A stretch of 64,000 bases of DNA from Acidimicrobiales bacterium (GTDB lineage: Bacteria; Actinomycetota; Acidimicrobiia; Acidimicrobiales; Aldehydirespiratoraceae), in contig JAJCXZ010000049.1 of assembly GCA_029263175.1 (NCBI GenBank), positions 62,001 through 126,000 of the forward strand, in the 5' to 3' direction. Positions 1 through 64,000 of the stretch are shown here, piece after piece. How positions within the stretch are numbered: the stretch's first letter is position 1; each line of letters starts with the position of its first letter. Position numbers and translations under genes: made by a program. The notes beneath the pieces are model-generated. The model saw nothing but the letters and a program-made list of their open reading frames with translations. It did not search any database and was not told where the DNA came from.

Positions 1-270
1 CGGGTGGACGCCCGACGCGTCGGAGTGGCCGCCTGGCTCCTCGGCGCGGGCCGAGCTCGTAAGGAGGACCCCGTCAGCGCCACCGCTGGTGTGGTCACCC
101 TCGTTCGTCCTGGCGACGAGGTTGAAGGCGGACAACCGGTGCTGGCGCTGCATGCCGACGACGAGGCTCGCTTCGACCGTGCTGAGCGTGAGCTGGAGGG
201 CTGCGTAGGCATCGGCCCGGCGTCGATCGACGCACTCCCGATCGTGATCGAGACCATCTCGGGTCACTGA
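1..270 (+). CDS. deoA: Thymidine/pyrimidine-nucleoside phosphorylase, C-terminal fragment
   Basis: The window opens inside this gene, so only the last 89 residues are seen. The segment reads VGVAAWLLGAGRARKEDPVS and continues with a VxxGxPVLALHADDEAR stretch. This is the C-terminal alpha/beta domain of thymidine phosphorylase family proteins, which cleave thymidine or uridine with phosphate to the free base and (deoxy)ribose-1-phosphate in nucleoside salvage. The catalytic and phosphate-binding domains lie upstream, outside the window. The stop is TGA at 268-270. The next gene starts 14 bp later but appears to have its own promoter. Confidence 0.8.
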   Translation, partial: RVDARRVGVAAWLLGAGRARKEDPVSATAGVVTLVRPGDEVEGGQPVLALHADDEARFDRAERELEGCVGIGPASIDALPIVIETISGH

Positions 271-272
271 TC

Positions 273-278
273 TAGCGT
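273..278 (+). promoter_or_regulatory. Leaderless-type -10 element TAGCGT
   Basis: TAGCGT ends 6 nt before the ATG at 285, so transcription would begin at or next to the A of the start codon. The same TANNNT plus 6-8 nt arrangement recurs before ten other genes in this window, which is the main support. There is no convincing -35 box and no Shine-Dalgarno. Confidence 0.45.
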
Positions 279-284
279 GGGTCG

Positions 285-1220
285 ATGGCAGAGAACTCGA
301 AAACGCGGATGAAGATCGGGGTGCAACTCCCTGAGGTTGAGTGGGAGGTGCCGTTCCCGGAGCTGATCGAGATGGCACAGGCGGCGGAGACCGTCGGTTT
401 CGACTCCGTTTGGTGCGGCGACCACCTCATCTATGATCTGCCTGTTGGCGCACGTGGCCCGTGGGAGGCATGGACCACGCTCGCCGCGATAGCAGCGAGC
501 ACCACGACGATCGAACTCGGGCCCCTGGTCGCCTCGACCAGCTTCCACGCACCGGCCATGCTCGCCAAACAGGCGGCAACGGTCGACGCGATCTCCGCAG
601 GGCGACTGATCGTTGGTCTGGGCGCCGGCTGGAATCGTCGCGAGTACGAAGCGTTCGGCTTCCCCTACGACCGACGGGTGAGCCGGTTCGCCGAGGCGTT
701 CACCATCATCCGGGCTCTGCTGAGCGACGGCGCGATCGACTTCCACGGCGACTACTACGACGTCGATCACTGTGTGCTGCATCCGCGCTCCCCGCGCCCT
801 GGCGGCCCTCCCCTGATGATCGGGTCGATCGGCGAACGCATGCTCGGCATTGCCCTGCCCTACGTGGACTCCTGGAACATGTGGTGGAGCCACTACGGCA
901 ACAGTGCGGCGGGTTTCGCAACGGAGAAAGCGCGAGTCGACAGTCTGCTCGGCGCCATCGGCCGCCCGTTGGATGCGGTCGAGGCGACAGCCGCCGTGCT
1001 TGTGCGCCTCGAGGGCGGGGCCGGACGTCAGATGGGCGACTACGACGGCGACCTGGCGGTTGAGCCCCTTGTTGGCTCGGCCGGTGAACTTGCCGATCAG
1101 CTGCGTGAATGGGAAACGGCGGGCGCGGCTCACGTACAGCTTTGCGTCGACCCCATCACCAGGGCCAGCATCGAGTTCCTCGGCGACGTTCTGACGGAAT
1201 TTCGCCGGCCGCGCCCATAG
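285..1220 (+). CDS. LLM-class (luciferase-like) flavin-dependent oxidoreductase
   Basis: This 311-residue protein is a bacterial-luciferase-fold TIM barrel, typically using F420 or FMN in actinobacteria. Family marks are KIGVQLPEVEWEVPFPELIE near the start, FDSVWCGDHL, the ARLIVGLGAGW-like segment SAGRLIVGLGAGWNRREYEAFG, and a C-terminal GSAGELADQL helix. Substrate cannot be read from sequence. An internal ATG at 309 (MKIGVQLP) is a common family start. I prefer 285 because of the TAGCGT element 6 nt upstream. It precedes the sulfur-related cupin/rhodanese pair but is separated from it by 26 bp with a separate ribosome site. Confidence 0.85.
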   Translation: MAENSKTRMKIGVQLPEVEWEVPFPELIEMAQAAETVGFDSVWCGDHLIYDLPVGARGPWEAWTTLAAIAASTTTIELGPLVASTSFHAPAMLAKQAATVDAISAGRLIVGLGAGWNRREYEAFGFPYDRRVSRFAEAFTIIRALLSDGAIDFHGDYYDVDHCVLHPRSPRPGGPPLMIGSIGERMLGIALPYVDSWNMWWSHYGNSAAGFATEKARVDSLLGAIGRPLDAVEATAAVLVRLEGGAGRQMGDYDGDLAVEPLVGSAGELADQLREWETAGAAHVQLCVDPITRASIEFLGDVLTEFRRPRP

Positions 1221-1246
1221 GGTTCGGACGTCGAAAGGTAACCCTG

Positions 1247-1849
1247 ATGAACGCTCGCACACTTGAAAGCACGGTCGAGGACTTTCTCGGCAATGTCCGC
1301 TCGATTGAGACGGAGCAGGGGATCACCCGAGCATCCCTCGACGAGATCGGTGAGCTCGCTTCGGGGTTGGCCGAGCACAAGGACCTCTTCGACAAGGAGC
1401 GTTTCCCGCCTCCGGGCGACGATGTGCGATCGGCGCTCTATCTCCTCAACGAGGACGACGATCACGGCTATGCCATGTACCTCTCATGTACGCAGCCCGG
1501 CAACGGCGCGCCGCCGCACGACCACACCACCTGGGCCGTCATCGTTGGATTCGAGGGCGATGAGGAGAACGTTCTCTGGGAGCGCGTCGACGACGGTTCG
1601 ATCCCTGGCAAGGCCGAGATCCGCGAGACGGGGCGAGTGGTGCTGAGCGAAGGCGACAGCATCGCGTTCGGACCCGACGACATCCACAGCATCATGAGTG
1701 TCTCCGACGGTTCGACTCGTCACATCCATCTGTACGGCAAGTGCTTCGATCAGCAGACGGAACGAGTGTTCTTCAACGTCGAGGAAGGCACGGTGCGAAA
1801 CCTCCCGCCCGGCCTCCTGCCGATCGACGTCAGCCGTCGAGTGTTCTGA
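1247..1849 (+). CDS. Cysteine dioxygenase-like cupin (thiol dioxygenase family)
   Basis: This 200-residue cupin has the three-histidine iron site expected of thiol dioxygenases: H91 and H93 in PPHDHTTWAVIVG and H147 in PDDIHSI. Cysteine dioxygenases and 3-mercaptopropionate dioxygenases oxidise a thiol to a sulfinate with O2. Which thiol is used here cannot be told. The ATG at 1247 has GAAAGG 8-9 nt upstream, while longer in-frame extensions overlap the previous gene and are unlikely. The stop is followed after one base by the GTG of a four-domain rhodanese, so the two are almost certainly co-translated and act together in sulfur metabolism. Confidence 0.8.
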   Translation: MNARTLESTVEDFLGNVRSIETEQGITRASLDEIGELASGLAEHKDLFDKERFPPPGDDVRSALYLLNEDDDHGYAMYLSCTQPGNGAPPHDHTTWAVIVGFEGDEENVLWERVDDGSIPGKAEIRETGRVVLSEGDSIAFGPDDIHSIMSVSDGSTRHIHLYGKCFDQQTERVFFNVEEGTVRNLPPGLLPIDVSRRVF

Positions 1850-1850
1850 G

Positions 1851-3473
1851 GTGAGTGCCAACTCGGTTACCCCCGCACAGGTTCACGCCGCCCTCGTCGG
1901 TGACGACGAGCTCGCAATCATCGACGTTCGCGAGATCCAGCCCTTTGACGAGGGTCATCTCCTGTGGGCGCTGTGCTTGCCGCTGAGCCAGCTCGAGCTG
2001 CGCATCGACGCGCTGGTTCCCCGGCGCAGGACCCCATTGGTTTGTTGTGACGATGGAGAGGGCCTGGCAGCTCGCGCGGTTACCCGGCTTCGCGATCTCG
2101 GATACACCGATGTCGCGGAGCTCGAGGGAGGGATAGGTGGTTGGCAGGGAGCGGGGTACGAGCTCTTTGCCGGCGTGAACGTGCCGAGCAAAGCCTTCGG
2201 TGAATTCGTCGAACACGAAAGCGACACCCCCTCGGTATCGGCCGATGAACTCGCCGCCATGTTCGAACGGGGCGAGGATCTCGTCGTCCTCGACTCTCGA
2301 CCGATCCCCGAGTTTCGCCACTTCAGCATTCCTCAGGGCGTGTGCTGCCCCGGCGCCGAGCTCGTCTACCGGGTGGGTGAAATGGCGCCGGATCCCGAGA
2401 CGATCGTCGTCGTGAACTGCGCGGGCCGCACGCGCAGCATCATCGGCGCACAGTCGCTGATCGACGCGGGTATCCCGAATCGGGTTGTGGCGCTCCGCAA
2501 CGGGATCATGGGCTGGAAGCTCGCCGGGCACGAGCCGCTCACCGGCGAGACCCAGCATGCGCCGGCGCCGTCAGCTGCGACTCTCCTACAGGCGCAAGAC
2601 GCCGCGGCCGAGGTTGCCATCCGCACGGGTGTCACAACGATCGATGCCGCCACGCTCGCCGATTGGACTGCCCGTCGCGAGGACCACACGCTCTACCTGC
2701 TCGACGTCCGCACAATCGAAGAATTCGACGCCGGGCACCTACCCGGATCCTTTCACGCCGCGGGCGGGCAACTCGTCCAGAGCACCGACAGCTGGATCGC
2801 CACTCGAAACGCACGCATCGTGCTGATCGACGAAGATGGGGTGCGATCGACGATGACGGCCGCGTGGCTGCGCCAAATGGGTCATGGGAATGTCGTTGTC
2901 TTCAGGCTGGGCAACGCGATCGAGACCGAGCAGGGGTCACCGGCTCCGCGTGTCCTCGGCTTGGCCGATGCCTCCGCGCTCGCCTCGTACATGTCGGCTG
3001 AGGAGCTCGTCGCGTTGCAGGCTGAAGAGTCATGCGTGGTCATCGACCTCAGCCCGACCCCGACCTATCGCAAGGGCCACATCGCCGGTGCGTGGTTCTC
3101 GACCCGCGCCCGACTCGAGCAGTCGCTTCACCAGATCCCCTCGACCGAGTCGATCGTTCTCACGTCGCCAGATGGCGTTCTCGCCACCCTGGCCGCCGCC
3201 GACGACTGGGCCCGCTCGAGATCAGGTGTCCGCGTTCTCGAAGGTGGCAACGCGGCGTGGGTTGATGCGGGAATGGGTCTCGTCGCAAAGCCTGAGCTGC
3301 TGGCCGATGAGCCCGACGACTATTGGAAGACGCCTCTCGATCCCAACCGGCGCGACGGCAAGACTGTGGAACAGGCGATGAATGACTACCTGACGTGGGA
3401 AGTGGCCCTCGACACCCAGATCGAGCGTGACGGCACGACCAACTTCGATCGTTCTCCTTCCGCGGCCGGCTAG
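1851..3473 (+). CDS. Four-domain rhodanese-like sulfurtransferase
   Basis: 540 residues with four tandem rhodanese modules (about 8-105, 128-230, 263-355 and 381-480) and a C-terminal tail (DEPDDYWKTPLDP...). Domain 1 has a cysteine loop starting at C66 (CDDGEG) and domain 2 one at C190 (CAGRTR), so both could carry a persulfide. In domains 3 and 4 the equivalent loops are IDEDGVRS and TSPDGVLA, with no cysteine, so these are probably structural or regulatory. The GTG start lies 1 bp after the stop of the cupin gene. The pairing suggests handling of sulfane sulfur released from, or delivered to, the thiol oxidised by the cupin; this is inference. Confidence 0.85.
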   Translation: MSANSVTPAQVHAALVGDDELAIIDVREIQPFDEGHLLWALCLPLSQLELRIDALVPRRRTPLVCCDDGEGLAARAVTRLRDLGYTDVAELEGGIGGWQGAGYELFAGVNVPSKAFGEFVEHESDTPSVSADELAAMFERGEDLVVLDSRPIPEFRHFSIPQGVCCPGAELVYRVGEMAPDPETIVVVNCAGRTRSIIGAQSLIDAGIPNRVVALRNGIMGWKLAGHEPLTGETQHAPAPSAATLLQAQDAAAEVAIRTGVTTIDAATLADWTARREDHTLYLLDVRTIEEFDAGHLPGSFHAAGGQLVQSTDSWIATRNARIVLIDEDGVRSTMTAAWLRQMGHGNVVVFRLGNAIETEQGSPAPRVLGLADASALASYMSAEELVALQAEESCVVIDLSPTPTYRKGHIAGAWFSTRARLEQSLHQIPSTESIVLTSPDGVLATLAAADDWARSRSGVRVLEGGNAAWVDAGMGLVAKPELLADEPDDYWKTPLDPNRRDGKTVEQAMNDYLTWEVALDTQIERDGTTNFDRSPSAAG

Positions 3474-3578
3474 CTGTTGTGGCCCGGGACAAGTGCCTCA
3501 TGGCCGGCCTTGCCGATACGATGTCGTTTGCGTCCCGGAACCTGGCGCCTGGGGCCGGCTGACAAGGGCGGTTGGACG

Positions 3579-4625
3579 TTGACGGCACGCGACGATCTCC
3601 ACCGAGACGTGCTGCGACGCTGCCAGGAGGCCATTCCTGGCTGGCACGACCTCACCACCGACGATTTCGACTTCGATGATCCGAAGGGCTTCTCGTCGTT
3701 CACGATGGGGGTGCGGTGTCGGCGGCCCGTCGAGCCGTCAGCAGTCCTCTACCGACACCTCGACGGCAAGGAAAACGCGATCCTCGACTTCGAGACCGAG
3801 CGCGCCGTGTTCCTGCTTCTCGGTGACGCAGAGATTGCGGCCCATTGCCTCCACTACGACGACACCTGTCGGATCGAGGCGTTCTACCGCGGGCGCACCC
3901 TCACTGCCGACGATGTGTTCGATCCCGAGATTCAGCGAGCGGTGGCGAACGAGCTCTACCGCTTCCACCGGCTACAGCCCGAGAACTTGCCTGATCGTCC
4001 CTTCTTCGAACTCCTGACCGAGAAGTGGGCCGGCCTCGCTCGGTCAGTGGTGGTCGAAAACCGGTCGGCCTTCCCGGTCGGTGAGCAACCGCTGTGTGAT
4101 GACCTCGAGACGATGTGGAGCCCGGAGACCACCGCGAAGGTTCTCCGATGCCTGCCCGAGGGTCCTTGGGTGTTCTGCCACAACGACACCTACCACGGCA
4201 ACGTGTTCCTGCTCGATGACAACTCGATCAAGCTGCTCGACTTCGAGTTCTCTTGTCTCGGCCACGCCGCGTTCGACTTCGCCAACCTCTTCGCCGAAAC
4301 GGTGATGGAACATGGCGTCGATGAGCCGCCGCACTTCCGAATCGCGGAGCCTCGGTTCAGTGACCACGACCTTCGATCGTTCATCGGCTTCTACCTGGAC
4401 AACGCTGAGTTCGCCAGTGCCGACGAGCGAGAGACGGAACTGACCAGGCTCGTCGCCGAGACCCGTCGTTCACTCATGCTGTCGGACTACATGTATGCCA
4501 TGGCAGCCCTGCCCCTGTCGCTCGAGCCGATCCAGAAGATCAGGTTCCTCCCGTACGTCCACCAGCGGTTCCAGAAGTTCCTCGCGGCGTGGGACGAGGA
4601 ATTCGGGGCGACGGACCACGGTTAG
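3579..4625 (+). CDS. Choline/ethanolamine kinase-like phosphotransferase (APH fold)
   Basis: About 348 residues. The kinase core is clear: FCHNDTYHGNVFL is the catalytic HxDxxxxN loop, and IKLLDFEFS with GHAAFDFANLFAE is the metal-binding segment typical of choline/ethanolamine kinases rather than antibiotic kinases. The likely reaction is ATP-dependent phosphorylation of a small amino alcohol or related substrate. Start choice is uncertain: TTG at 3579 has AAGGG 10 nt upstream and gives a family-like length, while the in-frame TTG at 3477 adds 34 residues that look non-coding. Its TAG stop overlaps the promoter element of the following flavoprotein gene. Confidence 0.75.
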   Translation: MTARDDLHRDVLRRCQEAIPGWHDLTTDDFDFDDPKGFSSFTMGVRCRRPVEPSAVLYRHLDGKENAILDFETERAVFLLLGDAEIAAHCLHYDDTCRIEAFYRGRTLTADDVFDPEIQRAVANELYRFHRLQPENLPDRPFFELLTEKWAGLARSVVVENRSAFPVGEQPLCDDLETMWSPETTAKVLRCLPEGPWVFCHNDTYHGNVFLLDDNSIKLLDFEFSCLGHAAFDFANLFAETVMEHGVDEPPHFRIAEPRFSDHDLRSFIGFYLDNAEFASADERETELTRLVAETRRSLMLSDYMYAMAALPLSLEPIQKIRFLPYVHQRFQKFLAAWDEEFGATDHG

Positions 4626-4628
4626 GGT
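4623..4628 (+). promoter_or_regulatory. Leaderless-type -10 element TAGGGT
   Basis: TAGGGT begins with the stop codon of the kinase gene and ends 6 nt before the ATG at 4635. It supports 4635, rather than the in-frame TTG at 4629, as the start of the flavoprotein. The sequence is identical to the element before the HNH gene at 34124. Confidence 0.4.
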
Positions 4629-4634
4629 TTGCGG

Positions 4635-6692
4635 ATGTCGTCGGCCCCGAGATCTGACCCACTTCTCCAGCCCTACTCGCTGGGTTCGCTGACGCTTCGC
4701 AACCGGATCTTCTCCAGCAGTCACGCCCCCGGGTACAACACCGACGGCACGCCGAGCGGCCGGTACGTGGCGTACCACGAGGAGAAGGCCAAGGGCGGAA
4801 TCGGTCTCACCATGATCGGTGGGTCGAGCAACGTCTCGCGCGACTCGGCTTCGCTCTGGGGGCAGCTCGATTTCTCGACGGATCGGCTCGTCGAACCATT
4901 GGCCGCCATGGTCGATGTGGTCCATGGCCACGGCACCGCAATCATGTGTCAGCTCACCCACATGGGTCGGCGCAACGTCTCCAACGACGGCGACTGGCTG
5001 CCCACGATCGCGCCCTCCCCGATCAGAGAACCCATGCATCGGGGCTGGCCAAAGGAGATGGACGCAGCCGACATCGCGCGGGTGGTCGCTGACTTCGCCT
5101 CGGCCGCGCGTCGGGCAAACCAGGCCGGCCTCGACGGCATCGAACTCTGTGCCACGAGCCACCTCATCGATCAGTTCTGGAGTCCGCTCTCCAACCGCCG
5201 CACGGATGAGTACGGCGGTTCGATCGACAATCGCCTGCGGTTCGTGATCGAGGTGCTCGAAGCAATCAGAGCCGAGGTGGGGGAGAGCCTCTCGGTGGGT
5301 ATCCGGCCGATCGGTGACGAGCGTCAGATCGGCGGCCTCACCCGCGATGAGAGCCTCGAGATGATCGGGCGACTCGCCGCGACCGGGCTGCTCGACTTCG
5401 TCAACATCACCAGTTCATCGCTGGCAACCGAAGAGGGTCTGTCGAAGGCGATCCCACCGTCCGGCACTCCGCTGGTGCCGCACCTCGCTCTCGGCCGACA
5501 ACTGAAGGAGCACGTGGATCTCCCGGTGCTGCATGCATGTCGCATCCCCGACGTGGCTTCAGCCCGTCATGCGCTCGCGTCGGGGGCCATCGATCTCGTC
5601 GGAATGACCCGGGCCCACGTCGCCGATCCCCATATCGTCGCCAAGCTCGAACGAGCCGAGCCCGAACGCATCCGGGTATGTGTTGGTGCGTCCTTCTGCA
5701 TCAACCGACTCCACCTCGGTCTCGATTCGGTGTGCATCCAGAACCCCGCGACCGGCCGTGAGGAACACGTGCCGCAGCTGATCACGCTCGGTCCCAAGCC
5801 CCGCCGAGTCGTGGTTATCGGCGCGGGTCCCGCGGGACTCGAAGCGGCGCGGGTGTCAGCCGAGCGCGGCCATCGAGTCACGGTCTTCGAAGCGCAGGAT
5901 CGTGTCGGGGGCCAGGTGGCGGTGGCGGCGAGGGCGAGCGAGCGTCAGGCCGAGTTGCTCGGCATCACGGGTTGGCTCGAACAGGAGCTGCATCAGCTCG
6001 GCGTCGACCTGCGGCTCAACTCGGCCGCCGAGGCGTCCGACGTGCTCGGCGAAGCCCCGGAGGTCGTCATCGTGGCGACCGGCGGCTGGCCCGACACCAG
6101 CTTCCTTGATGCCGGAGAGGATCTGGTCGCCACATCGGTTGATGTGCTGTCGGGACTCAGCAGGCCGACAGGCACTGTTCTCATCTATGACGACCACGGC
6201 GCCGAACGAGCGCCGTCGGTTGCCGAATACCTGGCTGATCGCGTCGACTCCATCGAGATCGTGACGCCCGATCGCCATGTTGCCTTCGATCTCGCGGCCA
6301 CGACCGGCCCCGCCTATCTCGAGATGCTCTACCGCGCTGGTGTCACCATGACGCCCGATCACCGTCTCGTGCGTGTCGAAACAGGTGAGGACGGCCGCAG
6401 AGCCGCCGTGCTTCGCAACGAGTACACGCGACTCGAATCGATGCGAGTCGTGGATTCGGTGGTCGTCGAGCACGGTGTGGTGCCGAATGATGATCTGTAT
6501 CGGGCCTTGCGAACCGCTTCCGTCAACGACGGCGTGACTGATCTGGACGCCTTCGCCGATGGCCTGGCTCAACCCTCGCTCGTCGATGCCAGTCCCCAGC
6601 GGCCCTCGGTGTTCCGGGTCGGGGATGCGGTGAGCAGCCGTGACATCGCCGCTGCCATCTATGACGCTCGCCGCCTCTGCCAGAACCTCTAG
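4635..6692 (+). CDS. OYE/trimethylamine dehydrogenase-type flavoprotein (FMN, Fe-S, FAD/NAD domains)
   Basis: 685 residues with the layout of trimethylamine dehydrogenase and 2,4-dienoyl-CoA reductase. An N-terminal FMN TIM barrel (about 8-345) includes LLQPYSLGSLTLRNRIF and SNRRTDEYGGSIDNR. Next comes a cysteine cluster region, then an FAD/NAD-binding half starting VVVIGAGPAGLEAARV near 390. The Fe-S segment is C349-x2-A352-x2-C355-x11-C367: the second of the usual four cysteine ligands is alanine. Related dehydrogenases remove N-methyl groups from amines or reduce enoyl thioesters, and the substrate here is unknown. The stop overlaps, on a shared CTAG, that of the convergent DNA glycosylase gene. 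Confidence 0.85.
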   Translation: MSSAPRSDPLLQPYSLGSLTLRNRIFSSSHAPGYNTDGTPSGRYVAYHEEKAKGGIGLTMIGGSSNVSRDSASLWGQLDFSTDRLVEPLAAMVDVVHGHGTAIMCQLTHMGRRNVSNDGDWLPTIAPSPIREPMHRGWPKEMDAADIARVVADFASAARRANQAGLDGIELCATSHLIDQFWSPLSNRRTDEYGGSIDNRLRFVIEVLEAIRAEVGESLSVGIRPIGDERQIGGLTRDESLEMIGRLAATGLLDFVNITSSSLATEEGLSKAIPPSGTPLVPHLALGRQLKEHVDLPVLHACRIPDVASARHALASGAIDLVGMTRAHVADPHIVAKLERAEPERIRVCVGASFCINRLHLGLDSVCIQNPATGREEHVPQLITLGPKPRRVVVIGAGPAGLEAARVSAERGHRVTVFEAQDRVGGQVAVAARASERQAELLGITGWLEQELHQLGVDLRLNSAAEASDVLGEAPEVVIVATGGWPDTSFLDAGEDLVATSVDVLSGLSRPTGTVLIYDDHGAERAPSVAEYLADRVDSIEIVTPDRHVAFDLAATTGPAYLEMLYRAGVTMTPDHRLVRVETGEDGRRAAVLRNEYTRLESMRVVDSVVVEHGVVPNDDLYRALRTASVNDGVTDLDAFADGLAQPSLVDASPQRPSVFRVGDAVSSRDIAAAIYDARRLCQNL

Positions 6693-7276
6693 CGGCCGAG
6701 GAACTGCGAAATCCGTGCCTGGACAGCGGGCAGTGTTTCCGTCTCGAACCACGGGTTCTTCGTGAGCCAGTGCTGGTTGCGAGGGGACGGGTGGGGAAGC
6801 ACGACCTGCTTCGGAAGATAGCTCGACCAGTTGGCCACCGTGTCGGTGAGGGTCTTCTTGCGTTCTGCGATGTAACGCTTCTGCGCGTAGATGCCGATGA
6901 TGACCTCCAGACGGTTCGCTGGCAGGTGGCTGAGTAGCGCGTGGTGCCAAAGGGGTGCGCACTCCGGCCGCGGCGGTTTGTCGCCGGATGCCGCTGACCC
7001 GGGGTAGCAGAACCCCATGGGAACGAGGGCGACGATGTCGGGGTCGTAGAACTGCTCGTCGGAGAGATCGAGCCAACGCCGCAGCGTTCGTCCGCTCGGA
7101 TCGTCCCACGGGATCCCCGACTCGTGGACCCGTCGGCCCGGGGCCTGGCCGATGATCACGATTCGCGCTGGTTCGCCGGCCTGAACGATCGGGCGGGGAC
7201 CTGCGGCGAGATGCTCCGCACAAACAGTGCAGCCCCTGATGTCAGCGAGCAGGTGAGTGAGCGATGTTGCCGGCAT
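6689..7276 (-). CDS. Fe-S uracil-DNA glycosylase family protein
   Basis: 195 residues. Motif A is IIGQAPG (41-47), followed by GIPWDDPSGRTLRRWL. The C-terminal motif is HPSPRN (162-167), the HPSP-type loop of uracil-DNA glycosylases. C16-x2-C19 and C90-x15-C106 match the four-cysteine [4Fe-4S] pattern of family 4/5 enzymes. These remove uracil (family 5 also other damaged bases) from DNA in base excision repair. The start is the ATG at 7274-7276, because the in-frame N-terminal extension is basic and unlike the family. It is divergent from the CMD gene and convergent with the flavoprotein (4-bp CTAG overlap). Confidence 0.85.
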   Translation of the reverse strand: MPATSLTHLLADIRGCTVCAEHLAAGPRPIVQAGEPARIVIIGQAPGRRVHESGIPWDDPSGRTLRRWLDLSDEQFYDPDIVALVPMGFCYPGSAASGDKPPRPECAPLWHHALLSHLPANRLEVIIGIYAQKRYIAERKKTLTDTVANWSSYLPKQVVLPHPSPRNQHWLTKNPWFETETLPAVQARISQFLGR

Positions 7277-7365
7277 GTGTTGGGCGAGGCTACGGGATCG
7301 GTTCCGGTCGCCGCTGTAGCGTCGCCTCACGTTCACGCCAATCGATCTCACTCGAAGGACAACCA

Positions 7366-7749
7366 ATGAATCAGCCGAACCGACTCGAAGCTGCCTACGC
7401 CAAGCGCCGGGAGGTGCTCGGTGACGAATACGTCGACCGGATGACGGCGGAGCTCGAAGGAAGGGTGAAGGAGTTCCAGGACTATCTGACGGAGATGGCG
7501 TGGGGCGTCTGGACCCGAGAAGGTCCCCTGTCGACCCGCGATCGAAGCTTGCTGGTGCTGGCGATGACTGCTGCCACCGGGCGGATGGACGAGTTCAGAC
7601 TGCACGCCCGAGCCTCGGTCAACGCCGGTGTCGTCGACGCGGAGATCGACGAGCTCGTCTTCCAGTTGGCCGCGTACTGTGGCGCCCCGGCGGCAGTGTC
7701 GGCGCGACGAGAGATAGCGACGCTGCGAACCGAGGGCGACTCGGCGTGA
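7366..7749 (+). CDS. Carboxymuconolactone decarboxylase (CMD/AhpD-like) family protein
   Basis: 127-residue all-helical protein with the CMD core: SLLVLAMTAATGRMDEFRLH then DELVFQLAAYCGAPAAVSAR. The family includes gamma-carboxymuconolactone decarboxylases and AhpD-like peroxidase partners. The CxxC of AhpD is absent, so a decarboxylase-like or uncharacterised role is more likely. The ATG at 7366 follows GAAGGA. Its TGA overlaps the GTG of the next gene (GTGA), so the downstream serine hydrolase is translationally coupled; a lactone/ester-processing pair is a reasonable guess. Confidence 0.8.
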   Translation: MNQPNRLEAAYAKRREVLGDEYVDRMTAELEGRVKEFQDYLTEMAWGVWTREGPLSTRDRSLLVLAMTAATGRMDEFRLHARASVNAGVVDAEIDELVFQLAAYCGAPAAVSARREIATLRTEGDSA

Positions 7750-8939
7750 CCAACGCCGATCTCGACGAGATTCTGCGCGATGCGGTCGAATCTGGTGCTG
7801 TCCCGGGGGTGACCGCAGTGGTGGTCGATCGAGATGGCGTGCTCTACGAGGGAGGTTTCGGCGAGCGGTCTCTCGGCGACGGTGTCGAGATGACAGTCGA
7901 CACGGTCGGCGCCATCTTCTCGATGACGAAACCGATCACTGCTGCCGCGGCGATGCAGCTGGTCGAGCGTGGGCAGCTCGATCTCGACGCTCCCGCAGGG
8001 GAGGTCTGTGAGAACCTCGCCAACCCCGAGGTCCTCGAGGGTTTCGACGGGACCGGAGCTCCGATTCTCCGGCCGGCCCGAGCCACTGTCACCCTCCGGA
8101 ACCTGCTCACGCACACGTCTGGCTTCGTCTACGACCTCTGGAACGCTGACATGGCCAGATACCTCGCAGTGACCGGCACCCCGGCCCCCGGTACCTGTCA
8201 GAGGGCTGCGCTGTGCGTTCCGCTGATGGCTGAGCCCGAAGCCCGATGGGAATACGGGATCGGCCTCGACTGGGCCGGTCTGATGATCGAGCAGGTGTCG
8301 GGCATGACGCTCGGCGAGTACTTCGCGGAGAACCTCACCGGCCCGCTAGGAATGTTGGACACCGCGTTCGGCTCGACGACGCTGATGGACGAGCGAGCCG
8401 CGGCCGTGCATGCCCGCACACCGGCTGGCGGGCTGGTTCCGATCGAGCGATCCCAGCCCGACTCGCCTGAGTTCGAGCCCGGCGGCGCAGGTCTCCTCGG
8501 CACGATGCCTGACTATGCCCGGTTCCTTCGGATGATCCTCAACGATGGCGAGCTGGACGGTGTCCGAGTTCTGGCGCCCGACACCGTGGCCGCCATGGCC
8601 GAGAATCACATCGGCGACCTCCGGGTCCGCCCGTTGCCGACTCAAGCTCCGACGCGCAGCAACGACGCCGAGTTCTTCCCCGGCAGCCCGAAGAGCTGGG
8701 GCCTCTCGTTCCAGATCAACGAGGAACCGGTCTCGACCGGGCGCCCTGCGGGGACCCTCATGTGGGCGGGGTTGGCCAACTCCTACTTCTGGATCGACCG
8801 AGAGAACGGGATCGCCGGCTGCTACCTCAGCCAGATCCTTCCCTTCGTCGATCAGCCGACGCTCGACACCTACCTCGCCTTCGAGACGGCCGTCTACCTC
8901 CACCGCTCGCGGCTCGTCCGTGGCGGTCGGTTCGCCTAG
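7746..8939 (+). CDS. Serine beta-lactamase-like hydrolase (family VIII esterase type)
   Basis: 397 residues, no signal peptide. The nucleophile motif is S59-M-T-K62 (SMTKP), with a candidate second motif tyrosine at Y170 in WEYGIGLD. LLTHTSGF (120s) and FEPGGAGLLGTMPDYARFL are typical of the family C beta-lactamase/esterase EstB group. Cytoplasmic members mostly hydrolyse small esters. The GTG start overlaps the stop of the CMD gene by 4 bp. The stop shares CTAG with the convergent GGDEF-EAL gene. The true substrate is unknown; antibiotic resistance is unlikely because the protein is not exported. Confidence 0.85.
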   Translation: MTNADLDEILRDAVESGAVPGVTAVVVDRDGVLYEGGFGERSLGDGVEMTVDTVGAIFSMTKPITAAAAMQLVERGQLDLDAPAGEVCENLANPEVLEGFDGTGAPILRPARATVTLRNLLTHTSGFVYDLWNADMARYLAVTGTPAPGTCQRAALCVPLMAEPEARWEYGIGLDWAGLMIEQVSGMTLGEYFAENLTGPLGMLDTAFGSTTLMDERAAAVHARTPAGGLVPIERSQPDSPEFEPGGAGLLGTMPDYARFLRMILNDGELDGVRVLAPDTVAAMAENHIGDLRVRPLPTQAPTRSNDAEFFPGSPKSWGLSFQINEEPVSTGRPAGTLMWAGLANSYFWIDRENGIAGCYLSQILPFVDQPTLDTYLAFETAVYLHRSRLVRGGRFA

Positions 8940-10825
8940 CTGTGCCCCAGCACCGCGCTGGCGGGCGAAAACACTGCTTTCGAGGACAGTGCGTTCATGA
9001 CATCGGCGAGTGGTTCGGGTCGGTGGAACAGGAATCCTTGTCCGAATCGGTAGCCCGCAGCTCGCATTGCGGTGAGTTGCTCGACGGTCTCGATGCCTTC
9101 GACGACCGTGACCATGCCCGATCCACCGGCCATGGCCGCGATCGCAGAAGCGAGTTCGGCCGTGCCGGGTCGGTCAAGCGCCTGCGTGATCACGCGATCG
9201 ACCTTCACGTGAGTGAATGGAACCTCCAACAGCTGCTCCATCGACGAGTAGCCCGTTCCGAAATCGTCCATTGCCAAGCCGATCCCGAGCGTGCGGAGCT
9301 GATGAGCCGTCTCCTGCCAGATCGGGGAGGACGGAAGGTGCTGAGATTCCGTGATTTCGAGGACGAGACGCTCCGGAGCCACATTGTGGCGCCCGAGGAG
9401 GGCAAGAATCTCGGCGGGCAACCGCCGATGGTAGAGGTGGCGGGCTGAGACATTCACCGCGATGAAAGTCTGACGGTTTCGCAGCTGAGGGCTGGCGAGT
9501 GCCTCGATGGCATTCGTGATCATGACAAGGCCGAGGGTCGGCCCGCGACCCTGATCTTCGATCACGGGAATGAACGTCCCCGGCATGATCAGGCTGCCGT
9601 CGGCCTGCTCCCAGCGGGCCAGGAGTTCCAAGCCAACGGTCTCGTTGGTTTCGAGATCGACCACCGTCTGCGCCCACGGAACGATCTCGCCGGCCTCGAG
9701 AGCGGCGCCGGCGCGGCCGCCGAGTTTCACCTTGGAATCCTCGAGCGCGCGGAGCTCGTCGGACATCACCATTACCTGATGCTTGCCGAGCCGCTTTGCG
9801 AACCGGAGCGCCGCAGCAGCCTCGCGGAACAGATCACTCTCCACGTTTGGCCCGCCGGCGGGTAGAGAGGTGAGGCCAACGCTCAACGATTGCGCGATCT
9901 CGAGGTCCGCGTGCTCGGGGAGATGGATCGACGCCTCGATGAGGTGGTCGAAGTCGAACGCTTCGGGTCCGATGGCCACGAATTCGTCGCCGCCGAAGCG
10001 AGCGACGGTCCAACCGGAGGGCATCTTCTCGCGCAGGAGTTGACCCACGGCCTGGAGGGCGGCGTCTCCCACCGAGTAGCCGTGGTTGTCGTTCAGGTGC
10101 TTGAAGTCGTCGATGTCGATGAAGGCGCAATAGATGGTCTCGACACCTTCTCCGACCAACTTGTCGACGGCCTCGGCGGCAGCCACTCTGGTCGACAGTC
10201 CGGTGAGTGCATCGATCCTGGTTCGGGTGTCGCTTTCGATGCGTTTCTCGATGAGTTCATCGGACACCTTCGACCAGGCCGATGAGGCTGCCACGAAGCT
10301 GGCGCCGGCAACGACGACCGCTCCCATCGGGACCAGTTGGAGCTCGTTGCCGAAGGCAAGCAGGTAGCTGCCGCCATATGTCAGAACCATGTAGTCGAGA
10401 GAAGGGGCGTCGCTCTGGGTCAGGTAGAGGAGGTCGGTGCCGATTGCGAAGACCACGACAAAGACCAGGACCCACGCAACAGTGCCGTTGCCGACCGACC
10501 CCATCACCAACCATGGGAGCGAGGCCCAAACCGTGGTCGACACCCAGCCCCAACGATTTCGAAGCTTCTCGTTGTCGCGGCTGGTCTCGGGGAACATTCG
10601 GGAGATGAGTTCCCAGCTGTACGAGGTGATCGCGATCACCACGCCCCACGCGATGAGGAGCGCATGACTTGTATGGCTCCAGAGGACGATTGGTACGCCG
10701 ACGGCGACCGCGATGTCTCCGACCGCAACCAGATTGCCGACAAGACTGCGATGACTGGAAAACAGCTCGCGGTGTGCGGCATCGGTCGCGTCGTCGCGGT
10801 GGTGACGTAGCTGGTTCTCGGCCAT
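8936..10825 (-). CDS. Membrane-bound GGDEF-EAL cyclic-di-GMP enzyme
   Basis: 629 residues. The N-terminus (about 27-185) has six hydrophobic segments. The GGDEF domain (about 200-360) carries an intact GGDEF at 278-282 with DIDDFKHLND upstream; no RxxD inhibitory site precedes it. The EAL domain (about 370-620) has ELLARW at 400-405 in place of EAL, but keeps AVNVSA, LEITES, MDDFGTGYSS, KVDR, VEGIET and GQGF, so the metal and catalytic residues are present. Both synthesis and hydrolysis of c-di-GMP are therefore possible. It is divergent from the acyl-CoA dehydrogenase at 10925, with 99 bp between the starts. Confidence 0.9.
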   Translation of the reverse strand: MAENQLRHHRDDATDAAHRELFSSHRSLVGNLVAVGDIAVAVGVPIVLWSHTSHALLIAWGVVIAITSYSWELISRMFPETSRDNEKLRNRWGWVSTTVWASLPWLVMGSVGNGTVAWVLVFVVVFAIGTDLLYLTQSDAPSLDYMVLTYGGSYLLAFGNELQLVPMGAVVVAGASFVAASSAWSKVSDELIEKRIESDTRTRIDALTGLSTRVAAAEAVDKLVGEGVETIYCAFIDIDDFKHLNDNHGYSVGDAALQAVGQLLREKMPSGWTVARFGGDEFVAIGPEAFDFDHLIEASIHLPEHADLEIAQSLSVGLTSLPAGGPNVESDLFREAAAALRFAKRLGKHQVMVMSDELRALEDSKVKLGGRAGAALEAGEIVPWAQTVVDLETNETVGLELLARWEQADGSLIMPGTFIPVIEDQGRGPTLGLVMITNAIEALASPQLRNRQTFIAVNVSARHLYHRRLPAEILALLGRHNVAPERLVLEITESQHLPSSPIWQETAHQLRTLGIGLAMDDFGTGYSSMEQLLEVPFTHVKVDRVITQALDRPGTAELASAIAAMAGGSGMVTVVEGIETVEQLTAMRAAGYRFGQGFLFHRPEPLADVMNALSSKAVFSPASAVLGHS

Positions 10826-10889
10826 TGCTCAATCCATCGGCAGAGAACGCGGCGGATATGAGGTGTGTTCTGCTCCGGCCGGGGGTGGT

Positions 10890-10895
10890 TTGACA
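10890..10895 (+). promoter_or_regulatory. TTGACA box 35 nt upstream of an acyl-CoA dehydrogenase
   Basis: A perfect TTGACA followed by CCCG starts exactly 35 nt before the ATG at 10925. The paralogous dehydrogenase at 56093 has TTGACATCCG at the same distance. It may be a -35 box (no clear -10 is visible) or a regulator half-site. A GGAG lies 8-9 nt before the ATG here. Confidence 0.35.
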
Positions 10896-10924
10896 CCCGC
10901 CGTTGGCGGATGGAGAGTGCAGCC

Positions 10925-12181
10925 ATGGACCTGACCTACCCGCCGGAAGCCGACACGTTCCGGGAGAAAGTGCGGGCGTTCCTCGACGAACACCTACCGG
11001 CGAACTGGATCGGTGTGGGTGCGTTGGCACCCGATGATCGCCAGGCCTTCGTGGCGCAATGGCGAGCAACATTGGCCGATGCCAGACTTCTCGCCCCGCA
11101 CTGGCCGGTCGAGTACGACGGCTCCGGTCTCACGCATCTCGAACACGTCGTGCTCAACGAGGAGTTCATCAAGCGGGGTGTGCCGTCGATGGGCGCCAAT
11201 GATGGTTTCAGCATCAGCATGGTCGGCAACACGATCGTGCACTGGGGAACCGATGAGCAAAAGAAGCACTATCTCCCCCGGATCCTCGATGGCACGGATG
11301 TCTGGTGCCAGGGCTACAGCGAGCCGAATGCCGGTTCAGACCTCGCCAACCTCGGACTCCGGGCGGTGCGCGACGGCGACGAATGGGTCATCAATGGTCA
11401 GAAGACATGGACGTCGGAGGCCACGACCGCCAACATGATCTTTGCGTTGTGCCGCACCGATCCGGATGTGCCGAAGCACAAGGGCATTTCCTTCCTTCTC
11501 GTGTCGATGGACCAGCCCGGCGTCGAGGTTCGACCGATCCTCGACATGGGCGGCCACGCCCACGTGAACGAGGTGTTCTTCGAAGACGCCCGTTCGCCGG
11601 TGGAGAGTGTGCTGGGTGAGACGAACGGCGGGTGGGCGGTGGCCAACACCCTCCTCGGCTTCGAGCGAGGCGTACGCGGCACCGTGCTGTGGCAGCCGTT
11701 CCGCGAGGAGCTCGACAACTTCATCGAGCTCGCCCGTGAGCGCGGGAAGCTCGACGACCCCATCGTGCGCCAGGAGATCGCCAGGTTCCACACCAACGTC
11801 GAGGTCATGCGGTTCCTGGGCTATCAGACGCTCACCAAGCTCCTCACCGGTGCTCCTCCGGGGCCGGAGTCCTCGGTGACCAAGTTGTGGTGGAGCCAGC
11901 ACCATCGTGAGATCACCGAAGCCGCGCTCCGTCTGGTTGGTCCCGCTGGTCAGGTCGACTACGGCGAAGACACGCGCACTGGCATCGGTGCGTCAGCCCC
12001 GGGGACACCAAACACGGTTGCCAATTGGATAAACAGCTTCTTTGTCGCTCGCGCCGGCACGATCTACGCCGGCAGCACGGAAGTGCAAAAGAGCATCCTC
12101 GGCGAGCGGATGCTCGGACTACCCAAGGAGCCCCGATCCGACTCCGGCTCATGGCGCGAGACGCAGACGAGCCAGAGTTGA
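10925..12181 (+). CDS. Acyl-CoA dehydrogenase (FadE-type)
   Basis: 418 residues with the complete acyl-CoA dehydrogenase fold. The N-terminal helical domain is followed by the FAD/substrate segment WCQGYSEPNAGSDLANL, then INGQKTWTSEA, and a C-terminal AGTIYAGSTEVQKSILGER segment. Such enzymes form the alpha,beta-double bond of acyl-CoAs using FAD. It is strikingly similar to the dehydrogenase at 56093, including EFIKRGVPSMGANDGFSIS versus EFAKRGVPTSGINDGFSIG. The two are paralogues. ATG 10925 is chosen over an upstream in-frame ATG at 10910 because GGAGAG sits between them. It ends 2 bp before the convergent CoA ligase. Confidence 0.9.
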   Translation: MDLTYPPEADTFREKVRAFLDEHLPANWIGVGALAPDDRQAFVAQWRATLADARLLAPHWPVEYDGSGLTHLEHVVLNEEFIKRGVPSMGANDGFSISMVGNTIVHWGTDEQKKHYLPRILDGTDVWCQGYSEPNAGSDLANLGLRAVRDGDEWVINGQKTWTSEATTANMIFALCRTDPDVPKHKGISFLLVSMDQPGVEVRPILDMGGHAHVNEVFFEDARSPVESVLGETNGGWAVANTLLGFERGVRGTVLWQPFREELDNFIELARERGKLDDPIVRQEIARFHTNVEVMRFLGYQTLTKLLTGAPPGPESSVTKLWWSQHHREITEAALRLVGPAGQVDYGEDTRTGIGASAPGTPNTVANWINSFFVARAGTIYAGSTEVQKSILGERMLGLPKEPRSDSGSWRETQTSQS

Positions 12182-12183
12182 CG

Positions 12184-13719
12184 TCAGTTCCAGTACGGCG
12201 CGCGTAGGTCCGCCTTACGGAGCTTTCCGGTTGGAAGGCGGGGAAGCGCATCCGAGAAGTCCACCGACCGGGGGCACTTGAAGCTCGACAGCCGGTCCCG
12301 GCTGAACGAGATGATGTCAGCGGCGAGGTCATCCGATGGTTCGAAGCCGGGTTGCAGCTCGACCGCCGCCTTGACTTCTTCGCCGAGATCCGGGTGCGGG
12401 ATTCCGAACACTGCGGCATCGAGAATCGCGGGGTGGGCGATGAGCACGTCCTCGGTCTCGCGGGGATAGATGTTGATCCCGCCGGAAATGATCATGAACG
12501 ACTTGCGGTCGGTGAGGAAGAGGTAACCGTCTTCATCGACATGGCCCACGTCGCCGTATGTGGCGTAGCCCTGCGGTGACATCGCCCCGGCCGTCTTCTC
12601 CGCGTCACCCTTGTACTCGAACGTGGTGATCGGATTGAAGTGGATCAGCCCGGACTCGCCCGGCGGGAGCTCGTTGTTGTCCTCATCGAGAATGAAGATG
12701 ACAGCCGGGTCCGCTCTCCCCACCGAGCCCGGATGCGCCAGCCACTCCTCGGGCCCGATTGCGGTGCGGCCAAAGCCTTCACTCCCGGCGTAGTACTCGT
12801 AGAGGATCGGCCCCCACCAGTCCATCATCTCGTGTTTGACGGCCGGCGGGCATGGAGCCGCCGCGTGGATGGCGACTCTGTGTGAAGAGAGGTCGTATGC
12901 CGACTTCACGTCCTGGGGGAGGTGGAGTAGACGGATGAACATGGTCGGCACCCACTGGCTGTGGGTGATCTGGAAGCGTTCGATTGCCGCGAGCGCCGTC
13001 GTCGGTTGAAAACGATCGAGCACGACCACCGTGCCGCCGAACATCTGAATCCGCAGGCCGTAGGCCAGGGGCGCAGCGTGATAGAGCGGGGCAGGGGAGA
13101 GGTAGACCGTCTCCTCATCGAACCCCCAGACATTGCGCTTCTCGATGAGCGACTCGCCCGGCGGCATCTTCCAGGTCGGCACCGCGGCGAGCTCCCGGAG
13201 CACTCCCTTCGGCCGACCGGTTGTGCCCGACGAGTAGAACATGATCGAGCCTTCGGACTCGTCGTCGAGAGGTGTGGCCGGCTGGCCGGCCACAAGAGTG
13301 TCGTAGTCCTCCCAGCCGCTGGACATCGCGTCGTCGGTGACTCCGTCCATCATCAACCGGCGCCTGATCAGCGGTGCGTTGATCGGCACGGAGTGTTCGG
13401 CCACCCCGGCGCTGCTGATCAACACACGGGCACCACAGTCTTCGACGATGTATGCGGCTTCGTCGATGGTCAGGTGCCAGTTGATCGGGGTGACGTACAG
13501 GCCTGACCGCATTGCAGCCCATACGACCTCGTAGTAGTGCCGGTGGTTCTCGAGCAGAACGGCGATGCCGTCACCGCGCCGTAAGCCGGTCTCGCGGAGG
13601 AGGTGAGCGAGTCGGTTGGAGCCGGCATCGAGCTCCGCGTGGGTGATGACCGCACCGGACTCGGCCATCACGACAGCGGCCTCGTTCGGGCGTAGCGCGC
13701 CCCACTTGCCTGGATACAT
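12184..13719 (-). CDS. AMP-dependent acyl-CoA synthetase (ANL superfamily)
   Basis: 511 residues. Adenylation motifs are visible: MFYSSGTTGRPKGV (P-loop), YEYYAGSEG, YATYGDVGHVDEDGYLFLTD and the C-terminal catalytic-lysine segment LPTGKLRKADLR. It activates a carboxylic acid to its CoA thioester through an acyl-AMP. The start ATG at 13719 is 22 bp downstream of the selenoprotein stop, so the two form one operon read from the selenoprotein promoter. The open frame extends much further upstream, but that part is an out-of-frame shadow of the selenoprotein gene. Confidence 0.9.
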   Translation of the reverse strand: MYPGKWGALRPNEAAVVMAESGAVITHAELDAGSNRLAHLLRETGLRRGDGIAVLLENHRHYYEVVWAAMRSGLYVTPINWHLTIDEAAYIVEDCGARVLISSAGVAEHSVPINAPLIRRRLMMDGVTDDAMSSGWEDYDTLVAGQPATPLDDESEGSIMFYSSGTTGRPKGVLRELAAVPTWKMPPGESLIEKRNVWGFDEETVYLSPAPLYHAAPLAYGLRIQMFGGTVVVLDRFQPTTALAAIERFQITHSQWVPTMFIRLLHLPQDVKSAYDLSSHRVAIHAAAPCPPAVKHEMMDWWGPILYEYYAGSEGFGRTAIGPEEWLAHPGSVGRADPAVIFILDEDNNELPPGESGLIHFNPITTFEYKGDAEKTAGAMSPQGYATYGDVGHVDEDGYLFLTDRKSFMIISGGINIYPRETEDVLIAHPAILDAAVFGIPHPDLGEEVKAAVELQPGFEPSDDLAADIISFSRDRLSSFKCPRSVDFSDALPRLPTGKLRKADLRAPYWN

Positions 13720-13741
13720 GGTGTCCCCTTGGCCCGTCCGA

Positions 13742-14650
13742 CTAGTCGGCTCGAGCGCGCCCGTCGGTCTTTGCTGCCTGCTGTTCTGCCCTTCGTGTCG
13801 CCCCGGCGGCCGCGAGTTCGACTCGGTTCGTGTCATCCACGACCATGTAGTTGGCGCGCCACTCGTCGCTGCCCCAGCCGTAAGGGGCCTGGACGGTCGA
13901 GCGCGGAGCGTGGGCCCGCTCGAGGACATCGAGCGCGAGCGAACAGAGTTCCTGCTGCATGCCGAGGTCGCCGGGCTTCCCCATGGGGTTGCCGAGCGGG
14001 AAATCGACGAAAAGGAACCGGGGAACGCCGGCCTCTTCCACGATGTCACGGGCGGAGCCGACGACAATCGTAGCGATTCCGTTGGCTTCGAGATGGCGGG
14101 CGACCAGTCCGACCGACTGGTGACAGACCGGTCAAAGGGGGATGAGAATGACGGCGTCGACGCCGTCCCCGCGCGCCATCTCGAGCACGGCCGGCGCGTC
14201 GACCTCGCGGGTGCGGCGCTGGCTGTAGTCGGTGGGAACGCCATAGATTCGCGGAGAGACGGAGCCGATTCGCCCGGTCTCGGCTGCCGCCATGAGTTGG
14301 GCGATCGGGAGGAACGAGCCGAGATCGTCTGTGTGAGTCGCGTCCTTGTCCCATGACAGGTCCTCGGTGAACATTCGATCAGGGAGGTCGGCGACCGGCA
14401 GCGCGTAGGGCGCCTTGACCCTTCCGCCTGCCCACACATGGGGGCGATCGTCGAAGTACGGGAACGTCGTGGTGACGATGCCGACCCGGGTCTGCCCTAG
14501 AGGCTTCGACAACGGGGTGAAGGGTGTCTCGTCGTTGTGGGCCCAGCGATACGGGGCTCCGTAGCCGTGGGCGGCGTAGTACTCCCGACTCTTGTCGATA
14601 TAGCTGACATGGGACCGGTGAGCGATCCCCCTCTTCACGTTCTCGCTCAT
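13742..14650 (-). CDS. Selenoprotein: GrdB/PrdB-like family protein with in-frame UGA (Sec173)
   Basis: 302 residues if the in-frame TGA at 14132-14134 is read as selenocysteine. The part before (172 aa, ending AVILIPL) and the part after (PVCHQSVGLVARHLE...) are in the same frame with no intervening start needed. Together they resemble the glycine/sarcosine/betaine/D-proline reductase selenoprotein B family: the junction LIPL-U-PVCHQSVGL, then the VPRFLFVDFPLGNPMGKPGD block. Sec173 and Cys176 make a UxxC redox pair. A SECIS-type hairpin follows the UGA. Classic members reduce amino-acid C-N bonds in anaerobes; the substrate here is unknown, and the downstream CoA ligase hints at a carboxylic acid product. 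ATG 14650 is supported by TAAGGT 6 nt upstream. Confidence 0.85.
14103..14121 (-). promoter_or_regulatory. Bacterial SECIS hairpin downstream of the UGA codon
   Basis: On the mRNA (minus) strand, ACCAGUC pairs perfectly with GACUGGU around the loop GGUCG. Counting from the base after UGA, the stem starts at nucleotide 11 and the loop at 18. Bacterial SECIS elements need an apical loop with a leading G (often GGU) about 16-37 nt after UGA. From memory, the E. coli fdhF element has a similar spacing and a GGUC loop. The hairpin is inside coding sequence, as expected for SelB recruitment. Confidence 0.8.
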
Positions 14651-14656
14651 ACAGAG

Positions 14657-14662
14657 ACCTTA
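14657..14662 (-). promoter_or_regulatory. Leaderless-type -10 element TAAGGT before the selenoprotein gene
   Basis: On the minus strand TAAGGT is followed by 6 nt and then the ATG at 14650. It is one of eleven equivalent elements in the window. The 64-bp gap to the divergent CoA ligase at 14715 holds both promoters. Confidence 0.45.
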
Positions 14663-14714
14663 GGTACCCGCTCGCCATCGTTGCTAACTTCACTTCGACT
14701 CTCAAGGAGACGCC

Positions 14715-16295
14715 GTGTCGACAACCAACTCTCGCCCCGCCGGCCATGGTCCTGTTCCGGCCTACGACTGGATCTCTCACCACGCCGACCATCGGCCTGA
14801 CAACCAGGCCGTCCGTGATCTCGGCAGCGGCAACACCTTCACCTATGCGGAGCTCGACCGCCGGATCGATGCGATGGCCGCGTACATGGCGTCACTCGGG
14901 ATCGTACGAGGTGACCGAGTGGCGGTATTGGCTCACAACGGCGTCGAGTTCTTCGACGTTCAGTTCGCATGCGGGCGCCTCGGCGCAATCTCGGTGCTGC
15001 TCAACTGGCGCCTGACGGTGCCCGAGTTGGAGTACATCCTCAACGACAGTTCGCCGAAACTGTTGGTCCACGACGTGGAGTTCGCCCATGCGGGCGGCGA
15101 GCTTCAGCAGTTGTGCTCCATCGCTGCGCTCCTCGAGATCGAGGGCGGAAATGCGGAGAGCGACTACGAGCAGAAGATCTCTGAGTTCGACGGTCAGGAC
15201 GGAGGCCGTGCCGAACTGACCCACGACGACGTCGTCACGATCATGTACACGTCGGGCACAACCGGGTTGCCGAAGGGGGCGATGATCACCCACGGCATGA
15301 ACTTCTGGAACTGCGTCAACCTCGGCATCCCTGCCGGACTCGGTTTCGACACCGTGCATCTCAACGTCCTGCCCCTGTTCCACACAGGTGGGCTCAACTG
15401 CTACAGCAACCCAGTGCTCCACGCCGGCGGAACCGTCGTCCTGCTCAAGGGATTCGATCCGGGTGAAGCGCTGCGGGTGCTCGGCGACCCGGCGCAGGGC
15501 ATCACCCACTTTTTTGCCGTGCCCGCGCCGTATCAGTTCATGATGCAACACCCCGACTTTGCCGAGACCGACCTCTCGCGGCTGCGCGCTGCCGGAGTGG
15601 GCGGCGCGCCGTGCGCACTCTCGATCATGGAGGCATGGACCGACAAGGGGGTTCCGCTGACGCAGGGGTTCGGGATGACCGAGACCAGCCCCGCGTGCAT
15701 CTTCCTCGACCCCGGTGATTCGCTTCGCAAGATCGGTTCCACCGGCAAGCCGCTTCTGCACACCGAAGCCAGGATCGTGAACGAGGCCGGCGACGATTGT
15801 GCAGCCGAAGAAGTCGGCGAGCTGTGGGTCGCGGGCCCGAACATCACGCCCGGCTACTGGAACCGACCGGACGCCACCGCCGACGCCTTCGAAGGCCGCT
15901 GGCTCAAGACCGGCGACGCTGCTCGCATGGACGAGGAAGGATTCATGTACATCGTCGATCGATGGAAGGACATGTACATCTCCGGTGGTGAGAACGTCTA
16001 CCCCGCCGAGGTCGAGAACGTGCTGTACCAGCTGCCCGAGATCGCCGAGGCCGCGGTCATCGGTATCCCCGACGACCGGTGGGGTGAGGTCGGGCTGGCC
16101 GTGCTGGCGCTCAAGCCCGGTGATTCGATCGAGCGAACGGCAGTCCAGGAGCACTGTGCCGGCCGATTGGCCAGGTTCAAGGTGCCGAGCGACATCGCCA
16201 TCGTCGACCTTCTGCCTCGAAACGCCACCGGCAAGGTGCTGAAGCGCGACCTGCGCGAGCAGTTCGTGGGCGTCGAGGCCCCCAAGATCTCCTAG
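14715..16295 (+). CDS. Long-chain-type acyl-CoA synthetase (FadD-like, ANL superfamily)
   Basis: 526 residues with IMYTSGTTGLPKGAMITHG (P-loop), GFGMTETSPA, WLKTGDAARMDEEGFMYIVDR, MYISGGENVYPAEVEN and the catalytic-lysine motif NATGKVLKRDL. These are the FadD-like long/medium-chain acyl-CoA ligase features. The start is GTG at 14715 with AAGGAGA 5 nt upstream, so this one is translated from a leader rather than leaderless. It is divergent from the selenoprotein operon, whose own ligase is only moderately similar, so they are unlikely to be recent duplicates. The stop shares CTAG with the convergent amidotransferase gene. Confidence 0.9.
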   Translation: MSTTNSRPAGHGPVPAYDWISHHADHRPDNQAVRDLGSGNTFTYAELDRRIDAMAAYMASLGIVRGDRVAVLAHNGVEFFDVQFACGRLGAISVLLNWRLTVPELEYILNDSSPKLLVHDVEFAHAGGELQQLCSIAALLEIEGGNAESDYEQKISEFDGQDGGRAELTHDDVVTIMYTSGTTGLPKGAMITHGMNFWNCVNLGIPAGLGFDTVHLNVLPLFHTGGLNCYSNPVLHAGGTVVLLKGFDPGEALRVLGDPAQGITHFFAVPAPYQFMMQHPDFAETDLSRLRAAGVGGAPCALSIMEAWTDKGVPLTQGFGMTETSPACIFLDPGDSLRKIGSTGKPLLHTEARIVNEAGDDCAAEEVGELWVAGPNITPGYWNRPDATADAFEGRWLKTGDAARMDEEGFMYIVDRWKDMYISGGENVYPAEVENVLYQLPEIAEAAVIGIPDDRWGEVGLAVLALKPGDSIERTAVQEHCAGRLARFKVPSDIAIVDLLPRNATGKVLKRDLREQFVGVEAPKIS

Positions 16296-16987
16296 GCGAT
16301 CGCCACGCCCGCCCAGGTGAGGAAGTTCGCGATCATCTGCTGCCCGGCGGAGTGCTCATCTGTCCAGTACTCGGGATGGAATTGGGTGCCGACGAGCTTC
16401 CGTTCCGTGTGCACTGCCATCTGAATCGGTGTCACCGCGGTCGAGGCGAGCACTTCGAATCCCTCCGGCGCGGACGGCACGTGCAGACCATGGGCGTGCC
16501 GAAACACCGCCTGGTCGCTGATTCCGGCGAGCAGCGGGTGATTCGCAGACGACGACGAGAGATTGACCGGGTGATATCCGAATTCGAACCGGGAGCCGTC
16601 ATCCATGGTGATGAGGGACTCGTTCTCGGTGACGCCCGGCGGCGGATCGAGTGCAACGACCTCGGCACCCAGAGCTTGGGCCACGAGCTGGAACCCGCCA
16701 CAGAAGCCGAAGACGGGGACGGGCGTCTCTCGCAGAATGGTGTGGATCGGTTCGAGATCAGCCGGAGCGTAGGCGGCAGGGTCGATCGAGTTGCCGCTGA
16801 TGAAGATGGCCTGGGCGTCGAGTTGATCGAGAAGCGGCTGGCTGATCCGGTCGTAGCGGACGAGATGGCACGGCAAGCCCGACAGGTCCTCGAGGCGATA
16901 CGTGATCCAGGTTCGAGCGGCCTGAACACGCTCGCCGTAGCTTCGGCTCCAACCGTTGGGGTGTTCGTAGTCGACGAAGATGAGCAT
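16292..16987 (-). CDS. Class I glutamine amidotransferase-like protein
   Basis: 231 residues with the GATase1 triad: C96 in VFGFCGGFQLV, and H204/E206 in GTQFHPEYW. The 8-residue start MLIFVDYE is typical of the stand-alone family (GuaA-N/PuuD-like). Such proteins release ammonia from glutamine or hydrolyse gamma-glutamyl bonds. No partner synthetase domain lies nearby, so a free gamma-glutamyl hydrolase or unknown amidotransferase is possible. It starts 4 bp after the stop of the methyltransferase gene, in the same operon, and is convergent with the CoA ligase. Confidence 0.8.
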   Translation of the reverse strand: MLIFVDYEHPNGWSRSYGERVQAARTWITYRLEDLSGLPCHLVRYDRISQPLLDQLDAQAIFISGNSIDPAAYAPADLEPIHTILRETPVPVFGFCGGFQLVAQALGAEVVALDPPPGVTENESLITMDDGSRFEFGYHPVNLSSSSANHPLLAGISDQAVFRHAHGLHVPSAPEGFEVLASTAVTPIQMAVHTERKLVGTQFHPEYWTDEHSAGQQMIANFLTWAGVAIA

Positions 16988-16991
16988 CGCG

Positions 16992-17603
16992 TTACGCGGC
17001 CGCGGCGCCGAGCACCGCCACGATGAAGTCGGACTCGGGGGTGAATGGGCGGAGGTCCCAGCTCGAGAGTGTGATGAGGGACTCGAGGCCGGCCGACTCG
17101 GCATCGGCGAAGAAGTCCGCGAAGTCGTAGTCCCGTCCGGCACCGAAGCCGATCACCACGCGACCTTCGTCACGCAGATGGGTTCTGAGGTTGCGGAGCA
17201 CGTCGCTACGGGTGCTCGGCGCCAGAAACGTCATGACGTTGCCAGCTGACACGATCACGTCGAAACCCTCGGCCACTCCCTCGGCCGGTAGATCGAGTGA
17301 AGCGAGATCGGCGACGAACCATGTCGTCTCGGGGTGGACGGCAGCCGCCTCCGCGATGAGCGCCGGATCGACATCGGCTCCGACGACTTCGTGGCCCAAT
17401 GCGGTCAGTCGAGCAGCGACGCGGCCAGGCCCGCATCCCGCGTCGAGGATTCGGCTGCCGCGGCTCAACATGGCGTCGACGAAGCGCGCTTCGCCGTCGA
17501 GATCGTGCCCTTCGGCTGCCATGTCCTTGAACCGCTGGATGTACCAGGCCGAGTGATCGGGGTTGTCTTCGGTGATCTCGATCCAGCGACTCTTGTCAGG
17601 CAT
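16992..17603 (-). CDS. Class I SAM-dependent methyltransferase
   Basis: 203 residues. Motif I is ILDAGCGPGRVAARL, motif II-like GADVDPALIAEAA, and FDVIVSAGNVMTFL follows, a standard Rossmann methyltransferase. The substrate is unknown. It is the first gene of a two-gene unit with the amidotransferase. TACGCT sits 6 nt before its ATG (17603), suggesting a leaderless transcript. Confidence 0.85.
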   Translation of the reverse strand: MPDKSRWIEITEDNPDHSAWYIQRFKDMAAEGHDLDGEARFVDAMLSRGSRILDAGCGPGRVAARLTALGHEVVGADVDPALIAEAAAVHPETTWFVADLASLDLPAEGVAEGFDVIVSAGNVMTFLAPSTRSDVLRNLRTHLRDEGRVVIGFGAGRDYDFADFFADAESAGLESLITLSSWDLRPFTPESDFIVAVLGAAAA

Positions 17604-17609
17604 CGACTC

Positions 17610-17615
17610 AGCGTA
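17610..17615 (-). promoter_or_regulatory. Leaderless-type -10 element TACGCT
   Basis: Read on the minus strand, TACGCT plus 6 nt precedes the ATG at 17603 of the methyltransferase. No Shine-Dalgarno is visible between them. Confidence 0.4.
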
Positions 17616-17684
17616 AGGATCGGCTTGCCAGATCCACAGTGACCAGATGAGTCTCTCGCCGGTGAGAACTGAGCACGGCGTCGG

Positions 17685-18401
17685 TCATCGGAAGTGCGCC
17701 ATCCATTCGAGTGACTGGTTCGTGTCGCCGCCGGGGCGGTACTCGGCGCCGAGGGGGCGACCCCACCCGAGTCGCTCGATCTCGGCAAACACCTCGCGAT
17801 AGTCGACGTCGCCGTGATCAGGGGTGCCTCGGTCCGGGACCGAGGCGAATTGGATGTGGCCGATGTCGGGCGCAGCGGCGCGCAACCGGGCGATGACGTC
17901 TCCTTCGGTTCGACCGACGTGGTAGCAGTCGAACATGAGCTTCAGGTTGGTGGCGTTCACCTCCGCGATGATGCCGCAGCCCTGATCGGTCGTGTTGAGG
18001 AAGTAGCCGGGAGCATCGTGTCGATTCAGCGGTTCGATCAGGATCGTGATGCCGTGGTCGGCCGCCGTCCCCGCGGCATAGGTGAGGGTGGCGACAAACA
18101 CTTCGTGAGCTCGTGGATCGTCGGCACGACCAGCCAGGACATGCACCGCGTCGGCTCCGATTGCCACGGCGTATTCGATGGCCTCGTCGACCGCGGCTCG
18201 GGGATCAGCGGCGCCGCGACGGGTGTTGATGCCCAGCATGGCGAGGCCGGTCTCCTCGAGAGCAGCAGTCACCGCGGCTGGTGGTGTGTCGTACGGCGAG
18301 TGGCACTCGACCGCGTCGAAGCCGGCCGCCTTGGCGGCGCGGATCGCGTCGGGCAACGGACGGTCGGCCCAGAGGAACCCGAGGTTGGCCGAGAACTCCA
18401 C
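17685..18401 (-). CDS. Hydroxypyruvate isomerase-like TIM-barrel protein
   Basis: 238 residues, xylose-isomerase-like (AP_endonuc_2) fold. Metal and catalytic residues are seen in ILIEPLNRHDAPGYFL (Glu), LMFDCYHVGRTEGD (Asp, His), IGHIQFASVPDRGTPDHGD (His) and GAEYRPGG (Glu). This is the pattern of hydroxypyruvate isomerase (Hyi/Gip) and OtnI, which interconvert hydroxypyruvate and tartronate semialdehyde or related keto acids. It is slightly shorter than the usual 258 residues. The start is GTG at 18401, 2 bp after the stop of the upstream luciferase-like gene, so both are in one operon. Confidence 0.8.
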   Translation of the reverse strand: MEFSANLGFLWADRPLPDAIRAAKAAGFDAVECHSPYDTPPAAVTAALEETGLAMLGINTRRGAADPRAAVDEAIEYAVAIGADAVHVLAGRADDPRAHEVFVATLTYAAGTAADHGITILIEPLNRHDAPGYFLNTTDQGCGIIAEVNATNLKLMFDCYHVGRTEGDVIARLRAAAPDIGHIQFASVPDRGTPDHGDVDYREVFAEIERLGWGRPLGAEYRPGGDTNQSLEWMAHFR

Positions 18402-18403
18402 GC

Positions 18404-19315
18404 TCAGCTGCAGCTGGGAACGACCTCGGCGGCGATTCGCTCGTAGGCCTCGAATCGCTGCTCAGCCGTCTTTCCGAGGGCGAAGTCAGGGACGATGACT
18501 TCGTCGAACCCGAGTGCGGCGTACTCGCCGACCGCTTCGACGATCCGATCCACGGAGCCGGCGACGGTTCGCGAGCCCATCGGCCCGGCAAGCGCGCCGT
18601 CGATCTTTTCCTGGTTCTCGGTGAGGATGAAAAGCGCCTGGACGGATGTGTGCTTCGAAGCGGGATCGACGCCGACCTTCTCGCAGGCGGTGTTGAACGT
18701 GTCGACCGCACCGGCCGCCATCTCGGGCGCGCCCCACGTGTTCCACTCCTGCGCATATCGGGCAGTGATGCGACACATACGCGGGCCACCGGTGCCCACG
18801 AGGATCGGTAGCTGGTCCTGCACCGGGCTCGGATCGGAGGGAGCATTGACGAGCGAGTAGATCGAGCCCTCGAAGGTCGTGTGGTCTTCGTCGAGGAGCA
18901 ATCGGATGATCTGGATCGCTTCTTCGAAGCGATCGACGCGCTGCTTCGGCGCTTCGAGTTCGATGCCGTAGGCCTTGTGTTCGTTGATCTGCCAGCCGGC
19001 GCCGAGCCCGAGGACCATGCGTCCATGCGAGACGTGGTCGAGCGTGGCCGCTCGGTTGGCGAGGACGGCCGGGTGATGGACCGAGGTGGGCGACACGAGT
19101 GGGCCGATGCGGATCGATTCGGTCACCGCCGCAACGGCGGGAAGGATCGACCACACCTCGTGGGTGTCGCCAGGTGCGAGCTCTTCACTGCCGGTGTTCG
19201 GCATGTAATGGTCGGCGTACCAGAACCCGTAGTAGCCGAGGGCGTCGGCGGCTCGGGCGAGATCAAGGGTCTCGTCGGTGGAACGTTCAGGTGCGGGCCA
19301 TACGGAGAATTTCAT
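18404..19315 (-). CDS. LLM-class F420/FMN-dependent oxidoreductase
   Basis: 303 residues. Family signatures are DALGYYGFWYADHYMPN, ANRAATLDHVSHGRMVLGLG, AGWQINEHKAYGIEL and PILVGTGGPRMCRITARYA. The C-terminal ALGFDEVIVPDF segment closes the barrel. It resembles actinobacterial F420-dependent oxidoreductases. It is first in an operon with the Hyi-like isomerase. The ATG at 19315 is preceded by TAGCGT with 7 nt spacing, and the gene is divergent from the DUF1989 gene across only 39 bp. Confidence 0.85.
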   Translation of the reverse strand: MKFSVWPAPERSTDETLDLARAADALGYYGFWYADHYMPNTGSEELAPGDTHEVWSILPAVAAVTESIRIGPLVSPTSVHHPAVLANRAATLDHVSHGRMVLGLGAGWQINEHKAYGIELEAPKQRVDRFEEAIQIIRLLLDEDHTTFEGSIYSLVNAPSDPSPVQDQLPILVGTGGPRMCRITARYAQEWNTWGAPEMAAGAVDTFNTACEKVGVDPASKHTSVQALFILTENQEKIDGALAGPMGSRTVAGSVDRIVEAVGEYAALGFDEVIVPDFALGKTAEQRFEAYERIAAEVVPSCS

Positions 19316-19322
19316 GGCGGCG

Positions 19323-19348
19323 ACGCTACCTCCTGCTCGGGCTACCGT
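19323..19348. promoter_or_regulatory. Compact divergent promoter pair
   Basis: Only 39 bp separate the starts at 19315 (minus) and 19355 (plus). On the minus strand TAGCGT occupies 19323-19328 (7 nt to its ATG). On the plus strand TACCGT occupies 19343-19348 (6 nt to its ATG). Both transcripts would be leaderless, and each -35 region must lie inside or next to the other gene, so the two promoters probably compete. Confidence 0.45.
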
Positions 19349-19354
19349 CGGCCC

Positions 19355-20200
19355 ATGACTCGAGCTCCAGCCGATGCCGCCGAACGCCGGGCGGCCAAAC
19401 CCTTGGTCTGTTATCAGGTCGATCAGTTGCCGTCGAACAATGCCGCGGTTCACGAGCGGGCTCGAAGGTCAATGACCCGCGTCGACGAGGTGATGGTCCC
19501 ACCCCGCGACGCCCGATGCTTCGAGGTCCGCGCCGGACAGTTCTTCCGTATCACCGGAGTCGACGGACCCCAGGTGGGCGATCTGAACCTGTGGAATGCT
19601 CACGACCTGAGCGAACGCTTCTTCAGTGGCAAGACGCGCCAGCTCCATGCCACCCATGTGTCGACAGGCGATCGACTGTGGAGTTCGCTGCCGGGACTAC
19701 GCCCGCTGGCGACGATCACCCACGACACCCTGGACTGGTATGGCTGGGATGAAGACGGTGGCGGCGTGCACGACGTCATCGGCACCCGGTGTGATCCCTA
19801 CACCAACCATCTGCTCACGGGGGCTGACTACCAGCACTGCTGCCATTCGAATCTGACGCGGGCGCTGGTGGCCCATACGGGAATGCCACCCGAGCAAGCG
19901 GAGCTCCACATCCACGACGTGCTCAACGTCTTCATGTGCACCGGCTTCACCCACGACACGCACCAGTACTTCATGAAGGCCAGCCCGGTTCGACCCGGCG
20001 ATTTCATCGAGTTCTTCGCCGAGGTCGATCTCCTCGGCGCCCTCTCGGCGTGTCCGGGAGGCGATTGCGGGAGCAGCCATTCCGACGACAGCACACCCTG
20101 CTATCCGCTGCACGTAGAGATCTTCGAGCCTGCCCCCGAGACGCTCGACGGATGGAGCTCGCCGCCGGCGAGTGGATACGCCGGCAAGCATGGACTGTGA
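19355..20200 (+). CDS. DUF1989 / urea-carboxylase-associated family protein
   Basis: 281 residues. The DUF1989 pattern is seen in FRITGVDGPQVGDLNLWNAH, YQHCCHSNLTRAL, HIHDVLNVFMCTGF and CPGGDCGSSHSD. The cysteines and histidines of the last block look metal-binding. Members sit near urea carboxylase or amine-catabolism genes, but neither enzyme is present here, so the role is open. The ATG at 19355 fits the TACCGT element. An open frame extends more than 150 codons upstream, but it overlaps the divergent luciferase-like gene and is not coding. Confidence 0.8.
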   Translation: MTRAPADAAERRAAKPLVCYQVDQLPSNNAAVHERARRSMTRVDEVMVPPRDARCFEVRAGQFFRITGVDGPQVGDLNLWNAHDLSERFFSGKTRQLHATHVSTGDRLWSSLPGLRPLATITHDTLDWYGWDEDGGGVHDVIGTRCDPYTNHLLTGADYQHCCHSNLTRALVAHTGMPPEQAELHIHDVLNVFMCTGFTHDTHQYFMKASPVRPGDFIEFFAEVDLLGALSACPGGDCGSSHSDDSTPCYPLHVEIFEPAPETLDGWSSPPASGYAGKHGL

Positions 20201-20262
20201 CGGGTCCAGCTAGGGTCGGCGGCCGTGCTCCAGGAGACTCTCTTCGCTAGCGCTTTGACGTC

Positions 20263-21000
20263 ATGACCTGGTGGGAGGCAGTCCTGCTCGTGGTCGGTGG
20301 CACGTTCGCCGGCGGTATCAATGCGGTCGCCGGCGGTGGGTCGACGTTGACGGTGCCGTTGCTCGTTCTCGCCGGGGTTCCCGGGAACAGTGCCAACGGG
20401 TCGAATCGGATCGGCGTCGTCACGTCGAACGCTGCGGCCGCAACGTCGTTCCGGCGCCTCGGCGTGGACGGTTTCGCATCGGCGATCCCCATCCTGATTC
20501 CCGTGGTACTCGGGTCGCTGACGGGCTCAATCGCCATCAGTCGGCTCACCGACGAAGCCTTCGAGACCGTGTTCGGGTTGCTCATGATCCCGCTGATCAT
20601 CCTGTCGATCCGCAAACCGAAATTCCGCACGGATGCCGAGACGTGGAGCCGACCGGTCACAATCGCCGTCTTCTTCGGCATCGGGATCTACGGGGGAGCG
20701 GTTCAGGCCGGAGTCGGCCTGGTGCTGCTCGCGGCGCTGACCCGGGCCGGATTCGACCTGGTCCTCGCCAACAGCATCAAGGTGATCGTCATCCTCACGA
20801 TGACGCTGGTGGCCCTGCCGGTCTTCATTGTCCAAGGCAAGGTGGACTGGATCCCTGCGCTTGTCCTTGCCGCCGGGTTCACGCTCGGCGGGTGGCTCGG
20901 TGCGCATGTTGCCGTGCGTGGTGGCGAGAAGCTGATCCGCGTGGTGATGGTGCTGGCATCCATCGCACTGGCCGCGAAATTGCTCGGCGTATTCAACTGA
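20263..21000 (+). CDS. TauE/SafE-family membrane permease
   Basis: 245 residues, about seven to eight hydrophobic segments. It begins with GGTFAGGINAVAGGGSTLTVPLL, which carries the family mark (glycine-rich loop after the first helix), and repeats a related half later (YGGAVQAGVGLVLLAALT). The family exports sulfite, sulfoacetate or other small organic anions, and the substrate is not predictable here. A second, dissimilar member lies at 30182. The ATG is at 20263, with only a weak ribosome site. Confidence 0.8.
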   Translation: MTWWEAVLLVVGGTFAGGINAVAGGGSTLTVPLLVLAGVPGNSANGSNRIGVVTSNAAAATSFRRLGVDGFASAIPILIPVVLGSLTGSIAISRLTDEAFETVFGLLMIPLIILSIRKPKFRTDAETWSRPVTIAVFFGIGIYGGAVQAGVGLVLLAALTRAGFDLVLANSIKVIVILTMTLVALPVFIVQGKVDWIPALVLAAGFTLGGWLGAHVAVRGGEKLIRVVMVLASIALAAKLLGVFN

Positions 21001-21010
21001 CAGCCGGCTC

Positions 21011-21016
21011 TATAGT
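21011..21016 (+). promoter_or_regulatory. Leaderless-type -10 element TATAGT
   Basis: TATAGT is 7 nt before the ATG at 21024. It is the closest match to a consensus -10 among the leaderless sites in this window. It sits in the 23-bp gap after the permease stop, so the VOC gene probably has its own start of transcription. Confidence 0.5.
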
Positions 21017-21023
21017 CACGGCC

Positions 21024-21398
21024 ATGGCACTGGTGGAAGATCTCGATCACTTCAACATCTCGACGAGCCGGCTCGATGAGACCGTGGCGTTCTTCGAGGA
21101 GATTCTCGGCTTCGAGAACCGCCCGGATGACCGACCGGACTTCGGCGTCCCCGGCGCGTGGCTGTTCGCCGGATCGAGGGCATTGGTTCATCTCGTCGAG
21201 AAGGAGCTCGATCCTGGTGAGCAAAGCGGCCCGCTCGATCATGTGGCGTTCTCCACCAATGATTTCGACGGGGTCGTGGCGCGGCTCAGCGAGCGCGAGA
21301 TCGAACACCGGCTCTCGGATGAATCGGCGATCGGTCTCCTTCAGGTCTTCTTTCGAGATCCCAACGGCGTCAGGATCGAAGTCACCAGCCGTTCTTAG
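21024..21398 (+). CDS. VOC (glyoxalase/dioxygenase) family protein
   Basis: 124 residues with two beta-alpha-beta-beta-beta modules: LDHFNISTSRLDETVAFFEE and LDHVAFSTNDFDGVVARL, ending FFRDPNGVRIEV. Metal ligands are probably the histidines in the two LDH segments and the final glutamate. The fold serves glyoxalases, extradiol dioxygenases and epimerases. Nothing nearby fixes the reaction. Confidence 0.8.
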   Translation: MALVEDLDHFNISTSRLDETVAFFEEILGFENRPDDRPDFGVPGAWLFAGSRALVHLVEKELDPGEQSGPLDHVAFSTNDFDGVVARLSEREIEHRLSDESAIGLLQVFFRDPNGVRIEVTSRS

Positions 21399-21448
21399 GA
21401 ACCTTGGACCCTGGTCCCCCTCGTACCTCGCTCTGTCAGGATGGACCC

Positions 21449-23119
21449 ATGGATGCCTCTGATCCCCGGATTGATGCCCTCGAGTCCCGAGTGGCGCGCC
21501 TGGAGGCGGAGTTGGAGAAGCGGGCAGGGACGCCGAGGTTGCCGGTGCTGGAACAGCCGCCTCCGCCACCTCCGGCGCCCGGCATCAAACCGGTTGGGAT
21601 GCCGGCCACAGGGCCACTCCCAGAGCGAGAACGTCGCGACCTGAACCTCGACAGCGAAACGGTGTTGAAGTGGGGTGGGGTCACGCTCGTCGTGCTCGCG
21701 GTCGGCTTCGCGGTCAGCACTGCCATCAGCCGTGGATGGATCGGCCCCGAACTCCAGCTCGCAGGGGCCGTCGCGCTGTCGCTCGCTCTCATCGGGGCGG
21801 GGCTGCATCTGCGTCCCGTTCGGCTGCCCTGGGCTCACGCCCTCTGTTCGGGTGGCGTAGCCGCACTGTTCACGACCGCCGCATCCGATCTGTTCATCGA
21901 CCAGCTGAGCACTGATACTGCGTTCATCGCCACCGCTGTGGTCGGCGTCGGCGGCTTTGTTCTCGCTCGGACGGTGCCCTCGCAATGGGTCGCGCTCGTC
22001 GCACTGAGCGGTGGCGTGATCGCGTGGTTGGTGATCGGCGAAGCCGAGCCCCCCTTTGCTGCCACCGCCGCCCTCCTCGCCGCCGCGGTGGCGGTCGCGA
22101 TCGGTTCTGCGCTTGACCGTGAGTGGTTCGGGCTCCGGCTTCTGGCCCATGGCATCGGCCTCGGAGGCTCGGTCTGGCTGGCCGCGGTGGCCGATACCGG
22201 AGGGGAGCAGGTGTGGACACTCGCCATCGCCGGGGCCATCGCGATCTCGTTGCTCTGGGTGCCCAGCCTCGGCGGGCTCCACTCGCTGTGGCAGCAGCTC
22301 GAGGTGCAACTCTCAGCTGTTGTGGCGCCGTGGGCCTTCATGGTGGTGGGTGCAACGTTCGAACTCGACACTGAGTCCGCCATCGGTTCGACTGGGCTCG
22401 CCTCGGCGGCCGGCATTGCAGTGGCCGCGTTCGGGCTCCGAAAGCACATCCGCTCTCCACACTTCGTCTCCCTTCTGCTCGGGGCGAGCGTGAGCCTCAC
22501 GATCGGTCTCGCGGTATTGCTCTCGGCCGAGGCTGCGTTCGTGGCGGTCGCCGTGCAGGGTGCGGGGCTTGTTGTACTGAGTAAGGAACTGGGTGGAAGC
22601 GTCCGGGTGCTCATCAATGCGGCGGTGCTCCTTGTTGCCGCAGCATTCTTCGTGCTGGTGGACGGTGTGGCGGCGTGGAGTGACGACACCGCGATCGGCC
22701 CGGACATCGCTCGACTCGCCGTGATCGTGGCGATTGGTGTCGCCCTCTGGCTCACCCGCCAGCGACAGGTTCAGCAGGCTGGCGCGCTGGTGCTCCTTGG
22801 TCTGTTTCTCCTGTGGCTCGGATCGGTACTCGTTCACCTGCCCGAGGGGCAAGCCGCCGTGTCGGTCTCCTGGGCGATTGTGGGCACGGCGATCCTGGTC
22901 GCCGGAGCAGTGCGCAAGGTTCCCGATCTGGGGACGGTCGGGCTCGCCGTCCTCGGCTTGACCGTGGCGAAGTTGCTGGTGGTCGACATGCAGGAAGTCG
23001 ACACGCTCTGGCGCGCCGGCCTGTTCCTGGTGGTCGGACTGGGGCTGATGCGCCTCGGGTTCCTGCTGCCTCGGCTCACCGGTGCGGCCGATGAAGAGGA
23101 GACCTACTCGTCGGTGTAG
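21449..23119 (+). CDS. DUF2339-like polytopic membrane protein
   Basis: 556 residues. A short coiled coil (IDALESRVARLEAELEKR) and a proline-rich linker (QPPPPPPAPG) precede about fifteen or more hydrophobic helices from residue 70 to the end (LKWGGVTLVVLAVGFAV ...). The arrangement matches DUF2339, a family of large membrane proteins of unknown function. ATG 21449 is chosen because it starts just before the coiled coil. The last 16 bp overlap the convergent dehydrogenase gene. Confidence 0.75.
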   Translation: MDASDPRIDALESRVARLEAELEKRAGTPRLPVLEQPPPPPPAPGIKPVGMPATGPLPERERRDLNLDSETVLKWGGVTLVVLAVGFAVSTAISRGWIGPELQLAGAVALSLALIGAGLHLRPVRLPWAHALCSGGVAALFTTAASDLFIDQLSTDTAFIATAVVGVGGFVLARTVPSQWVALVALSGGVIAWLVIGEAEPPFAATAALLAAAVAVAIGSALDREWFGLRLLAHGIGLGGSVWLAAVADTGGEQVWTLAIAGAIAISLLWVPSLGGLHSLWQQLEVQLSAVVAPWAFMVVGATFELDTESAIGSTGLASAAGIAVAAFGLRKHIRSPHFVSLLLGASVSLTIGLAVLLSAEAAFVAVAVQGAGLVVLSKELGGSVRVLINAAVLLVAAAFFVLVDGVAAWSDDTAIGPDIARLAVIVAIGVALWLTRQRQVQQAGALVLLGLFLLWLGSVLVHLPEGQAAVSVSWAIVGTAILVAGAVRKVPDLGTVGLAVLGLTVAKLLVVDMQEVDTLWRAGLFLVVGLGLMRLGFLLPRLTGAADEEETYSSV

Positions 23120-25449
23120 GTCTCGACTTCGCCGGTCGCAATGAGGGCAGCGTTCACGATGCTGCCGGCATCGATACCGGTGATTTCGTGGAGATCAGCG
23201 ATGGTTCCGGACTCGCCGAACCGGTCGACCCCGAGGGCGTACTGGCGGGTACCGAGCGCTGAACCGAGCCAGGCCAGACTGTGGCTCGCAGCATCATGAA
23301 CGCTGACAATCGGGCGGCGCCGTTCGTCGGCGGGGACGAGACGGTGCAGATGGCTTGGGGCGCGAACCACGCGCGCGGATGCGGTGGATTGAGCGAACCC
23401 GGCACGCCACGTCTGGTAGACGCGGTTCGGACTGGTGAGGTGGACCACGGTGGCCTGAACGCCCTCAGCCTCGAGCTCGGCCGCGGCGGCGAGAGCCTCG
23501 GGCGCCATCGCGCCCGTTGTCGCGATTGTGACGCCAGGACGACCGTCCGGAGCAGCATCCACAAGGCGATAGCCACCGGCGAGCACGAAGTCACGCAGCC
23601 GGTCCTCGCCCATCGAGTCGAGCACGGCGGCGAACGGCGCCTGGTCGATCGGCCGGGTCGAGAGGCGGAGATAGCCACTTGTACCGTCCGGCTGTGACAG
23701 CTGGTCGAGAGCGTCGCAAAGAAGCCAGTCCACCTCGGTGGCGTAGGCCGGCTCGGAGTAGTTGATGTTGGGCAGTTCGGCCCCAACCGAGGCGGTGATC
23801 GTCGACTGGTGAGCACCGCCTTCCGGAGCAAGGGTGACTCCTGCCGGAGTCCCGGCCACCACGAACCTGGCGTTGTTGTAGACGCCGTAGATCAGCGCAT
23901 CGAGCCCTCGAAGCACGAAGGGGTCATACACCGTTCCCACCGGGAGCAGATGCTGCCCGTGGTGCTCGTGACTGAGGCCCAGCTGGCCGAGCAGCATGAA
24001 GAGATTCATCTCGCTGATACCGAGTTCGATGTGCTGGCCAGTGGGCCCCGGCGCCCACTTCAGGAGCTGTCCCGCGCCTCCATGGTCGTCGCGCTCGGTG
24101 TGGGAGTAGACGCCCCGCTTGTTGATCCATCCGCCGAGGTTGGTCGAGACCGAGACGTCGGGAGCAGCGGTGACGATCCGGTCACCGACTCCCTCGAACT
24201 CGGCGAGACTGGCGAGAACCCGACCGAAGGCCTCCTGCGTCGACTGCGCCCCATTGGTGACGGGCTTTCGAGACGACCGCGGCACCGGCAGGATCGGTCG
24301 CGGTGTTTCCGGCGCGTTGTTGAGGTCGCCTCCCACCGAGCGGCAGAGCCGGCCCGCCGGGCTGTCGGGGTCGAAGCGATCCCACTCCGTGCGCTCGTCG
24401 AGGCCGGCCGCGAGGCGGAACCGGTCGATCTGCTCGGGGCTCAACATCGCGGCGTGATTCATCGGATCGCCGGCCATGGGGAGTCCGTGCCCCTTGACGG
24501 TGTAGGCGAAAACGACCGATGGTTGATCCGTGCGCATGTCGCACTCGCGGAACGTCTCGAGCAGAAGCGCAAGATCGTGGCCGCCCAAGTCGCTCACCAG
24601 ACGGGCGAGCGACTCGTCGTCGAGTTCTGCCGCGATCTTGTGCACCGCCTGGTCGGCAGTGGCGAGAAACTTGTGGCGAAGATCAGCGGGCCGGAGGGTG
24701 AACAGTTCCTGGTACGCCTCGTTGGAGAGCCCGTCGATATGCGCCTCGAGGGCTTCGCCTCCCGGTTCGGCGAACGCTGTTTCGAGAGTGGCGCCGTACT
24801 TCGCCTCCGCGACGTGCCAGCCGGCATCGGCGAAAAAGCTCTTCAGCCGGATGGCCGCGATGTCGGGGATCACCCGATCGAGGCTCTGCCGGTTGAGGTC
24901 GACAACCATCGTGAAGTTCCCGAGCTCGGTGGTGGCGGGGTCGGCAATGGCCTCCCACACGTTGCCCTCATCGAGTTCGGCGTCGCCGACGAGCGCGATG
25001 AACCGTGCCGGATCATGGTCTCCGAAGTGCGAGTCGGCATAGCGACGGGTCAGCGCCGAGAACAGCGGCGCCACCGCTCCGAGCCCGACGGAGCCGGTCG
25101 AGAAGTCGGAGACGTCAGGGTCCTTCGTGCGTGATGGGTAGGCCTGAAGCCCGCCACGTTGCCGAAGGGTTGTGAGGTAGGAGCGATCGAGCTCGCCGGT
25201 GAGGTACTTGATGGCGTGGTACACCGGCGACGCATGTGGCTTCACGGCGACCTTGTCGTTGCCGCCGATATGGCCGAACCACAGGGCAGTCATGATCGTG
25301 GCCATGGAGGCGCACGAGGCCTGATGCCCGCCGACCTTGATATCGGTGTCGCCGCGCCGGTTGGCGTGATCGATGATGCGCGTGGCGAGCCACAAGACCC
25401 GCTGCTCGATCTCCTGCAGAGTTGCCAGATCCGGAGCAGTAGCTGTCAT
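23104..25449 (-). CDS. Homodimeric 2-oxoacid dehydrogenase E1 / transketolase-like (AceE-related)
   Basis: 781 residues. The thiamine diphosphate motif is GDAELDEGNVWEA (155-167) followed about 20 residues later by VVDLNRQSLDRVIPD, as in homodimeric pyruvate dehydrogenase E1. The pyrimidine domain includes HIELGISEMNLFMLLGQLGL and GGAHQSTITASVG. Such enzymes decarboxylate pyruvate or another 2-oxoacid. No E2 or E3 gene is nearby, so it may use components encoded elsewhere or act as a stand-alone carboligase. ATG 25449 is chosen for its TATGGT element and N-terminal helix (LATLQEIEQRVLWLATRI). Confidence 0.8.
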   Translation of the reverse strand: MTATAPDLATLQEIEQRVLWLATRIIDHANRRGDTDIKVGGHQASCASMATIMTALWFGHIGGNDKVAVKPHASPVYHAIKYLTGELDRSYLTTLRQRGGLQAYPSRTKDPDVSDFSTGSVGLGAVAPLFSALTRRYADSHFGDHDPARFIALVGDAELDEGNVWEAIADPATTELGNFTMVVDLNRQSLDRVIPDIAAIRLKSFFADAGWHVAEAKYGATLETAFAEPGGEALEAHIDGLSNEAYQELFTLRPADLRHKFLATADQAVHKIAAELDDESLARLVSDLGGHDLALLLETFRECDMRTDQPSVVFAYTVKGHGLPMAGDPMNHAAMLSPEQIDRFRLAAGLDERTEWDRFDPDSPAGRLCRSVGGDLNNAPETPRPILPVPRSSRKPVTNGAQSTQEAFGRVLASLAEFEGVGDRIVTAAPDVSVSTNLGGWINKRGVYSHTERDDHGGAGQLLKWAPGPTGQHIELGISEMNLFMLLGQLGLSHEHHGQHLLPVGTVYDPFVLRGLDALIYGVYNNARFVVAGTPAGVTLAPEGGAHQSTITASVGAELPNINYSEPAYATEVDWLLCDALDQLSQPDGTSGYLRLSTRPIDQAPFAAVLDSMGEDRLRDFVLAGGYRLVDAAPDGRPGVTIATTGAMAPEALAAAAELEAEGVQATVVHLTSPNRVYQTWRAGFAQSTASARVVRAPSHLHRLVPADERRRPIVSVHDAASHSLAWLGSALGTRQYALGVDRFGESGTIADLHEITGIDAGSIVNAALIATGEVETYTDE

Positions 25450-25457
25450 ATCAGCCG

Positions 25458-25463
25458 ACCATA
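25458..25463 (-). promoter_or_regulatory. Leaderless-type -10 element TATGGT
   Basis: On the minus strand TATGGT is 8 nt before the ATG at 25449. The 58-bp divergent gap to the phosphoesterase start at 25508 contains both promoters; none is obvious for the plus strand. Confidence 0.4.
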
Positions 25464-25507
25464 AACGAAAGAGACGACAACGGCGTAGAGATGCGACACT
25501 GTCGGGC

Positions 25508-26413
25508 ATGACTGGCACCATCCGCATCACTCAGTTGTCCGACACACACTTCCTCGAGGACGGTGCGGATCCCGAAGGTGGTGCGGCCTACAACACCAGC
25601 GAGGCGTTCGACGCGGTATTCGACCACATCGGCGAGCACGGCGATCTCGACATGGTCGTGGTCACCGGTGACGTAGCCGACCACGGCCGTGCCCCGGAAT
25701 ACCGCAAGGCGGCCGACGCGTTCTCGCGATTCCAGGTTCCGGTCAACGTCTGTCCGGGCAACCACGACTTCGACGCTGTCTTCTCGTCCGCGATGGCCCG
25801 GCCCGGTGTCAGCACCTCACGAGTTGTCGAGGCCGGCTCGTGGGCCTTCCTGTTCGTCGATTCCAGCGCCGGCACGATGCTCGACCACGAGTCGGGTCTA
25901 CGGGTCGACCCACCGGGTGAGCTACGGCTGCACACGCACGGCACGCTCGGTCAGCGAGAGGCGGCGTGGGTCGACCAGATGTGCGAGACGACCACTTCGG
26001 AGCACGTGTTCGTGTGGATCCATCACCCGCCTGAGCCACCGGTGCCCATGTGCCGCGACGATGCGTACGCAGCCGAATGGCACGCACTCCTGGGAACGCA
26101 CCACAGGATTCGAGGCTTCGGCGCCGGCCACACCCACATTCCCGATGACTACGAGATCATGGGTCGACCTGTCTTCGTGTCCCCGTCGCTCAAGAACAAC
26201 TTCTCCCTCGACCCGCAGACGTGGCTGCCGCCCGGCTACCGCACCTACGAGTTCACGGACGATGGTTCCATCAGGAGCGAGGTCCAACTCGTCGACGATG
26301 AGCGTTGGCCCCGGCACCCGTTCGGCCGACTTCTCGCATCACTGTTCAACGGCGAGATCACGTTCTCGGAGCTCGACGAGATCATTGCGCGACGCAGCGG
26401 CGTGGCGGGCTAG
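25508..26413 (+). CDS. Class III metallophosphoesterase (CpdA/calcineurin-like)
   Basis: 301 residues with all five metallophosphoesterase motifs: LSDTHF, VVTGDVADHG, PGNHDFD, VWIHHPP and GFGAGHTHIPD. These bind two metal ions. Close homologues cleave 3',5'-cyclic nucleotides, though many act on other phosphodiesters. No signal peptide. The stop is 3 bp before the GTG of the next gene, suggesting an operon running through the two luciferase-like genes, DinB and M20 genes. Confidence 0.85.
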   Translation: MTGTIRITQLSDTHFLEDGADPEGGAAYNTSEAFDAVFDHIGEHGDLDMVVVTGDVADHGRAPEYRKAADAFSRFQVPVNVCPGNHDFDAVFSSAMARPGVSTSRVVEAGSWAFLFVDSSAGTMLDHESGLRVDPPGELRLHTHGTLGQREAAWVDQMCETTTSEHVFVWIHHPPEPPVPMCRDDAYAAEWHALLGTHHRIRGFGAGHTHIPDDYEIMGRPVFVSPSLKNNFSLDPQTWLPPGYRTYEFTDDGSIRSEVQLVDDERWPRHPFGRLLASLFNGEITFSELDEIIARRSGVAG

Positions 26414-26416
26414 GCC

Positions 26417-27487
26417 GTGGACGTCGGCCTTCAACTCATCTTCTCGTCGTACGGCTGGGACGATATTTCCGACGTCGACGTCTACAAGCAGGAGACCGAG
26501 CTCGCCCTGATGGCGGAAGAGCTCGGGTTCGATTGCATCTGGCCGACCGAGCACCACTTCCGCGACTATTCCTTTTGCCCCGACAACATCGAGTTCCTTG
26601 CCTACATCGCCGGATGCACCGAACGAATCGATCTCGGCACCGCGGCGGTGATCCTCCCGTGGAACGATCCGGTTCGCGTTGCGGAGAAGATCGTGATGCT
26701 CGACCACCTTTCCGATGGTCGGGCGAGACTCGGGATGGGCCGTGGACTGTCTCGCCACGAGTTCGAAGGCTTCGCCGCAATCGCCATGGGCGAGTCCCGG
26801 GCTCGCTTCGACGAGGCCTCGCTGATGATCGTCGAGGCCATCGAGACGGGGTTCATCGAGGGGCCGGGGCCGTTGTATCCGCAGGTCCGAAAGGAGATCC
26901 GCCCCCGTCCGTTCAAGTCGTTCGTCGACCGCACCTACGCAGTGGCGAACTCGACCGACTCGGTGGCGGCATGCGCCGCCGCCGGCGCGCGCATGATCAT
27001 GTTTGCGGAGTCCAACTGGCCGAAGCGGCTCATCTCCATCGAGAGCTACCGCGAGCAGTTCCGGGCGGCTCACGGACGACCCGCTCCGGAGCCTCTCACC
27101 GCCGACTTCACGTACTGCCACCAGGATCCGACCGTGGCCAAGGAGGTCGCCGAGGAGGCGCTGGCCAGCTATCTGGCGAGCCTTCTCGACCACTACGAGC
27201 TCGACGGCGACCATCTCCAGGGAATCGAGGGCTACCAGGGCTACGGCAAACAGGCTGCTTGGCTGCGGGAGCACGGGTTCGGCAGGTACATCGAAGGATT
27301 CCTGGCGGCCAACGCCTACGGCACTCCCGATCAACTACTCGCCAGTTTCCGCCGACGGTACGACGTCATCGGTCCGTTCGAACTGGCCACGTGCTTCCGG
27401 TTCGGTGGCATCGACTTCGAGGCCGCCAAGGCGAGCATGCGTCTCTTCGCCGAGGCGGTCATGCCTGAAGTGAAGGGCTGGTCCTAG
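26417..27487 (+). CDS. LLM-class flavin-dependent oxidoreductase (group A type)
   Basis: 356 residues. LGFDCIWPTEHHFRDYSFCP and ILPWNDPVRVAEKIVMLDHL are close to the alkanal/luciferase-like monooxygenase subgroup using FMN or F420. RARLGMGRGLSRHEFEGFAA follows. It is longer than the F420 reductase-type members in this window and probably oxidises a different class of substrate. It has a GTG start 3 bp after the phosphoesterase stop, and the next gene begins 5 bp after its stop. Confidence 0.85.
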   Translation: MDVGLQLIFSSYGWDDISDVDVYKQETELALMAEELGFDCIWPTEHHFRDYSFCPDNIEFLAYIAGCTERIDLGTAAVILPWNDPVRVAEKIVMLDHLSDGRARLGMGRGLSRHEFEGFAAIAMGESRARFDEASLMIVEAIETGFIEGPGPLYPQVRKEIRPRPFKSFVDRTYAVANSTDSVAACAAAGARMIMFAESNWPKRLISIESYREQFRAAHGRPAPEPLTADFTYCHQDPTVAKEVAEEALASYLASLLDHYELDGDHLQGIEGYQGYGKQAAWLREHGFGRYIEGFLAANAYGTPDQLLASFRRRYDVIGPFELATCFRFGGIDFEAAKASMRLFAEAVMPEVKGWS

Positions 27488-27492
27488 GCAGC

Positions 27493-28434
27493 ATGCCGCG
27501 CTATCGATTTGCGATCCAGGGCGGCTCGCTGGCCGACCCCGTGGCGTTGCGCCAAGAAGTGCAAACGATCGAGGCGCTCGGCTACGACGAGTTCTACACG
27601 TCCGATCACATCGGGCGACCGGGGTCGGATGCTCGCAGCGGTGGCATGTTCGTGGTCGAACCGTTCAGCCCGCTGATCGTTGCGGCGGAAGCCACCGAAG
27701 GACTCCGCCTGGGTCCGCTGGTCCTCAATGCCGAGCTCTACAACCCGGGATTGCTCGCTCGGCACGTGGCTACGGTCGATCGACTCACCGGTGGTCGGCT
27801 GATTCTGGGCCTGGGCACGGGCTACGCGATCGCCGAACACGACTCGATCGGCATGCCGATTCGGCCACCTGGGCCACGGGTCACTCGATTCGGCGAGATG
27901 CTCCACATCCTGCGCGGGCTTCTCGACGACGGCGCCCTCACGTTCGAGGGCGAGCACGAATCAATCGACATGGACGATCTGGGCATCGAGCCGCAGCAAG
28001 ATCGGGTGACGTTCCTCATCGGGGGTCATGGGCGTCGGGTTGTGAGGCTCGCCGGGCAATTCGCCGACATCTTCCAGTTCACCGGCCTGACCCATGGCGA
28101 GGATGGCTCGCCCCGCGCGGGCGGGTTCGCGATGGCTGATCTCGTCGAACGCAGCCGCTTGCTTCGCGACGCGGCCGGGGATCGGAATGGTGAGATCGAA
28201 CGATCGGCACTGGTTCAGGTCACCGGCATCGGTGGTGACGCGCCGACCAGCGAGCAACTCGTCGAGCGACTCAAGCTCGATCCGGAAGTGATCGCGGAGA
28301 CACCGTTCGTGCTCTGCGGGTCGGTCGAGCAGATCGTCGACAAGATCGAGCGGCTGCATGAACAACTCGGAATCACACACTACGTCGTGCGGGACCCCGA
28401 GGGATTCGCGCCAATCATGGAGGCAATCCAGTGA
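27493..28434 (+). CDS. LLM-class F420-dependent oxidoreductase (TIGR03621-like)
   Basis: 313 residues. DEFYTSDHIGRPGSD, ARHVATVDRLTGGRLILGLG and FLIGGHGRRVVRLAGQFADI mark the F420-dependent subfamily that carries a GGHG loop. The substrate is unknown. The stop codon overlaps the GTG of the DinB gene (GTGA), so the pair is translationally coupled. Confidence 0.85.
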   Translation: MPRYRFAIQGGSLADPVALRQEVQTIEALGYDEFYTSDHIGRPGSDARSGGMFVVEPFSPLIVAAEATEGLRLGPLVLNAELYNPGLLARHVATVDRLTGGRLILGLGTGYAIAEHDSIGMPIRPPGPRVTRFGEMLHILRGLLDDGALTFEGEHESIDMDDLGIEPQQDRVTFLIGGHGRRVVRLAGQFADIFQFTGLTHGEDGSPRAGGFAMADLVERSRLLRDAAGDRNGEIERSALVQVTGIGGDAPTSEQLVERLKLDPEVIAETPFVLCGSVEQIVDKIERLHEQLGITHYVVRDPEGFAPIMEAIQ

Positions 28435-28973
28435 CCCAACCAGTTCGGCCAACGACCGAAGTGTCCGATGTCATCCTCGACTCGATGGATTTCATGATGG
28501 GCCGACTTCTCAGCCGCCTTGAAGGCCTGACCCGCGAGGAGTACCTGTGGGAGCCGGTCGCCGACATGTGGTCGGTACGGCCCGATGCCGGAGGTGTTCC
28601 AACCGTGGACGGCGCGGGTGTGCGTGAGATCGACCCGGCCCCGGTGACCACAATCGCTTGGCGACTGTGGCATATCGCCATCGATTGCCTCGACGACTAC
28701 ACCCGTCGGTTCAGCGGTGACGATGGCGACGCTCCTGCCACGTGGACACTGGATCCCGATGAAGCCGTCGGCATCCTGCAAGAGAAGTGGGCGGGCTACC
28801 GAAGAGTGGTCGCCGCCCGTGATTGGTGGGTCCCGCTCGGCGAGGATTGGGAGTTCTGGGCGCAGCACTCGACCGCCGACATGGCGATGCATGCCAGCAA
28901 CGAATTTGTTCATCACGCGGCGGAGATAGCACTCTTACGAGACCTGTACGCCGCCGAAAGGTCAGGATCATGA
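28431..28973 (+). CDS. DinB-like four-helix protein
   Basis: 180 residues. The DinB metal-binding histidines are likely those in WRLWHIAIDCL and NEFVHHAAEIALLRDLY. Many actinobacterial DinB proteins are mycothiol-dependent transferases or isomerases. The protein is coupled by 4-bp overlaps on both sides, with the luciferase-like gene upstream and the M20 gene downstream, so all three probably serve one pathway. Confidence 0.8.
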   Translation: MTQPVRPTTEVSDVILDSMDFMMGRLLSRLEGLTREEYLWEPVADMWSVRPDAGGVPTVDGAGVREIDPAPVTTIAWRLWHIAIDCLDDYTRRFSGDDGDAPATWTLDPDEAVGILQEKWAGYRRVVAARDWWVPLGEDWEFWAQHSTADMAMHASNEFVHHAAEIALLRDLYAAERSGS

Positions 28974-30172
28974 TTGCCCTCGACTCGATGAAGGCATCGG
29001 TCAGCGCCGATGTCAACGCTGCCTCGGATGTGCTCACGAAGCTCTCGCACGATCTCTGGGACAACCCAGAGTTGGCGTTCGAGGAGGAACACGCGGCGTC
29101 GGTCTGCATCGATGCTCTGAGCGATGCGGGCTTCAGGATCACCACCGACGTGTCCGGCCTCGAGACGGCCTTCATCGCCGAGTACGGGTCTGGCCCGTTG
29201 ACGGTCGGGATCTGTTCAGAGATGGATGCGCTGCCGGGCGTGGGTCATGCGTGTGGTCACAACATGATCGCTGCGGCCGGCGTTGGCGCAGGCATCGGCT
29301 TGGCTCGAATCGCCGACGAGGCCGGCATCACCATCCGTGTGCTCGGCACGCCGGCCGAAGAAGGCGGCGGCGGCAAGATCATCATGCTCGAGGACGGTGC
29401 GTTCGACGGCCTCCACCTGGCGATGATGGTGCACCCCTCGCCGATGGAGAGCGACGTCTTCCCGACGCTCGCGTCGATGGGCTGCGACTACCACTTCCAC
29501 GGCAAGTCGGCACACTCGTCGCTGGCACCGCAGGAGGGGATCAATGCCGCCGACGCGGTCACCATCGCCCAGGTGAGCATCGGCGTCCTCCGTCAGCATC
29601 TTCGTCCCGGTGATCAGGTGCACGGAATTGTCATCGACGGTGGCGATGCGCCGAACATCGTGCCGTCGCACTCAGCGGCGAGGTATGTCGTACGCGCACC
29701 GACGTTGGGTGATCTGGGCTCGCTCCGATCGCGCATCGACAAGTGTTTCGAGGCGGGAGCCCTCGCCACCGGGGCGGCTCTCACCACCGATTCCGAGCGG
29801 CACCCGTACAGCGAGTTCCGCCACGACGAGGAGCTCGCGCTTCTCTATCGCCAGAACGGTGAGGATCTCGGCCGCGAGTTCAATCCTCGATCGACGAAGG
29901 GTGCGGCCTCGACCGACATGGCGAACGTGTCGCTCCTCATGCCGACGATTCATCCGAGTCTCGGCCTCGACTGTGCGCCGGCAGTGAACCACCAGCCGGA
30001 GTTCGCGCAGCACTGCCGCACCGACGAGGCGGACACCTCGGTGCTGCACGGCGCCATCGCGATGGCGCAGACGTGTGTGGATGCAGCGGCCACTCCCGCA
30101 ATCCGTGAACGTCTACTCGCCAATGACACGACGTACGGCGGCCGCGGCAACGACTATCCCTGGAAGTTCTGA
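28970..30172 (+). CDS. M20-family amidohydrolase (AbgB/PM20D2-like)
   Basis: 400 residues. Metal-site motifs are GICSEMDALPGVGHACGHN and GTPAEEGGGGKI. The dimerisation domain holds KSAHSSLAPQEGINAADAV. The family includes p-aminobenzoyl-glutamate hydrolase and dipeptidases for unusual beta-alanyl or gamma-linked substrates. Its ATG overlaps the DinB stop (ATGA). It is convergent with a TauE-type permease gene, with 9 bp between the stops. Confidence 0.85.
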   Translation: MIALDSMKASVSADVNAASDVLTKLSHDLWDNPELAFEEEHAASVCIDALSDAGFRITTDVSGLETAFIAEYGSGPLTVGICSEMDALPGVGHACGHNMIAAAGVGAGIGLARIADEAGITIRVLGTPAEEGGGGKIIMLEDGAFDGLHLAMMVHPSPMESDVFPTLASMGCDYHFHGKSAHSSLAPQEGINAADAVTIAQVSIGVLRQHLRPGDQVHGIVIDGGDAPNIVPSHSAARYVVRAPTLGDLGSLRSRIDKCFEAGALATGAALTTDSERHPYSEFRHDEELALLYRQNGEDLGREFNPRSTKGAASTDMANVSLLMPTIHPSLGLDCAPAVNHQPEFAQHCRTDEADTSVLHGAIAMAQTCVDAAATPAIRERLLANDTTYGGRGNDYPWKF

Positions 30173-30181
30173 GCGCCCTGA

Positions 30182-30901
30182 TCAGGCCAGCAGGATTCCG
30201 AGCCGGACGCTGTAGCCGGTCATCACCGTCCAGAAGAGAATGGCGAATGTCTGTTCTCCGGCGCGCTCGTTGAGTGTCGAGCCGGTCCACGTGCCGAGCG
30301 CCATGAGCGGCACTGCCGCCAGCGCCAGCAGTACGGACGATCGACCGAGGAGTTCGGCCTCGGCGAAGATCGCCGTCTTGGTGGCGTCGCCGGCGAAGGA
30401 TGCCAGTGAGGCCGCACCGACGAAGTGGCGACGGTCGAGATCGAGGTTGCGGATGGCGACACCCTTGAGGGGCCCGGATGTGCCGGAGAAGCCGCTCGAT
30501 GCTCCTGATGCGAAAGAGAGCAGCGGAGCGAAGCCGGTGCGGACGGCCGTGACATCGAAGCGCTCGGCGATCACGGACATGGCGAACATTGCGATCACGC
30601 CGATCGTGACGGCGTAGGTCGGGGCGCGCACGAGCAGTGTCGAACCCAGCGCGGCCCCGAGCACGATCAGCGCCACGATCCACGCCGCCGCCCGGAACGG
30701 GAGCGTGCGTCGATAGGCGATGATCTTCATCACGTTGTTGCTGGCGAGGAAGAGCGCGGCCAGCGCCACGCCTTCTTTCGATCCGACGAACAGCACCAGC
30801 GTCGGCACCATCACCAACGAACCGCCGAGCCCGGCGGACGCGGAGATGGTGAACGACACATAGACGAGCGCGAGAACCCCGATCAGGGCAAGAGCCTCCA
30901 T
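30182..30901 (-). CDS. TauE/SafE-family membrane permease
   Basis: 239 residues, about eight hydrophobic segments. It opens ALIGVLALVYVSFTISASAG followed by LGGSLVMVPTLVLFVG, the glycine-rich TauE loop. A second half (LSFASGASSGFSGTSGPLKG) repeats the motif. The exported anion is unknown. It starts 8 bp after the stop of the giant beta-propeller gene and so is probably the second gene of its operon. Confidence 0.8.
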   Translation of the reverse strand: MEALALIGVLALVYVSFTISASAGLGGSLVMVPTLVLFVGSKEGVALAALFLASNNVMKIIAYRRTLPFRAAAWIVALIVLGAALGSTLLVRAPTYAVTIGVIAMFAMSVIAERFDVTAVRTGFAPLLSFASGASSGFSGTSGPLKGVAIRNLDLDRRHFVGAASLASFAGDATKTAIFAEAELLGRSSVLLALAAVPLMALGTWTGSTLNERAGEQTFAILFWTVMTGYSVRLGILLA

Positions 30902-30909
30902 GAAGTGGC

Positions 30910-33900
30910 TCAGGCGTAGACGGCGCCAAGGCCGAGGTCTGCGAGCGCAGCGTTGAGCGCGCCGAGATCCTCGGCGACCAGGCGAGCGAGATCGCCGAGC
31001 GGCCCCTCCGCCTGTCCCGACAACTTCTCGAACACCTCGTGCGATTGCCTTGTCGGCCGCGCGTCGGCGCTCGACACAACCGGTGGCAGATTGTTCAGCT
31101 TCTCGAAGAGCTTCTCGCGATAGTTGAGGGTGTCACCCGGCGAGGTGAACTCCGGCTGGACGAGCTCCTCCTCAATGGAGGTGATGGCCTCGATCAGTGC
31201 CCGGGCCGCCGTGGCACCGTCGGCGCCGCCGTCGATCTCGTCGAGTCGGTCAGCCCAATCCCCGAGCTGCTTCTTGAGCGAGCGACAGGTGTTGACGCCA
31301 TCGGTGATGTCGGAGAGGCGATCCCTGATCTGGATCATGAGATCGAACTGTTCTTGGAGGTCCTCGTCACTCGTGGTGACTCTCGGGTCCTTGACCAGGT
31401 CGAACGACTGCGTGTCCGACCAATCGCCGACGTCGAGCCTCACCGTGTATGTGCCGGGCATGGCCAGGGGTCCACTCGGGCGACCATGAAAGTCGGTGTC
31501 GACCATTTTCGAGCCCGACGGGTAGGCCATGGACCACTGGAACAGGTTCATGCCCTCGTCGGCGGTCAGATAGAAGCCGTCGCGGTCCTTCTTGTCCTCG
31601 GGAATGTCGGAGCTGAACGAGTCGACCTCGTTGCCATTTGCATCGAGGATGGTGAGCGTGATCGGGTCACTCGGCGCTTCGCTGAGGAAGTAGGTGATCC
31701 GCGCGCCTTCGCGGATGTCATCGCCGGCGTCGAGCATGCGCTTGACCTTGTGCCCTGTCTCCTGCTCCTCGAGCATGAAGGTGGCGTTCTGGCCGATGGT
31801 GACGTGATAATTCTTCCCGCCGAGGCTGCCCCAGAAAGCCGCGAACAAGTGTGGCGGCACTCGAACAGTGTCGTTGGGTCGGTAGAGATGGTTGGTGCCG
31901 GTGTCAGCCGCATCGGCTGCCTGGTGGACCTGGGTGACGTCATCGAGGATCCAGAACGACCGGCCATGGGTGGCCACGATCAGGTCGCCGTGCTTGAGCA
32001 TGAGGTCGTACACCGGGGTGACCGGAAGGTTGTTCTGGAGTCGCTGCCAGTTGGTGCCGTCGTCGAACGACACCCACAGGCCGAGCTCGGTGCCGAGATA
32101 GAGCAGGCCCTTGCGACCCGGGTCCTCGCGCACAACACGACAGAAGTCGTTGTCGGGAATGCCCGCATCGATTCGGCTCCACGACTCACCGAAGTCGGTG
32201 GTCTTGTAGACGTAGGCCGCGTAGTCGCCTTCCTTGTGGCGCGCCACAGTCATGTAGACGGTGCCCGCCGTGTGCGGCGACTCGGCGATCATGGTGACCT
32301 GTGAGTTGGCGGGGAGGCCCTCAGGCGTGACATCGGTCCAATCGCCGCCGTCGTTCTTGGACACGTGAACGAGCCCGTCGTCCGAACCGGTCATGATCGT
32401 GCCGGGCTGATGGGCCGAGAGCATGAGCGAGAAGATCGTGGCATACATCTCGGCGCCGGCCGTGTCCATGGTGAGCGGGCCCGACACACCCATCGTCGCG
32501 GGATCGGCGCGGGTGAGATCAGGGCTGATCTCGTCCCAGCTGTGGCCCTCGTCGCGCGATCGAAAGAGCTTGTTGCCCGCGGCGTAGAGCGTGTTGGGGT
32601 CCTGGGGCGAGAACATGATCGGGTAGGTCCACTGGAAGCGAACCTCGGCGGTGTTGCCGTCGTGATACGCCTCGGGCCACACGCTGACGAGCTGGATCTG
32701 ACCCGTGGTGTGGTCGTAGCGCTGGAGTGCATCGCCGCCACCCGGCGAGCTGCCGATGGCACCGACATAGACGATGTCGGGATCGCCCGGCTTCACCGCG
32801 ACATAGCCGCTCTCGGCGGTGCCCGGTGCGTAGCAGTCGGCCCAGTTGATGGCCCCCTTACCGGTGCGGCTGGGAACGCAAATGCTGGAGTTGTCCTGCT
32901 GGGATCCGTAGACGTTGTAGGGGAACTGGTCGTCGACATCCAGGTGGTAGAACTGCGCCGTCAGCTGGTTGTAGATCGACGACCACGAGTAGCCGCCCGT
33001 CATCGACACGAAGGCGCCACCGTCGTCGGCACCGATCATGCGGTCGGGGTCGTTGGGGTCGATCCACAGGTCGTGGGTGTCGCCGTGGGGCATGTCGAAT
33101 TCGATGAACTCGCTGCCACCGTCGATTGACTTCCACGCCTTCATGTCGAGCACCCACACCGTGTTTGGGTCGGTGGGGTGGGCGTAGACGTGCATGTAGT
33201 ACCAAGGGCGCCACGCGAGTTCGGGCTTGGACGAGGTCTTCGTCCACGTGTCGCCGTGATCGTCGGATCGGTAGAGGCCGCGCTTTCGGCCTTCGGCCTC
33301 GACGATGGCCCACAGGCGGCCGTGTTGTGCTGGTGATACGGCGACACCGATCTTGCCGAGGGTGCCATCGGGGAGGCCGGCGTTCGTGCTGATGTTCTCC
33401 CAGGTGTCGCCTCCGTCGAGCGAGCGCCAGATGCCACAGCCGGGGCCGCCGCTGTTCATCGACCAGAAATTTCGGCGAGCCTCCCAGGTGGTGGCGAAGA
33501 TGATGCGCGGATTGTTGGGGTCCATCGAGATGTCGATGGCGCCGGCGTTGTCGCCCACATGAAGGATGAGTTCCCACGTCTCACCGCCATCGGCGGAGCG
33601 ATACACGCCGCGGTCGGGGTTGTCCTGTGCCGCATGACCGAGCGCCGCGACGTAGACGAGGTCGGGGTTCTCCGGGTGGATCTGGATCTCGCCGATGTGG
33701 CGTGTCTCCGTCAGGCCCATGTGCATCCAGTTCTTGCCGGCGTCAGTGCTCTTGTAGACGCCGTCGCCGTGGCTCACATCGATGCGGATCGTGGACTCGC
33801 CGGTGCCCGCGTAGATGACGTTTCTGTCGGAGGGGGCGACCTGAAGCGCGCCGATCGACCCGGTGTTGAGCTGACCCTCGGTGATGCACTCCCAGTAGAG

Positions 33901-34059
33901 ACCGCCATCGTCGGTTCGCCACACACCTCCCGCAACCGCGCCGAAGTAGAAGACATTGCGATCGGTGGGGTCACCGGCCACAGCGACGACACGGCCACCT
34001 CGGGTCGGACCGATGCATCGGTATTCGGCGAGGCTCAGGAGTGCGGGATCGACAGTCAT
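30910..34059 (-). CDS. Giant BNR/VPS10-like beta-propeller protein
   Basis: 1049 residues. About eleven Asp-box (S-x-D-x-G-x-x-W) motifs are spread over residues 40-720, for example RSADGGETWE, RSLDGGDTWEN, RSDDHGDTWT, RSRDEGHSWDE and KTTDFGESWS, giving a double beta-propeller of the sortilin/VPS10 and BNR-glycosidase-like type. The C-terminal 300 residues hold a beta-sandwich (PGTYTVRLDVG) and helices. Members of this family are usually exported, yet no signal peptide follows this ATG. Function is unknown; WD40/BNR scaffolding or a carbohydrate-active role are possible. TAGGTT sits 6 nt before the start. Confidence 0.8.
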   Translation of the reverse strand: MTVDPALLSLAEYRCIGPTRGGRVVAVAGDPTDRNVFYFGAVAGGVWRTDDGGLYWECITEGQLNTGSIGALQVAPSDRNVIYAGTGESTIRIDVSHGDGVYKSTDAGKNWMHMGLTETRHIGEIQIHPENPDLVYVAALGHAAQDNPDRGVYRSADGGETWELILHVGDNAGAIDISMDPNNPRIIFATTWEARRNFWSMNSGGPGCGIWRSLDGGDTWENISTNAGLPDGTLGKIGVAVSPAQHGRLWAIVEAEGRKRGLYRSDDHGDTWTKTSSKPELAWRPWYYMHVYAHPTDPNTVWVLDMKAWKSIDGGSEFIEFDMPHGDTHDLWIDPNDPDRMIGADDGGAFVSMTGGYSWSSIYNQLTAQFYHLDVDDQFPYNVYGSQQDNSSICVPSRTGKGAINWADCYAPGTAESGYVAVKPGDPDIVYVGAIGSSPGGGDALQRYDHTTGQIQLVSVWPEAYHDGNTAEVRFQWTYPIMFSPQDPNTLYAAGNKLFRSRDEGHSWDEISPDLTRADPATMGVSGPLTMDTAGAEMYATIFSLMLSAHQPGTIMTGSDDGLVHVSKNDGGDWTDVTPEGLPANSQVTMIAESPHTAGTVYMTVARHKEGDYAAYVYKTTDFGESWSRIDAGIPDNDFCRVVREDPGRKGLLYLGTELGLWVSFDDGTNWQRLQNNLPVTPVYDLMLKHGDLIVATHGRSFWILDDVTQVHQAADAADTGTNHLYRPNDTVRVPPHLFAAFWGSLGGKNYHVTIGQNATFMLEEQETGHKVKRMLDAGDDIREGARITYFLSEAPSDPITLTILDANGNEVDSFSSDIPEDKKDRDGFYLTADEGMNLFQWSMAYPSGSKMVDTDFHGRPSGPLAMPGTYTVRLDVGDWSDTQSFDLVKDPRVTTSDEDLQEQFDLMIQIRDRLSDITDGVNTCRSLKKQLGDWADRLDEIDGGADGATAARALIEAITSIEEELVQPEFTSPGDTLNYREKLFEKLNNLPPVVSSADARPTRQSHEVFEKLSGQAEGPLGDLARLVAEDLGALNAALADLGLGAVYA

Positions 34060-34065
34060 GCCTGA

Positions 34066-34071
34066 AACCTA
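34066..34071 (-). promoter_or_regulatory. Leaderless-type -10 element TAGGTT
   Basis: Minus-strand TAGGTT followed by 6 nt and the ATG at 34059. It is divergent from the SOS-controlled HNH promoter 30 bp away, so LexA bound at 34105-34124 might also influence this promoter. Confidence 0.4.
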
Positions 34072-34100
34072 GTGAGGCGAGAGATTCCCGTCGATTCCGC

Positions 34101-34129
34101 TTGAACACGAACATCTGTTCGTGTAGGGT
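34101..34129 (+). promoter_or_regulatory. Promoter with LexA/SOS box for the HNH gene
   Basis: TTGAAC (34101-34106) and TAGGGT (34124-34129) are separated by 17 bp, and the start codon follows 6 nt later (leaderless). Inside the spacer is the perfect inverted repeat ACACGAAC-ATCT-GTTCGTGT (34105-34124). It contains CGAAC-N4-GTTCG, the Gram-positive/actinobacterial SOS box. LexA binding here would block RNA polymerase, so the gene should be DNA-damage inducible. Confidence 0.75.
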
Positions 34130-34135
34130 GTTTGT

Positions 34136-35380
34136 ATGTTCGAGACGGCGAGGACCGAGTTGGGGCTGGTGGTCACAGAGGGTCTGTCGCGGTCGGGTCT
34201 CGAGTTTCTGGTCGAGGAGTTGTCGTCATTGGAGTCTGTTGTGGTGGCGCGCAAGTTGGCTGTCATGGCATCGATCGATGGACTCGGTGACGGCGGTGTG
34301 GATTCCTCGACGGTGGCTCGCACGCGAGGGAAGTCGTCAGTGCGCAAGGCCAAGCGGTCGGCGAAGACGGCGAAGAAGCTGTCGTCGATGCCCAAGACCA
34401 AACAGAAGCTGGCCGACGGCGACATCTCCGAGGAGCACGCCGATGCCGCGGCCGATGCCGCGGAAGCGGTCGGCGATGCGGGCAAGGCTGATTACGCGTT
34501 GGCCGATGATGCCGAAAAGTCCCCGGCTGACCTGTTCGCCAAGCGGGCTCGCGACTGGGCCGAGAAGCACCGGCCTGATGATGACGGCGACCAACGCAGC
34601 CGGCATCGGCGCAATCGACACCTGCGGAAGTTCGTCTCCAAGGATGATGGGTCGTTCGGGATCTCGGGCACGACCGATAGCGACGAAGGCAGCGAGCTGT
34701 GGGATCTGATCGAGGAAGAAGCCGGTCGTCTGTGGCGCGATGACGGCGGCCGAGGCGCCGATGTGTCGGCGTCTCGGACGGGTGATCAGCGTCGGTGGGA
34801 CGCGTTGCTCGGATTGGTGAAGCGTGGAGGTGGGCGGATGCCGGGCCACAAGTCGGTCAAGGCACCGCATCCGAAGTATCAGGGCCTGTTCACGATACAG
34901 CTCGAGGACTTGTTGCATGGTCCGGCGGCGCAGGCTCGTGGAGAGTTGATCGGGTCGGGGCCGATTCCGCCGAAGGTGTTGTGGCGGATGCTGTGCGATG
35001 CATCACTGACACCGGTGATAGTCGACACCGAGGGTCAGCCGTTGTGGATGGGGCGCGAGATTCGCACCGCCACCGCGGCGCAATGGAAAGCCCTGATCCT
35101 GCGTGACCAAGGTTGTGTGGTGTGTGGCGCGGATCCGTCACGTTGTGAAGCCCATCATGTCGAGTTCTGGGAGCTCGGTGGACCGACCGACATCACCAAC
35201 CTGGTCCTGTTGTGCAGCCACCATCACCACCTGTTGCACGACCACGACCTCGAGTTGGTGACCGTCGATGGCGTCACCAAACTCAGACCCCGGGCCGGGC
35301 CACCGCCGGGTAGGCCGCATCGCGTCGCCCGGCCTGGGCGGAAACGAAACCGCAGCAGCCAACCGACAGCCTCTCGCTGA
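34136..35380 (+). CDS. 13E12-type (DUF222) HNH endonuclease-domain protein
   Basis: 414 residues. The C-terminal HNH-Zn domain (about 322-372) reads RDQGCVVCGADPSRCEAHH, then LGGPTDITNLVLLCSHHHHL. The long charged N-terminal region resembles the REP13E12/DUF222 proteins that are multicopy in mycobacteria and other actinobacteria. In M. tuberculosis some 13E12 members are linked to LexA sites, as I recall. Here the start lies directly behind an SOS promoter. No repeats or att site were recognised around it. Its biological role is not known. Confidence 0.8.
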   Translation: MFETARTELGLVVTEGLSRSGLEFLVEELSSLESVVVARKLAVMASIDGLGDGGVDSSTVARTRGKSSVRKAKRSAKTAKKLSSMPKTKQKLADGDISEEHADAAADAAEAVGDAGKADYALADDAEKSPADLFAKRARDWAEKHRPDDDGDQRSRHRRNRHLRKFVSKDDGSFGISGTTDSDEGSELWDLIEEEAGRLWRDDGGRGADVSASRTGDQRRWDALLGLVKRGGGRMPGHKSVKAPHPKYQGLFTIQLEDLLHGPAAQARGELIGSGPIPPKVLWRMLCDASLTPVIVDTEGQPLWMGREIRTATAAQWKALILRDQGCVVCGADPSRCEAHHVEFWELGGPTDITNLVLLCSHHHHLLHDHDLELVTVDGVTKLRPRAGPPPGRPHRVARPGRKRNRSSQPTASR

Positions 35381-35399
35381 ACCCGCCTCCAGCCGAAGC

Positions 35400-35420
35400 A
35401 GCGCGGGTCAGCGTCGCGCT
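35400..35420. terminator. Weak hairpin between convergent genes
   Basis: AGCGCG (35400-35405) and CGCGCT (35415-35420) can pair around a 9-nt loop, in the 50-bp gap between the HNH gene and the convergent ABC permease. A second possible arm pair is ACCCGC (35381) with GCGGGT (35403). There is no T-tract, so termination is only a possibility. Confidence 0.25.
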
Positions 35421-35430
35421 CAGGTTTGGG

Positions 35431-36219
35431 TCAGGTGAGCAGGAGCTTCTCGATGCGGCGGGCAGTGACGGTGAGGCCGACTACCGCAAGCCCGATGAGG
35501 ACTGCGGCGTGGCCGACCAGGTTGATCGACCATTCGCCGAGATTGGACGCTCGCACGAGGGCGACGCCGTGATAGAGCGGGCTGAGGCGCACTGCCCAAC
35601 CCCAGTCGCCGTAGGTGGCGAGCGGGTAGAAGGTGGTCGAGAACAAGAAGAGCGGCAGCGTCAGCGCCGGCACGTATTCGAAGTCGGCCCAGGTGCGCAT
35701 GTAGGTGGTGCACGCCATGCCCACGGCGGCGAAGACAAAGCCGATCAGGGCGCTGGCCGGCAATGCCATCACGATCCACGGCGAATTCACCATGCCGAGG
35801 GCCCACATGGTGACAAGGAAGGCGCCGGAGTACAGAAGTCCGCGGATGACCGACCAGGTGATTTCGCCGAGGGCGATGTCGGCAGCCGAAAGTGGCGTCG
35901 CCAGCAGCGAGTCGTAGAGCTTGGCCGCCTTCCATTTGTGGAAGACATTCATCGTCGATTCGAAGATGGCGCCGTTCATCGCCGCGGCGGCGAGCAGGCC
36001 CGGGGCCACGAACTCGTCATAGGGCACCGTCTGGCCGTTGATGGTCAGATCGCCCACGAGACTCCCGAGGCCGATGCGGATGGAGAAGAGGTAGAAGAGC
36101 GGCTCGAAGAACCCACTGAAGACCACCATCCATGAGCGGCGGCTCACCATCACCGAACGTTCGACCAGGCGGTGGGGCCGGCGGACGTCGAACAGGACTC
36201 CCGGCACGATTCGGGTCAT
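35431..36219 (-). CDS. ABC-2 type transporter permease
   Basis: 262 residues with six hydrophobic helices. FEPLFYLFSIRIGLGSLVGD near the start and LFSTTFYPLATYGDWGWAVR near the end are typical of NodJ/DrrB-type ABC-2 permeases. The ATG (36219) overlaps the stop of the companion permease (ATGA), so both are translated together. With the ATPase upstream this forms a drug, lipid or polysaccharide exporter. Confidence 0.85.
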   Translation of the reverse strand: MTRIVPGVLFDVRRPHRLVERSVMVSRRSWMVVFSGFFEPLFYLFSIRIGLGSLVGDLTINGQTVPYDEFVAPGLLAAAAMNGAIFESTMNVFHKWKAAKLYDSLLATPLSAADIALGEITWSVIRGLLYSGAFLVTMWALGMVNSPWIVMALPASALIGFVFAAVGMACTTYMRTWADFEYVPALTLPLFLFSTTFYPLATYGDWGWAVRLSPLYHGVALVRASNLGEWSINLVGHAAVLIGLAVVGLTVTARRIEKLLLT

Positions 36220-36998
36220 GGCCACAGCCTCCGACGAATCGTCCTCACGCAGGCAATCCAACCGACCGCGATGTAGGCGGTGAGCACGGCGAGGTGCACG
36301 ACGGCGAGATCGGTGCTCAGCCCGCCGAGCACTGCACCCCGGGTCAATTCGATGGCGTGGAAGAGGGGAGTGGCCCAAGCCACGACCTCGAGGGCATCCG
36401 GCAATTGTGTGATGGGATAGAAGGCGCCACCGAACAAGAACATCGGGATGATGCCGAAGCGAAGAATTGCCGGAAAGCTGTCGGCCTGGGCGCGGCTCGA
36501 GGTCCACGCCGCGATCGGCATGGCGAAGGCGAGACCACAAAGCACGCCGACGAACACCGCCGGGATCAGCCCGAGCGATCGGGTGTCGTCGAACAGGGCG
36601 AGCACGACGGCCACGCCGGTCGATGCGATTGCAGCGCGGGCGCCGAACCGGATGACGAAGCCGGCTGCCACGTCTCGGGGATCGAGGGGGGTGGCCACCA
36701 TCGCGCGATAGGCGTTGCCCCAGGTGAAGCCGTCCATCGTCGACCACAGGGCCTCGCCGCTCGTATTGAACATCGGGGTGGTGGCGATGAGCGCGGTCGC
36801 GTAGAACGCGAAGTACGACGTGCCTTCGAGGATCACCGTCGACCCGGCATTGTCGTCGACCAGGGTGCCGATCCCGAGACCCACGCCCAACAGGTAGAGC
36901 AGTGGCTGCACGAACGCGCCGACGGCATTCGACCGCCATACCTGGCGATAGAGCAGCCAGTCTCGGTAGGCGACGCGAACGGCGGCGGGTGTGCTCAT
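36216..36998 (-). CDS. ABC-2 type transporter permease
   Basis: 260 residues, six hydrophobic helices. GAFVQPLLYLLGVGLGIGTL and LFGGAFYPITQLPDALEVVA mirror the partner permease, with low overall identity, so the exporter is a heterodimer in the membrane. It starts 13 bp after the ATPase stop in the same operon. The exported compound is not predictable. Confidence 0.85.
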   Translation of the reverse strand: MSTPAAVRVAYRDWLLYRQVWRSNAVGAFVQPLLYLLGVGLGIGTLVDDNAGSTVILEGTSYFAFYATALIATTPMFNTSGEALWSTMDGFTWGNAYRAMVATPLDPRDVAAGFVIRFGARAAIASTGVAVVLALFDDTRSLGLIPAVFVGVLCGLAFAMPIAAWTSSRAQADSFPAILRFGIIPMFLFGGAFYPITQLPDALEVVAWATPLFHAIELTRGAVLGGLSTDLAVVHLAVLTAYIAVGWIACVRTIRRRLWP

Positions 36999-37011
36999 CG
37001 GTGACTCCCCA

Positions 37012-37944
37012 CTAATCCACCAGGGTCCGGCCGGTCAGGCGGAGGAACACGTCTTCGAGACTGCTGCGCCGAACGAGTGCGCTGTCGGGGACGACATCGC
37101 GAGCGTGCAGGGCGACAAGCGCGGCTTCGCCGTCGTCGGTGTAGACGAGCAATCGGTCGGGCAGGACCTCGACCCGCTCACTCACAGATTCCGCATCGGC
37201 GATGAACTCGGCGTTGCGGCCCCGACCGAAACGCATCTCCAGGACCTCCCTGGTCGAGTACGTGGTGATCAGATCGCGGGGTGCCCCTTCGGCCACGATC
37301 TTGCCCGCGTCCATCACCACGAGTCGATCGCACAACTGTTCGGCCTCGTCCATGTAGTGCGTGGTGAGCACGAGCGTGCGGCCCTGCTCCTTCAGTTGGT
37401 AGAGCCGATCCCACAGGACGTGGCGGGCCTGGGGGTCGAGCCCCGTCGTGGGCTCATCGAGGATGAGAAGCTCGGGTTCGCTGATCAGCGACCGGGCGAT
37501 GCTGACCCGACGCTTCTGGCCGCCCGACAACGGTTCGACCGTGGACGATGCCTTCTCGGTGAGTTGCACAAAGTCGAGGAGTTCGCCCGCTCGGGTGCGT
37601 GCCTCGGCCTTGCTGATATCGAAGTAACGGGCGTAGATGACGAGGTTCTCGAGGACGGTGAGTTCGTTGTCGAGTTGGTCGAGCTGGGGCACCACGCCCA
37701 TGCGGCTTCGAATGGTGCGGCCGTCCTCGTCGGGATCCAGACCGAAGATTCTCAACGACCCCGCGGTCACCGGCGACACGCATCCGATCATCCGCATGGT
37801 CGACGTCTTGCCCGCGCCGTTGGGTCCGAGGAAGCCGAACGATTCTCCCGGTGCGACTTCGAAGTCGATCCCGTCGACCGCCACGAAGTCCCCGAAGCGC
37901 TTCTTCAACCCGGTGGCTTGGATGAGCGGTGCAGCTGACGACAT
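37012..37944 (-). CDS. ABC exporter ATP-binding protein (DrrA/NodI-like)
   Basis: 310 residues. Walker A is GPNGAGKT (40-47), the signature is LSGGQKRRVSIA, Walker B is LLILDEPTTGLDP, and the switch histidine is in LVLTTHYMDEAEQ. A C-terminal regulatory segment of about 80 residues, including VLPDRLLVYTDDGEAALVAL, is as in DrrA-type proteins. It powers the two permeases encoded downstream. The ATG at 37944 is preceded by TATCGT with 7 nt spacing. Confidence 0.9.
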   Translation of the reverse strand: MSSAAPLIQATGLKKRFGDFVAVDGIDFEVAPGESFGFLGPNGAGKTSTMRMIGCVSPVTAGSLRIFGLDPDEDGRTIRSRMGVVPQLDQLDNELTVLENLVIYARYFDISKAEARTRAGELLDFVQLTEKASSTVEPLSGGQKRRVSIARSLISEPELLILDEPTTGLDPQARHVLWDRLYQLKEQGRTLVLTTHYMDEAEQLCDRLVVMDAGKIVAEGAPRDLITTYSTREVLEMRFGRGRNAEFIADAESVSERVEVLPDRLLVYTDDGEAALVALHARDVVPDSALVRRSSLEDVFLRLTGRTLVD

Positions 37945-37951
37945 CGGCTCG

Positions 37952-37957
37952 ACGATA
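37952..37957 (-). promoter_or_regulatory. Leaderless-type -10 element TATCGT
   Basis: On the minus strand TATCGT is 7 nt before the ATG at 37944 of the exporter ATPase. Confidence 0.4.
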
Positions 37958-38196
37958 ACGGGGTGGGTAAGGATCGAACGTGGATTGGTTTACTCATATC
38001 GATGAATTCACTGGTCGGGTTGCCGCGCTGGGCAACAGTCACGACCTCGAGACGCCTGTGCCGAGACCCGACCAGCGCCGCCATCGACGAGATTTCCCCC
38101 GTCATCTCCGAGGCGGATCCGCATGTCACGGTTCGGGCATAGGCCCTGGAATTGGACCTCTGGCTGTGGCGTCGGACGCCGATGGATCCCGTCGAA

Positions 38197-38228
38197 TATG
38201 ATGGTGATGTGAAGTTGCCCTCGCAACT
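38197..38228 (+). promoter_or_regulatory. Peptide-importer promoter with inverted repeat
   Basis: TATGAT (38197-38202) is a good -10 hexamer; the -35 is unclear. Transcription would start near 38209. AGTTGC-CCTC-GCAACT (38213-38228), a perfect 6-bp inverted repeat, lies just downstream and could be an operator or leader hairpin. A 14-codon frame opens at GTG 38209, exactly 6 nt after the -10, and ends at 38253. Confidence 0.4.
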
Positions 38229-38290
38229 GCGTGAAACTTCTGCCATCCTGTGACGCCTACGCGCCGCTCGGCTCGACACTCGGAGGCAAC

Positions 38291-39298
38291 TTGATCAGCG
38301 AGAGCGTTCTCGAGGTTTCTGATCTCACCACCCGGTTCAACACCCAGGATGGTGTGGTCCACGCGGTCAATGGTGTGAGCTTTGAGCTGCGCGCCGGGGA
38401 ATTCCTCGGCGTGGTCGGCGAGAGCGGTTCGGGCAAGAGCGTGACGATGATGTCGCTACTCAAGCTGATCCCGATGCCGCCCGGCGACATCGTGGGTGGG
38501 GAGGCGATGTTCGAAGGTGCGGACCTTCTCCATCTCGGTCGCGAGGCGCTGCGCAAGGTACGCGGCGGCAAGATCGGTTTCATCTTCCAGGACCCGATGA
38601 CCTCCTTGAACCCGGTGCTGACCATCGGCAAGCAGCTCAGTGAGCCGCTGATCCTTCACCGGAACGCTTCCAAGCGGGAAGCCATCGAGCGCGGCACCGA
38701 ACTCCTCGATCTCGTGGGAATCCCCGACGCGGCGCAGCGAATGAAGGCATACCCTCACGAACTGTCCGGCGGTATGCGCCAACGAGTGATGATCGCCATG
38801 GCGCTTGCCTGCGAACCACAGGTGATCATCGCTGATGAGCCCACCACCGCCCTCGACGTCACCATCCAGGCCCAGATCATCGAAACAGTTCGGGAGCTGC
38901 GCGAAAAGCTCGGCACCGCCGTCATCTGGATCACCCACGATCTCGGTGTGGTGGCGGGTCTCGCTGATCGCGTCATCGTCATGTACGGCGGGGAGATCGT
39001 TGAGCAAGCGCCGGTCAACCACCTCTACGCCCATCCCTCCCATCCATACACGCAAGGCCTTCTGGAGTCGGTCCCCCGGCTCGACCAGAAGGGCCTCGAG
39101 CTCACAAGCATTCCCGGGCAGCCCCCCAGCTTGACGGCCGAACCCGTCGGTTGCTCGTTCGCCCCCCGCTGCAAGTACGCGTTTGATCGCTGCTTGACTG
39201 ACAACCCGACGCTGACCGAAATCGGCGATCCGGTCAACGAACATCTGGTCAAGTGCTGGTGGAACATCGCAGAGGGGAAGGAACGTTATGAGCGCTGA
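38291..39298 (+). CDS. Peptide ABC transporter ATP-binding protein (DppD/OppD)
   Basis: 335 residues from TTG 38291, which follows GGAGG (4 nt spacing, short). An in-frame GTG at 38231 would add 20 residues. Walker A is GESGSGKS (43-50), then [13 protein letters not shown], the signature [17 protein letters not shown], and DEPTTALDV. The C-terminal oligopeptide domain contains [13 protein letters not shown], typical of DppD/OppD. It is the first gene of the importer operon and overlaps the next gene by 11 bp. Confidence 0.9.
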
Positions 39299-40310
39299 CG
39301 CACTCACGCAGGCCACCGACGCCGCTGCTTCCCCCGGCGATCGCGAGGTGCTCCTGCGAGTCCGAGACCTCAAGAAGCACTTCCCGATCATGAAGGGCAT
39401 CATCCGTCATCGTGTCGGTGAGGTTCGAGCGGTCGACGGAATCTCCTTCGACATCTACCGCGGTGACACGCTTGGCCTGGTCGGAGAAAGCGGCTGCGGC
39501 AAGTCCACCACCGGCCGAGTGATCCTTCAGCTCGAGGCGGCCACTGAGGGCACGGTGGAGTTCCAGGGCCGAGAACTCACGTCGATGCGCGGCAACGCCC
39601 TACGCAAGGTCCGCCCCCACATGCAGATGGTCTTCCAGGATCCGCATGCATCGCTCAACCCTCGAATGACGGTGGCCTCGATCATCGATGAACCCCTGTT
39701 CGAGCACAACTTCGGGCCGAAGGCCGAGCGCCACGCCTGGATCGAGGAACTCCTTCGGCTCGTCGGTTTGTCGCCCGCCCACGCCAACCGGTACCCGCAT
39801 GAGTTCTCCGGCGGTCAGCGTCAGCGCATCGGTATCGCGAGAGCCATCGCCCTCAATCCCGACTTCGTCGTCTGCGACGAGCCGATCGCGGCGCTCGACG
39901 TGTCGATCCAGGCGCAGGTTGTCAACCTCCTCGAGAAGCTTCAGGACGAACTCAACCTCACCTACCTGTTCATCTCTCATGACCTCTCCATGGTGAGGCA
40001 TCTCGCTGATCGTGTAGCCGTCATGTATCTCGGCAAGATGGTCGAACTCGGCCCCGTCGATGAGCTGTACGACGACCCGCAGCACCCCTACTCCCAGGCG
40101 CTGCATTCCGCGGTGCCATTGCCGAACCCGGTGTCGGAGTCATTCCGCGAGCGGATCATTCTCCAGGGCGACATCCCGAGTCCGGCGAACCCGCCGTCGG
40201 GGTGTTCGTTCCACACGCGGTGCCCGGTCGCACAACCCGAGTGTGCGCAGCGTACGCCCGAGTGGCGCGAGATATCGCCTGATCACTGGGTAGCGTGTCA
40301 CTTTGCGTGA
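39288..40310 (+). CDS. Peptide ABC transporter ATP-binding protein (DppF/OppF)
   Basis: 340 residues. Walker A is GESGCGKS (66-73), the signature is FSGGQRQRIGIARAIAL, Walker B is VVCDEPIAALDVSIQ, and the end is SGCSFHTRCPVAQPEC. It forms the heterodimeric motor with the preceding ATPase. The start ATG lies within the end of that gene, on a separate frame. A 114-bp gap with a palindrome and ribosome site separates it from the binding protein. Confidence 0.9.
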   Translation: MSADALTQATDAAASPGDREVLLRVRDLKKHFPIMKGIIRHRVGEVRAVDGISFDIYRGDTLGLVGESGCGKSTTGRVILQLEAATEGTVEFQGRELTSMRGNALRKVRPHMQMVFQDPHASLNPRMTVASIIDEPLFEHNFGPKAERHAWIEELLRLVGLSPAHANRYPHEFSGGQRQRIGIARAIALNPDFVVCDEPIAALDVSIQAQVVNLLEKLQDELNLTYLFISHDLSMVRHLADRVAVMYLGKMVELGPVDELYDDPQHPYSQALHSAVPLPNPVSESFRERIILQGDIPSPANPPSGCSFHTRCPVAQPECAQRTPEWREISPDHWVACHFA

Positions 40311-40376
40311 ACACTACCGCGCAGTAATGCTGGACTGGCCAGGGGCTAGGTGCTCCCATAGGCTGATAGATCGGGT

Positions 40377-40391
40377 CTCCCAAGTTGGGAG
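40377..40391 (+). promoter_or_regulatory. Perfect palindrome upstream of the binding protein
   Basis: CTCCCAA-G-TTGGGAG is a perfect 7-bp inverted repeat with a one-base centre, 33 bp before the ATG at 40425. It could be an operator for the binding-protein transcript. GGAGGG at 40415-40420 is a strong Shine-Dalgarno. Confidence 0.35.
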
Positions 40392-40424
40392 TACCGAAAA
40401 TGAAAGAACCCACTGGAGGGAACT

Positions 40425-42266
40425 ATGAGTTGGAAAAAACTCTTCGTCCTGCTCGCAGTATTTGCGGTATTCGCCGCAGCCTGCGGATCGGACGATGACT
40501 CGAGCGACGGCGGTGCTGATACCACCACCGACGATTCGACCGATGACTCAACTGACGACTCGACCGATGACAGCTCGACCGATGACACAACCGATGATGC
40601 AGAGCCTGTCGACGACAGCGACGCCCCGGAAGGATCCGTCGCCGGTGAGGGTGGCAACATCCTCATGCTGCAGTGGCAGGCTCCTTCGCAGGCCAACCCC
40701 TACCTGTCGAGTGGCACCAAGGACCTCCTCGCCGGCTCGCTCGTGGTTGAGCCGCTCGCCGAGATCGGTCCCGATGGCGCCCTGATCCCGGCACTCGCCG
40801 CTGAGATCCCGACCGCGGGCAACGGTGGCTTCGCCGCCGATGGCTCCTCGATCACGTGGACCCTGCGCGACGACGTTCTGTGGTCCGACGGCACCCCGTT
40901 CACCTCAGCCGACGTTCTGTTCACCTACAACTACTGCGCCGACGAAGCCACAGGCTGTGCGTCCGACGCGATCCTCGAGATCGCTTCGGTCGTTGCCGAT
41001 GATGACTACACGGTCACCGTCACCTTCAACGAGCCGCAGCCCTACCCGTACAAGTTCGGCGTCTCGTACACCAGCCCGATCCTGCAGGAGGCCCAGATGG
41101 CCGAGTGCATCGGTGCGGCTGCTGTCTCGTGTTCTGAGCAGAACTTCTCGCCGGTCGGTACCGGTCCGTATGTGATCACCGATCTCCGCCCGGAGGACGC
41201 CGTCACGTATGTGATGAACGAGCACTACCGCGGCATCGCCGACGGCAAGCCGTTCTTCGGCACCGTCGAGATCAAGGGTGGCGGCGACGCCGAGTCGGCC
41301 GCACGTTCGGTCCTCGAGGTCGACGAAGCCGACTACGCCTGGAACCTCCAGGTTGCGCCGGAAATCCTTGCCCCGATGGAAGCTGCCGGCAACGGTCGCC
41401 TCGCCTCGGGCTTTACGGCCAACGTCGAGCACATCAACCTGAACCAGACCGACCCCTACGACGACACCCCGTCTGAGGGCGAGCCGCACCCGCTGTTCGT
41501 GGACAACCCCGATCTCCACCGGGCCCTGTCGATCTCCATCAACCGTGACGAGCTCGTCGCTGTCGGCTATGGCCCCACGGGCAACCCGACGTGCAACATC
41601 TGGCCGGTCGGTGCTGAGAACAGCACCAACAACGACTGGTGCCTCACCCAGGACATCGACGGCGCCAACGCCCTGCTCGATGGCCTCGGCTACATGGACA
41701 CCGATGGTGATGGCGTGCGTGAGGCTGATGGCTTCGGTCCGCTGGAATTCGACTACATCACGTCGACCAACGGTGTGCGCCAGAGCAACCAGGAGCTCAT
41801 TGCGAACTACTGGAGCCAGATCGGCGTGAAGGCCAACATGATCAACTCCGATGCCAGCTTGTTCTTCGACGGCACCTGTGCCAGCGATGACTGCATCTGG
41901 AAGTTCTTCTACCCGATGGAGATGTTCACGAATGGTTCGTCGAGCCCGTACGCCGCTGCGTACATGGCCGGCTGGACCTCGGAGCAGATCCCGACATCGG
42001 AGAACGCCTGGGGCACCGACAACATGCCTCGTCTCAACAGCGCTGCGTATGACGCGCTGAACGAAGAGGCCAAGGTGACGTCGCTCGACGATCCTCGCTA
42101 CACCGAGATCATCATCGAGATGAACGACATCGTTTCGACGTCGGCCCTCATCCCGCTGATCCACCGCGCAAGCGCCTCCGCCTGGGGTTCAGACATCCTC
42201 GGCACCGGCGATCTCAACGCCTGGGACAGCGAGTACTACAACATTGAAGACTGGCACCGCGGCTAA
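40425..42266 (+). CDS. Peptide-binding lipoprotein (SBP family 5)
   Basis: 613 residues. A lipoprotein signal peptide ends FAAAC with the lipidated Cys20. An Asp/Thr/Ser-rich linker (21-70) tethers the domain. The SBP_bac_5 domain follows, with WTLRDDVLWSDGTPFTSADV and GVKANMINSDASLFFDGTC. It delivers peptides or other solutes to the Dpp-type importer. The strong ribosome site and the downstream hairpin suggest higher expression than its neighbours, as is usual for binding proteins. Confidence 0.9.
   Translation: MSWKKLFVLLAVFAVFAAACGSDDDSSDGGADTTTDDSTDDSTDDSTDDSSTDDTTDDAEPVDDSDAPEGSVAGEGGNILMLQWQAPSQANPYLSSGTKDLLAGSLVVEPLAEIGPDGALIPALAAEIPTAGNGGFAADGSSITWTLRDDVLWSDGTPFTSADVLFTYNYCADEATGCASDAILEIASVVADDDYTVTVTFNEPQPYPYKFGVSYTSPILQEAQMAECIGAAAVSCSEQNFSPVGTGPYVITDLRPEDAVTYVMNEHYRGIADGKPFFGTVEIKGGGDAESAARSVLEVDEADYAWNLQVAPEILAPMEAAGNGRLASGFTANVEHINLNQTDPYDDTPSEGEPHPLFVDNPDLHRALSISINRDELVAVGYGPTGNPTCNIWPVGAENSTNNDWCLTQDIDGANALLDGLGYMDTDGDGVREADGFGPLEFDYITSTNGVRQSNQELIANYWSQIGVKANMINSDASLFFDGTCASDDCIWKFFYPMEMFTNGSSSPYAAAYMAGWTSEQIPTSENAWGTDNMPRLNSAAYDALNEEAKVTSLDDPRYTEIIIEMNDIVSTSALIPLIHRASASAWGSDILGTGDLNAWDSEYYNIEDWHRG
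40527..40598 (+). repeat. Degenerate TDDS-coding repeat in the lipoprotein linker
   Basis: Residues 35-58 of the binding protein are near-tandem copies of Thr-Asp-Asp-Ser. The codons vary between copies, so this is an old low-complexity linker rather than a slippable microsatellite. Confidence 0.7.
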
Positions 42267-42290
42267 GCGGTTCTAGCTCATCGCAGTGAT

Positions 42291-42322
42291 GAGGTGGTGG
42301 GGGCTTCGGCCCCCACCACCTC
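42291..42322 (+). terminator. GC-rich UUCG hairpin after the binding-protein gene
   Basis: GAGGTGGTGGGGGC and GCCCCCACCACCTC pair perfectly (14 bp) around a TTCG tetraloop. No T-tract follows. The position between the binding-protein and permease genes fits partial termination or 3' protection of the binding-protein mRNA. Confidence 0.75.
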
Positions 42323-42360
42323 ACACGCTGTAGGCAAGCCAGTGGGGGAGTCAGAAGCAG

Positions 42361-43383
42361 ATGCTCAGGTATGTCGTTCGGAGATTGCTGGTCGCGATCC
42401 CGACATTGCTCGCTATCAGCCTCATCGTGTTCGGGTTGCTTGACCTGGCCCCTGGCGATCCCACAAGTCAGCTTCCGCTGACCATCCCCGCGGAGGTTCG
42501 CGACAACATTCGCGACTCCCTCGGCTTCAACGACCCGTTCTTCGTTCGCTGGTGGAACTGGGTCCAGCTCATGATGATCAATGAGCCGGTCGACCTCATC
42601 CACTCCGCCACCGACATCTGTCTCACCGGCGATTGCGACAACCCCGAGCGCATCATCTCCTGGCAGTCGAGATCGCCGGCAATGGAGACCATCTACCAGC
42701 GTCTCCCCCAGACCCTGTGGGTCCTTGGCCTCGGCCTGGTCTTCGGTGTGATGCTGGCTGTCCCGATCGGCACCATCCAGGCCTACCGTCAGTACAGCTG
42801 GTTCGACAATGTCGGCACCTTCGTCACGATGCTGGGCTACTCCGTGCCGGTCTTCGTCATCGGCCCCCTCTTCATCTGGCTCTTCTCGGTGAAGCTCGGC
42901 TGGCTACCCACGTTCTATACAACGACCCACGACGTCTCGATCACGAGCTGGAGCAGTATCTGGTTCCAGTTCAAACAGTTGGCGATGCCCGTGGGTGTGC
43001 TCACCTTGTTCAACGCCGCCACCTTCGGCCGCTTCGCTCGAGCGTCGGTGCTCGAGAACCTGAACGAGGGCTACGTGCGCACCGCTCGCTCAAAGGGGCT
43101 CGGCGAGAGCACCGTCATGACCCGCCACGTCGTGCGCAACTCCCTGATCCCCATCGTCACGCTGCTCGCCCTCTCCGTCCCGGGCATCTTCGGCGGCGCA
43201 ATCATCACCGAAAACATCTTCCGCATCAACGGCCTCGGACAGCTGTTGCTGCTGTCGATCGGCCAGAACGATCTGCCGATGGTGCAGTCGCTCGTCTTCA
43301 TTTTCGCCTTGCTCACGGTGATGTTCAACATCATCGCCGATGTGCTCTACGGCTTCCTCGACCCACGGATCCGCTATGACTGA
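42361..43383 (+). CDS. Peptide ABC transporter permease (DppB/OppB)
   Basis: 340 residues. The N-terminal MLRYVVRRLLVAIPTLLAIS is the classical DppB start. The EAA loop is RTARSKGLGESTVMTRHVVRN, followed by about five hydrophobic helices. It forms the membrane channel with the next gene, which overlaps its end by 8 bp. The large loop after the first helix (residues 55-105) contains a C-x4-C pair (CLTGDC) and is periplasmic or extracellular. Confidence 0.9.
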   Translation: MLRYVVRRLLVAIPTLLAISLIVFGLLDLAPGDPTSQLPLTIPAEVRDNIRDSLGFNDPFFVRWWNWVQLMMINEPVDLIHSATDICLTGDCDNPERIISWQSRSPAMETIYQRLPQTLWVLGLGLVFGVMLAVPIGTIQAYRQYSWFDNVGTFVTMLGYSVPVFVIGPLFIWLFSVKLGWLPTFYTTTHDVSITSWSSIWFQFKQLAMPVGVLTLFNAATFGRFARASVLENLNEGYVRTARSKGLGESTVMTRHVVRNSLIPIVTLLALSVPGIFGGAIITENIFRINGLGQLLLLSIGQNDLPMVQSLVFIFALLTVMFNIIADVLYGFLDPRIRYD

Positions 43384-44329
43384 CGAAACTTCCGAGCCGA
43401 CTGAGCCCGGTGTGGATACCGGCATGGAGGCGGCGAACGACCTCGGTGAATTCCGATCGCTTCGGGGCGATGTATGGCGCCAGTTCCGCCGTCACAAGGG
43501 TGCGATGGTCGGCGTAGTCCTCCTGGTCCTGATCACATTCGGTTGTGTGTTCGGACCGATGCTCCTGCCCTTCGACACCAAAACGCCCGTCGTCACCAAT
43601 GCCAACCGCGGCGCCGGCTGGCCTCACATCTGGGGCACCGACAACCTCGGCCGCGACTCCTTCGCCCGTGCGCTTCTCGGCGGACGAATCTCATTGGCCG
43701 TGGGCTTCGTCGCCATGGCCGTATCGATCCTGCTCGGCGTTCTCGTCGGTGTGCTCGCTGGATTCTTCCGTTGGCTCGACGGTCTCCTGATGCGCCTCAC
43801 CGACCTGTTCTTGTCGCTGCCGCTGCTGCCGATCCTCCTGGTGGTCATCGTCTTGTTCAAGAAGCCCGTCCAGGACTCTCTCGGCGATGGCCTTGGCATC
43901 TTCGTCTTGATGGTCCTGATCATCGGTGGCACGAGTTGGATGTCGACCGCTCGAATCGTGCGCGGTGAGGTGCTCTCGCTCAAGGAGCAGGAGTTCATCC
44001 TTGCCAGCCGAAGCGTCGGGACGCGACCGATGAGGATCATCGCGAAACACATCGTTCCCAACGTTCTGAGCCCTGTCATCGTGGCGGCGTCAATCGGCAT
44101 CGCGCTGGCAATTCTCACCGAGTCCGCCGTGTCGTTCCTCGGCCTGGGCTTCCCGATCGAGCTTCCGACCTGGGGTCGGCTGCTGAACGACGGGCGGAAC
44201 CGAATCACTCTCAACATCTGGCTCGTTGCCGGGCCCGGCCTGTTGCTTTCGGCCACCGTGATGAGCGTGAACTTCATCGGCGACGGTCTGCGCGACGCCC
44301 TCGACCCGAAGGCCCGTAGCCAGGGCTGA
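43376..44329 (+). CDS. Peptide ABC transporter permease (DppC/OppC)
   Basis: 317 residues. RSLRGDVWRQFRRHKGAMVG, then a first helix VVLLVLITFGCVFGPM, then WPHIWGTDNLGRDSFARAL are standard DppC marks. The EAA loop is in ASRSVGTRPMRIIAKHIVPN. ATG 43376 overlaps the DppB gene. It closes the importer operon; the mutase gene begins 28 bp later and may be read through. Confidence 0.9.
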   Translation: MTDETSEPTEPGVDTGMEAANDLGEFRSLRGDVWRQFRRHKGAMVGVVLLVLITFGCVFGPMLLPFDTKTPVVTNANRGAGWPHIWGTDNLGRDSFARALLGGRISLAVGFVAMAVSILLGVLVGVLAGFFRWLDGLLMRLTDLFLSLPLLPILLVVIVLFKKPVQDSLGDGLGIFVLMVLIIGGTSWMSTARIVRGEVLSLKEQEFILASRSVGTRPMRIIAKHIVPNVLSPVIVAASIGIALAILTESAVSFLGLGFPIELPTWGRLLNDGRNRITLNIWLVAGPGLLLSATVMSVNFIGDGLRDALDPKARSQG

Positions 44330-44357
44330 GCCACCGCGTAACCGCGACGGTGCGACC

Positions 44358-46334
44358 ATGACTGACGGTTTCGGCCATCCCCGCGAACGAGACCGTCCGT
44401 GGCTGATGCGTACCTACTCCGGTCACTCGACGGCCAAGGCGTCGAACGAGCTGTACCGGACGAACCTGGCCAAGGGCCAGACCGGCCTGTCGATCGCCTT
44501 CGACCTCCCGACGCAGACGGGTTACGACGCGGATCATCCACTCGCTCGCGGCGAGGTGGGCAAGGTCGGGGTGCCGGTTGCTCACTTGGGGCACATGGGA
44601 GAACTGCTCGACGGCATACCGGTAGTCGAGATGAACACATCGATGACGATCAACGCCACTGCGCCGTGGCTGTTCTCCCTGTACCTCGAGCACGCGGCAG
44701 CCGGCGGCGTTCACGCCCACGATCTGCGCGGCACCACGCAGAACGATCTGGTCAAGGAGTTCCTGTCGCGCGGGACCTACATCTATCCACCGGAAGCGAG
44801 CCGTCGGCTGACCGTCGACATGGTGACGTACTGCGCCAAAGAGGTTCCCAACTGGAACCCGATGAACGTCTGCAGCTACCACTTGCAGGAAGCAGGAGCG
44901 ACACCGGTTCAGGAGATCGCCTACGCGCTGGCGACGGCGATCGGCGTTCTCGACGAAGTGAAGCAGTCCGGCCAGTTGAGCGACGACGAGTTCGTTGCCG
45001 CAGTGGCATCGATCTCGTTCTTTGTGAATGCGGGGATCCGCTTCGTGGAAGAGATGTGCAAGGTGCGGGCGTTCACCACGATGTGGGACCACATCTGTGT
45101 CGATCGCTATGGCATCACTGATCCCAACGCTCGCCGGTTCCGGTATGGCGTCCAGGTCAACTCACTCGGGCTCACCGAGCCACAGCCGGAGAACAACGTG
45201 CAACGCATCGTGCTCGAAGCGCTCGGCGTCACCCTCTCGAAGCGGGCCCGTGCCCGTTCCCTGCAACTGCCCGCCTGGAACGAGGCGCTCGGTCTGCCCC
45301 AGCCGTGGGATCAGCAGTGGTCGTTGCGGATCCAGCAGGTTCTCGCCCACGAGACCGACCTGCTCGAGTATGAGGACATCTTCGATGGCTCCCATGTGAT
45401 CGAAGGTCGGACCTCGGAGCTGGTCGAGGCCGCCCGGGCCGAGCTCGATGAGGTCATCAACATGGGCGGTGTGTTCGAAGCGATCCCCGAATTGAAACGC
45501 CGGTTGGTCGAGTCGCACACCAAACGCATCCGGTTGATCGAGAGTGGCGAGATGACCGTGGTCGGGCAGAACGCCTTCACCGAGACCGCGAAATCACCAT
45601 TCGGTGGGGTCGACGCGGTGCTTCGAGTGGACGCCGGCGTCCATGACGAAGTCGTCGCCGATCTCGCGACCTGGCGGGTCGGCCGTGACAACGAGGCGGT
45701 TGCCGCCGCGCTCGACGGCCTCCGCCGGGCCGCGCTCACCGACGAGAATGTGATTCCCGCCTCGCGGGCTCTCGCCCGAGCGGGCGGCACGACGGGGGAG
45801 TGGGCAGAAGTGCTGCGCGGCGTCTTCGGCGAATACCAGGCCCCGACCGGTGTCGGCGCGTCGAGCGGGTTGGCGTCGGCCGATCTCCGGGCGGTGGCCG
45901 ACCGCTGCAAGCGTCTCGCCGGCGGCCCACCCCGTTTTCTGGTGGCCAAGCCGGGTCTTGATGGCCACAGCAACGGCGCCGAGCAGATCGCCATCGCGGC
46001 GCGGGATGCCGGTATGGAAGTCATCTATCAAGGTATTCGCCACACTCCTGAGGTCATCGCCAAGGTCGCGTCGGACGAGGATCCCGATGTCATCGGCCTG
46101 TCGATCCTGTCGGGCTCACATCTGGAGCTCGTGCCCGATGTGATGCGTGCCCTCGAGGCGGCCGGGATCTCGGCTCCGGTCGTGGTCGGCGGCATCATTT
46201 CGGACGAGGACCGGACGTCGCTCGCCGAGTCGGGTGTGGCTGCCGTCTATACACCGTCATCGTTCGAGCTGGCGCCGATGATGGGTGAAATCGTGGATCT
46301 GGTCGAATCCGCGCGGGCGAGTACAGTCCGCTAG
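44358..46334 (+). CDS. ecm: Coenzyme-B12-dependent ethylmalonyl-CoA mutase
   Basis: 658 residues, single-chain mutase. The opening RDRPWLMRTYSGHSTAKASN, with LYRTNLAKGQTGLSIAFDLP and TQTGYDADHPLARGEVGKVG, is diagnostic for the MeaA/Ecm branch rather than methylmalonyl-CoA mutase. The C-terminal cobalamin domain has D535-G-H537-S-N-G and LSILSGSHLEL. Ecm converts (2R)-ethylmalonyl-CoA to (2S)-methylsuccinyl-CoA in the ethylmalonyl-CoA pathway. Crotonyl-CoA carboxylase/reductase, its normal partner, is not in the window. It precedes the P450/acyl-CoA catabolic island. Confidence 0.85.
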   Translation: MTDGFGHPRERDRPWLMRTYSGHSTAKASNELYRTNLAKGQTGLSIAFDLPTQTGYDADHPLARGEVGKVGVPVAHLGHMGELLDGIPVVEMNTSMTINATAPWLFSLYLEHAAAGGVHAHDLRGTTQNDLVKEFLSRGTYIYPPEASRRLTVDMVTYCAKEVPNWNPMNVCSYHLQEAGATPVQEIAYALATAIGVLDEVKQSGQLSDDEFVAAVASISFFVNAGIRFVEEMCKVRAFTTMWDHICVDRYGITDPNARRFRYGVQVNSLGLTEPQPENNVQRIVLEALGVTLSKRARARSLQLPAWNEALGLPQPWDQQWSLRIQQVLAHETDLLEYEDIFDGSHVIEGRTSELVEAARAELDEVINMGGVFEAIPELKRRLVESHTKRIRLIESGEMTVVGQNAFTETAKSPFGGVDAVLRVDAGVHDEVVADLATWRVGRDNEAVAAALDGLRRAALTDENVIPASRALARAGGTTGEWAEVLRGVFGEYQAPTGVGASSGLASADLRAVADRCKRLAGGPPRFLVAKPGLDGHSNGAEQIAIAARDAGMEVIYQGIRHTPEVIAKVASDEDPDVIGLSILSGSHLELVPDVMRALEAAGISAPVVVGGIISDEDRTSLAESGVAAVYTPSSFELAPMMGEIVDLVESARASTVR

Positions 46335-46358
46335 GACTCGAACCCCCGGGGAGTGCAT

Positions 46359-47549
46359 ATGACAGCCGTTGCGGCCGACCGAAACGACTACGACCTGTTC
46401 GGCGAGGACTACGTCGCCAACCCGGCCGAGACGTGGGCCCGGTTCCGCGAGGAATGCCCGATCGCTCACTCGACGGAGTACGGCGGCTCGTGGCTGCCGG
46501 TTCGCTATGACGACGTGGTGGCCGCCGCCCGCGACATCGACACGTTCGTCTCGGGGCAAGGTGTGAGCGTCCTGAAGGTCGCCAATCTGAAGGACAGTGG
46601 AATCCTGAGTGCGGGGGCGCCGCCGATCAGCGTCGACCCGCCGATGCACGGCTGGACCCGCCGCCTCATGCTCGCCTCCATGTCGCCGAAGTCCGTCTTG
46701 TCGTACGAGCCCGGCACCCGCGATCTGTGTCGTCGGCTGATGGCGGAGATCACCTCGAAGGGACACGGCGATGCCGCGGTGGACTATGCGCAGCAGCTCC
46801 CCGTCCGCGTGATCGGGGCTCTCATGGGTATCCCCGAAGAAGACAGCGACATGTTCGTCGGTTGGGTGCGGGCGATCCTCGAGTTCGCCTTCGATGTGGA
46901 CGGACGTGCCGCTGCCATCGGTGAGTTGATCGAGTACATGCAGGGCCAGGTCGCCGACCGGCGTCTCAATCCTGGTGATGACATTCTCAGTCATCTCGTC
47001 ACCGTCGAGGTCGAAGGCGAGCCCGTGCCCGAGGATGTGATCCTGGGCGAGGCCGCGCTGCTGCTGGTCGCCGGTGTCGACACCACGTGGAGCGCCATCG
47101 GCTCATCGCTCTACCACCTCGCCTCCAACCCGCACGACCGCCGGCGCGTGGTCGCCGAACCCGAGTTGCTCGACTCGTTCATCGAAGAGGTGTTGCGCTT
47201 CTATTCGCCAGTCACCATGGGCCGCACGGCAGTGACCGACACAGAGTTGGCCGGATGTCCGATGTCGGAGGGCGATCGTGTTCTCATGAACTTCCCCGGT
47301 GCGAACCGCGACCCCGACCACTTCGAAGACTCCGATTCGTTCATCATCGATCGAGCCCGCAATCGTCACCTCGCCTTCGGTGTCGGTATCCATCGCTGTG
47401 CGGGTTCCAACCTGGCCCGCATGGAGATGCGCGTCGCGCTCGAGGAATGGCTGGCGGCGATCCCTGAGTTCGAACTCGCTGATCCGTCGGCCGTCACCTG
47501 GGCGGGTGGACAGGTCCGTGGACCCCGATCAGTGCCGGTGAAGTTCTGA
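46359..47549 (+). CDS. Cytochrome P450
   Basis: 396 residues. The I-helix is AGVDTTWS, the ExxR motif is FIEEVLRF, and the heme loop is FGVGIHRCAGSNLARMEMR with ligand Cys347. It is soluble, so it needs a separate ferredoxin and reductase; none is in the window. The start could be GTG 46353. ATG 46359 is preferred because GGGGAG lies 5 nt before it. It is closely related to the P450 at 54833 (same AGxDTTWS and IHRCAGSNLARMEM strings), so the two probably arose by duplication and may act on successive intermediates. Confidence 0.9.
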   Translation: MTAVAADRNDYDLFGEDYVANPAETWARFREECPIAHSTEYGGSWLPVRYDDVVAAARDIDTFVSGQGVSVLKVANLKDSGILSAGAPPISVDPPMHGWTRRLMLASMSPKSVLSYEPGTRDLCRRLMAEITSKGHGDAAVDYAQQLPVRVIGALMGIPEEDSDMFVGWVRAILEFAFDVDGRAAAIGELIEYMQGQVADRRLNPGDDILSHLVTVEVEGEPVPEDVILGEAALLLVAGVDTTWSAIGSSLYHLASNPHDRRRVVAEPELLDSFIEEVLRFYSPVTMGRTAVTDTELAGCPMSEGDRVLMNFPGANRDPDHFEDSDSFIIDRARNRHLAFGVGIHRCAGSNLARMEMRVALEEWLAAIPEFELADPSAVTWAGGQVRGPRSVPVKF

Positions 47550-47562
47550 GCTTCGTCTTCTG

Positions 47563-48771
47563 ATGCGCCCCCGCTCGGCAACCACACAAACGTTGTGGGG
47601 CCTCTTCGTCCCCGTCTATCTCCCGTGGATGACCGGTGGCCTCGGCATCGCCATGGTGTTGCCGATTCTTCCCGTGTACCTGACCGACTCGGGACTCTCG
47701 TATTCGGTCGCGTCAGTGGTCCTCGCCGGTGGCGGCCTCGGCGCCATGCTGGGCGGACTGCCGGTCGGCGCCATGCTCGGCCGGCTCGGGGAGTATCGAG
47801 TGCTGCTGATCTCGCTGACGGCAATGGCGTTGGCTACCGCCTCCCTTGGTCTGACCACCGCGGTGATCGGATTGACGGCGATGCGTGTCGCCCATGGCGT
47901 CGGTCAGATCGGGCTTCGGCTCAGCCGACAGACGTTCATCACCCGCACGGTCGACACCGACATGCGGGGCCGTTCCATGGCGCTCATGGGCGGATCGGCC
48001 CGGTTCTCGATGCTGATCGGCCCGATTCTCGGTGGCGTCCTTGTCGATCAGATCGGCTACTCGTGGACGTTCGCGATCAGCGGGGCAGCCACCCTGTCAG
48101 GTCTGGTGCCCGCAATCCTGAGCCAACCGGAGAACCCTGTCGCCGACGATGCCGACGACAGGGCGAAGCCCGATGGGGCGCTTTGGCCGGCTCTGGTGCG
48201 GCATCGCCGAACCCTGCTCGTTGGCGGGCTCGGGCCCGCATTGATCATGGCGGTGCGACAGGGCCGAACGATCATCATCCCCCTCATCGGTGATTCGCTG
48301 GACATGTCTGCGTCGGCGATCGGTTTCCTGGTTGCGGTCGGGACCGGAGCGGATCTGCTCCTGTTTCCCGTGGCCGGAATCGTCATGGACCGCTTCGGTC
48401 GGCTGGCAACGATCGTGCCTGCATTCAGCCTGATCGGAGTCGGCATGGTTGTTCTGGCCGCCGCGGAGTCGGTCACCATGGTGCTCATCGCCGGCGTGAT
48501 CATGGGAGTCGGGAATGGGATCGGATCGGGGTCGATGCTCACGCTCGGGTCTGACCTCGCCCCGGTCGACAGTCCTGGCCAGTTCCTGTCGGCCCTCGCC
48601 TCGATACAGAACCTCGGTCGGATCATCGGCCCGATGCTCGTCGGCTGGTTCGCCGATGCGGCCGGACTGTCGGCCGCCGCCATCGCGCTGGCCGTGACTG
48701 TCTTCGTTGCCTTGGCCTGGATCGTGCTTCTCGTGGGAGAGACGGGGCGCAGCCGCGACGTCCGCATGTGA
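47563..48771 (+). CDS. Major facilitator superfamily transporter
   Basis: 402 residues, about twelve hydrophobic helices in two halves joined by a charged loop (SQPENPVADDADDRAKPDG). LGGLPVGAMLGRLGEYRVLL is the motif A-like loop. Substrate unknown; it may import the compound degraded by the surrounding enzymes or export a product. It lies between the first P450 and the next acyl-CoA dehydrogenase in one apparent operon. Confidence 0.85.
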   Translation: MRPRSATTQTLWGLFVPVYLPWMTGGLGIAMVLPILPVYLTDSGLSYSVASVVLAGGGLGAMLGGLPVGAMLGRLGEYRVLLISLTAMALATASLGLTTAVIGLTAMRVAHGVGQIGLRLSRQTFITRTVDTDMRGRSMALMGGSARFSMLIGPILGGVLVDQIGYSWTFAISGAATLSGLVPAILSQPENPVADDADDRAKPDGALWPALVRHRRTLLVGGLGPALIMAVRQGRTIIIPLIGDSLDMSASAIGFLVAVGTGADLLLFPVAGIVMDRFGRLATIVPAFSLIGVGMVVLAAAESVTMVLIAGVIMGVGNGIGSGSMLTLGSDLAPVDSPGQFLSALASIQNLGRIIGPMLVGWFADAAGLSAAAIALAVTVFVALAWIVLLVGETGRSRDVRM

Positions 48772-48803
48772 CGATGGCTCCCGATCCTTGCTACGAAGTG
48801 GGG

Positions 48804-50006
48804 ATGAGCACTCTCACCGAAGCCAATGTCGAAGCGCGTACGCAGGCGGTTCTCGAAGCCGTCGGAAGCGAGGGTGCCGACGTCGATTTTCGTTCCGCAC
48901 TCTGGGATGCCGGCCTCGCGTTCGTGCAGTACCCGCAAGGAAAGGGCGGTCTCGGCCTTGCCCCCGGGCTTCAGTCCGTTGTCGAACGTACGATCCGCGC
49001 CGCCGGTCGCAGCTTCCATCCGCTCGGGGTGAATGTCATCGGCATCGGCATGGGTCTGCCCACGGTGCTGACCTACGGCAGCGACGACCACCACGCCAAG
49101 CACCTGAAGCGAATCTTCACCGGCGAGGACATCTGGTGCCAGATGTTCAGCGAGCCCACTCATGGCTCCGATGTGGCGGGTCTGATGAGCCGGGCTGTTC
49201 GCGACGGCGATGAATGGATCGTCAACGGGCAGAAGGTCTGGACGAGTGGCGCCCACGTGTCGCGCTACGGGATGCTCCTGGTGCGCACCGACCCGGACGT
49301 ACCGAAGCACAAGGGTTTGTCGTACTTCATCCTCGACATGGAATCACCGGGCGTGGAGATCCGGCCGCTCTACCAGATCACCGGCGATGCCGAGTTCAAC
49401 GAGGTGTTCTTCACCGATGTCCGCATCCCGCACGAGAACCTGCTCGGTGCGGTCGGCGAAGGCTGGCGGGTGGCAACAACGACCCTGATGAACGAGCGAG
49501 TGGCCCTTGGCGGAAGCACCCTGCCGCGAGGGGCAGGGAACATCGCGTTCCTCGTTGATCTGTGGGAGAAGCGCCGAACCGATCTCGCGCCGGCGGCGGC
49601 CGCGCTCATGCGAGACCGAGTCACTCGGCTCTGGGTCGAGGCCGAGGTGGGTCGCCTCACCACGATGCGCGCTCGCGCCGCGGCCGCCAGCGGGAATCCC
49701 GGCCCCGAAGGCTCGACAGGAAAGCTCGCCTCCGCCGAACTCAACCAGCGAATCTGGAACACGGGCATGGACCTGATGGGCGCCGACGCCACCATGCACG
49801 AGCCGGGATACTCACTGGTTCGGGAGGAGGGATCGGGCGGCCGAGCGGACTACACCCTCTCGAAGCAGTTCCTGCGGTCGCAGGCCAACACCATCGAGGG
49901 CGGCACGAGCGACATCATGCGCAACATCCTCGGCGAACGAGTCCTCGGCCTCCCCGGCGATGTTCGAGTCGACAAGAACGTCCCCTGGAGGGAGATCCCG
50001 TCATGA
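48804..50006 (+). CDS. Acyl-CoA dehydrogenase
   Basis: 400 residues. WCQMFSEPTHGSDVAGLMSR, IVNGQKVWTSGA and SQANTIEGGTSDIMRNILGE are the family landmarks. RADYTLSKQFLRSQANTIEG near the end resembles FadE-type proteins of steroid side-chain degradation. ATG 48804 has a GTGGGG ribosome site directly before it; an earlier in-frame ATG (48768) overlaps the transporter stop. Its stop is coupled (ATGA) to the luciferase-like gene. Confidence 0.9.
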   Translation: MSTLTEANVEARTQAVLEAVGSEGADVDFRSALWDAGLAFVQYPQGKGGLGLAPGLQSVVERTIRAAGRSFHPLGVNVIGIGMGLPTVLTYGSDDHHAKHLKRIFTGEDIWCQMFSEPTHGSDVAGLMSRAVRDGDEWIVNGQKVWTSGAHVSRYGMLLVRTDPDVPKHKGLSYFILDMESPGVEIRPLYQITGDAEFNEVFFTDVRIPHENLLGAVGEGWRVATTTLMNERVALGGSTLPRGAGNIAFLVDLWEKRRTDLAPAAAALMRDRVTRLWVEAEVGRLTTMRARAAAASGNPGPEGSTGKLASAELNQRIWNTGMDLMGADATMHEPGYSLVREEGSGGRADYTLSKQFLRSQANTIEGGTSDIMRNILGERVLGLPGDVRVDKNVPWREIPS

Positions 50007-50908
50007 GTAGCCGTCCGCTTCCCGCTGTTTCGCTCGCCGCCGTGCCCGGTCGCCGCGCCGCCACCCTCGAACTCGCAAAGGAGATCGAGGAGCGAGGCTT
50101 CTCGGGTGTGTACTGTCCGTCCTTCGGCGACGGCATGAGCTTGTGCCTGGCGCTGGCCATGTCGACCGAGCGCATCGAGTTCGGCACGTCCATCGCCAAC
50201 ATGTACACCCGGCATGTGGCTGACTATGCGCAGACGGCCTCGTTCATCCACGAGATCTCGAACGGCCGGTTCCGGTTCGGCATCGGCGTGTCGCACGAGC
50301 CGGCACTCGATCGTCTCGGCGTCAACGCCGGTCGACCCCTGGCCGACACCCGGTCGTTTGTCGAGGATCTCACTGCTCAGAAGCGGATCGGCGATCTGCC
50401 GCCAATCGTGTTGGCCGCCATGCGCGATCGCATGTGTGCACTGGCGACGGAGATCGGTGACGGCATGGTTTTCGCCAACGCCGCTCGCAGCGCGTTCGCC
50501 GGCACGCTCGAACGTTGTCCCGATTCGGGCCGCGACGACTTCTTCATCGGCGGCATGATCCCGACGTGCATCTCCGACGATCGCGATGCCGCGGCAGCCG
50601 TCAACCGTCGCACGCTCACGGGCTACGTCGCTCTCCCGAACTACCGGAACTACTGGAAGGACTCGGGCTACCAGGAGGAGATGGAAGCCATCGAAGCAGC
50701 GCTCGAGGCCGGGGACCGAGAGGTGCTGCCCGGTCTGATGACCGACGCGTGGCTCAGCGACTGCACTCTCTACGGCTCGGCCACCGAGGTCCGTGATGGC
50801 CTCGAGGCCTGGTACGACGCCGGTCTCACCACCCCGATTCTCGTTCCGTCCTCGGCCCGCGGCGGTCAGATGAAGGCTTTTGAGGAGCTGTTCGACTGCT
50901 TCGGCTAA
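50003..50908 (+). CDS. LLM-class flavin-dependent oxidoreductase
   Basis: 301 residues, luciferase-like barrel. EEIERGFSGVYCPSFGDGMS-like N-terminal segment, TERIEFGTSIANMYTRHVAD, and SNGRFRFGIGVSHEPALDRL identify the family. It lacks the usual GLGAGW loop wording, so it is a divergent member. ATG 50003 overlaps the stop of the acyl-CoA dehydrogenase. Context suggests an oxidation or reduction step on the same acyl substrate or its aldehyde. Confidence 0.8.
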   Translation: MSSRPLPAVSLAAVPGRRAATLELAKEIEERGFSGVYCPSFGDGMSLCLALAMSTERIEFGTSIANMYTRHVADYAQTASFIHEISNGRFRFGIGVSHEPALDRLGVNAGRPLADTRSFVEDLTAQKRIGDLPPIVLAAMRDRMCALATEIGDGMVFANAARSAFAGTLERCPDSGRDDFFIGGMIPTCISDDRDAAAAVNRRTLTGYVALPNYRNYWKDSGYQEEMEAIEAALEAGDREVLPGLMTDAWLSDCTLYGSATEVRDGLEAWYDAGLTTPILVPSSARGGQMKAFEELFDCFG

Positions 50909-50929
50909 CCGGCAAATCCGAACGACGAC

Positions 50930-50935
50930 TATGAT
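50930..50935 (+). promoter_or_regulatory. Possible internal -10 element TATGAT
   Basis: TATGAT lies in the 70-bp gap between the luciferase-like gene and the HMG-CoA-synthase-like gene. AGGAGC follows before the GTG at 50979. No -35 match was seen, so an internal promoter is tentative. Confidence 0.3.
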
Positions 50936-50978
50936 TACGCGCCGGTCATGACCGTGTGAACCACAGGAGCAGCCACCA

Positions 50979-52388
50979 GTGACAAGAGGCATTCTCGGCT
51001 ACGGCGTTCATGTCCCGTACTACCGGCTGCAGCGTTCAGCGATCGGTGCGACGCTCGGAGCCGGCGGCGGGAAGGGCACCCGAGCGGTTGCTTCCTACGA
51101 CGAGGATGCCACCTCCATGTCGGTGGAGGCGGCTCGTGCGGCACTGGGTTCGTTCGCCGCCCCGACGCCGGCGGCCGTCTACTTCTGTTCCGTCACCCCG
51201 CCGTATCTCGACAAGACCAACGCCAACGCGATTCACGCTGCCCTCAACTACCCATCAGAGGTCTTTGCCGGAGACATGGTCGGTTCGGCCCGCTCGACCA
51301 CGGCGGCCCTCACCGCGGCACTGAATGATCGCCGCCCCGTGCTCATCACGTCGGCCGACGTGCGCACCGGTCGGCCGGGGAGCGGCGACGAGGCCGCACT
51401 CGGCGATGCCGCTGCCGCGGTCATGATCGGCTCCGATGGCGACGCCCCGGTGATTGCCGAATGGATCGGTACCTCGTCGATCACCCACGAGTTTCTCGAC
51501 CGTTGGCGTGAGCCGGGTTGGAACTACTCCCGCGTGTGGGAAGAGCGATTCGGCGAGTCGGTCTACAACAAGCTCGTAGCCGAAGCAGCCACAGTCGCAT
51601 TCAAGGACACCGAACTCTCGGCAGCCGACATCGACAGGGTGGTCATCAGTGGGCTGCACGCCCGAGCGGTGCGCAGCGCCGCCGCGGCCGCCGGTGTCAG
51701 CGCGGTGCCGTCAGCGCAGGATCTCACTGCCGCCATCGGCAACACGGGTAGCGCCCACGGACTCGTGGCCCTCGCTCAGGCGCTCGATACGGCCGAACCC
51801 GACGAAACCCTCATGCTGATCAACCTGGCCGACGGATGCGATGTCAGCATCTTCCGCACGACCGACGCCATCGTCGACTACACGCCGGCCCGTCCTGTCG
51901 CTCAACAGGTGCAGCAGGGCAACGACAGCCTCGAGTACGCGAAGTTCCTCACTTGGCGGGGCTATCTCGATCGCGAACCACCCCGTCGCCCCGACCCCGA
52001 GTCACCGGCCGGGCCGCCGTCGGAGCGCAACACCGGCTGGAAGTTCGCTCTCATCGGGTCGCGTGACCGCGGCACCGGCAACGTCTACCTCCCGCCGCAG
52101 CGTGTGGCCCTCGAGGGTGGTGCGGTCGACGACTACGAACTCGTGCCGATGGCCGACATCGAGGCCACCGTCGCAACGTTCACCATCGATCATCTGGCCT
52201 TTTCGCCGTCGCCGCCGACCCTCGCCGTGGTCGTCGACTTCGATGGTGGCGGTCGATTCATGACCGAGCTCACCGATGCCGATGCAGACGAGGTCCACAT
52301 TGGCCTCCGGGTGCGTATGACCTTCCGCAAGGTCCTGACCGCCAACGGTGTGCACAACTACTTCTGGAAAGCAATCCCCGTTCGATAG
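50979..52388 (+). CDS. HMG-CoA-synthase-like thiolase-fold protein fused to a DUF35 OB domain
   Basis: 469 residues, two modules. Residues 1-320 resemble archaeal-type HMG-CoA synthases (RGILGYGVHVPYYRL; HEFLDRWREPGWNYSRVWEE; ITAAIGNTGSAHG-like). Residues 330-469 form a DUF35 OB domain. At the place of the nucleophilic cysteine the sequence is GDMVGSARSTTAAL, with Ala104 where Cys is expected. The zinc ribbon that normally starts DUF35 is reduced to IGSRDRGTGNVYLPP, without cysteines. It may be a scaffold or aldolase-like partner of the thiolase encoded 9 bp downstream. GTG start, AGGAGC upstream. Confidence 0.75.
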   Translation: MTRGILGYGVHVPYYRLQRSAIGATLGAGGGKGTRAVASYDEDATSMSVEAARAALGSFAAPTPAAVYFCSVTPPYLDKTNANAIHAALNYPSEVFAGDMVGSARSTTAALTAALNDRRPVLITSADVRTGRPGSGDEAALGDAAAAVMIGSDGDAPVIAEWIGTSSITHEFLDRWREPGWNYSRVWEERFGESVYNKLVAEAATVAFKDTELSAADIDRVVISGLHARAVRSAAAAAGVSAVPSAQDLTAAIGNTGSAHGLVALAQALDTAEPDETLMLINLADGCDVSIFRTTDAIVDYTPARPVAQQVQQGNDSLEYAKFLTWRGYLDREPPRRPDPESPAGPPSERNTGWKFALIGSRDRGTGNVYLPPQRVALEGGAVDDYELVPMADIEATVATFTIDHLAFSPSPPTLAVVVDFDGGGRFMTELTDADADEVHIGLRVRMTFRKVLTANGVHNYFWKAIPVR

Positions 52389-52397
52389 GAGCACAAA

Positions 52398-53597
52398 ATG
52401 GGTTCACGAGGAATCAAGGATCAGGTCGCAATCGTCGGCATGGGGTGCACCCAGTTCGGTGAACGCTTCGATCGGTCGCTCGACGACATGATCATCGAGG
52501 CCGCGCACGCGGCGTACGACTCCGCCGGTATCAGCCAGGACGATGTCGACGCGTTCTGGTTCGGCACACTCGGCTCCGGCACCTCCGGGCTCACGATCAG
52601 CAAGCCGCTGAAGATCGACTACAAGCCGGTCACTCGCGTCGAGAACATGTGCGCCTCCGGTTCAGAGGCGTTCCGCAACGCGGCCTACGCGGTGGCTTCT
52701 GGTGCGTTCGACGTCGTGATGGCGATCGGCGCCGAGAAGCTCAAGGACAACGGCATGTCCGGACTCGTCGGCGCTCAGGTTCCCGACGACGGCACCAAGA
52801 CCCAGATCACCGCGCCCGCGTCCTTTTCCCTGCTCGCCCCCGCCTACGGAGAAAAGTACGGCGTCGAGCCCGACACGATGAAAGCCGTGATGGCTCGCAT
52901 CGCGTGGAAGAACCACTACAACGGTGCCCGCAATCCTCGAGCTCAGTTCCAGAAGGAAGTGAGCATCGAGACGATCTGCAACGCCCCGCTGGTGGCCGGC
53001 CAGCTCGGGATCTTCGACTGCTCGGGTGTCAGCGATGGCTCCGCCGCGGCGATCCTGTGCCGTGCCGAGGACGCCTACAAATACTGCGACAACCCGCTCT
53101 TCGTGAAAGCGCTCGCGTTCACATCGGGGCCCGGTGCCGGTCCGCTCGACCCCGACTACGACTACACGACCTTCGACGAGGTCACTCGGTGTGCCATCGA
53201 CGCCTATGAGCAGGCCGGTGTCACCGACCCCCGTACCGAGATCGCCATGGCCGAGGTGCACGACTGCTTCACGCCGACCGAGCTCGTGTTGATGGAGGAC
53301 CTCCAGTTCTCCAAGCGGGGCGAGGGTTGGGAAGACGTCATGGCCGGTACGTTCGACCTCGATGGTGAGCTGCCGGTCAATCCCGACGGCGGCCTCAAGA
53401 GCTTTGGTCACCCGATCGGCGCATCCGGCCTTCGCATGCTGTTCGAGTGTTGGCTCCAGCTCCGCAAGGAGGCGCCGGAGGATCGACAGATCCTGTCGGT
53501 CGACAAGGGCAAGACCCTTGGGCTCACCCACAATCTCGGAGGTCGACCCGGTGAATGCGTGAGCTTCGCCGCCATCGTCGGCTCCGAGCTGGGCTGA
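52398..53597 (+). CDS. SCP-x/acetyl-CoA acyltransferase-type thiolase
   Basis: 399 residues. The nucleophilic Cys85 is in VENMCASGSEAF. The second motif is VHDCFTPTEL, and the histidine motif is GHPIGASGLRM. This layout belongs to the SCP-2/thiolase family that pairs with DUF35 proteins. It is intact, unlike its upstream partner. Likely role: thiolytic cleavage of a 3-ketoacyl-CoA or a retro-aldol/Claisen step with the upstream fusion. AGGAGC precedes the ATG. Confidence 0.85.
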   Translation: MGSRGIKDQVAIVGMGCTQFGERFDRSLDDMIIEAAHAAYDSAGISQDDVDAFWFGTLGSGTSGLTISKPLKIDYKPVTRVENMCASGSEAFRNAAYAVASGAFDVVMAIGAEKLKDNGMSGLVGAQVPDDGTKTQITAPASFSLLAPAYGEKYGVEPDTMKAVMARIAWKNHYNGARNPRAQFQKEVSIETICNAPLVAGQLGIFDCSGVSDGSAAAILCRAEDAYKYCDNPLFVKALAFTSGPGAGPLDPDYDYTTFDEVTRCAIDAYEQAGVTDPRTEIAMAEVHDCFTPTELVLMEDLQFSKRGEGWEDVMAGTFDLDGELPVNPDGGLKSFGHPIGASGLRMLFECWLQLRKEAPEDRQILSVDKGKTLGLTHNLGGRPGECVSFAAIVGSELG

Positions 53598-53605
53598 TCC
53601 TGCGG

Positions 53606-54814
53606 ATGATCGACGACGATCTCGACGATTTCCGCCAGCGGTGCCGCGCCTTTCTGGCCGAACATGCCACGGGTGTCAATGTCGCGGAGGGCGACGACCC
53701 CCGCGCTGAACAGGCATTGGCCGCGGCCAAGGAATTCCAGCACGCATTGGTCGAAGCCGGTCTTGCCGGACTGACCTATCCCAAGGAATACGGCGGCCAG
53801 GGCCTCACCGCCGGCCACGAGCAGATCTGGCGTGAGGAAGCCGGCACCTTCCCGGTGATGACTCGTCAGCTCTCCATCTCACACGGTATGGCACTGCCGA
53901 TGCTCAACGAATACGGCTCCGACGAACAACGCAGCACGTATCAAGCGAAGGTCATCGCTGCAGAGGAGGTCTGGTGTCAGATGTTCTCCGAACCCGGTGC
54001 CGGCTCCGACGTGGCGAGCCTGCAGTCCCGTGCTGTCCGCGACGGCGATGAGTGGATCCTCAACGGGCAGAAGGTGTGGACCACGCTCGCCCACGTGTGT
54101 GAGCGCGGCTTGATCATTGCCCGCACCGATCTCGATCAGCCCAAACACCGCGGCATCTCGATGTTCATCCTCGACATGAACGCGCCGGGTGTGGAGATCC
54201 GACCGATCCACCAGATCGACGGTGGCATGCGGTTCAACGAGGTGTTCTTCACCGACGTCCGCATCCCCGCCGATCATCTCATCGGGCCGATCAACGAAGG
54301 CTGGCGGTTGGCCACTGCCATGCTCATGTACGAACGTGTCGCCATCGGTGGTGGCCAAGCGCTGGGGATCACCCACCCCCGCGCCGACCTCCTCATCAAG
54401 GAGGCCAAGCAGCGCAGCAAGCTCGAGGACCCGCTTCTGCGCCAGAGGATCATGGAGCTGTACTCCGCCGAGGTGTGCCAGAGCCTCATCTCCATGCAGA
54501 CCCGTGCCGCGCTTCAGGCAGGCAAGACACCGGGGCCGGGCGGGTCGCTCGGCAAGCTGGCCGGTGCGAATATTGCCGCGATGTATCGAGGTTTGTCGCT
54601 CGATGTCGTGGGGGTCGAGGGTGTCGCGTGGGAATCCAACGGCCGCTGGGCCAACGAAGCGCTCGGCACGTTCGCCAGCGGAATCGCCGGCGGCACCGAC
54701 CAGATCCAGCGAAACATCATCGGCGAGCGGGTCCTTGGATTACCGCGCGAGCCATCGGTGGACAAAGATCTTCCATTCCGCGACTTGAAAGTAGGGACAC
54801 AAGCCGCGGGCTGA
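53606..54814 (+). CDS. Acyl-CoA dehydrogenase
   Basis: 402 residues. Landmarks are WCQMFSEPGAGSDVASLQSR, LNGQKVWTTLAHVCERG and ASGIAGGTDQIQRNIIGERV. It resembles the dehydrogenase at 48804 in its central region, so the two might form a heteromeric alpha/beta pair as in some steroid-degrading FadE enzymes; this is inference. ATG 53606 is 9 bp after the thiolase stop. The next gene follows 19 bp after its stop. Confidence 0.9.
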   Translation: MIDDDLDDFRQRCRAFLAEHATGVNVAEGDDPRAEQALAAAKEFQHALVEAGLAGLTYPKEYGGQGLTAGHEQIWREEAGTFPVMTRQLSISHGMALPMLNEYGSDEQRSTYQAKVIAAEEVWCQMFSEPGAGSDVASLQSRAVRDGDEWILNGQKVWTTLAHVCERGLIIARTDLDQPKHRGISMFILDMNAPGVEIRPIHQIDGGMRFNEVFFTDVRIPADHLIGPINEGWRLATAMLMYERVAIGGGQALGITHPRADLLIKEAKQRSKLEDPLLRQRIMELYSAEVCQSLISMQTRAALQAGKTPGPGGSLGKLAGANIAAMYRGLSLDVVGVEGVAWESNGRWANEALGTFASGIAGGTDQIQRNIIGERVLGLPREPSVDKDLPFRDLKVGTQAAG

Positions 54815-54832
54815 TCACGTCAAGGGGAACGC

Positions 54833-56050
54833 ATGACCACAGTCGAACCAGTCGAGGATTGGGCCGAGGACTTCGAGATCTTCGATCCGGAGTTCGTGAA
54901 CGATCCGTATCCGATCTGGAAGGACCTGCGCGACAGCGGATGCCCTTTTGCCCGCACCGAGAGACGGCAGGTCACCTACATGCCGACCACGTTTCAGGGT
55001 GTGCGTGATGTGGCGGCCGACACTGACACCTGGTCGTCGTTCTCCGTGTCGGTCACGCCGGTGCCCGAGAACTATGACGCCGACGGCAATCGCCTGCGCT
55101 CGATCATCGCCACTGATGCGCCGGAGCACACTCCTGAGCGTCGCCTCATGCTGCCGTTCTTCGCCCCCCGTGCGGTGGAGAAGTACCGCGAGCACACCCA
55201 GGAGCTCTGCCGGAAGCTGATCCGCGAGTTCATCGAGGACGGCCAGGCCGACATCGCCGAGAACTACGCCCGCCAGATCCCGCCGCGCATCATCGCCGCG
55301 ATCCTCGGCATCGACCCGGAGCGGGCCGACGATTTCACGACCTGGGTGCAGGGCTCTCTCGAGCTCGGTCTTCAGGATCCCGTGATCCGCGAGCACTACT
55401 CGAAGATCATTCGTGAGTTCTTCAAGGGCGAGATCAAGGACCGGATGGAGAACCCGGGCGACGACCTGATCTCGTTCCTGCTCGATGCCGAGATCGATGG
55501 CGAGCCGGTGCCGATGCCGGTCATCCGCGGCAACGTCGGCCTGATGCTCGTGGCCGGCATCGATACGACCTGGAGCTCGATCGGGTCGGCGCTGTGGCAC
55601 CTTGCCTCACACCCCGAGGACCGCCGACGTCTCGTTGATGAACCCGAACTGATCCCCACGGCGGTCGAGGAGTTCCTGCGGGCCTACTCACCGGTGACCA
55701 TGGCTCGCATTGCCACCGAGGACACCACGCTCGAGGGTCGCGAGGTCAAGGAGGGGGAGCGCATCATGCTCACGTTCCCCGCCGCCAACCGTGACCCGGA
55801 GATGTTCGAGAACCCTGAAGAGGTGATCATCGATCGCCAGCGCAATCGCCACGTCGCGTTCGGGTCCGGAATCCATCGCTGCGCCGGCTCGAATCTCGCC
55901 CGAATGGAGATGAACGTCGCCATCGAGGAGTTCCTGAAGATGATCCCGGAGTTCGAGCTCGCCGATCCCGACGCCGTCACCTGGGCCGGCGGTCAGGTTC
56001 GCGGCCCCCGCCACCTCCCCGTGGTCTTCCCCAACCGGACTGCCCTCTAG
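54833..56050 (+). CDS. Cytochrome P450
   Basis: 405 residues. The I-helix is AGIDTTWSS, ExxR is VEEFLRAY, and the heme loop is FGSGIHRCAGSNLARMEM with ligand Cys350. It ends with TWAGGQVRGPRHLPVVF, almost the same as the P450 at 46359, which indicates paralogy. ATG 54833 has AAGGGGA upstream. Redox partners are not encoded in the window. Role: hydroxylation of a hydrophobic substrate of the island, probably before CoA activation. Confidence 0.9.
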   Translation: MTTVEPVEDWAEDFEIFDPEFVNDPYPIWKDLRDSGCPFARTERRQVTYMPTTFQGVRDVAADTDTWSSFSVSVTPVPENYDADGNRLRSIIATDAPEHTPERRLMLPFFAPRAVEKYREHTQELCRKLIREFIEDGQADIAENYARQIPPRIIAAILGIDPERADDFTTWVQGSLELGLQDPVIREHYSKIIREFFKGEIKDRMENPGDDLISFLLDAEIDGEPVPMPVIRGNVGLMLVAGIDTTWSSIGSALWHLASHPEDRRRLVDEPELIPTAVEEFLRAYSPVTMARIATEDTTLEGREVKEGERIMLTFPAANRDPEMFENPEEVIIDRQRNRHVAFGSGIHRCAGSNLARMEMNVAIEEFLKMIPEFELADPDAVTWAGGQVRGPRHLPVVFPNRTAL

Positions 56051-56057
56051 TTCGGAA

Positions 56058-56063
56058 TTGACA
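56058..56063 (+). promoter_or_regulatory. TTGACA box 35 nt upstream of an acyl-CoA dehydrogenase
   Basis: TTGACA followed by TCCG starts exactly 35 nt before the ATG at 56093. It is the same box and spacing as at 10890 for the paralogous gene. No -10 is evident. Confidence 0.35.
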
Positions 56064-56092
56064 TCCGGGTCTCCGGGCTCAAGGCTGCGCCA

Positions 56093-57349
56093 ATGGATCT
56101 GAACTATCCCGACGAGTCCGTCGCGTTTCGAGAGAAGATCGGCGCATTCCTCGACGAGCACCTGCCGAGCGACTGGGCCGGCCTGGGTGCGCTACCCGCT
56201 GACCAGACCCATGGCTGGCTGGTGGAGTGGCGTCAGACGCTGCGCAACGCACAACTGCTCGCGGCCAACTGGCCAACCGAGTACGGCGGCGCGGGGCTCA
56301 CTCATCTCGAACACGTCGTGCTCAACGAGGAGTTCGCCAAGCGTGGCGTCCCCACGTCGGGCATCAACGACGGCTTCAGCATCGGCATGGTGGGCAACAC
56401 CATCCTGCACTGGGGCACCGAGGAACAAAAGCAGTACTACATTCCCCGGATTCTCGAAGGCACCGACATCTGGTGCCAGGGCTACAGCGAACCCAATTCC
56501 GGGTCCGACCTCGCCAACCTCGGTCTGCGGGCCGTGCTCGATGGCGACGAATGGGTGCTCAATGGGCAGAAGACCTGGACGTCATCGGCCACCCACGCCA
56601 ACATGATCTTTGCGCTGTGCCGCACCGATCCCGACGCCGCCAAGCACAAGGGGATCTCCTTCCTGTTGGTGTCCATGGATCAGCCCGGTGTCGAGGTCCG
56701 TCCGATCCTCGACATGGGCAAGCACGAGCACGTCAACGAGGTCTTCTTCCAAGACGCCCGCACCGCCAAGGGCAATGTGCTCGGTGAGCCCCACGGCGGC
56801 TGGGCAGTGGCCAACACCCTGCTCGGCTTCGAGCGCGGTGTCGGTGCCACCACGGCTGCGCTGCGATTCAGCGAAGAACTCCAGAACTTCATCGAGCTCG
56901 CCAGGCGCTACGACAAACTCGACGATCCGAGCGTCCGCCAAGACATCGCCCGGTTCCACACCGCGGTCGAAATCATGCGATTCCGGGGGTACCAGGTGCT
57001 CACCCGTTTCCTGGCCGGTCTCGCCCCCGGCCCGGAGTCCTCGATCGGCAAGCTCTGGTGGAGTAGCTACCACCAGAAGATCACCGAGGCGTCGCTTGGG
57101 ATCGCCGGCGCCGACGGCATGGTGGGCTTCGGCGAGGAGACCCGTGACGGACTGGGTGCACCCGAGCTCGGCACACCCAACACGGTCGCCAATTGGATGA
57201 GCAGCTTCTTCATCGCCCGCCCCGGCACGATCTACGCGGGTACCACCGAGGTGCAGAAGGGCATCATCGGTGAACGAGTGCTCGGCCTGCCGAAGGAGCC
57301 GCGTGCCGACGGCGGCACCTGGCGAGAGAACCAGTCCTCGCAAGGATGA
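56093..57349 (+). CDS. Acyl-CoA dehydrogenase (paralogue of the 10925 gene)
   Basis: 418 residues, the same length as the gene at 10925 and nearly collinear. It has WCQGYSEPNSGSDLANLGLR, LNGQKTWTSSATHANMIFAL and PGTIYAGTTEVQKGIIGERV. It forms the double bond at the acyl-CoA alpha-beta position. Its ATG overlaps no upstream gene. The stop is coupled by ATGA to the enoyl-CoA hydratase, the enzyme expected to act next. Confidence 0.9.
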   Translation: MDLNYPDESVAFREKIGAFLDEHLPSDWAGLGALPADQTHGWLVEWRQTLRNAQLLAANWPTEYGGAGLTHLEHVVLNEEFAKRGVPTSGINDGFSIGMVGNTILHWGTEEQKQYYIPRILEGTDIWCQGYSEPNSGSDLANLGLRAVLDGDEWVLNGQKTWTSSATHANMIFALCRTDPDAAKHKGISFLLVSMDQPGVEVRPILDMGKHEHVNEVFFQDARTAKGNVLGEPHGGWAVANTLLGFERGVGATTAALRFSEELQNFIELARRYDKLDDPSVRQDIARFHTAVEIMRFRGYQVLTRFLAGLAPGPESSIGKLWWSSYHQKITEASLGIAGADGMVGFGEETRDGLGAPELGTPNTVANWMSSFFIARPGTIYAGTTEVQKGIIGERVLGLPKEPRADGGTWRENQSSQG

Positions 57350-58146
57350 GCGCCGACTTCGGCACCTTCGGGGATCTGCACGTCACGGTCGACGACGACT
57401 TCGTCGCCACCGCGGAGATTCGACGACCACCCAACAATTTCTTCTCGCCGGCGCTGATCGACTCGATGGTCGATGCCTTCCGTGCGATTGACGAGGACTC
57501 GGCCTGTCGAGCGATTGTCTTGTGTTCTGAAGGCAAGCACTTCTGTGCGGGAGCTGACTTCAACGGCGATGGCGACGCCAGTCCAGAAGCTCGCAATCCC
57601 AACGGGTCACCCCGTCATCTCTACGATGCCGCGGTCGACCTCTTCGCCACGACTACGCCCGTTGTCGCGGCAGTGCAGGGTGCCGCGATCGGTGGCGGTC
57701 TCGGCGTGGCGTGTTTTGCCGATTTCCGTGTGGCTGCGCCAGAGGCGCGCTTCGCCGCCAACTTCGCTCGACTCGGGTTCCATCACGGATTCGGCCTGAG
57801 CGCCACCCTTCCGCCGCTCGTCGGCCAACAGCGTTCACTCGAACTTCTCTACACCGGGCGACGAATCAACGGGGAGACGGCTCACCAGATCGGTTTGGCG
57901 GATCGCCTCGCACCGCTCGACGATCTGCGCGCCGAGGCGCACGCACTTGCCGCCGAGATCGCGGGGTCTGCTCCGCTGGCGGTCGCCTCGATCCGTCAGA
58001 CGATGCGCGGTGACCTCGCGCCGAAGGTCAAGGCCGCAACCGATCGTGAAAAGGCCGAGCAGGAGTGGCTACGCCAGACCGGTGATTGGAAGGAGGGCGT
58101 GAAGGCAATGGCCGAGCGTCGTCCTCCGAACTTCACGGCCGAGTAG
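57346..58146 (+). CDS. Enoyl-CoA hydratase/isomerase family protein
   Basis: 266 residues, crotonase fold. The oxyanion-hole segments are KHFCAGADFNGDG and VQGAAIGGGLGVACFADFRV, followed by ANFARLGFHHGFG. It would hydrate the 2-enoyl-CoA made by the coupled acyl-CoA dehydrogenase. The catalytic glutamates of classical hydratases are not obvious, so an isomerase or hydrolase variant is possible. Translational coupling supports joint function. Confidence 0.85.
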   Translation: MSADFGTFGDLHVTVDDDFVATAEIRRPPNNFFSPALIDSMVDAFRAIDEDSACRAIVLCSEGKHFCAGADFNGDGDASPEARNPNGSPRHLYDAAVDLFATTTPVVAAVQGAAIGGGLGVACFADFRVAAPEARFAANFARLGFHHGFGLSATLPPLVGQQRSLELLYTGRRINGETAHQIGLADRLAPLDDLRAEAHALAAEIAGSAPLAVASIRQTMRGDLAPKVKAATDREKAEQEWLRQTGDWKEGVKAMAERRPPNFTAE

Positions 58147-58215
58147 AGGTTGGGTCGCAAGAATGGTCAGAAAAGCTCGCCGGGTCGACCCCGATCAACC
58201 GGGAGAATCAACGAC

Positions 58216-58905
58216 ATGACCGTGTTCGACACCGACTCGATCCTTCCCGCGCCTCCCGAAGGCGCTGTTCCAGTGCTGCACGATCGGGAGTACCGCGTGC
58301 AGTCGTATCGTCTGGCCGACGATCGTGTGCTCATCCAGGCCGCGTTGCGTGATCAGCGCCCACCCGGCCTCAGCATCCCGGGCGACCCGAACCCCCTGAC
58401 GGTGCATCACATGACGGTCGAGATCGAGGTCACGATGCCCAAACTCGAGATCGTGGCGGCCCGCACCAATATCGCCGCTCATCCCCACAACACGTGCACC
58501 GACATCGTGGCTCGCTACGACGCACTGGTGGGGCTCAGCATCGCTCGCGGCTTCACGCACAAGATCCGTGAGCTGTTCGGTGGTCCCCGTGGCTGCACCC
58601 ACACGACGGCGTTGCTGCAAGCGATGGCGCCGGTGGCGGTTCAGTCCCGCAACGGCCATCGGACGGCCAACACGATCGCCAACGGCGATCCGCACCCGAT
58701 CGAGGATGATTCGAACAGCCAGCGATTCAGGCATCTGAGCAATACCTGTCACGTGTGGGCGGAGGACGGCGCCATGATGACCGAAGTGAAGGTCTCCGGC
58801 TCACGCGAGCCGATGCTCACGGTTCGCCGCCGCCTCGACGAACTCGGTCTGGATTCCCGTGGGCGACCGGTGAGCAACGTACGCGACGGGGGCGAAGGTT
58901 CATGA
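58216..58905 (+). CDS. DUF2889 family protein
   Basis: 229 residues from ATG 58216, preceded by GGGAG 11 nt upstream; an in-frame extension to 58150 is basic and unlikely. The DUF2889 signature is seen in HHMTVEIEVTMPKLEIVAAR and the GCTHTTALLQAMAPVA block, with HPHNTC in between. The function of the family is unknown. It often sits beside thioesterases, CoA ligases or P450s in actinobacteria, as here. Confidence 0.75.
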   Translation: MTVFDTDSILPAPPEGAVPVLHDREYRVQSYRLADDRVLIQAALRDQRPPGLSIPGDPNPLTVHHMTVEIEVTMPKLEIVAARTNIAAHPHNTCTDIVARYDALVGLSIARGFTHKIRELFGGPRGCTHTTALLQAMAPVAVQSRNGHRTANTIANGDPHPIEDDSNSQRFRHLSNTCHVWAEDGAMMTEVKVSGSREPMLTVRRRLDELGLDSRGRPVSNVRDGGEGS

Positions 58906-58955
58906 CGATCGCCGGCTTCCGTCGAGGCCTCCGAGAAGCAGGAAGGTAGGAGACC

Positions 58956-60596
58956 GTGGGCGAACTCAGCTTCGCGACTGCTTGGGAGGTCGTTGCCGAC
59001 ACTCGCGGTGACCGGCTGGCCCTCCACAACGGCGGAGTCGCGCGCACATGGGCCGAGTTCGAGAATCGGGCCGCCCGTCTCGCCGGCGTGCTCTCGGCCG
59101 CCGGCGTGGACGCGGGGAGCAATGTCGCTCTCGCCCTCTACAACGGCAATGAATACCTGGAGGCAGAGTTCGCGGCGTTCAAGTTGCGTGCCGCACCATG
59201 CAACGTGAACTACCGCTACGTCGAAGCCGAGCTGACCTATCTGGTCTCCAACAGTCAGGCCAAGGCGGTGTTCTTCGATCATGCGTTGGCCGACCGCTTC
59301 GCCGCGATACACGAGGGACTTCCCGGTGTTCAACTGTGGATCCATGTCGGTGACGGCGAATGCCCTGCGTGGGCCCGTGCCTACGAAGACCTGATCGCGC
59401 AGTCCGACCCGGCGCCGAGGATCGAACGGGACTCCGAGGATCTCTGGATCCTCTACACCGGTGGCACGACTGGGCACCCAAAGGGTGTGATGTGGCCCCA
59501 CGGGAACCTCATGGCGTTGATTCGGCGTTCGCTTGCGCCGCTCGGCCTCGAATTGCCGACGACGGTTGCTGACTATGCCGCCACGCTCGATTCCCTGGAT
59601 GCCCTCACCGACCCGCCCCGCCAGCTGGCTGCGTCACCGCTGATGCACGGCACCGCCGGGATCGGTTCGCTCTTCACCCTGTTCCAGGGCGGAGCGGTCG
59701 TCACGCTCACCAATCGGAGCTTCGATTCGGCCGAACTCTGGCAGACCGTGGCCGATGTGCGCTGCACGCTCGTGAGCATCGTCGGCGACGTCTTCTGTGC
59801 ACCGATGGTCGATGCGCTCGACGAGGCCACCGCTGCGGGTAGGCCGGTCGACCTTTCGTCGGTTCGATCGGTGTCGTCATCGGGCGTCATGTGGAGCCAG
59901 CCGGTGAAGGACCGTTTGTTGACCCATGCCCGCGCGGTGGGATCCGATCTCCTGTGCAACGACTCGCTGGGGGCAAGCGAGGGCGTCGGGTTCGCGGGCA
60001 AGGAATCCAAGGGCGACGGCGACACCGAGACCGCGACATTCACGCTTGGTCCCAACGCGGCGGTCTTCAACGACGATGGCAGCAGGGTGGAGCCGGGCTC
60101 AGGCGAGACCGGTCTTCTCGCCGTGAGTGGACCGATCCCGGTCGGCTACTTCGGCGACCCGGTGAAGTCCGCCGAGACGTTCCGTGAGATCGAGGGCCAG
60201 CGCTGGTCGGTTCCCGGCGACTTCGCCCGTATCGAAGCGGACGGCACGCTTGTCCTGCTCGGCCGCGGCTCGGTGTCGATCAACACCGGTGGTGAGAAGG
60301 TCTTCCCCGAAGAGGTCGAGGAAGCGCTGAAGCTGCTTCCGGAGATCGTCGACGCCAACGTCGTCGGTGTGCCCGACCCCAAGTGGGGCGCAGCGGTCAC
60401 CGCGGTGGTCGAAGTCGCCGACGGAGCGTCGCTTTCTGACGAGGAGATGGTCGACGCGCTGCGTTCGCACCTCTCCGGCTACAAGCTCCCGAAGAATGTC
60501 GTACGGGTCGACCGGGTGTTCCGAAGCCCCAATGGCAAGGCCGACTACAAGTGGGCGACCGCGACGGCGCTGGAGGAACTGGGACTCGGGCCATGA
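58956..60596 (+). CDS. Acyl-CoA synthetase (ANL superfamily)
   Basis: 546 residues. P-loop is LWILYTGGTTGHPKGVMWPH, then SSSGVMWS, SVPGDFARIEADGT, SINTGGEKVFPEEVEEALKL and the catalytic lysine in RSPNGKADYKWA. The TGGTTG form of the P-loop is typical of a clade of actinobacterial ligases that act on bulky acids (for example steroid or terpenoid acids), an inference from family knowledge. GTG start with GGTAGGAGA upstream. Its stop overlaps the ATG of a tandem paralogue (ATGA). Confidence 0.9.
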   Translation: MGELSFATAWEVVADTRGDRLALHNGGVARTWAEFENRAARLAGVLSAAGVDAGSNVALALYNGNEYLEAEFAAFKLRAAPCNVNYRYVEAELTYLVSNSQAKAVFFDHALADRFAAIHEGLPGVQLWIHVGDGECPAWARAYEDLIAQSDPAPRIERDSEDLWILYTGGTTGHPKGVMWPHGNLMALIRRSLAPLGLELPTTVADYAATLDSLDALTDPPRQLAASPLMHGTAGIGSLFTLFQGGAVVTLTNRSFDSAELWQTVADVRCTLVSIVGDVFCAPMVDALDEATAAGRPVDLSSVRSVSSSGVMWSQPVKDRLLTHARAVGSDLLCNDSLGASEGVGFAGKESKGDGDTETATFTLGPNAAVFNDDGSRVEPGSGETGLLAVSGPIPVGYFGDPVKSAETFREIEGQRWSVPGDFARIEADGTLVLLGRGSVSINTGGEKVFPEEVEEALKLLPEIVDANVVGVPDPKWGAAVTAVVEVADGASLSDEEMVDALRSHLSGYKLPKNVVRVDRVFRSPNGKADYKWATATALEELGLGP

Positions 60597-62226
60597 CCGA
60601 TCTGAACCTCGCTTCCGTCTGGGAGTTCGTCGCCGATGACTACGGTGACCGATTGGCGCTGTGGCATGGCGACACCAAACGCACCTGGTCGGAGTTCGAG
60701 TCGCGGGCATCGCTGCTGGCCGGAGCGCTCGCCGAGGTCGGAGTCGGGCTGGGCGACAATGTTGCTCGCTCTACAACGGCAACGAGTATCTCGAGGCCGA
60801 GTTCGCCGCCATGAAGGTTCGCGCCGCACCTTGCAATGTCAATTACCGGTACGTCGAGAATGAGCTCGCCTACCTGATCGACAACTGCGATGCGAAGGCC
60901 GTCTTCTTCGACCACGAGCTCGCAGATCGCTTCGACGCTGTGCACAGCGACCTCCGCAAGGTGAACCTCTGGGTCCACGTCGGTGACGGTCCTTGTCCTG
61001 ATTGGGCGGTTGGCCACGAGCAGCTGATCGAGTCGTCGTCGCCCGCGCCGCGGATCGAGCGCAGCAGCGATGATCTGTGGATCCTGTACACGGGCGGCAC
61101 TACCGGGAACCCCAAGGGTGTCATGTGGTCCCACGGCAACATCGCCGCCCTCATCGAACGCATTCTGGGCAATCTCGGTGTGGAGATCCCGACCACTCTT
61201 GCGGGTATCGCGCCGATGCTCGCCGCGATTGACGCTGCCGGCGCCGTGCCGCGCCAGTTGGCCGCCGCTCCGTTGATGCATGGCACCTCCGGGCTCGGTG
61301 CGCTGATCAATCTCTTCATCGGTGGGTCGGTGATCACGCTGACCGACCGGCACTTCAGCCCCGTCGAGCTCTGGGAGACCGTCGAGCGTACCCAGGCGAC
61401 CCTGGTCACCATCGTGGGCGATGTGTTCTGCGCGCCGATGGTCGATGCGCTCGATGACGCGGTAGCGGCGGGACGGCCGTTCGATCTTCGCTCGCTGGTG
61501 ACGATCGGGTCCTCGGGCGTGATGTGGAGCGAGTCGGTCAAGGACCGCCTCCTCGCCCATGCCCGGGCATCAGGGTCCAGCATGTTCTGCAACGACGGCC
61601 TCGGCGCGAGCGAAGGTGTCGGTTTCGCATCCAAGGCCTCAGTCGGCGATGGCGACACCGCAACCGCCACGTTCACTCTCGGCGAGAACGCCGCAGTGTT
61701 CACCGAGGACGGTCGGCGGGTCGAACCCGGATCGGAGGAGGCCGGGCTTCTGGCGGTCACCGGTCCGATACCGCTCGGCTACTACGGCGATCCTGTGAAA
61801 TCGGCCGAGACGTTCCGAGAATTCGAAGGTAAGCGCTGGTCGGTCCCTGGCGACTGGGCCACCTTGGCTGCCGATGGCACGGTCACGCTGCTCGGGCGCG
61901 GATCGGTGTCGATCAACACCGGAGGAGAGAAGGTCTATCCCGAAGAGGTCGAGGAGGCGCTGAAGCTCCTGCCCGGGGTGGTCGACGCAAACGTCGTCGG
62001 TGTGCCCGACCAGAGATGGGGGTCGGCGGTCACCGCCGTTGTTCAGCTCGCGGCTGGGGCCGAGCTCGGAGACCAAGAGATGATCGACAGCCTCCGCACG
62101 GCGCTGTCCGGCTACAAACTGCCGAAGAACATCGTGAGGGTCGACACGGTCTTCCGCGGCCCCAACGGCAAAGCCGACTACAAGTGGGCGACGGCAACTG
62201 CGCTGGAGGCGCTGGCTCTGGCGTGA
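60593..62226 (+). pseudogene. Tandem acyl-CoA synthetase paralogue with a frameshift near its start
   Basis: The first 58 codons (MTDLNLASVWEFVADD ... GLGDNVA, to about 60766) are in one frame, and the rest (LYNGNEYLEAEFAAMK ... GKADYKWA) is in another. Together they match the 546-residue ligase just upstream over their whole length. The paralogue has NVALALYNGNEY here, so 1 base (or 4) is missing between 60761 and 60771. No slippery sequence is present. It is either a recent inactivating mutation or a sequencing/assembly error. The downstream part keeps LWILYTGGTTGNPKGVMWSH and the catalytic lysine. Confidence 0.8.
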
Positions 62227-62236
62227 TCCGTCGCGC

Positions 62237-62659
62237 TCAGCCGTCGATTCGAGCGGAGGCGGTGCCGGTGACAACAGCGGCGCCATGTTGGTTGGTGGTG
62301 GTGATGGCGAGGTCGACGACGTGCTCGCCATCCTCCTCACGAATGGCCGTGACCTCCGCCGATCCGGTGAGCGTGTCGCCGGGCCAGACCTGGTTCACGA
62401 AGCGAACGCCGTACCTCGTGAGATTCCCATCGCCGACCCAGTCGGTGAGCAGCGTGGCGGTGATGCCCATGGTGAGCATGCCGTGGGCGAACACGCCGGG
62501 GTAACCGGCGACCTCGCGGGTGTAGAGCTCGTCGTGGTGGAGCGGGTTGTAGTCGCCCGAGGCCCCCGCGTACTGGACGAGCTGGGTTCGCTTGAGGTCT
62601 TCGACCAGGACCGCCGTGCGGGTCTCGCCGATGGTGAGTTCAGCTGCGCTGAGGGTCAT
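62237..62659 (-). CDS. MaoC-like (R)-enoyl-CoA hydratase, catalytic half
   Basis: 140 residues, hot-dog fold. YAGASGDYNPLHHDE and GYPGVFAHGMLTMG carry the hydratase Asp and His of MaoC/HadB-type enzymes. GGAG precedes the ATG at 62659. It is the second gene of a two-gene unit with the FAS1-like half, 9 bp apart. The pair resembles two-component 3-hydroxyacyl dehydratases such as HadAB or ChsH1/ChsH2 of steroid degradation. Confidence 0.85.
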   Translation of the reverse strand: MTLSAAELTIGETRTAVLVEDLKRTQLVQYAGASGDYNPLHHDELYTREVAGYPGVFAHGMLTMGITATLLTDWVGDGNLTRYGVRFVNQVWPGDTLTGSAEVTAIREEDGEHVVDLAITTTNQHGAAVVTGTASARIDG

Positions 62660-62668
62660 GGCGTCTCC

Positions 62669-63160
62669 TCAGTTCTCGACGGGCTTCTCGGTGCGGACGC
62701 CCACCCCGCGAGCGGTGATGACGAGTTCGCCGTCCTGGTCGTGAAACTCGGTGATGGTTTCGCTGAACGTGAGCGTGCCGGCTCGCTTGCTCTGCTTCTC
62801 CCAGGTCTCTCCGGGGCGAACCGTGAGGGTGAGCACGTCGCCGGGCTTCAGGTGGCGGTGGTACTCGAAGTGCTGCTCGGCATGGAGCCCACCGCCCCCT
62901 CCGGAACCGACCTCGCTGTTCGTTTCGACTCCGGTTGGTGTGGCACCGGAGCCGAACCAGGGCCTGCCCACCTGCGGACGAAGCCGATAGGTCGCGTTGA
63001 ACTGGGCCTGCGCCTGCGGGAACGTCGGCGGGGCGATGATGTGCCCGATCTCGGTCCCGGCCGCGTACTCAGCGTCGTGGTAGATCGGATTGTCGTCGCC
63101 TACTGAACGGGCGAACATCATGATGTGGCCGGCTTCCACCGGGAATCGATCCGTGGGCAT
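62669..63160 (-). CDS. MaoC-type dehydratase, N-terminal-domain (FAS1-like) partner
   Basis: 163 residues, hot-dog fold. PVEAGHIMMFARSVGDDNPI, then DAEYAAGTEIGHIIAPPTFP, then QHFEYHRHLKPGDVLTLTVR, form the MaoC_dehydrat_N pattern. It lacks the GDxNPxH catalytic motif of its partner and is probably the substrate-binding half. AAAAAGGAG precedes the ATG at 63160. Both genes run against the island strand but fit its hydration chemistry. Confidence 0.8.
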   Translation of the reverse strand: MPTDRFPVEAGHIMMFARSVGDDNPIYHDAEYAAGTEIGHIIAPPTFPQAQAQFNATYRLRPQVGRPWFGSGATPTGVETNSEVGSGGGGGLHAEQHFEYHRHLKPGDVLTLTVRPGETWEKQSKRAGTLTFSETITEFHDQDGELVITARGVGVRTEKPVEN

Positions 63161-63207
63161 CGGTGCTCCTTTTTCGAAGTTCGCGAGGTGCGTGCGAGAG
63201 TAGTGCC

Positions 63208-64000
63208 ATGCTCAATCGTCTCGACGACTTCCCGGTTCACCAGACGCCCGAGCCGCTTGCTCAGCCCTTCACCTCCGATCCGAACTTCTACGACCGCACG
63301 TGGTTCAACGGGTACAGCGACGACGGCACCCGCTACTTCGGCCTCGGCATGGCCGTGTACCCACACCGGCACATCCTCGACTGTCACTTCAGCACGATCG
63401 AGGCCGGCGGGCGTCAGCATTGTTTCTACGGCTCTCGTCGCGCCCCGCAAGAACGCACCGACATGTCGGTCGGGCCGTTTCGGCTCGAGATCACGGAGCC
63501 GCTGCGCAGGGCGCGGGTGATCCTCGATGAGAACGAGAGCGGCGTGGCGTGCGACCTCACGTTCTCGGCGCGTACCTCGGCGATCCAAGAAGCCCGTCAG
63601 GTCCTGTGGGACGACCAGCGCAAGGTCATGGACGCCACCCGATTCGCCCAGTTCGGGCGATGGTCGGGCACGATCAGTCATCCTGATGGTGAGTTCGCCG
63701 TCGACCAGGACACCTGGCGCGGGACCAAGGATCGATCATGGGGTGTGCGTGGAGTCGGCGAGCGGATTCCCATCGGTGCTCCGACGCCCCCGAAGGGTGC
63801 GTTCTTCCTGTGGGCACCTCTGCAATGGGATGACCACATCAGTCACGCCGTCTTCTTCGATGGCAAGGACGGCGAGGCCCTGGTGCGCGAGGCGCTCACG
63901 GCACCGCTGTACGACTCGGAGAATGACATCCCTGCTGAGCTCATGGATGTCGACACGCCCATGGCCACCGCCGTGCATCGCATCGATTATCACCCAGGCA
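63208..64000 (+). CDS. Unknown protein, partial (runs off the window)
   Basis: The open frame from ATG 63208 continues to the window edge (264 residues so far). It starts MLNRLDDFPVHQTPEPLAQP and contains RTWFNGYSDDGTRYFGLGMA, DRSWGVRGVGERIP and GAFFLWAPLQWDD. The repeated aromatic/charged strands suggest a beta-barrel of the AttH/CrtC-like (lipocalin-type) kind, but I do not recognise the family with certainty. No catalytic motif is evident. It is divergent from the dehydratase pair across 47 bp. Confidence 0.7.
   Translation, partial: MLNRLDDFPVHQTPEPLAQPFTSDPNFYDRTWFNGYSDDGTRYFGLGMAVYPHRHILDCHFSTIEAGGRQHCFYGSRRAPQERTDMSVGPFRLEITEPLRRARVILDENESGVACDLTFSARTSAIQEARQVLWDDQRKVMDATRFAQFGRWSGTISHPDGEFAVDQDTWRGTKDRSWGVRGVGERIPIGAPTPPKGAFFLWAPLQWDDHISHAVFFDGKDGEALVREALTAPLYDSENDIPAELMDVDTPMATAVHRIDYHPG

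Follow-up and report, generated by a model that had tools for sequence, protein, structure and literature searches.

A PrdB-like selenoprotein gene and its relatives in Acidimicrobiia

The window analysed here is a stretch of 64,000 nt from an Acidimicrobiales bacterium (assembly GCA_029263175.1, contig JAJCXZ010000049.1, forward-strand positions 62,001 to 126,000), and it holds a reading frame that is interrupted by a single TGA. The original prediction took the two pieces for one selenoprotein of the GrdB/PrdB-like family, which raises two questions: is the UGA read as selenocysteine (Sec), and what would a relative of anaerobic amino acid reductases do in this organism? The features of the gene are as follows.

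13742..14650, minus strand: gene for the PrdB-like selenoprotein of 302 aa, with Sec at residue 173; coordinates include the stop codon
14132..14134, minus strand: in-frame UGA, predicted selenocysteine 173; TGA in the Sec homologues, TGC or TGT in two Cys orthologues
14123..14125, minus strand: codon of Cys176, which closes the UxxC motif and is invariant across 45 homologues
14104..14120, minus strand: bacterial SECIS-type hairpin, CCAGUC-GGUCG-GACUGG, with the loop beginning 17 nt past the UGA

Decoding of the in-frame UGA

Read on the minus strand from 14650 to 13742 with TGA as U, the gene encodes 302 residues, has a single internal UGA, at residue 173 (LIPL-U-PVCHQSVGL), and ends at the stop codon at 13744-13742; the strand had been left unstated, and the plus-strand reading of 13742..14650 is not the PrdB-like protein. 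As had been foreseen, open reading frame calling that ignores Sec splits the gene into pieces of 172 aa (14132-14650) and 99 aa (13742-14041), the latter beginning at an internal GTG well within the region downstream of the UGA. Annotation pipelines ignorant of this family will cut such genes in two.

The source genome (4.4 Mb, 97% complete, 111 contigs) was examined for selA, selB, selC (tRNA-Sec) and selD, and all four were present. The tRNA-Sec scored above the Rfam gathering score and has a TCA anticodon, SelA (386 bits) and SelB (278 bits) adjoin on one contig, and SelD was matched with 355 bits. The SelD of this genome is a selenoprotein too, with an in-frame UGA in GAGUGCKL (L037, G000:C3:15979-16917).

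Homologues were sought in 84,980 species genomes, and 20 were fetched (46-79% identity); their hosts are Acidimicrobiia, other Actinomycetota, Alpha-, Gamma- and 'Deltaproteobacteria' and Anaerolinea. TGA is kept at the Sec codon in all 20 loci and, among the matches listed, in nearly all family matches across the class. Two Cys orthologues were found in the class, with TGC (L054) or TGT (L055) at the Sec codon and 56-57% identity, and in the tree they branch within the Sec forms, which is what a change from Sec to Cys would produce. The dN/dS ratio was 0.11-0.16 downstream of the UGA in three comparisons and 0.11-0.23 upstream; by this measure, purifying selection acts alike on both regions. 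The retained TGA and this selection go far beyond what chance would give.

We also looked at the hairpin that follows the UGA. It forms in a 61-nt fold (-20.8 kcal/mol, z -1.9) but loses to another pairing when 54 nt are folded, and the folding energy of the single sequence is only modest evidence. The comparative support is strong. Among 24 distinct Sec sequences, pairing holds in 94.4% of the stem cells, four of the six pairs show changes on both sides, and the covariation score is 0.388 vs 0.133 in shuffles, with 0/500 shuffles reaching 0.388. Shifting the stem along the alignment made the pairing signal collapse. The third loop position is U in 24/24 sequences and the second is G in nearly all. 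Distant paralogues have stems that are quite different in sequence (GCGCAC/GUGUGC and GCGUAC/GUACGC in L041 and L042), and the stem is damaged in both Cys orthologues.

Because four independent lines (the Sec machinery, the conservation of UGA or Cys, the covarying hairpin and the purifying selection) converge, we conclude that the gene is almost certainly an intact selenoprotein gene, with UGA173 decoded by the organism's own SelA, SelB, SelD and tRNA-Sec via the downstream SECIS hairpin. That the UGA is instead a true stop, with the gene a pseudogene, the product of a sequencing error or the source of a deliberately truncated 172-aa protein, fits the two in-frame pieces obtained when Sec decoding is omitted but is extremely improbable against the UGA in 20/20 homologues, the covarying hairpin, the low downstream dN/dS and the full Sec machinery. 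The selenoprotein claim of the original prediction is thereby upheld, and nothing that it had named as contrary evidence turned up: homologues have Sec or Cys aligned at position 173, selB and tRNA-Sec are present, and the downstream frame is conserved.

Family membership, Sec-site motif and predicted fold

The best match among curated families was PrdB, a D-proline reductase subunit (TIGR04483; E 2.8e-23, residues 44-259, nearly the full model), although the score of 82.6 bits is below the curated cut-off of 300, so that the protein falls outside the equivalog. NCBIfam models of the GrdB type matched weakly, in the C-terminal half of the protein, and a Pfam search of the 302-aa protein matched no family, PF07355 included. 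True GrdB proteins of other Actinomycetota, located via their PF09338 neighbours, align with the family profile (A3) with E values down to 1.6e-25, and the Sec of the PrdB-like protein is aligned with their UGA-encoded Sec. By sequence homology the protein thus belongs to the PrdB/GrdB homology group (superfamily), with Sec at the same place, as first proposed. With PrdB it shares homology over residues 44-259 and a Sec in a UxxC motif, but it differs in lying far under the equivalog cut-off and in a host genome without PrdA. With GrdB (TIGR01917/TIGR01918, PF07355) it shares a homologous C-terminal domain, but GrdB is longer and adjoins a GrdE-like PF09338 gene, whereas no such partner adjoins the PrdB-like protein.

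The Sec-site motifs also differ. The original prediction had regarded PVCHQ as a conserved stretch of GrdB, and this has to be corrected: the PrdB-like protein has UPVCHQ, while GrdB of other Actinomycetota has UGTxTRC. Across 45 homologues, U173, P174 and C176 are invariant and V175, H177 and Q178 nearly so; three paralogues in the source genome (L041-L043) have UP[FLA]CTR. The database searches and alignments that had been suggested for the recombined protein recovered both Sec and Cys forms at position 173. In several Actinomycetota, two genomes of the class among them, genuine GrdB-like selenoproteins (L082-L095, STUGTxTRC) are encoded beside GrdE-like genes of PF09338. The UGSC-containing marine selenoproteins, another abundant UxxC family (PMC2398784), are named here as a parallel, but the PrdB-like protein matches no NCBIfam model of that kind.

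An AlphaFold2 model built from 45 family sequences (pLDDT 90.3, pTM 0.89) predicts a PrdB-like fold with a Rossmann-type domain, in which Sec173 lies between a strand (166-170) and a helix (174-189), at the start of the helix, with Cys176 three residues on. Such a position, from strand to helix start, is typical for a reactive selenol or thiol. Sequence searches of the PDB gave no homologue, and structure searches gave only generic, uninformative Rossmann-like matches (best Foldseek E 2.5e-3, TM 0.28; VIA structure match Z 8.5, rmsd 6.8 over 151 residues).

Gene neighbourhood and possible function

Three neighbouring genes in the window bear on a possible link to acyl-CoA metabolism.

12184..13719, minus strand: AMP-binding acyl-CoA ligase, 22 nt downstream of the PrdB-like gene; same arrangement in L008
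14715..16295, plus strand: AMP-binding acyl-CoA ligase, divergent neighbour, putative link only
10865..12181, plus strand: acyl-CoA dehydrogenase, neighbour, putative link only

The PrdB-like gene and the downstream ligase are probably co-transcribed. When the neighbourhoods of 20 homologue loci and eight larger regions were compared, this context was common only to the nearest relatives (L008 and L019), other copies adjoin unrelated genes, and no conserved neighbour pointing to a reaction was seen in that set. The pairing with a CoA ligase that had been noted earlier is therefore real here, given the 22-nt gap, but conserved in the nearest relatives only, and the linkage is weak. Acyl-CoA enzymes also lie near some other copies (a thiolase at L040, an acyl-CoA dehydrogenase at L041 and a thioesterase at L042), but these genomes are rich in genes of this sort. 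In an Ilumatobacter genome, a proline racemase family gene (L016 4896-5966) is directly upstream of the PrdB-like gene; a link to D-proline was considered on this ground and set aside, the racemase being absent near other copies.

D-proline and glycine reductases work with a pyruvoyl subunit. Neither PrdA (TIGR04480) nor any member of the PrdA/GrdE family (PF09338) was matched in the source genome, an absence that is not absolute given an assembly 97% complete in 111 contigs. The PF09338 search was sensitive, as the same search matched 15/396 Actinomycetota genomes, two of them in the Acidimicrobiia class. Among the family-bearing genomes listed, PF09338 was also absent from G027, G002, G031, G043, G071 and G075. 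Because the PF09338 partner is absent from the genome and the motif is UPVCHQ instead of UGTxTRC, the protein is very probably not a subunit of D-proline or glycine reductase, and the pyruvoyl-dependent mechanism known from D-proline reductase is very unlikely to operate in this genome.

The explanation that we favour, with some reserve, is a stand-alone selenol/thiol (UxxC) reductase of a small molecule, Sec-decoded and with no pyruvoyl step. The protein would work alone, with Sec173 and Cys176 as a plausible redox pair: the selenolate of Sec173 would attack its substrate, either a small electrophilic molecule or an activated S, N or C-heteroatom bond; the adduct or selenenyl intermediate would be resolved by Cys176 as a Se-S bond, which thioredoxin or another cellular dithiol would then reduce. 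Because the pyruvoyl partner is absent, there would be no Schiff-base step as in D-proline and glycine reductase.

It is also conceivable, if rather less likely, that the protein is an antioxidant or thiol-disulfide oxidoreductase acting through its selenol or thiol on peroxides or protein disulfides and not on a metabolite. The UxxC motif, the Sec at a helix start and the aerobic host would suit such a role, and a marine survey groups PrdB with thiol-dependent redox selenoproteins (PMC1088965). However, no thioredoxin- or peroxiredoxin-type family was matched by sequence, no fold of either type stood out among the generic, uninformative structure matches, and the nearly invariant D109, S143 and R145 away from the motif, together with its neighbours H177 and Q178, hint at a dedicated pocket. 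Still further from the stand-alone reductase is a role as B subunit in a genuine D-proline or glycine/sarcosine/betaine reductase, together with a pyruvoyl subunit (PrdA/GrdE); the PrdB match across almost the entire model, the Sec aligned with that of GrdB and the racemase upstream in L016 speak for it, but we hold it to be very unlikely in view of the PrdB score far under the cut-off, a genome without PrdA or PF09338 under a search that finds the latter in other Actinomycetota, a motif that is not that of GrdB, and a racemase that is not found near other family copies.

Occurrence in Acidimicrobiia and in surface seawater

The source genome has five members of the family with one UGA each. 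The four others, on contigs C111, C102, C45 and C50 (L040, L041, L042 and L043 of G000), have a UPxC motif, and three of these four have long C-terminal extensions. The presence of several paralogues in one genome suggests that they may serve different substrates in aerobic catabolism. Across the class, the family was matched in 127/395 genomes, though a few of the weakest matches (e.g. G022) may be true GrdB. The host genome also has four haem-copper oxidase subunit I genes, which indicate that the organism can respire oxygen. The original prediction had called such a protein unusual for an apparently aerobic actinobacterium, which is not what we find, given the matches across the class, the five copies here and how abundant the family is in oxygenated surface seawater (PMC1088965, PMC2398784).

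The surveys of marine selenoproteins report the same name in large numbers. In the Sargasso Sea (2005), 42 PrdB Sec genes with UXXC made up the third most abundant selenoprotein family (PMC1088965), and the GOS survey counted 235 Sec and 110 Cys forms of PrdB (PMC2398784); Zhang et al. 2006 also listed 'proline reductase' selenoproteins in Anaeromyxobacter and Geobacter (PMC1794560). Compared by description, the 'PrdB' counted in the Sargasso Sea and by GOS is most likely of the same kind as the protein here. PrdB-type selenoproteins are thus among the most abundant in surface seawater, yet they are labelled with an anaerobic Stickland function, a label that is very unlikely to hold in this genome, given the lack of a pyruvoyl partner and a motif unlike that of GrdB. 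The literature searched yielded no paper on selenoproteins of Acidimicrobiia, and, as far as it shows, three points are new here: the lack of a partner, the departure from the GrdB motif and the expansion of paralogues in Acidimicrobiia. A broader and more tentative possibility is that these proteins form a new class of oxygen-tolerant, stand-alone selenocysteine reductases, which might have arisen from a Stickland-type B subunit by loss of the pyruvoyl partner and radiated into substrate-specific paralogues in the aerobic catabolism of Acidimicrobiia.

SelA was matched in 259/395 genomes of the class, comprising 113/127 family-bearing and 146/268 other genomes (Fisher p 1.7e-12, with shared ancestry ignored). 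Fourteen of the 127 family-bearing genomes had no SelA match; in two of these (G158 and G194) the family matches lack the UGA, and the other 12, most of them incomplete, have UGA forms. Streamlined genomes of ~1 Mb (genus g89, family f34) often keep SelA, and none of them is among the PrdB-like matches. In four family matches (G317:C80, G232:C184, G152:C41 and G046:C18), we observed two in-frame TGAs, which may reflect a second Sec or a frame extended past a TGA stop.

Follow-up and report, generated by a model that had tools for sequence, protein, structure and literature searches.

A Fused HMG-CoA-Synthase-Like/DUF35 Protein Lacking Nucleophile and Zinc Ribbon as the Probable Non-Catalytic Partner of an Acidimicrobiales Thiolase

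Genes and Domains at the Locus

The window, meaning the whole 64,000-nucleotide stretch of Acidimicrobiales DNA analysed here, carries an open reading frame, P0001, in which an HMG-CoA-synthase-like half of the thiolase fold and a DUF35 half are joined in a single chain (Table 1). An AGGAG motif lies shortly 5' of its start codon, and its TAG stop overlaps the AGGAG of the following gene, which starts 9 bp past that stop. The product of this gene scores 577 bits against the PRK06157 equivalog of NCBIfam (cut-off 403), and the intact thiolase that the original prediction had placed here is indeed present, with its nucleophile and both assisting motifs in place.

Table 1. Features of the fusion gene, its thiolase partner and the surrounding genes, in window positions.
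Feature	Position	Strand	Details
ORF P0001, HMG-CoA-synthase-like/DUF35 fusion	50979-52388	+	469 aa, GTG start
HMG-CoA-synthase-like (thiolase-fold) half, residues 1-330	50979..51968	+	Triad positions Val72, Ala104, Ser224
Ala104 codon, site of the HMG-CoA synthase nucleophile (Cys114 in 6ESQ chain I)	51288..51290	+	
Pro-rich linker joining the halves, residues 331-352	51969..52034	+	Low model confidence
Cysteine-free DUF35 zinc ribbon remnant, residues 353-386	52035..52136	+	Former Cys positions 363 D, 366 T, 377 A, 380 G
DUF35 OB-fold domain (PF01796), residues 387-469, plus stop codon	52137..52388	+	
SCP2-type thiolase (NCBIfam PRK06157)	52398..53597	+	Cys85, HDC 288-290, GHP histidine intact
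Upstream genes	46353..50908	+	Cytochrome P450, transporter-like (MFS, from sequence alone), acyl-CoA dehydrogenase, luciferase-like monooxygenase
Downstream genes	53612..62226	+	Acyl-CoA dehydrogenase; P450 and third acyl-CoA dehydrogenase (both judged from sequence); enoyl-CoA hydratase; DUF2889 protein; two AMP-binding (acyl-CoA ligase type)
DUF2889 protein	58150-58905		PF11136, 94 bits; same gene run
Methylmalonyl-CoA-mutase-like protein	44358-46334		658 aa, catalytic and B12 domains
Oligopeptide/nickel-type ABC transporter	39288-44329		ATPase, substrate-binding protein, two permeases

The fusion/thiolase pair is the constant unit, and the remaining neighbourhood varies among relatives. P450s, acyl-CoA dehydrogenases and acyl-CoA ligases surround the pair in the window and in the window's closest relatives. 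On annotated plasmids of Rhodococcus, Mycobacterium and Variovorax, it is found near acyl-CoA ligases, enoyl-CoA hydratases, acyl-CoA dehydrogenases or ring-hydroxylating dioxygenases. Many Acidimicrobiia carry the pair away from recognisable beta-oxidation genes, beside unrelated genes. DUF2889 genes recur near the pair in Variovorax (L165 6512-7096) and at two further loci (L009, L019), so that the DUF2889 protein may be part of the pair's acyl-CoA pathway. The mutase-like protein reaches 471 bits against a methylmalonyl-CoA mutase equivalog cut-off of 876, and because this score is well under the cut-off, it may act on another acyl-CoA. The ABC transporter lies directly upstream of the acyl-CoA genes.

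Fold, Homologues and Selection

The OB half of DUF35 (PF01796) is recognised in P0001 at residues 389-450, with 53.8 bits against a Pfam cut-off of 27.1, and a match to ACP_syn_III_C is weak and sub-threshold. The protein also falls far short of the NCBIfam cut-offs of the HMG-CoA synthase equivalogs (148 versus 244 bits for NF003274, and 104 versus 353 for TIGR00748). Among solved structures, the best relative of the HMG-CoA-synthase-like half by sequence is 6esq_I (profile E 1e-44), followed by PhlA (E 1e-37 to 9e-40) and the MucABC chain 9vbo_A (E 1e-27), and the last 120 residues, which form the DUF35 half, match 6esq_E (E 9.8e-17). The AlphaFold model of P0001 (mean pLDDT 84, pTM 0.88) superposes on 6esq_I with Z 39.9 and 2.4 Å over 329 residues, as expected of an HMG-CoA synthase fold, and the top matches of Foldseek are the same as those of the structural superposition.

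Four sets supplied the homologues: 47 loci in GTDB species genomes, 51 of 296 genomes in a sample across the phylum, 70 of 119 genomes among close relatives, and 34 plasmid records, six of which were examined. The total is about 150, sampled from Actinomycetota, Chloroflexota and Proteobacteria, with few outside Actinomycetota. The fused architecture is common and not unique to the source genome, and is annotated in RefSeq as "OB-fold domain-containing protein". Two fusions (L031 and L032) carry Gly/Ala-rich insertions of about 25-35 residues near residue 153 of the HMG-CoA-synthase-like half, which are absent from most homologues. Compared with 11 relatives, dN/dS is 0.04-0.22 in the HMG-CoA-synthase-like half and 0.02-0.18 in the OB half, rough values given a dS of about 1 or more, near saturation. 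Within that roughness, P0001 is under purifying selection. Decay of P0001 into a pseudogene was considered and is ruled out by this selection, together with the conserved replacement residues described below.

Family-Wide Loss of the Catalytic Residues

The original prediction described a fusion without a nucleophile, and the alignment bears this out. Ala104, within the motif GSARSTTAAL, aligns with the catalytic Cys114 of the Methanothermococcus HMG-CoA synthase (6ESQ chain I), and Val72 and Ser224 stand at the Glu82 and His238 positions of the same chain. Residues of HMG-CoA synthase other than Cys114 and Glu82 are taken here to have the roles usual in the family. In 146 distinct homologues, the nucleophile column contains no cysteine and is occupied instead by L, V, P, A, I, T, H, S, G or Q; likewise, the Glu82 column contains no Glu and the His238 column no His. 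Since the same absences recur in orthologues, they are not a matter of chance. Because the catalytic residue is missing at all three columns in every homologue, the loss of the nucleophile is, as judged from this sample, old and family-wide across Actinomycetota, Chloroflexota and Proteobacteria, and not specific to the source genome. No substitute conserved cysteine was found in the HMG-CoA-synthase-like half among the homologues. The sole position with Cys in more than 30% of them is residue 287, which was rejected as an alternative catalytic residue, being Cys in only 52 of about 141 and otherwise mostly Ala or Val.

The HMG-CoA-synthase-like half nevertheless keeps many invariant residues, including R105, D99, W176, W187 and R190, and residue 105 is Arg or Lys in 142 of the 146 homologues, which leaves room for a binding or catalytic role of the fusion. 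Some loops of low confidence in the model are also highly conserved. A fusion that has gained other catalysis through residues outside the triad, such as a thiolase-coupled hydratase, decarboxylase or thioesterase step, would make sense of such conservation, but is highly unlikely. The Arg/Lys column beside the lost nucleophile is also Lys in the active archaeal HMG-CoA synthase and is explicable by CoA binding or structure, no cysteine is conserved elsewhere (residue 287 is Cys in only about a third of homologues), and the PhlA precedent is non-catalytic.

A Later Loss of the Zinc Ribbon

The zinc ribbon was likewise predicted to be missing, and it is. The ribbon region of P0001 is without any cysteine (LIGSRDRGTGNVYLPPQRVALEGGAVDD), its four Cys columns reading D, T, A and G, so that it has neither four cysteines nor a C3H1 set, and the zinc-ribbon model PF12172 reaches 11.8 bits, under its cut-off of 23.2. 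The complete CxxC...CxxC pattern is present in 72 of 144 distinct homologues, and the other 72 have no ribbon cysteine at all. The replacements in these cysteine-free homologues are themselves conserved (D in 68/72, S or T in 68/72, S in 60/72 and G in 63/72), and the neighbouring PP and R are also kept. The predicted cysteine-free ribbon has the same strands (block pLDDT 77-88) as that of a cysteine-bearing relative, L050 (91-93), and the ribbon is shortened or removed in a few relatives (L056, L148, L150 and L068).

The history of this loss was addressed with a tree from which the ribbon columns were left out and in which 49 zinc-less rows were included. Of these rows, 48 form one supported clade (SH-aLRT 97), with the remaining one (L052) close by, and constraining all 49 as one group gives a likelihood better than the free search (p-AU 0.836). 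The tree is consistent with a single zinc-ribbon loss within Acidimicrobiia; repeated independent losses are unneeded, given that the grouping of all 49 rows outperforms the free search. A genome-wide loss of zinc ribbons is also ruled out as the cause, as the only other DUF35 protein found in the source genome has all four Cys and adjoins its own thiolase.

Many homologues without the nucleophile keep an intact ribbon, and because of this the loss of the ribbon is, on the distribution of the residues, an event separate from the loss of the nucleophile and younger than it. The two absences named together in the original prediction thus part company: neither an alternative conserved Cys nor a nucleophile-bearing homologue was found, whereas intact zinc ribbons are found in many homologues. 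We lean slightly towards a scenario in which a large Acidimicrobiia lineage would have acquired a zinc-less DUF35 in its thiolase complex after one loss. A conserved Asp/Ser/Ser/Gly cap would keep the ribbon shape, the ribbon would later have been shortened or deleted in side branches, and zinc would have become dispensable once DUF35 was fused to a dead HMG-CoA-synthase-like partner.

The Thiolase Partner

The pairing of the fusion with a thiolase is near-universal. Where homologues had enough downstream DNA, a related thiolase lies within 400 nt downstream on the same strand in 142 of 144, and in the two exceptions the next thiolase is 0.9 and 2.3 kb off. All 141 aligned partner thiolases have Cys85, and the HDC and GHP motifs are conserved too. 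Among solved structures, the window thiolase is closest to 4yzo (194 bits), 6esq_A (192 bits, E 1.1e-55) and 7yvy, with much weaker matches to PhlC (99 bits) and to Ltp2, 6ok1 (79 bits). Two variants of the arrangement were observed. In one actinobacterial family (L108-L111), the HMG-CoA-synthase-like protein is unfused and also lacks the Cys; the thiolase encoded after it keeps its nucleophile but has YNS in place of the HDC found in others. In a Deltaproteobacterium (L044 3398-7608), a thiolase, a separate zinc-bearing DUF35, a fusion and a second thiolase are encoded consecutively, giving two neighbouring versions of the system.

A retro-aldolase pair, of the kind formed by Ltp2/ChsH2-DUF35 (6OK1) and Sal/Shy-DUF35 (9MYR) in steroid degradation, was the second possibility raised by the original prediction, which had offered a non-catalytic scaffold or a novel aldolase subunit. 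In those systems, DUF35 also docks on a thiolase-fold enzyme, and the window shares with them the pairing of DUF35 with a thiolase fold, as well as P450s and acyl-CoA genes nearby. However, the thiolase folds of Ltp2 and Sal are aldolases, their DUF35 shares a chain with a MaoC hydratase domain, a fusion absent here, and zinc is still bound. In Sal, Gly replaces the nucleophilic Cys of SCP-2 thiolases, and the motif is YDCY; Shy-DUF35 has a changed zinc site with C3H1 coordination (PMC12329534). The window thiolase, like all its aligned counterparts, keeps Cys85; its motif is HDCF, and its similarity to Ltp2 is far below that to 6esq_A. Because of the differences from Sal, in both the nucleophile and the motif, the aldolase half of the original prediction is disfavoured, and a retro-aldolase function for the pair is extremely improbable.

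Comparison with Known Systems and Proposed Function

The complex 6ESQ/6ET9 of Methanothermococcus thermolithotrophicus, comprising acetoacetyl-CoA thiolase, DUF35 and HMG-CoA synthase, ranks first or close to first in sequence and fold similarity for every part, and homologues of all three components are encoded together here. Unlike P0001, the HMG-CoA synthase of 6ESQ is active, its DUF35 is a separate zinc-bearing chain, and the product is HMG-CoA; in P0001, the synthase-like half has lost the triad and is joined to a DUF35 without zinc. A second likeness is to the multi-component acyltransferases PhlACB (PpATase, 5M3K) and MucABC (9VBO), in which a nucleophile-less HMG-CoA-synthase-like subunit stands beside an active thiolase-fold subunit. 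Both PhlA and the MucABC chain 9vbo_A are without the nucleophilic Cys when aligned with P0001, and PhlACB also has a DUF35 bridge. It differs in having PhlA and the zinc-binding PhlB as separate chains and in its CoA-independent phenolic acyl transfer. In PhlACB, PhlA lacks Cys114 and Glu82 and only residues of PhlC contact the substrate, with PhlA (HMG-CoA-synthase-like) and PhlB (DUF35) surrounding PhlC and thought to be structural, being needed for proper folding of the complex (PMC6392133). The fused layout recurs in the RefSeq pairs of "OB-fold domain-containing protein" and "acetyl-CoA acetyltransferase", such as Rhodococcus WP_029538842.1 and WP_005245652.1 and Mycobacterium avium WP_014941018.1. 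They are 40-50% identical and share the fusion, the thiolase partner and the missing nucleophile but, unlike P0001, keep four zinc cysteines.

We consider P0001 to be most likely a non-catalytic partner of the downstream thiolase, a pseudo-HMG-CoA synthase joined to a zinc-less DUF35 scaffold, serving in degradative 3-oxoacyl-CoA thiolysis. The observations behind this reading are the family-wide loss of catalytic residues, the purifying selection, the near-universal pairing with an intact thiolase, and the match of the three parts to 6ESQ chains. The scaffold half of the original prediction is well supported, because the nucleophile is missing everywhere, an adjacent intact thiolase is nearly always present, and PhlA and PhlB provide a solved precedent. 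In the proposed mechanism, the thiolase would carry all of the chemistry, with Cys85 forming the acyl-enzyme and the HDC and GHP residues assisting. A physical complex and its geometry are suggested by homology and gene pairing. The OB domain of the fusion would dock on the thiolase in the manner of DUF35 in 6ESQ, PhlACB and Sal/Shy. Like PhlA in PhlACB, the dead HMG-CoA-synthase-like dimer would wall and shape the substrate/CoA cavity and hold the complex together. This scaffold and pocket-wall role is proposed by analogy to PhlACB (PhlA, PhlB) and to Sal/Shy, in which the zinc finger of DUF35 gives the thiolase-fold enzyme's substrate cleft its shape (PMC12329534).

The direction of the reaction and its substrate are also putative: the thiolase most likely cleaves, by thiolysis, the 3-oxoacyl-CoA made by the products of the surrounding acyl-CoA dehydrogenase and hydratase genes. 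In many Acidimicrobiia the case for this degradative role is weaker, because the pair there stands apart from recognisable beta-oxidation genes. A non-catalytic fusion could also scaffold an acyltransferase of the PhlACB/MucABC type, in which Cys85 would move an acyl group from a carbon or oxygen donor to another acceptor instead of acting in thiolytic beta-oxidation, and the standing of PhlA and the MucABC chains as the next closest solved structures after 6ESQ, likewise without the nucleophile, speaks for it. However, the window thiolase is nearer to acetoacetyl-CoA thiolases (6esq_A and 4yzo) than to PhlC, and the neighbourhoods are acyl-CoA catabolic rather than phenolic antibiotic clusters, so that an acyltransferase is unlikely.

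Significance

In 2010 it was already pointed out that DUF35 occurs fused to members of the thiolase superfamily and that PhlA is inactive (PMC2954200). Zinc binding is reported for every DUF35 protein with a structure by 2019 (PMC6996347). A limited search of the open literature found no cysteine-free DUF35 clade and nothing useful on the fused pair in degradation pathways; as far as this search extends, the widespread zinc-less DUF35 clade is new. If the proposed function is true, it would explain a common gene pair known only as "OB-fold domain-containing protein" and "acetyl-CoA acetyltransferase". The pair, which recurs in catabolic operons, some of them aromatic, would unite a degradative thiolase with a pseudoenzyme scaffold that it cannot do without. 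The family also offers a natural series, running from the zinc ribbon through the cysteine-free ribbon to shortened and deleted forms, for probing the purpose of the DUF35 zinc ribbon.
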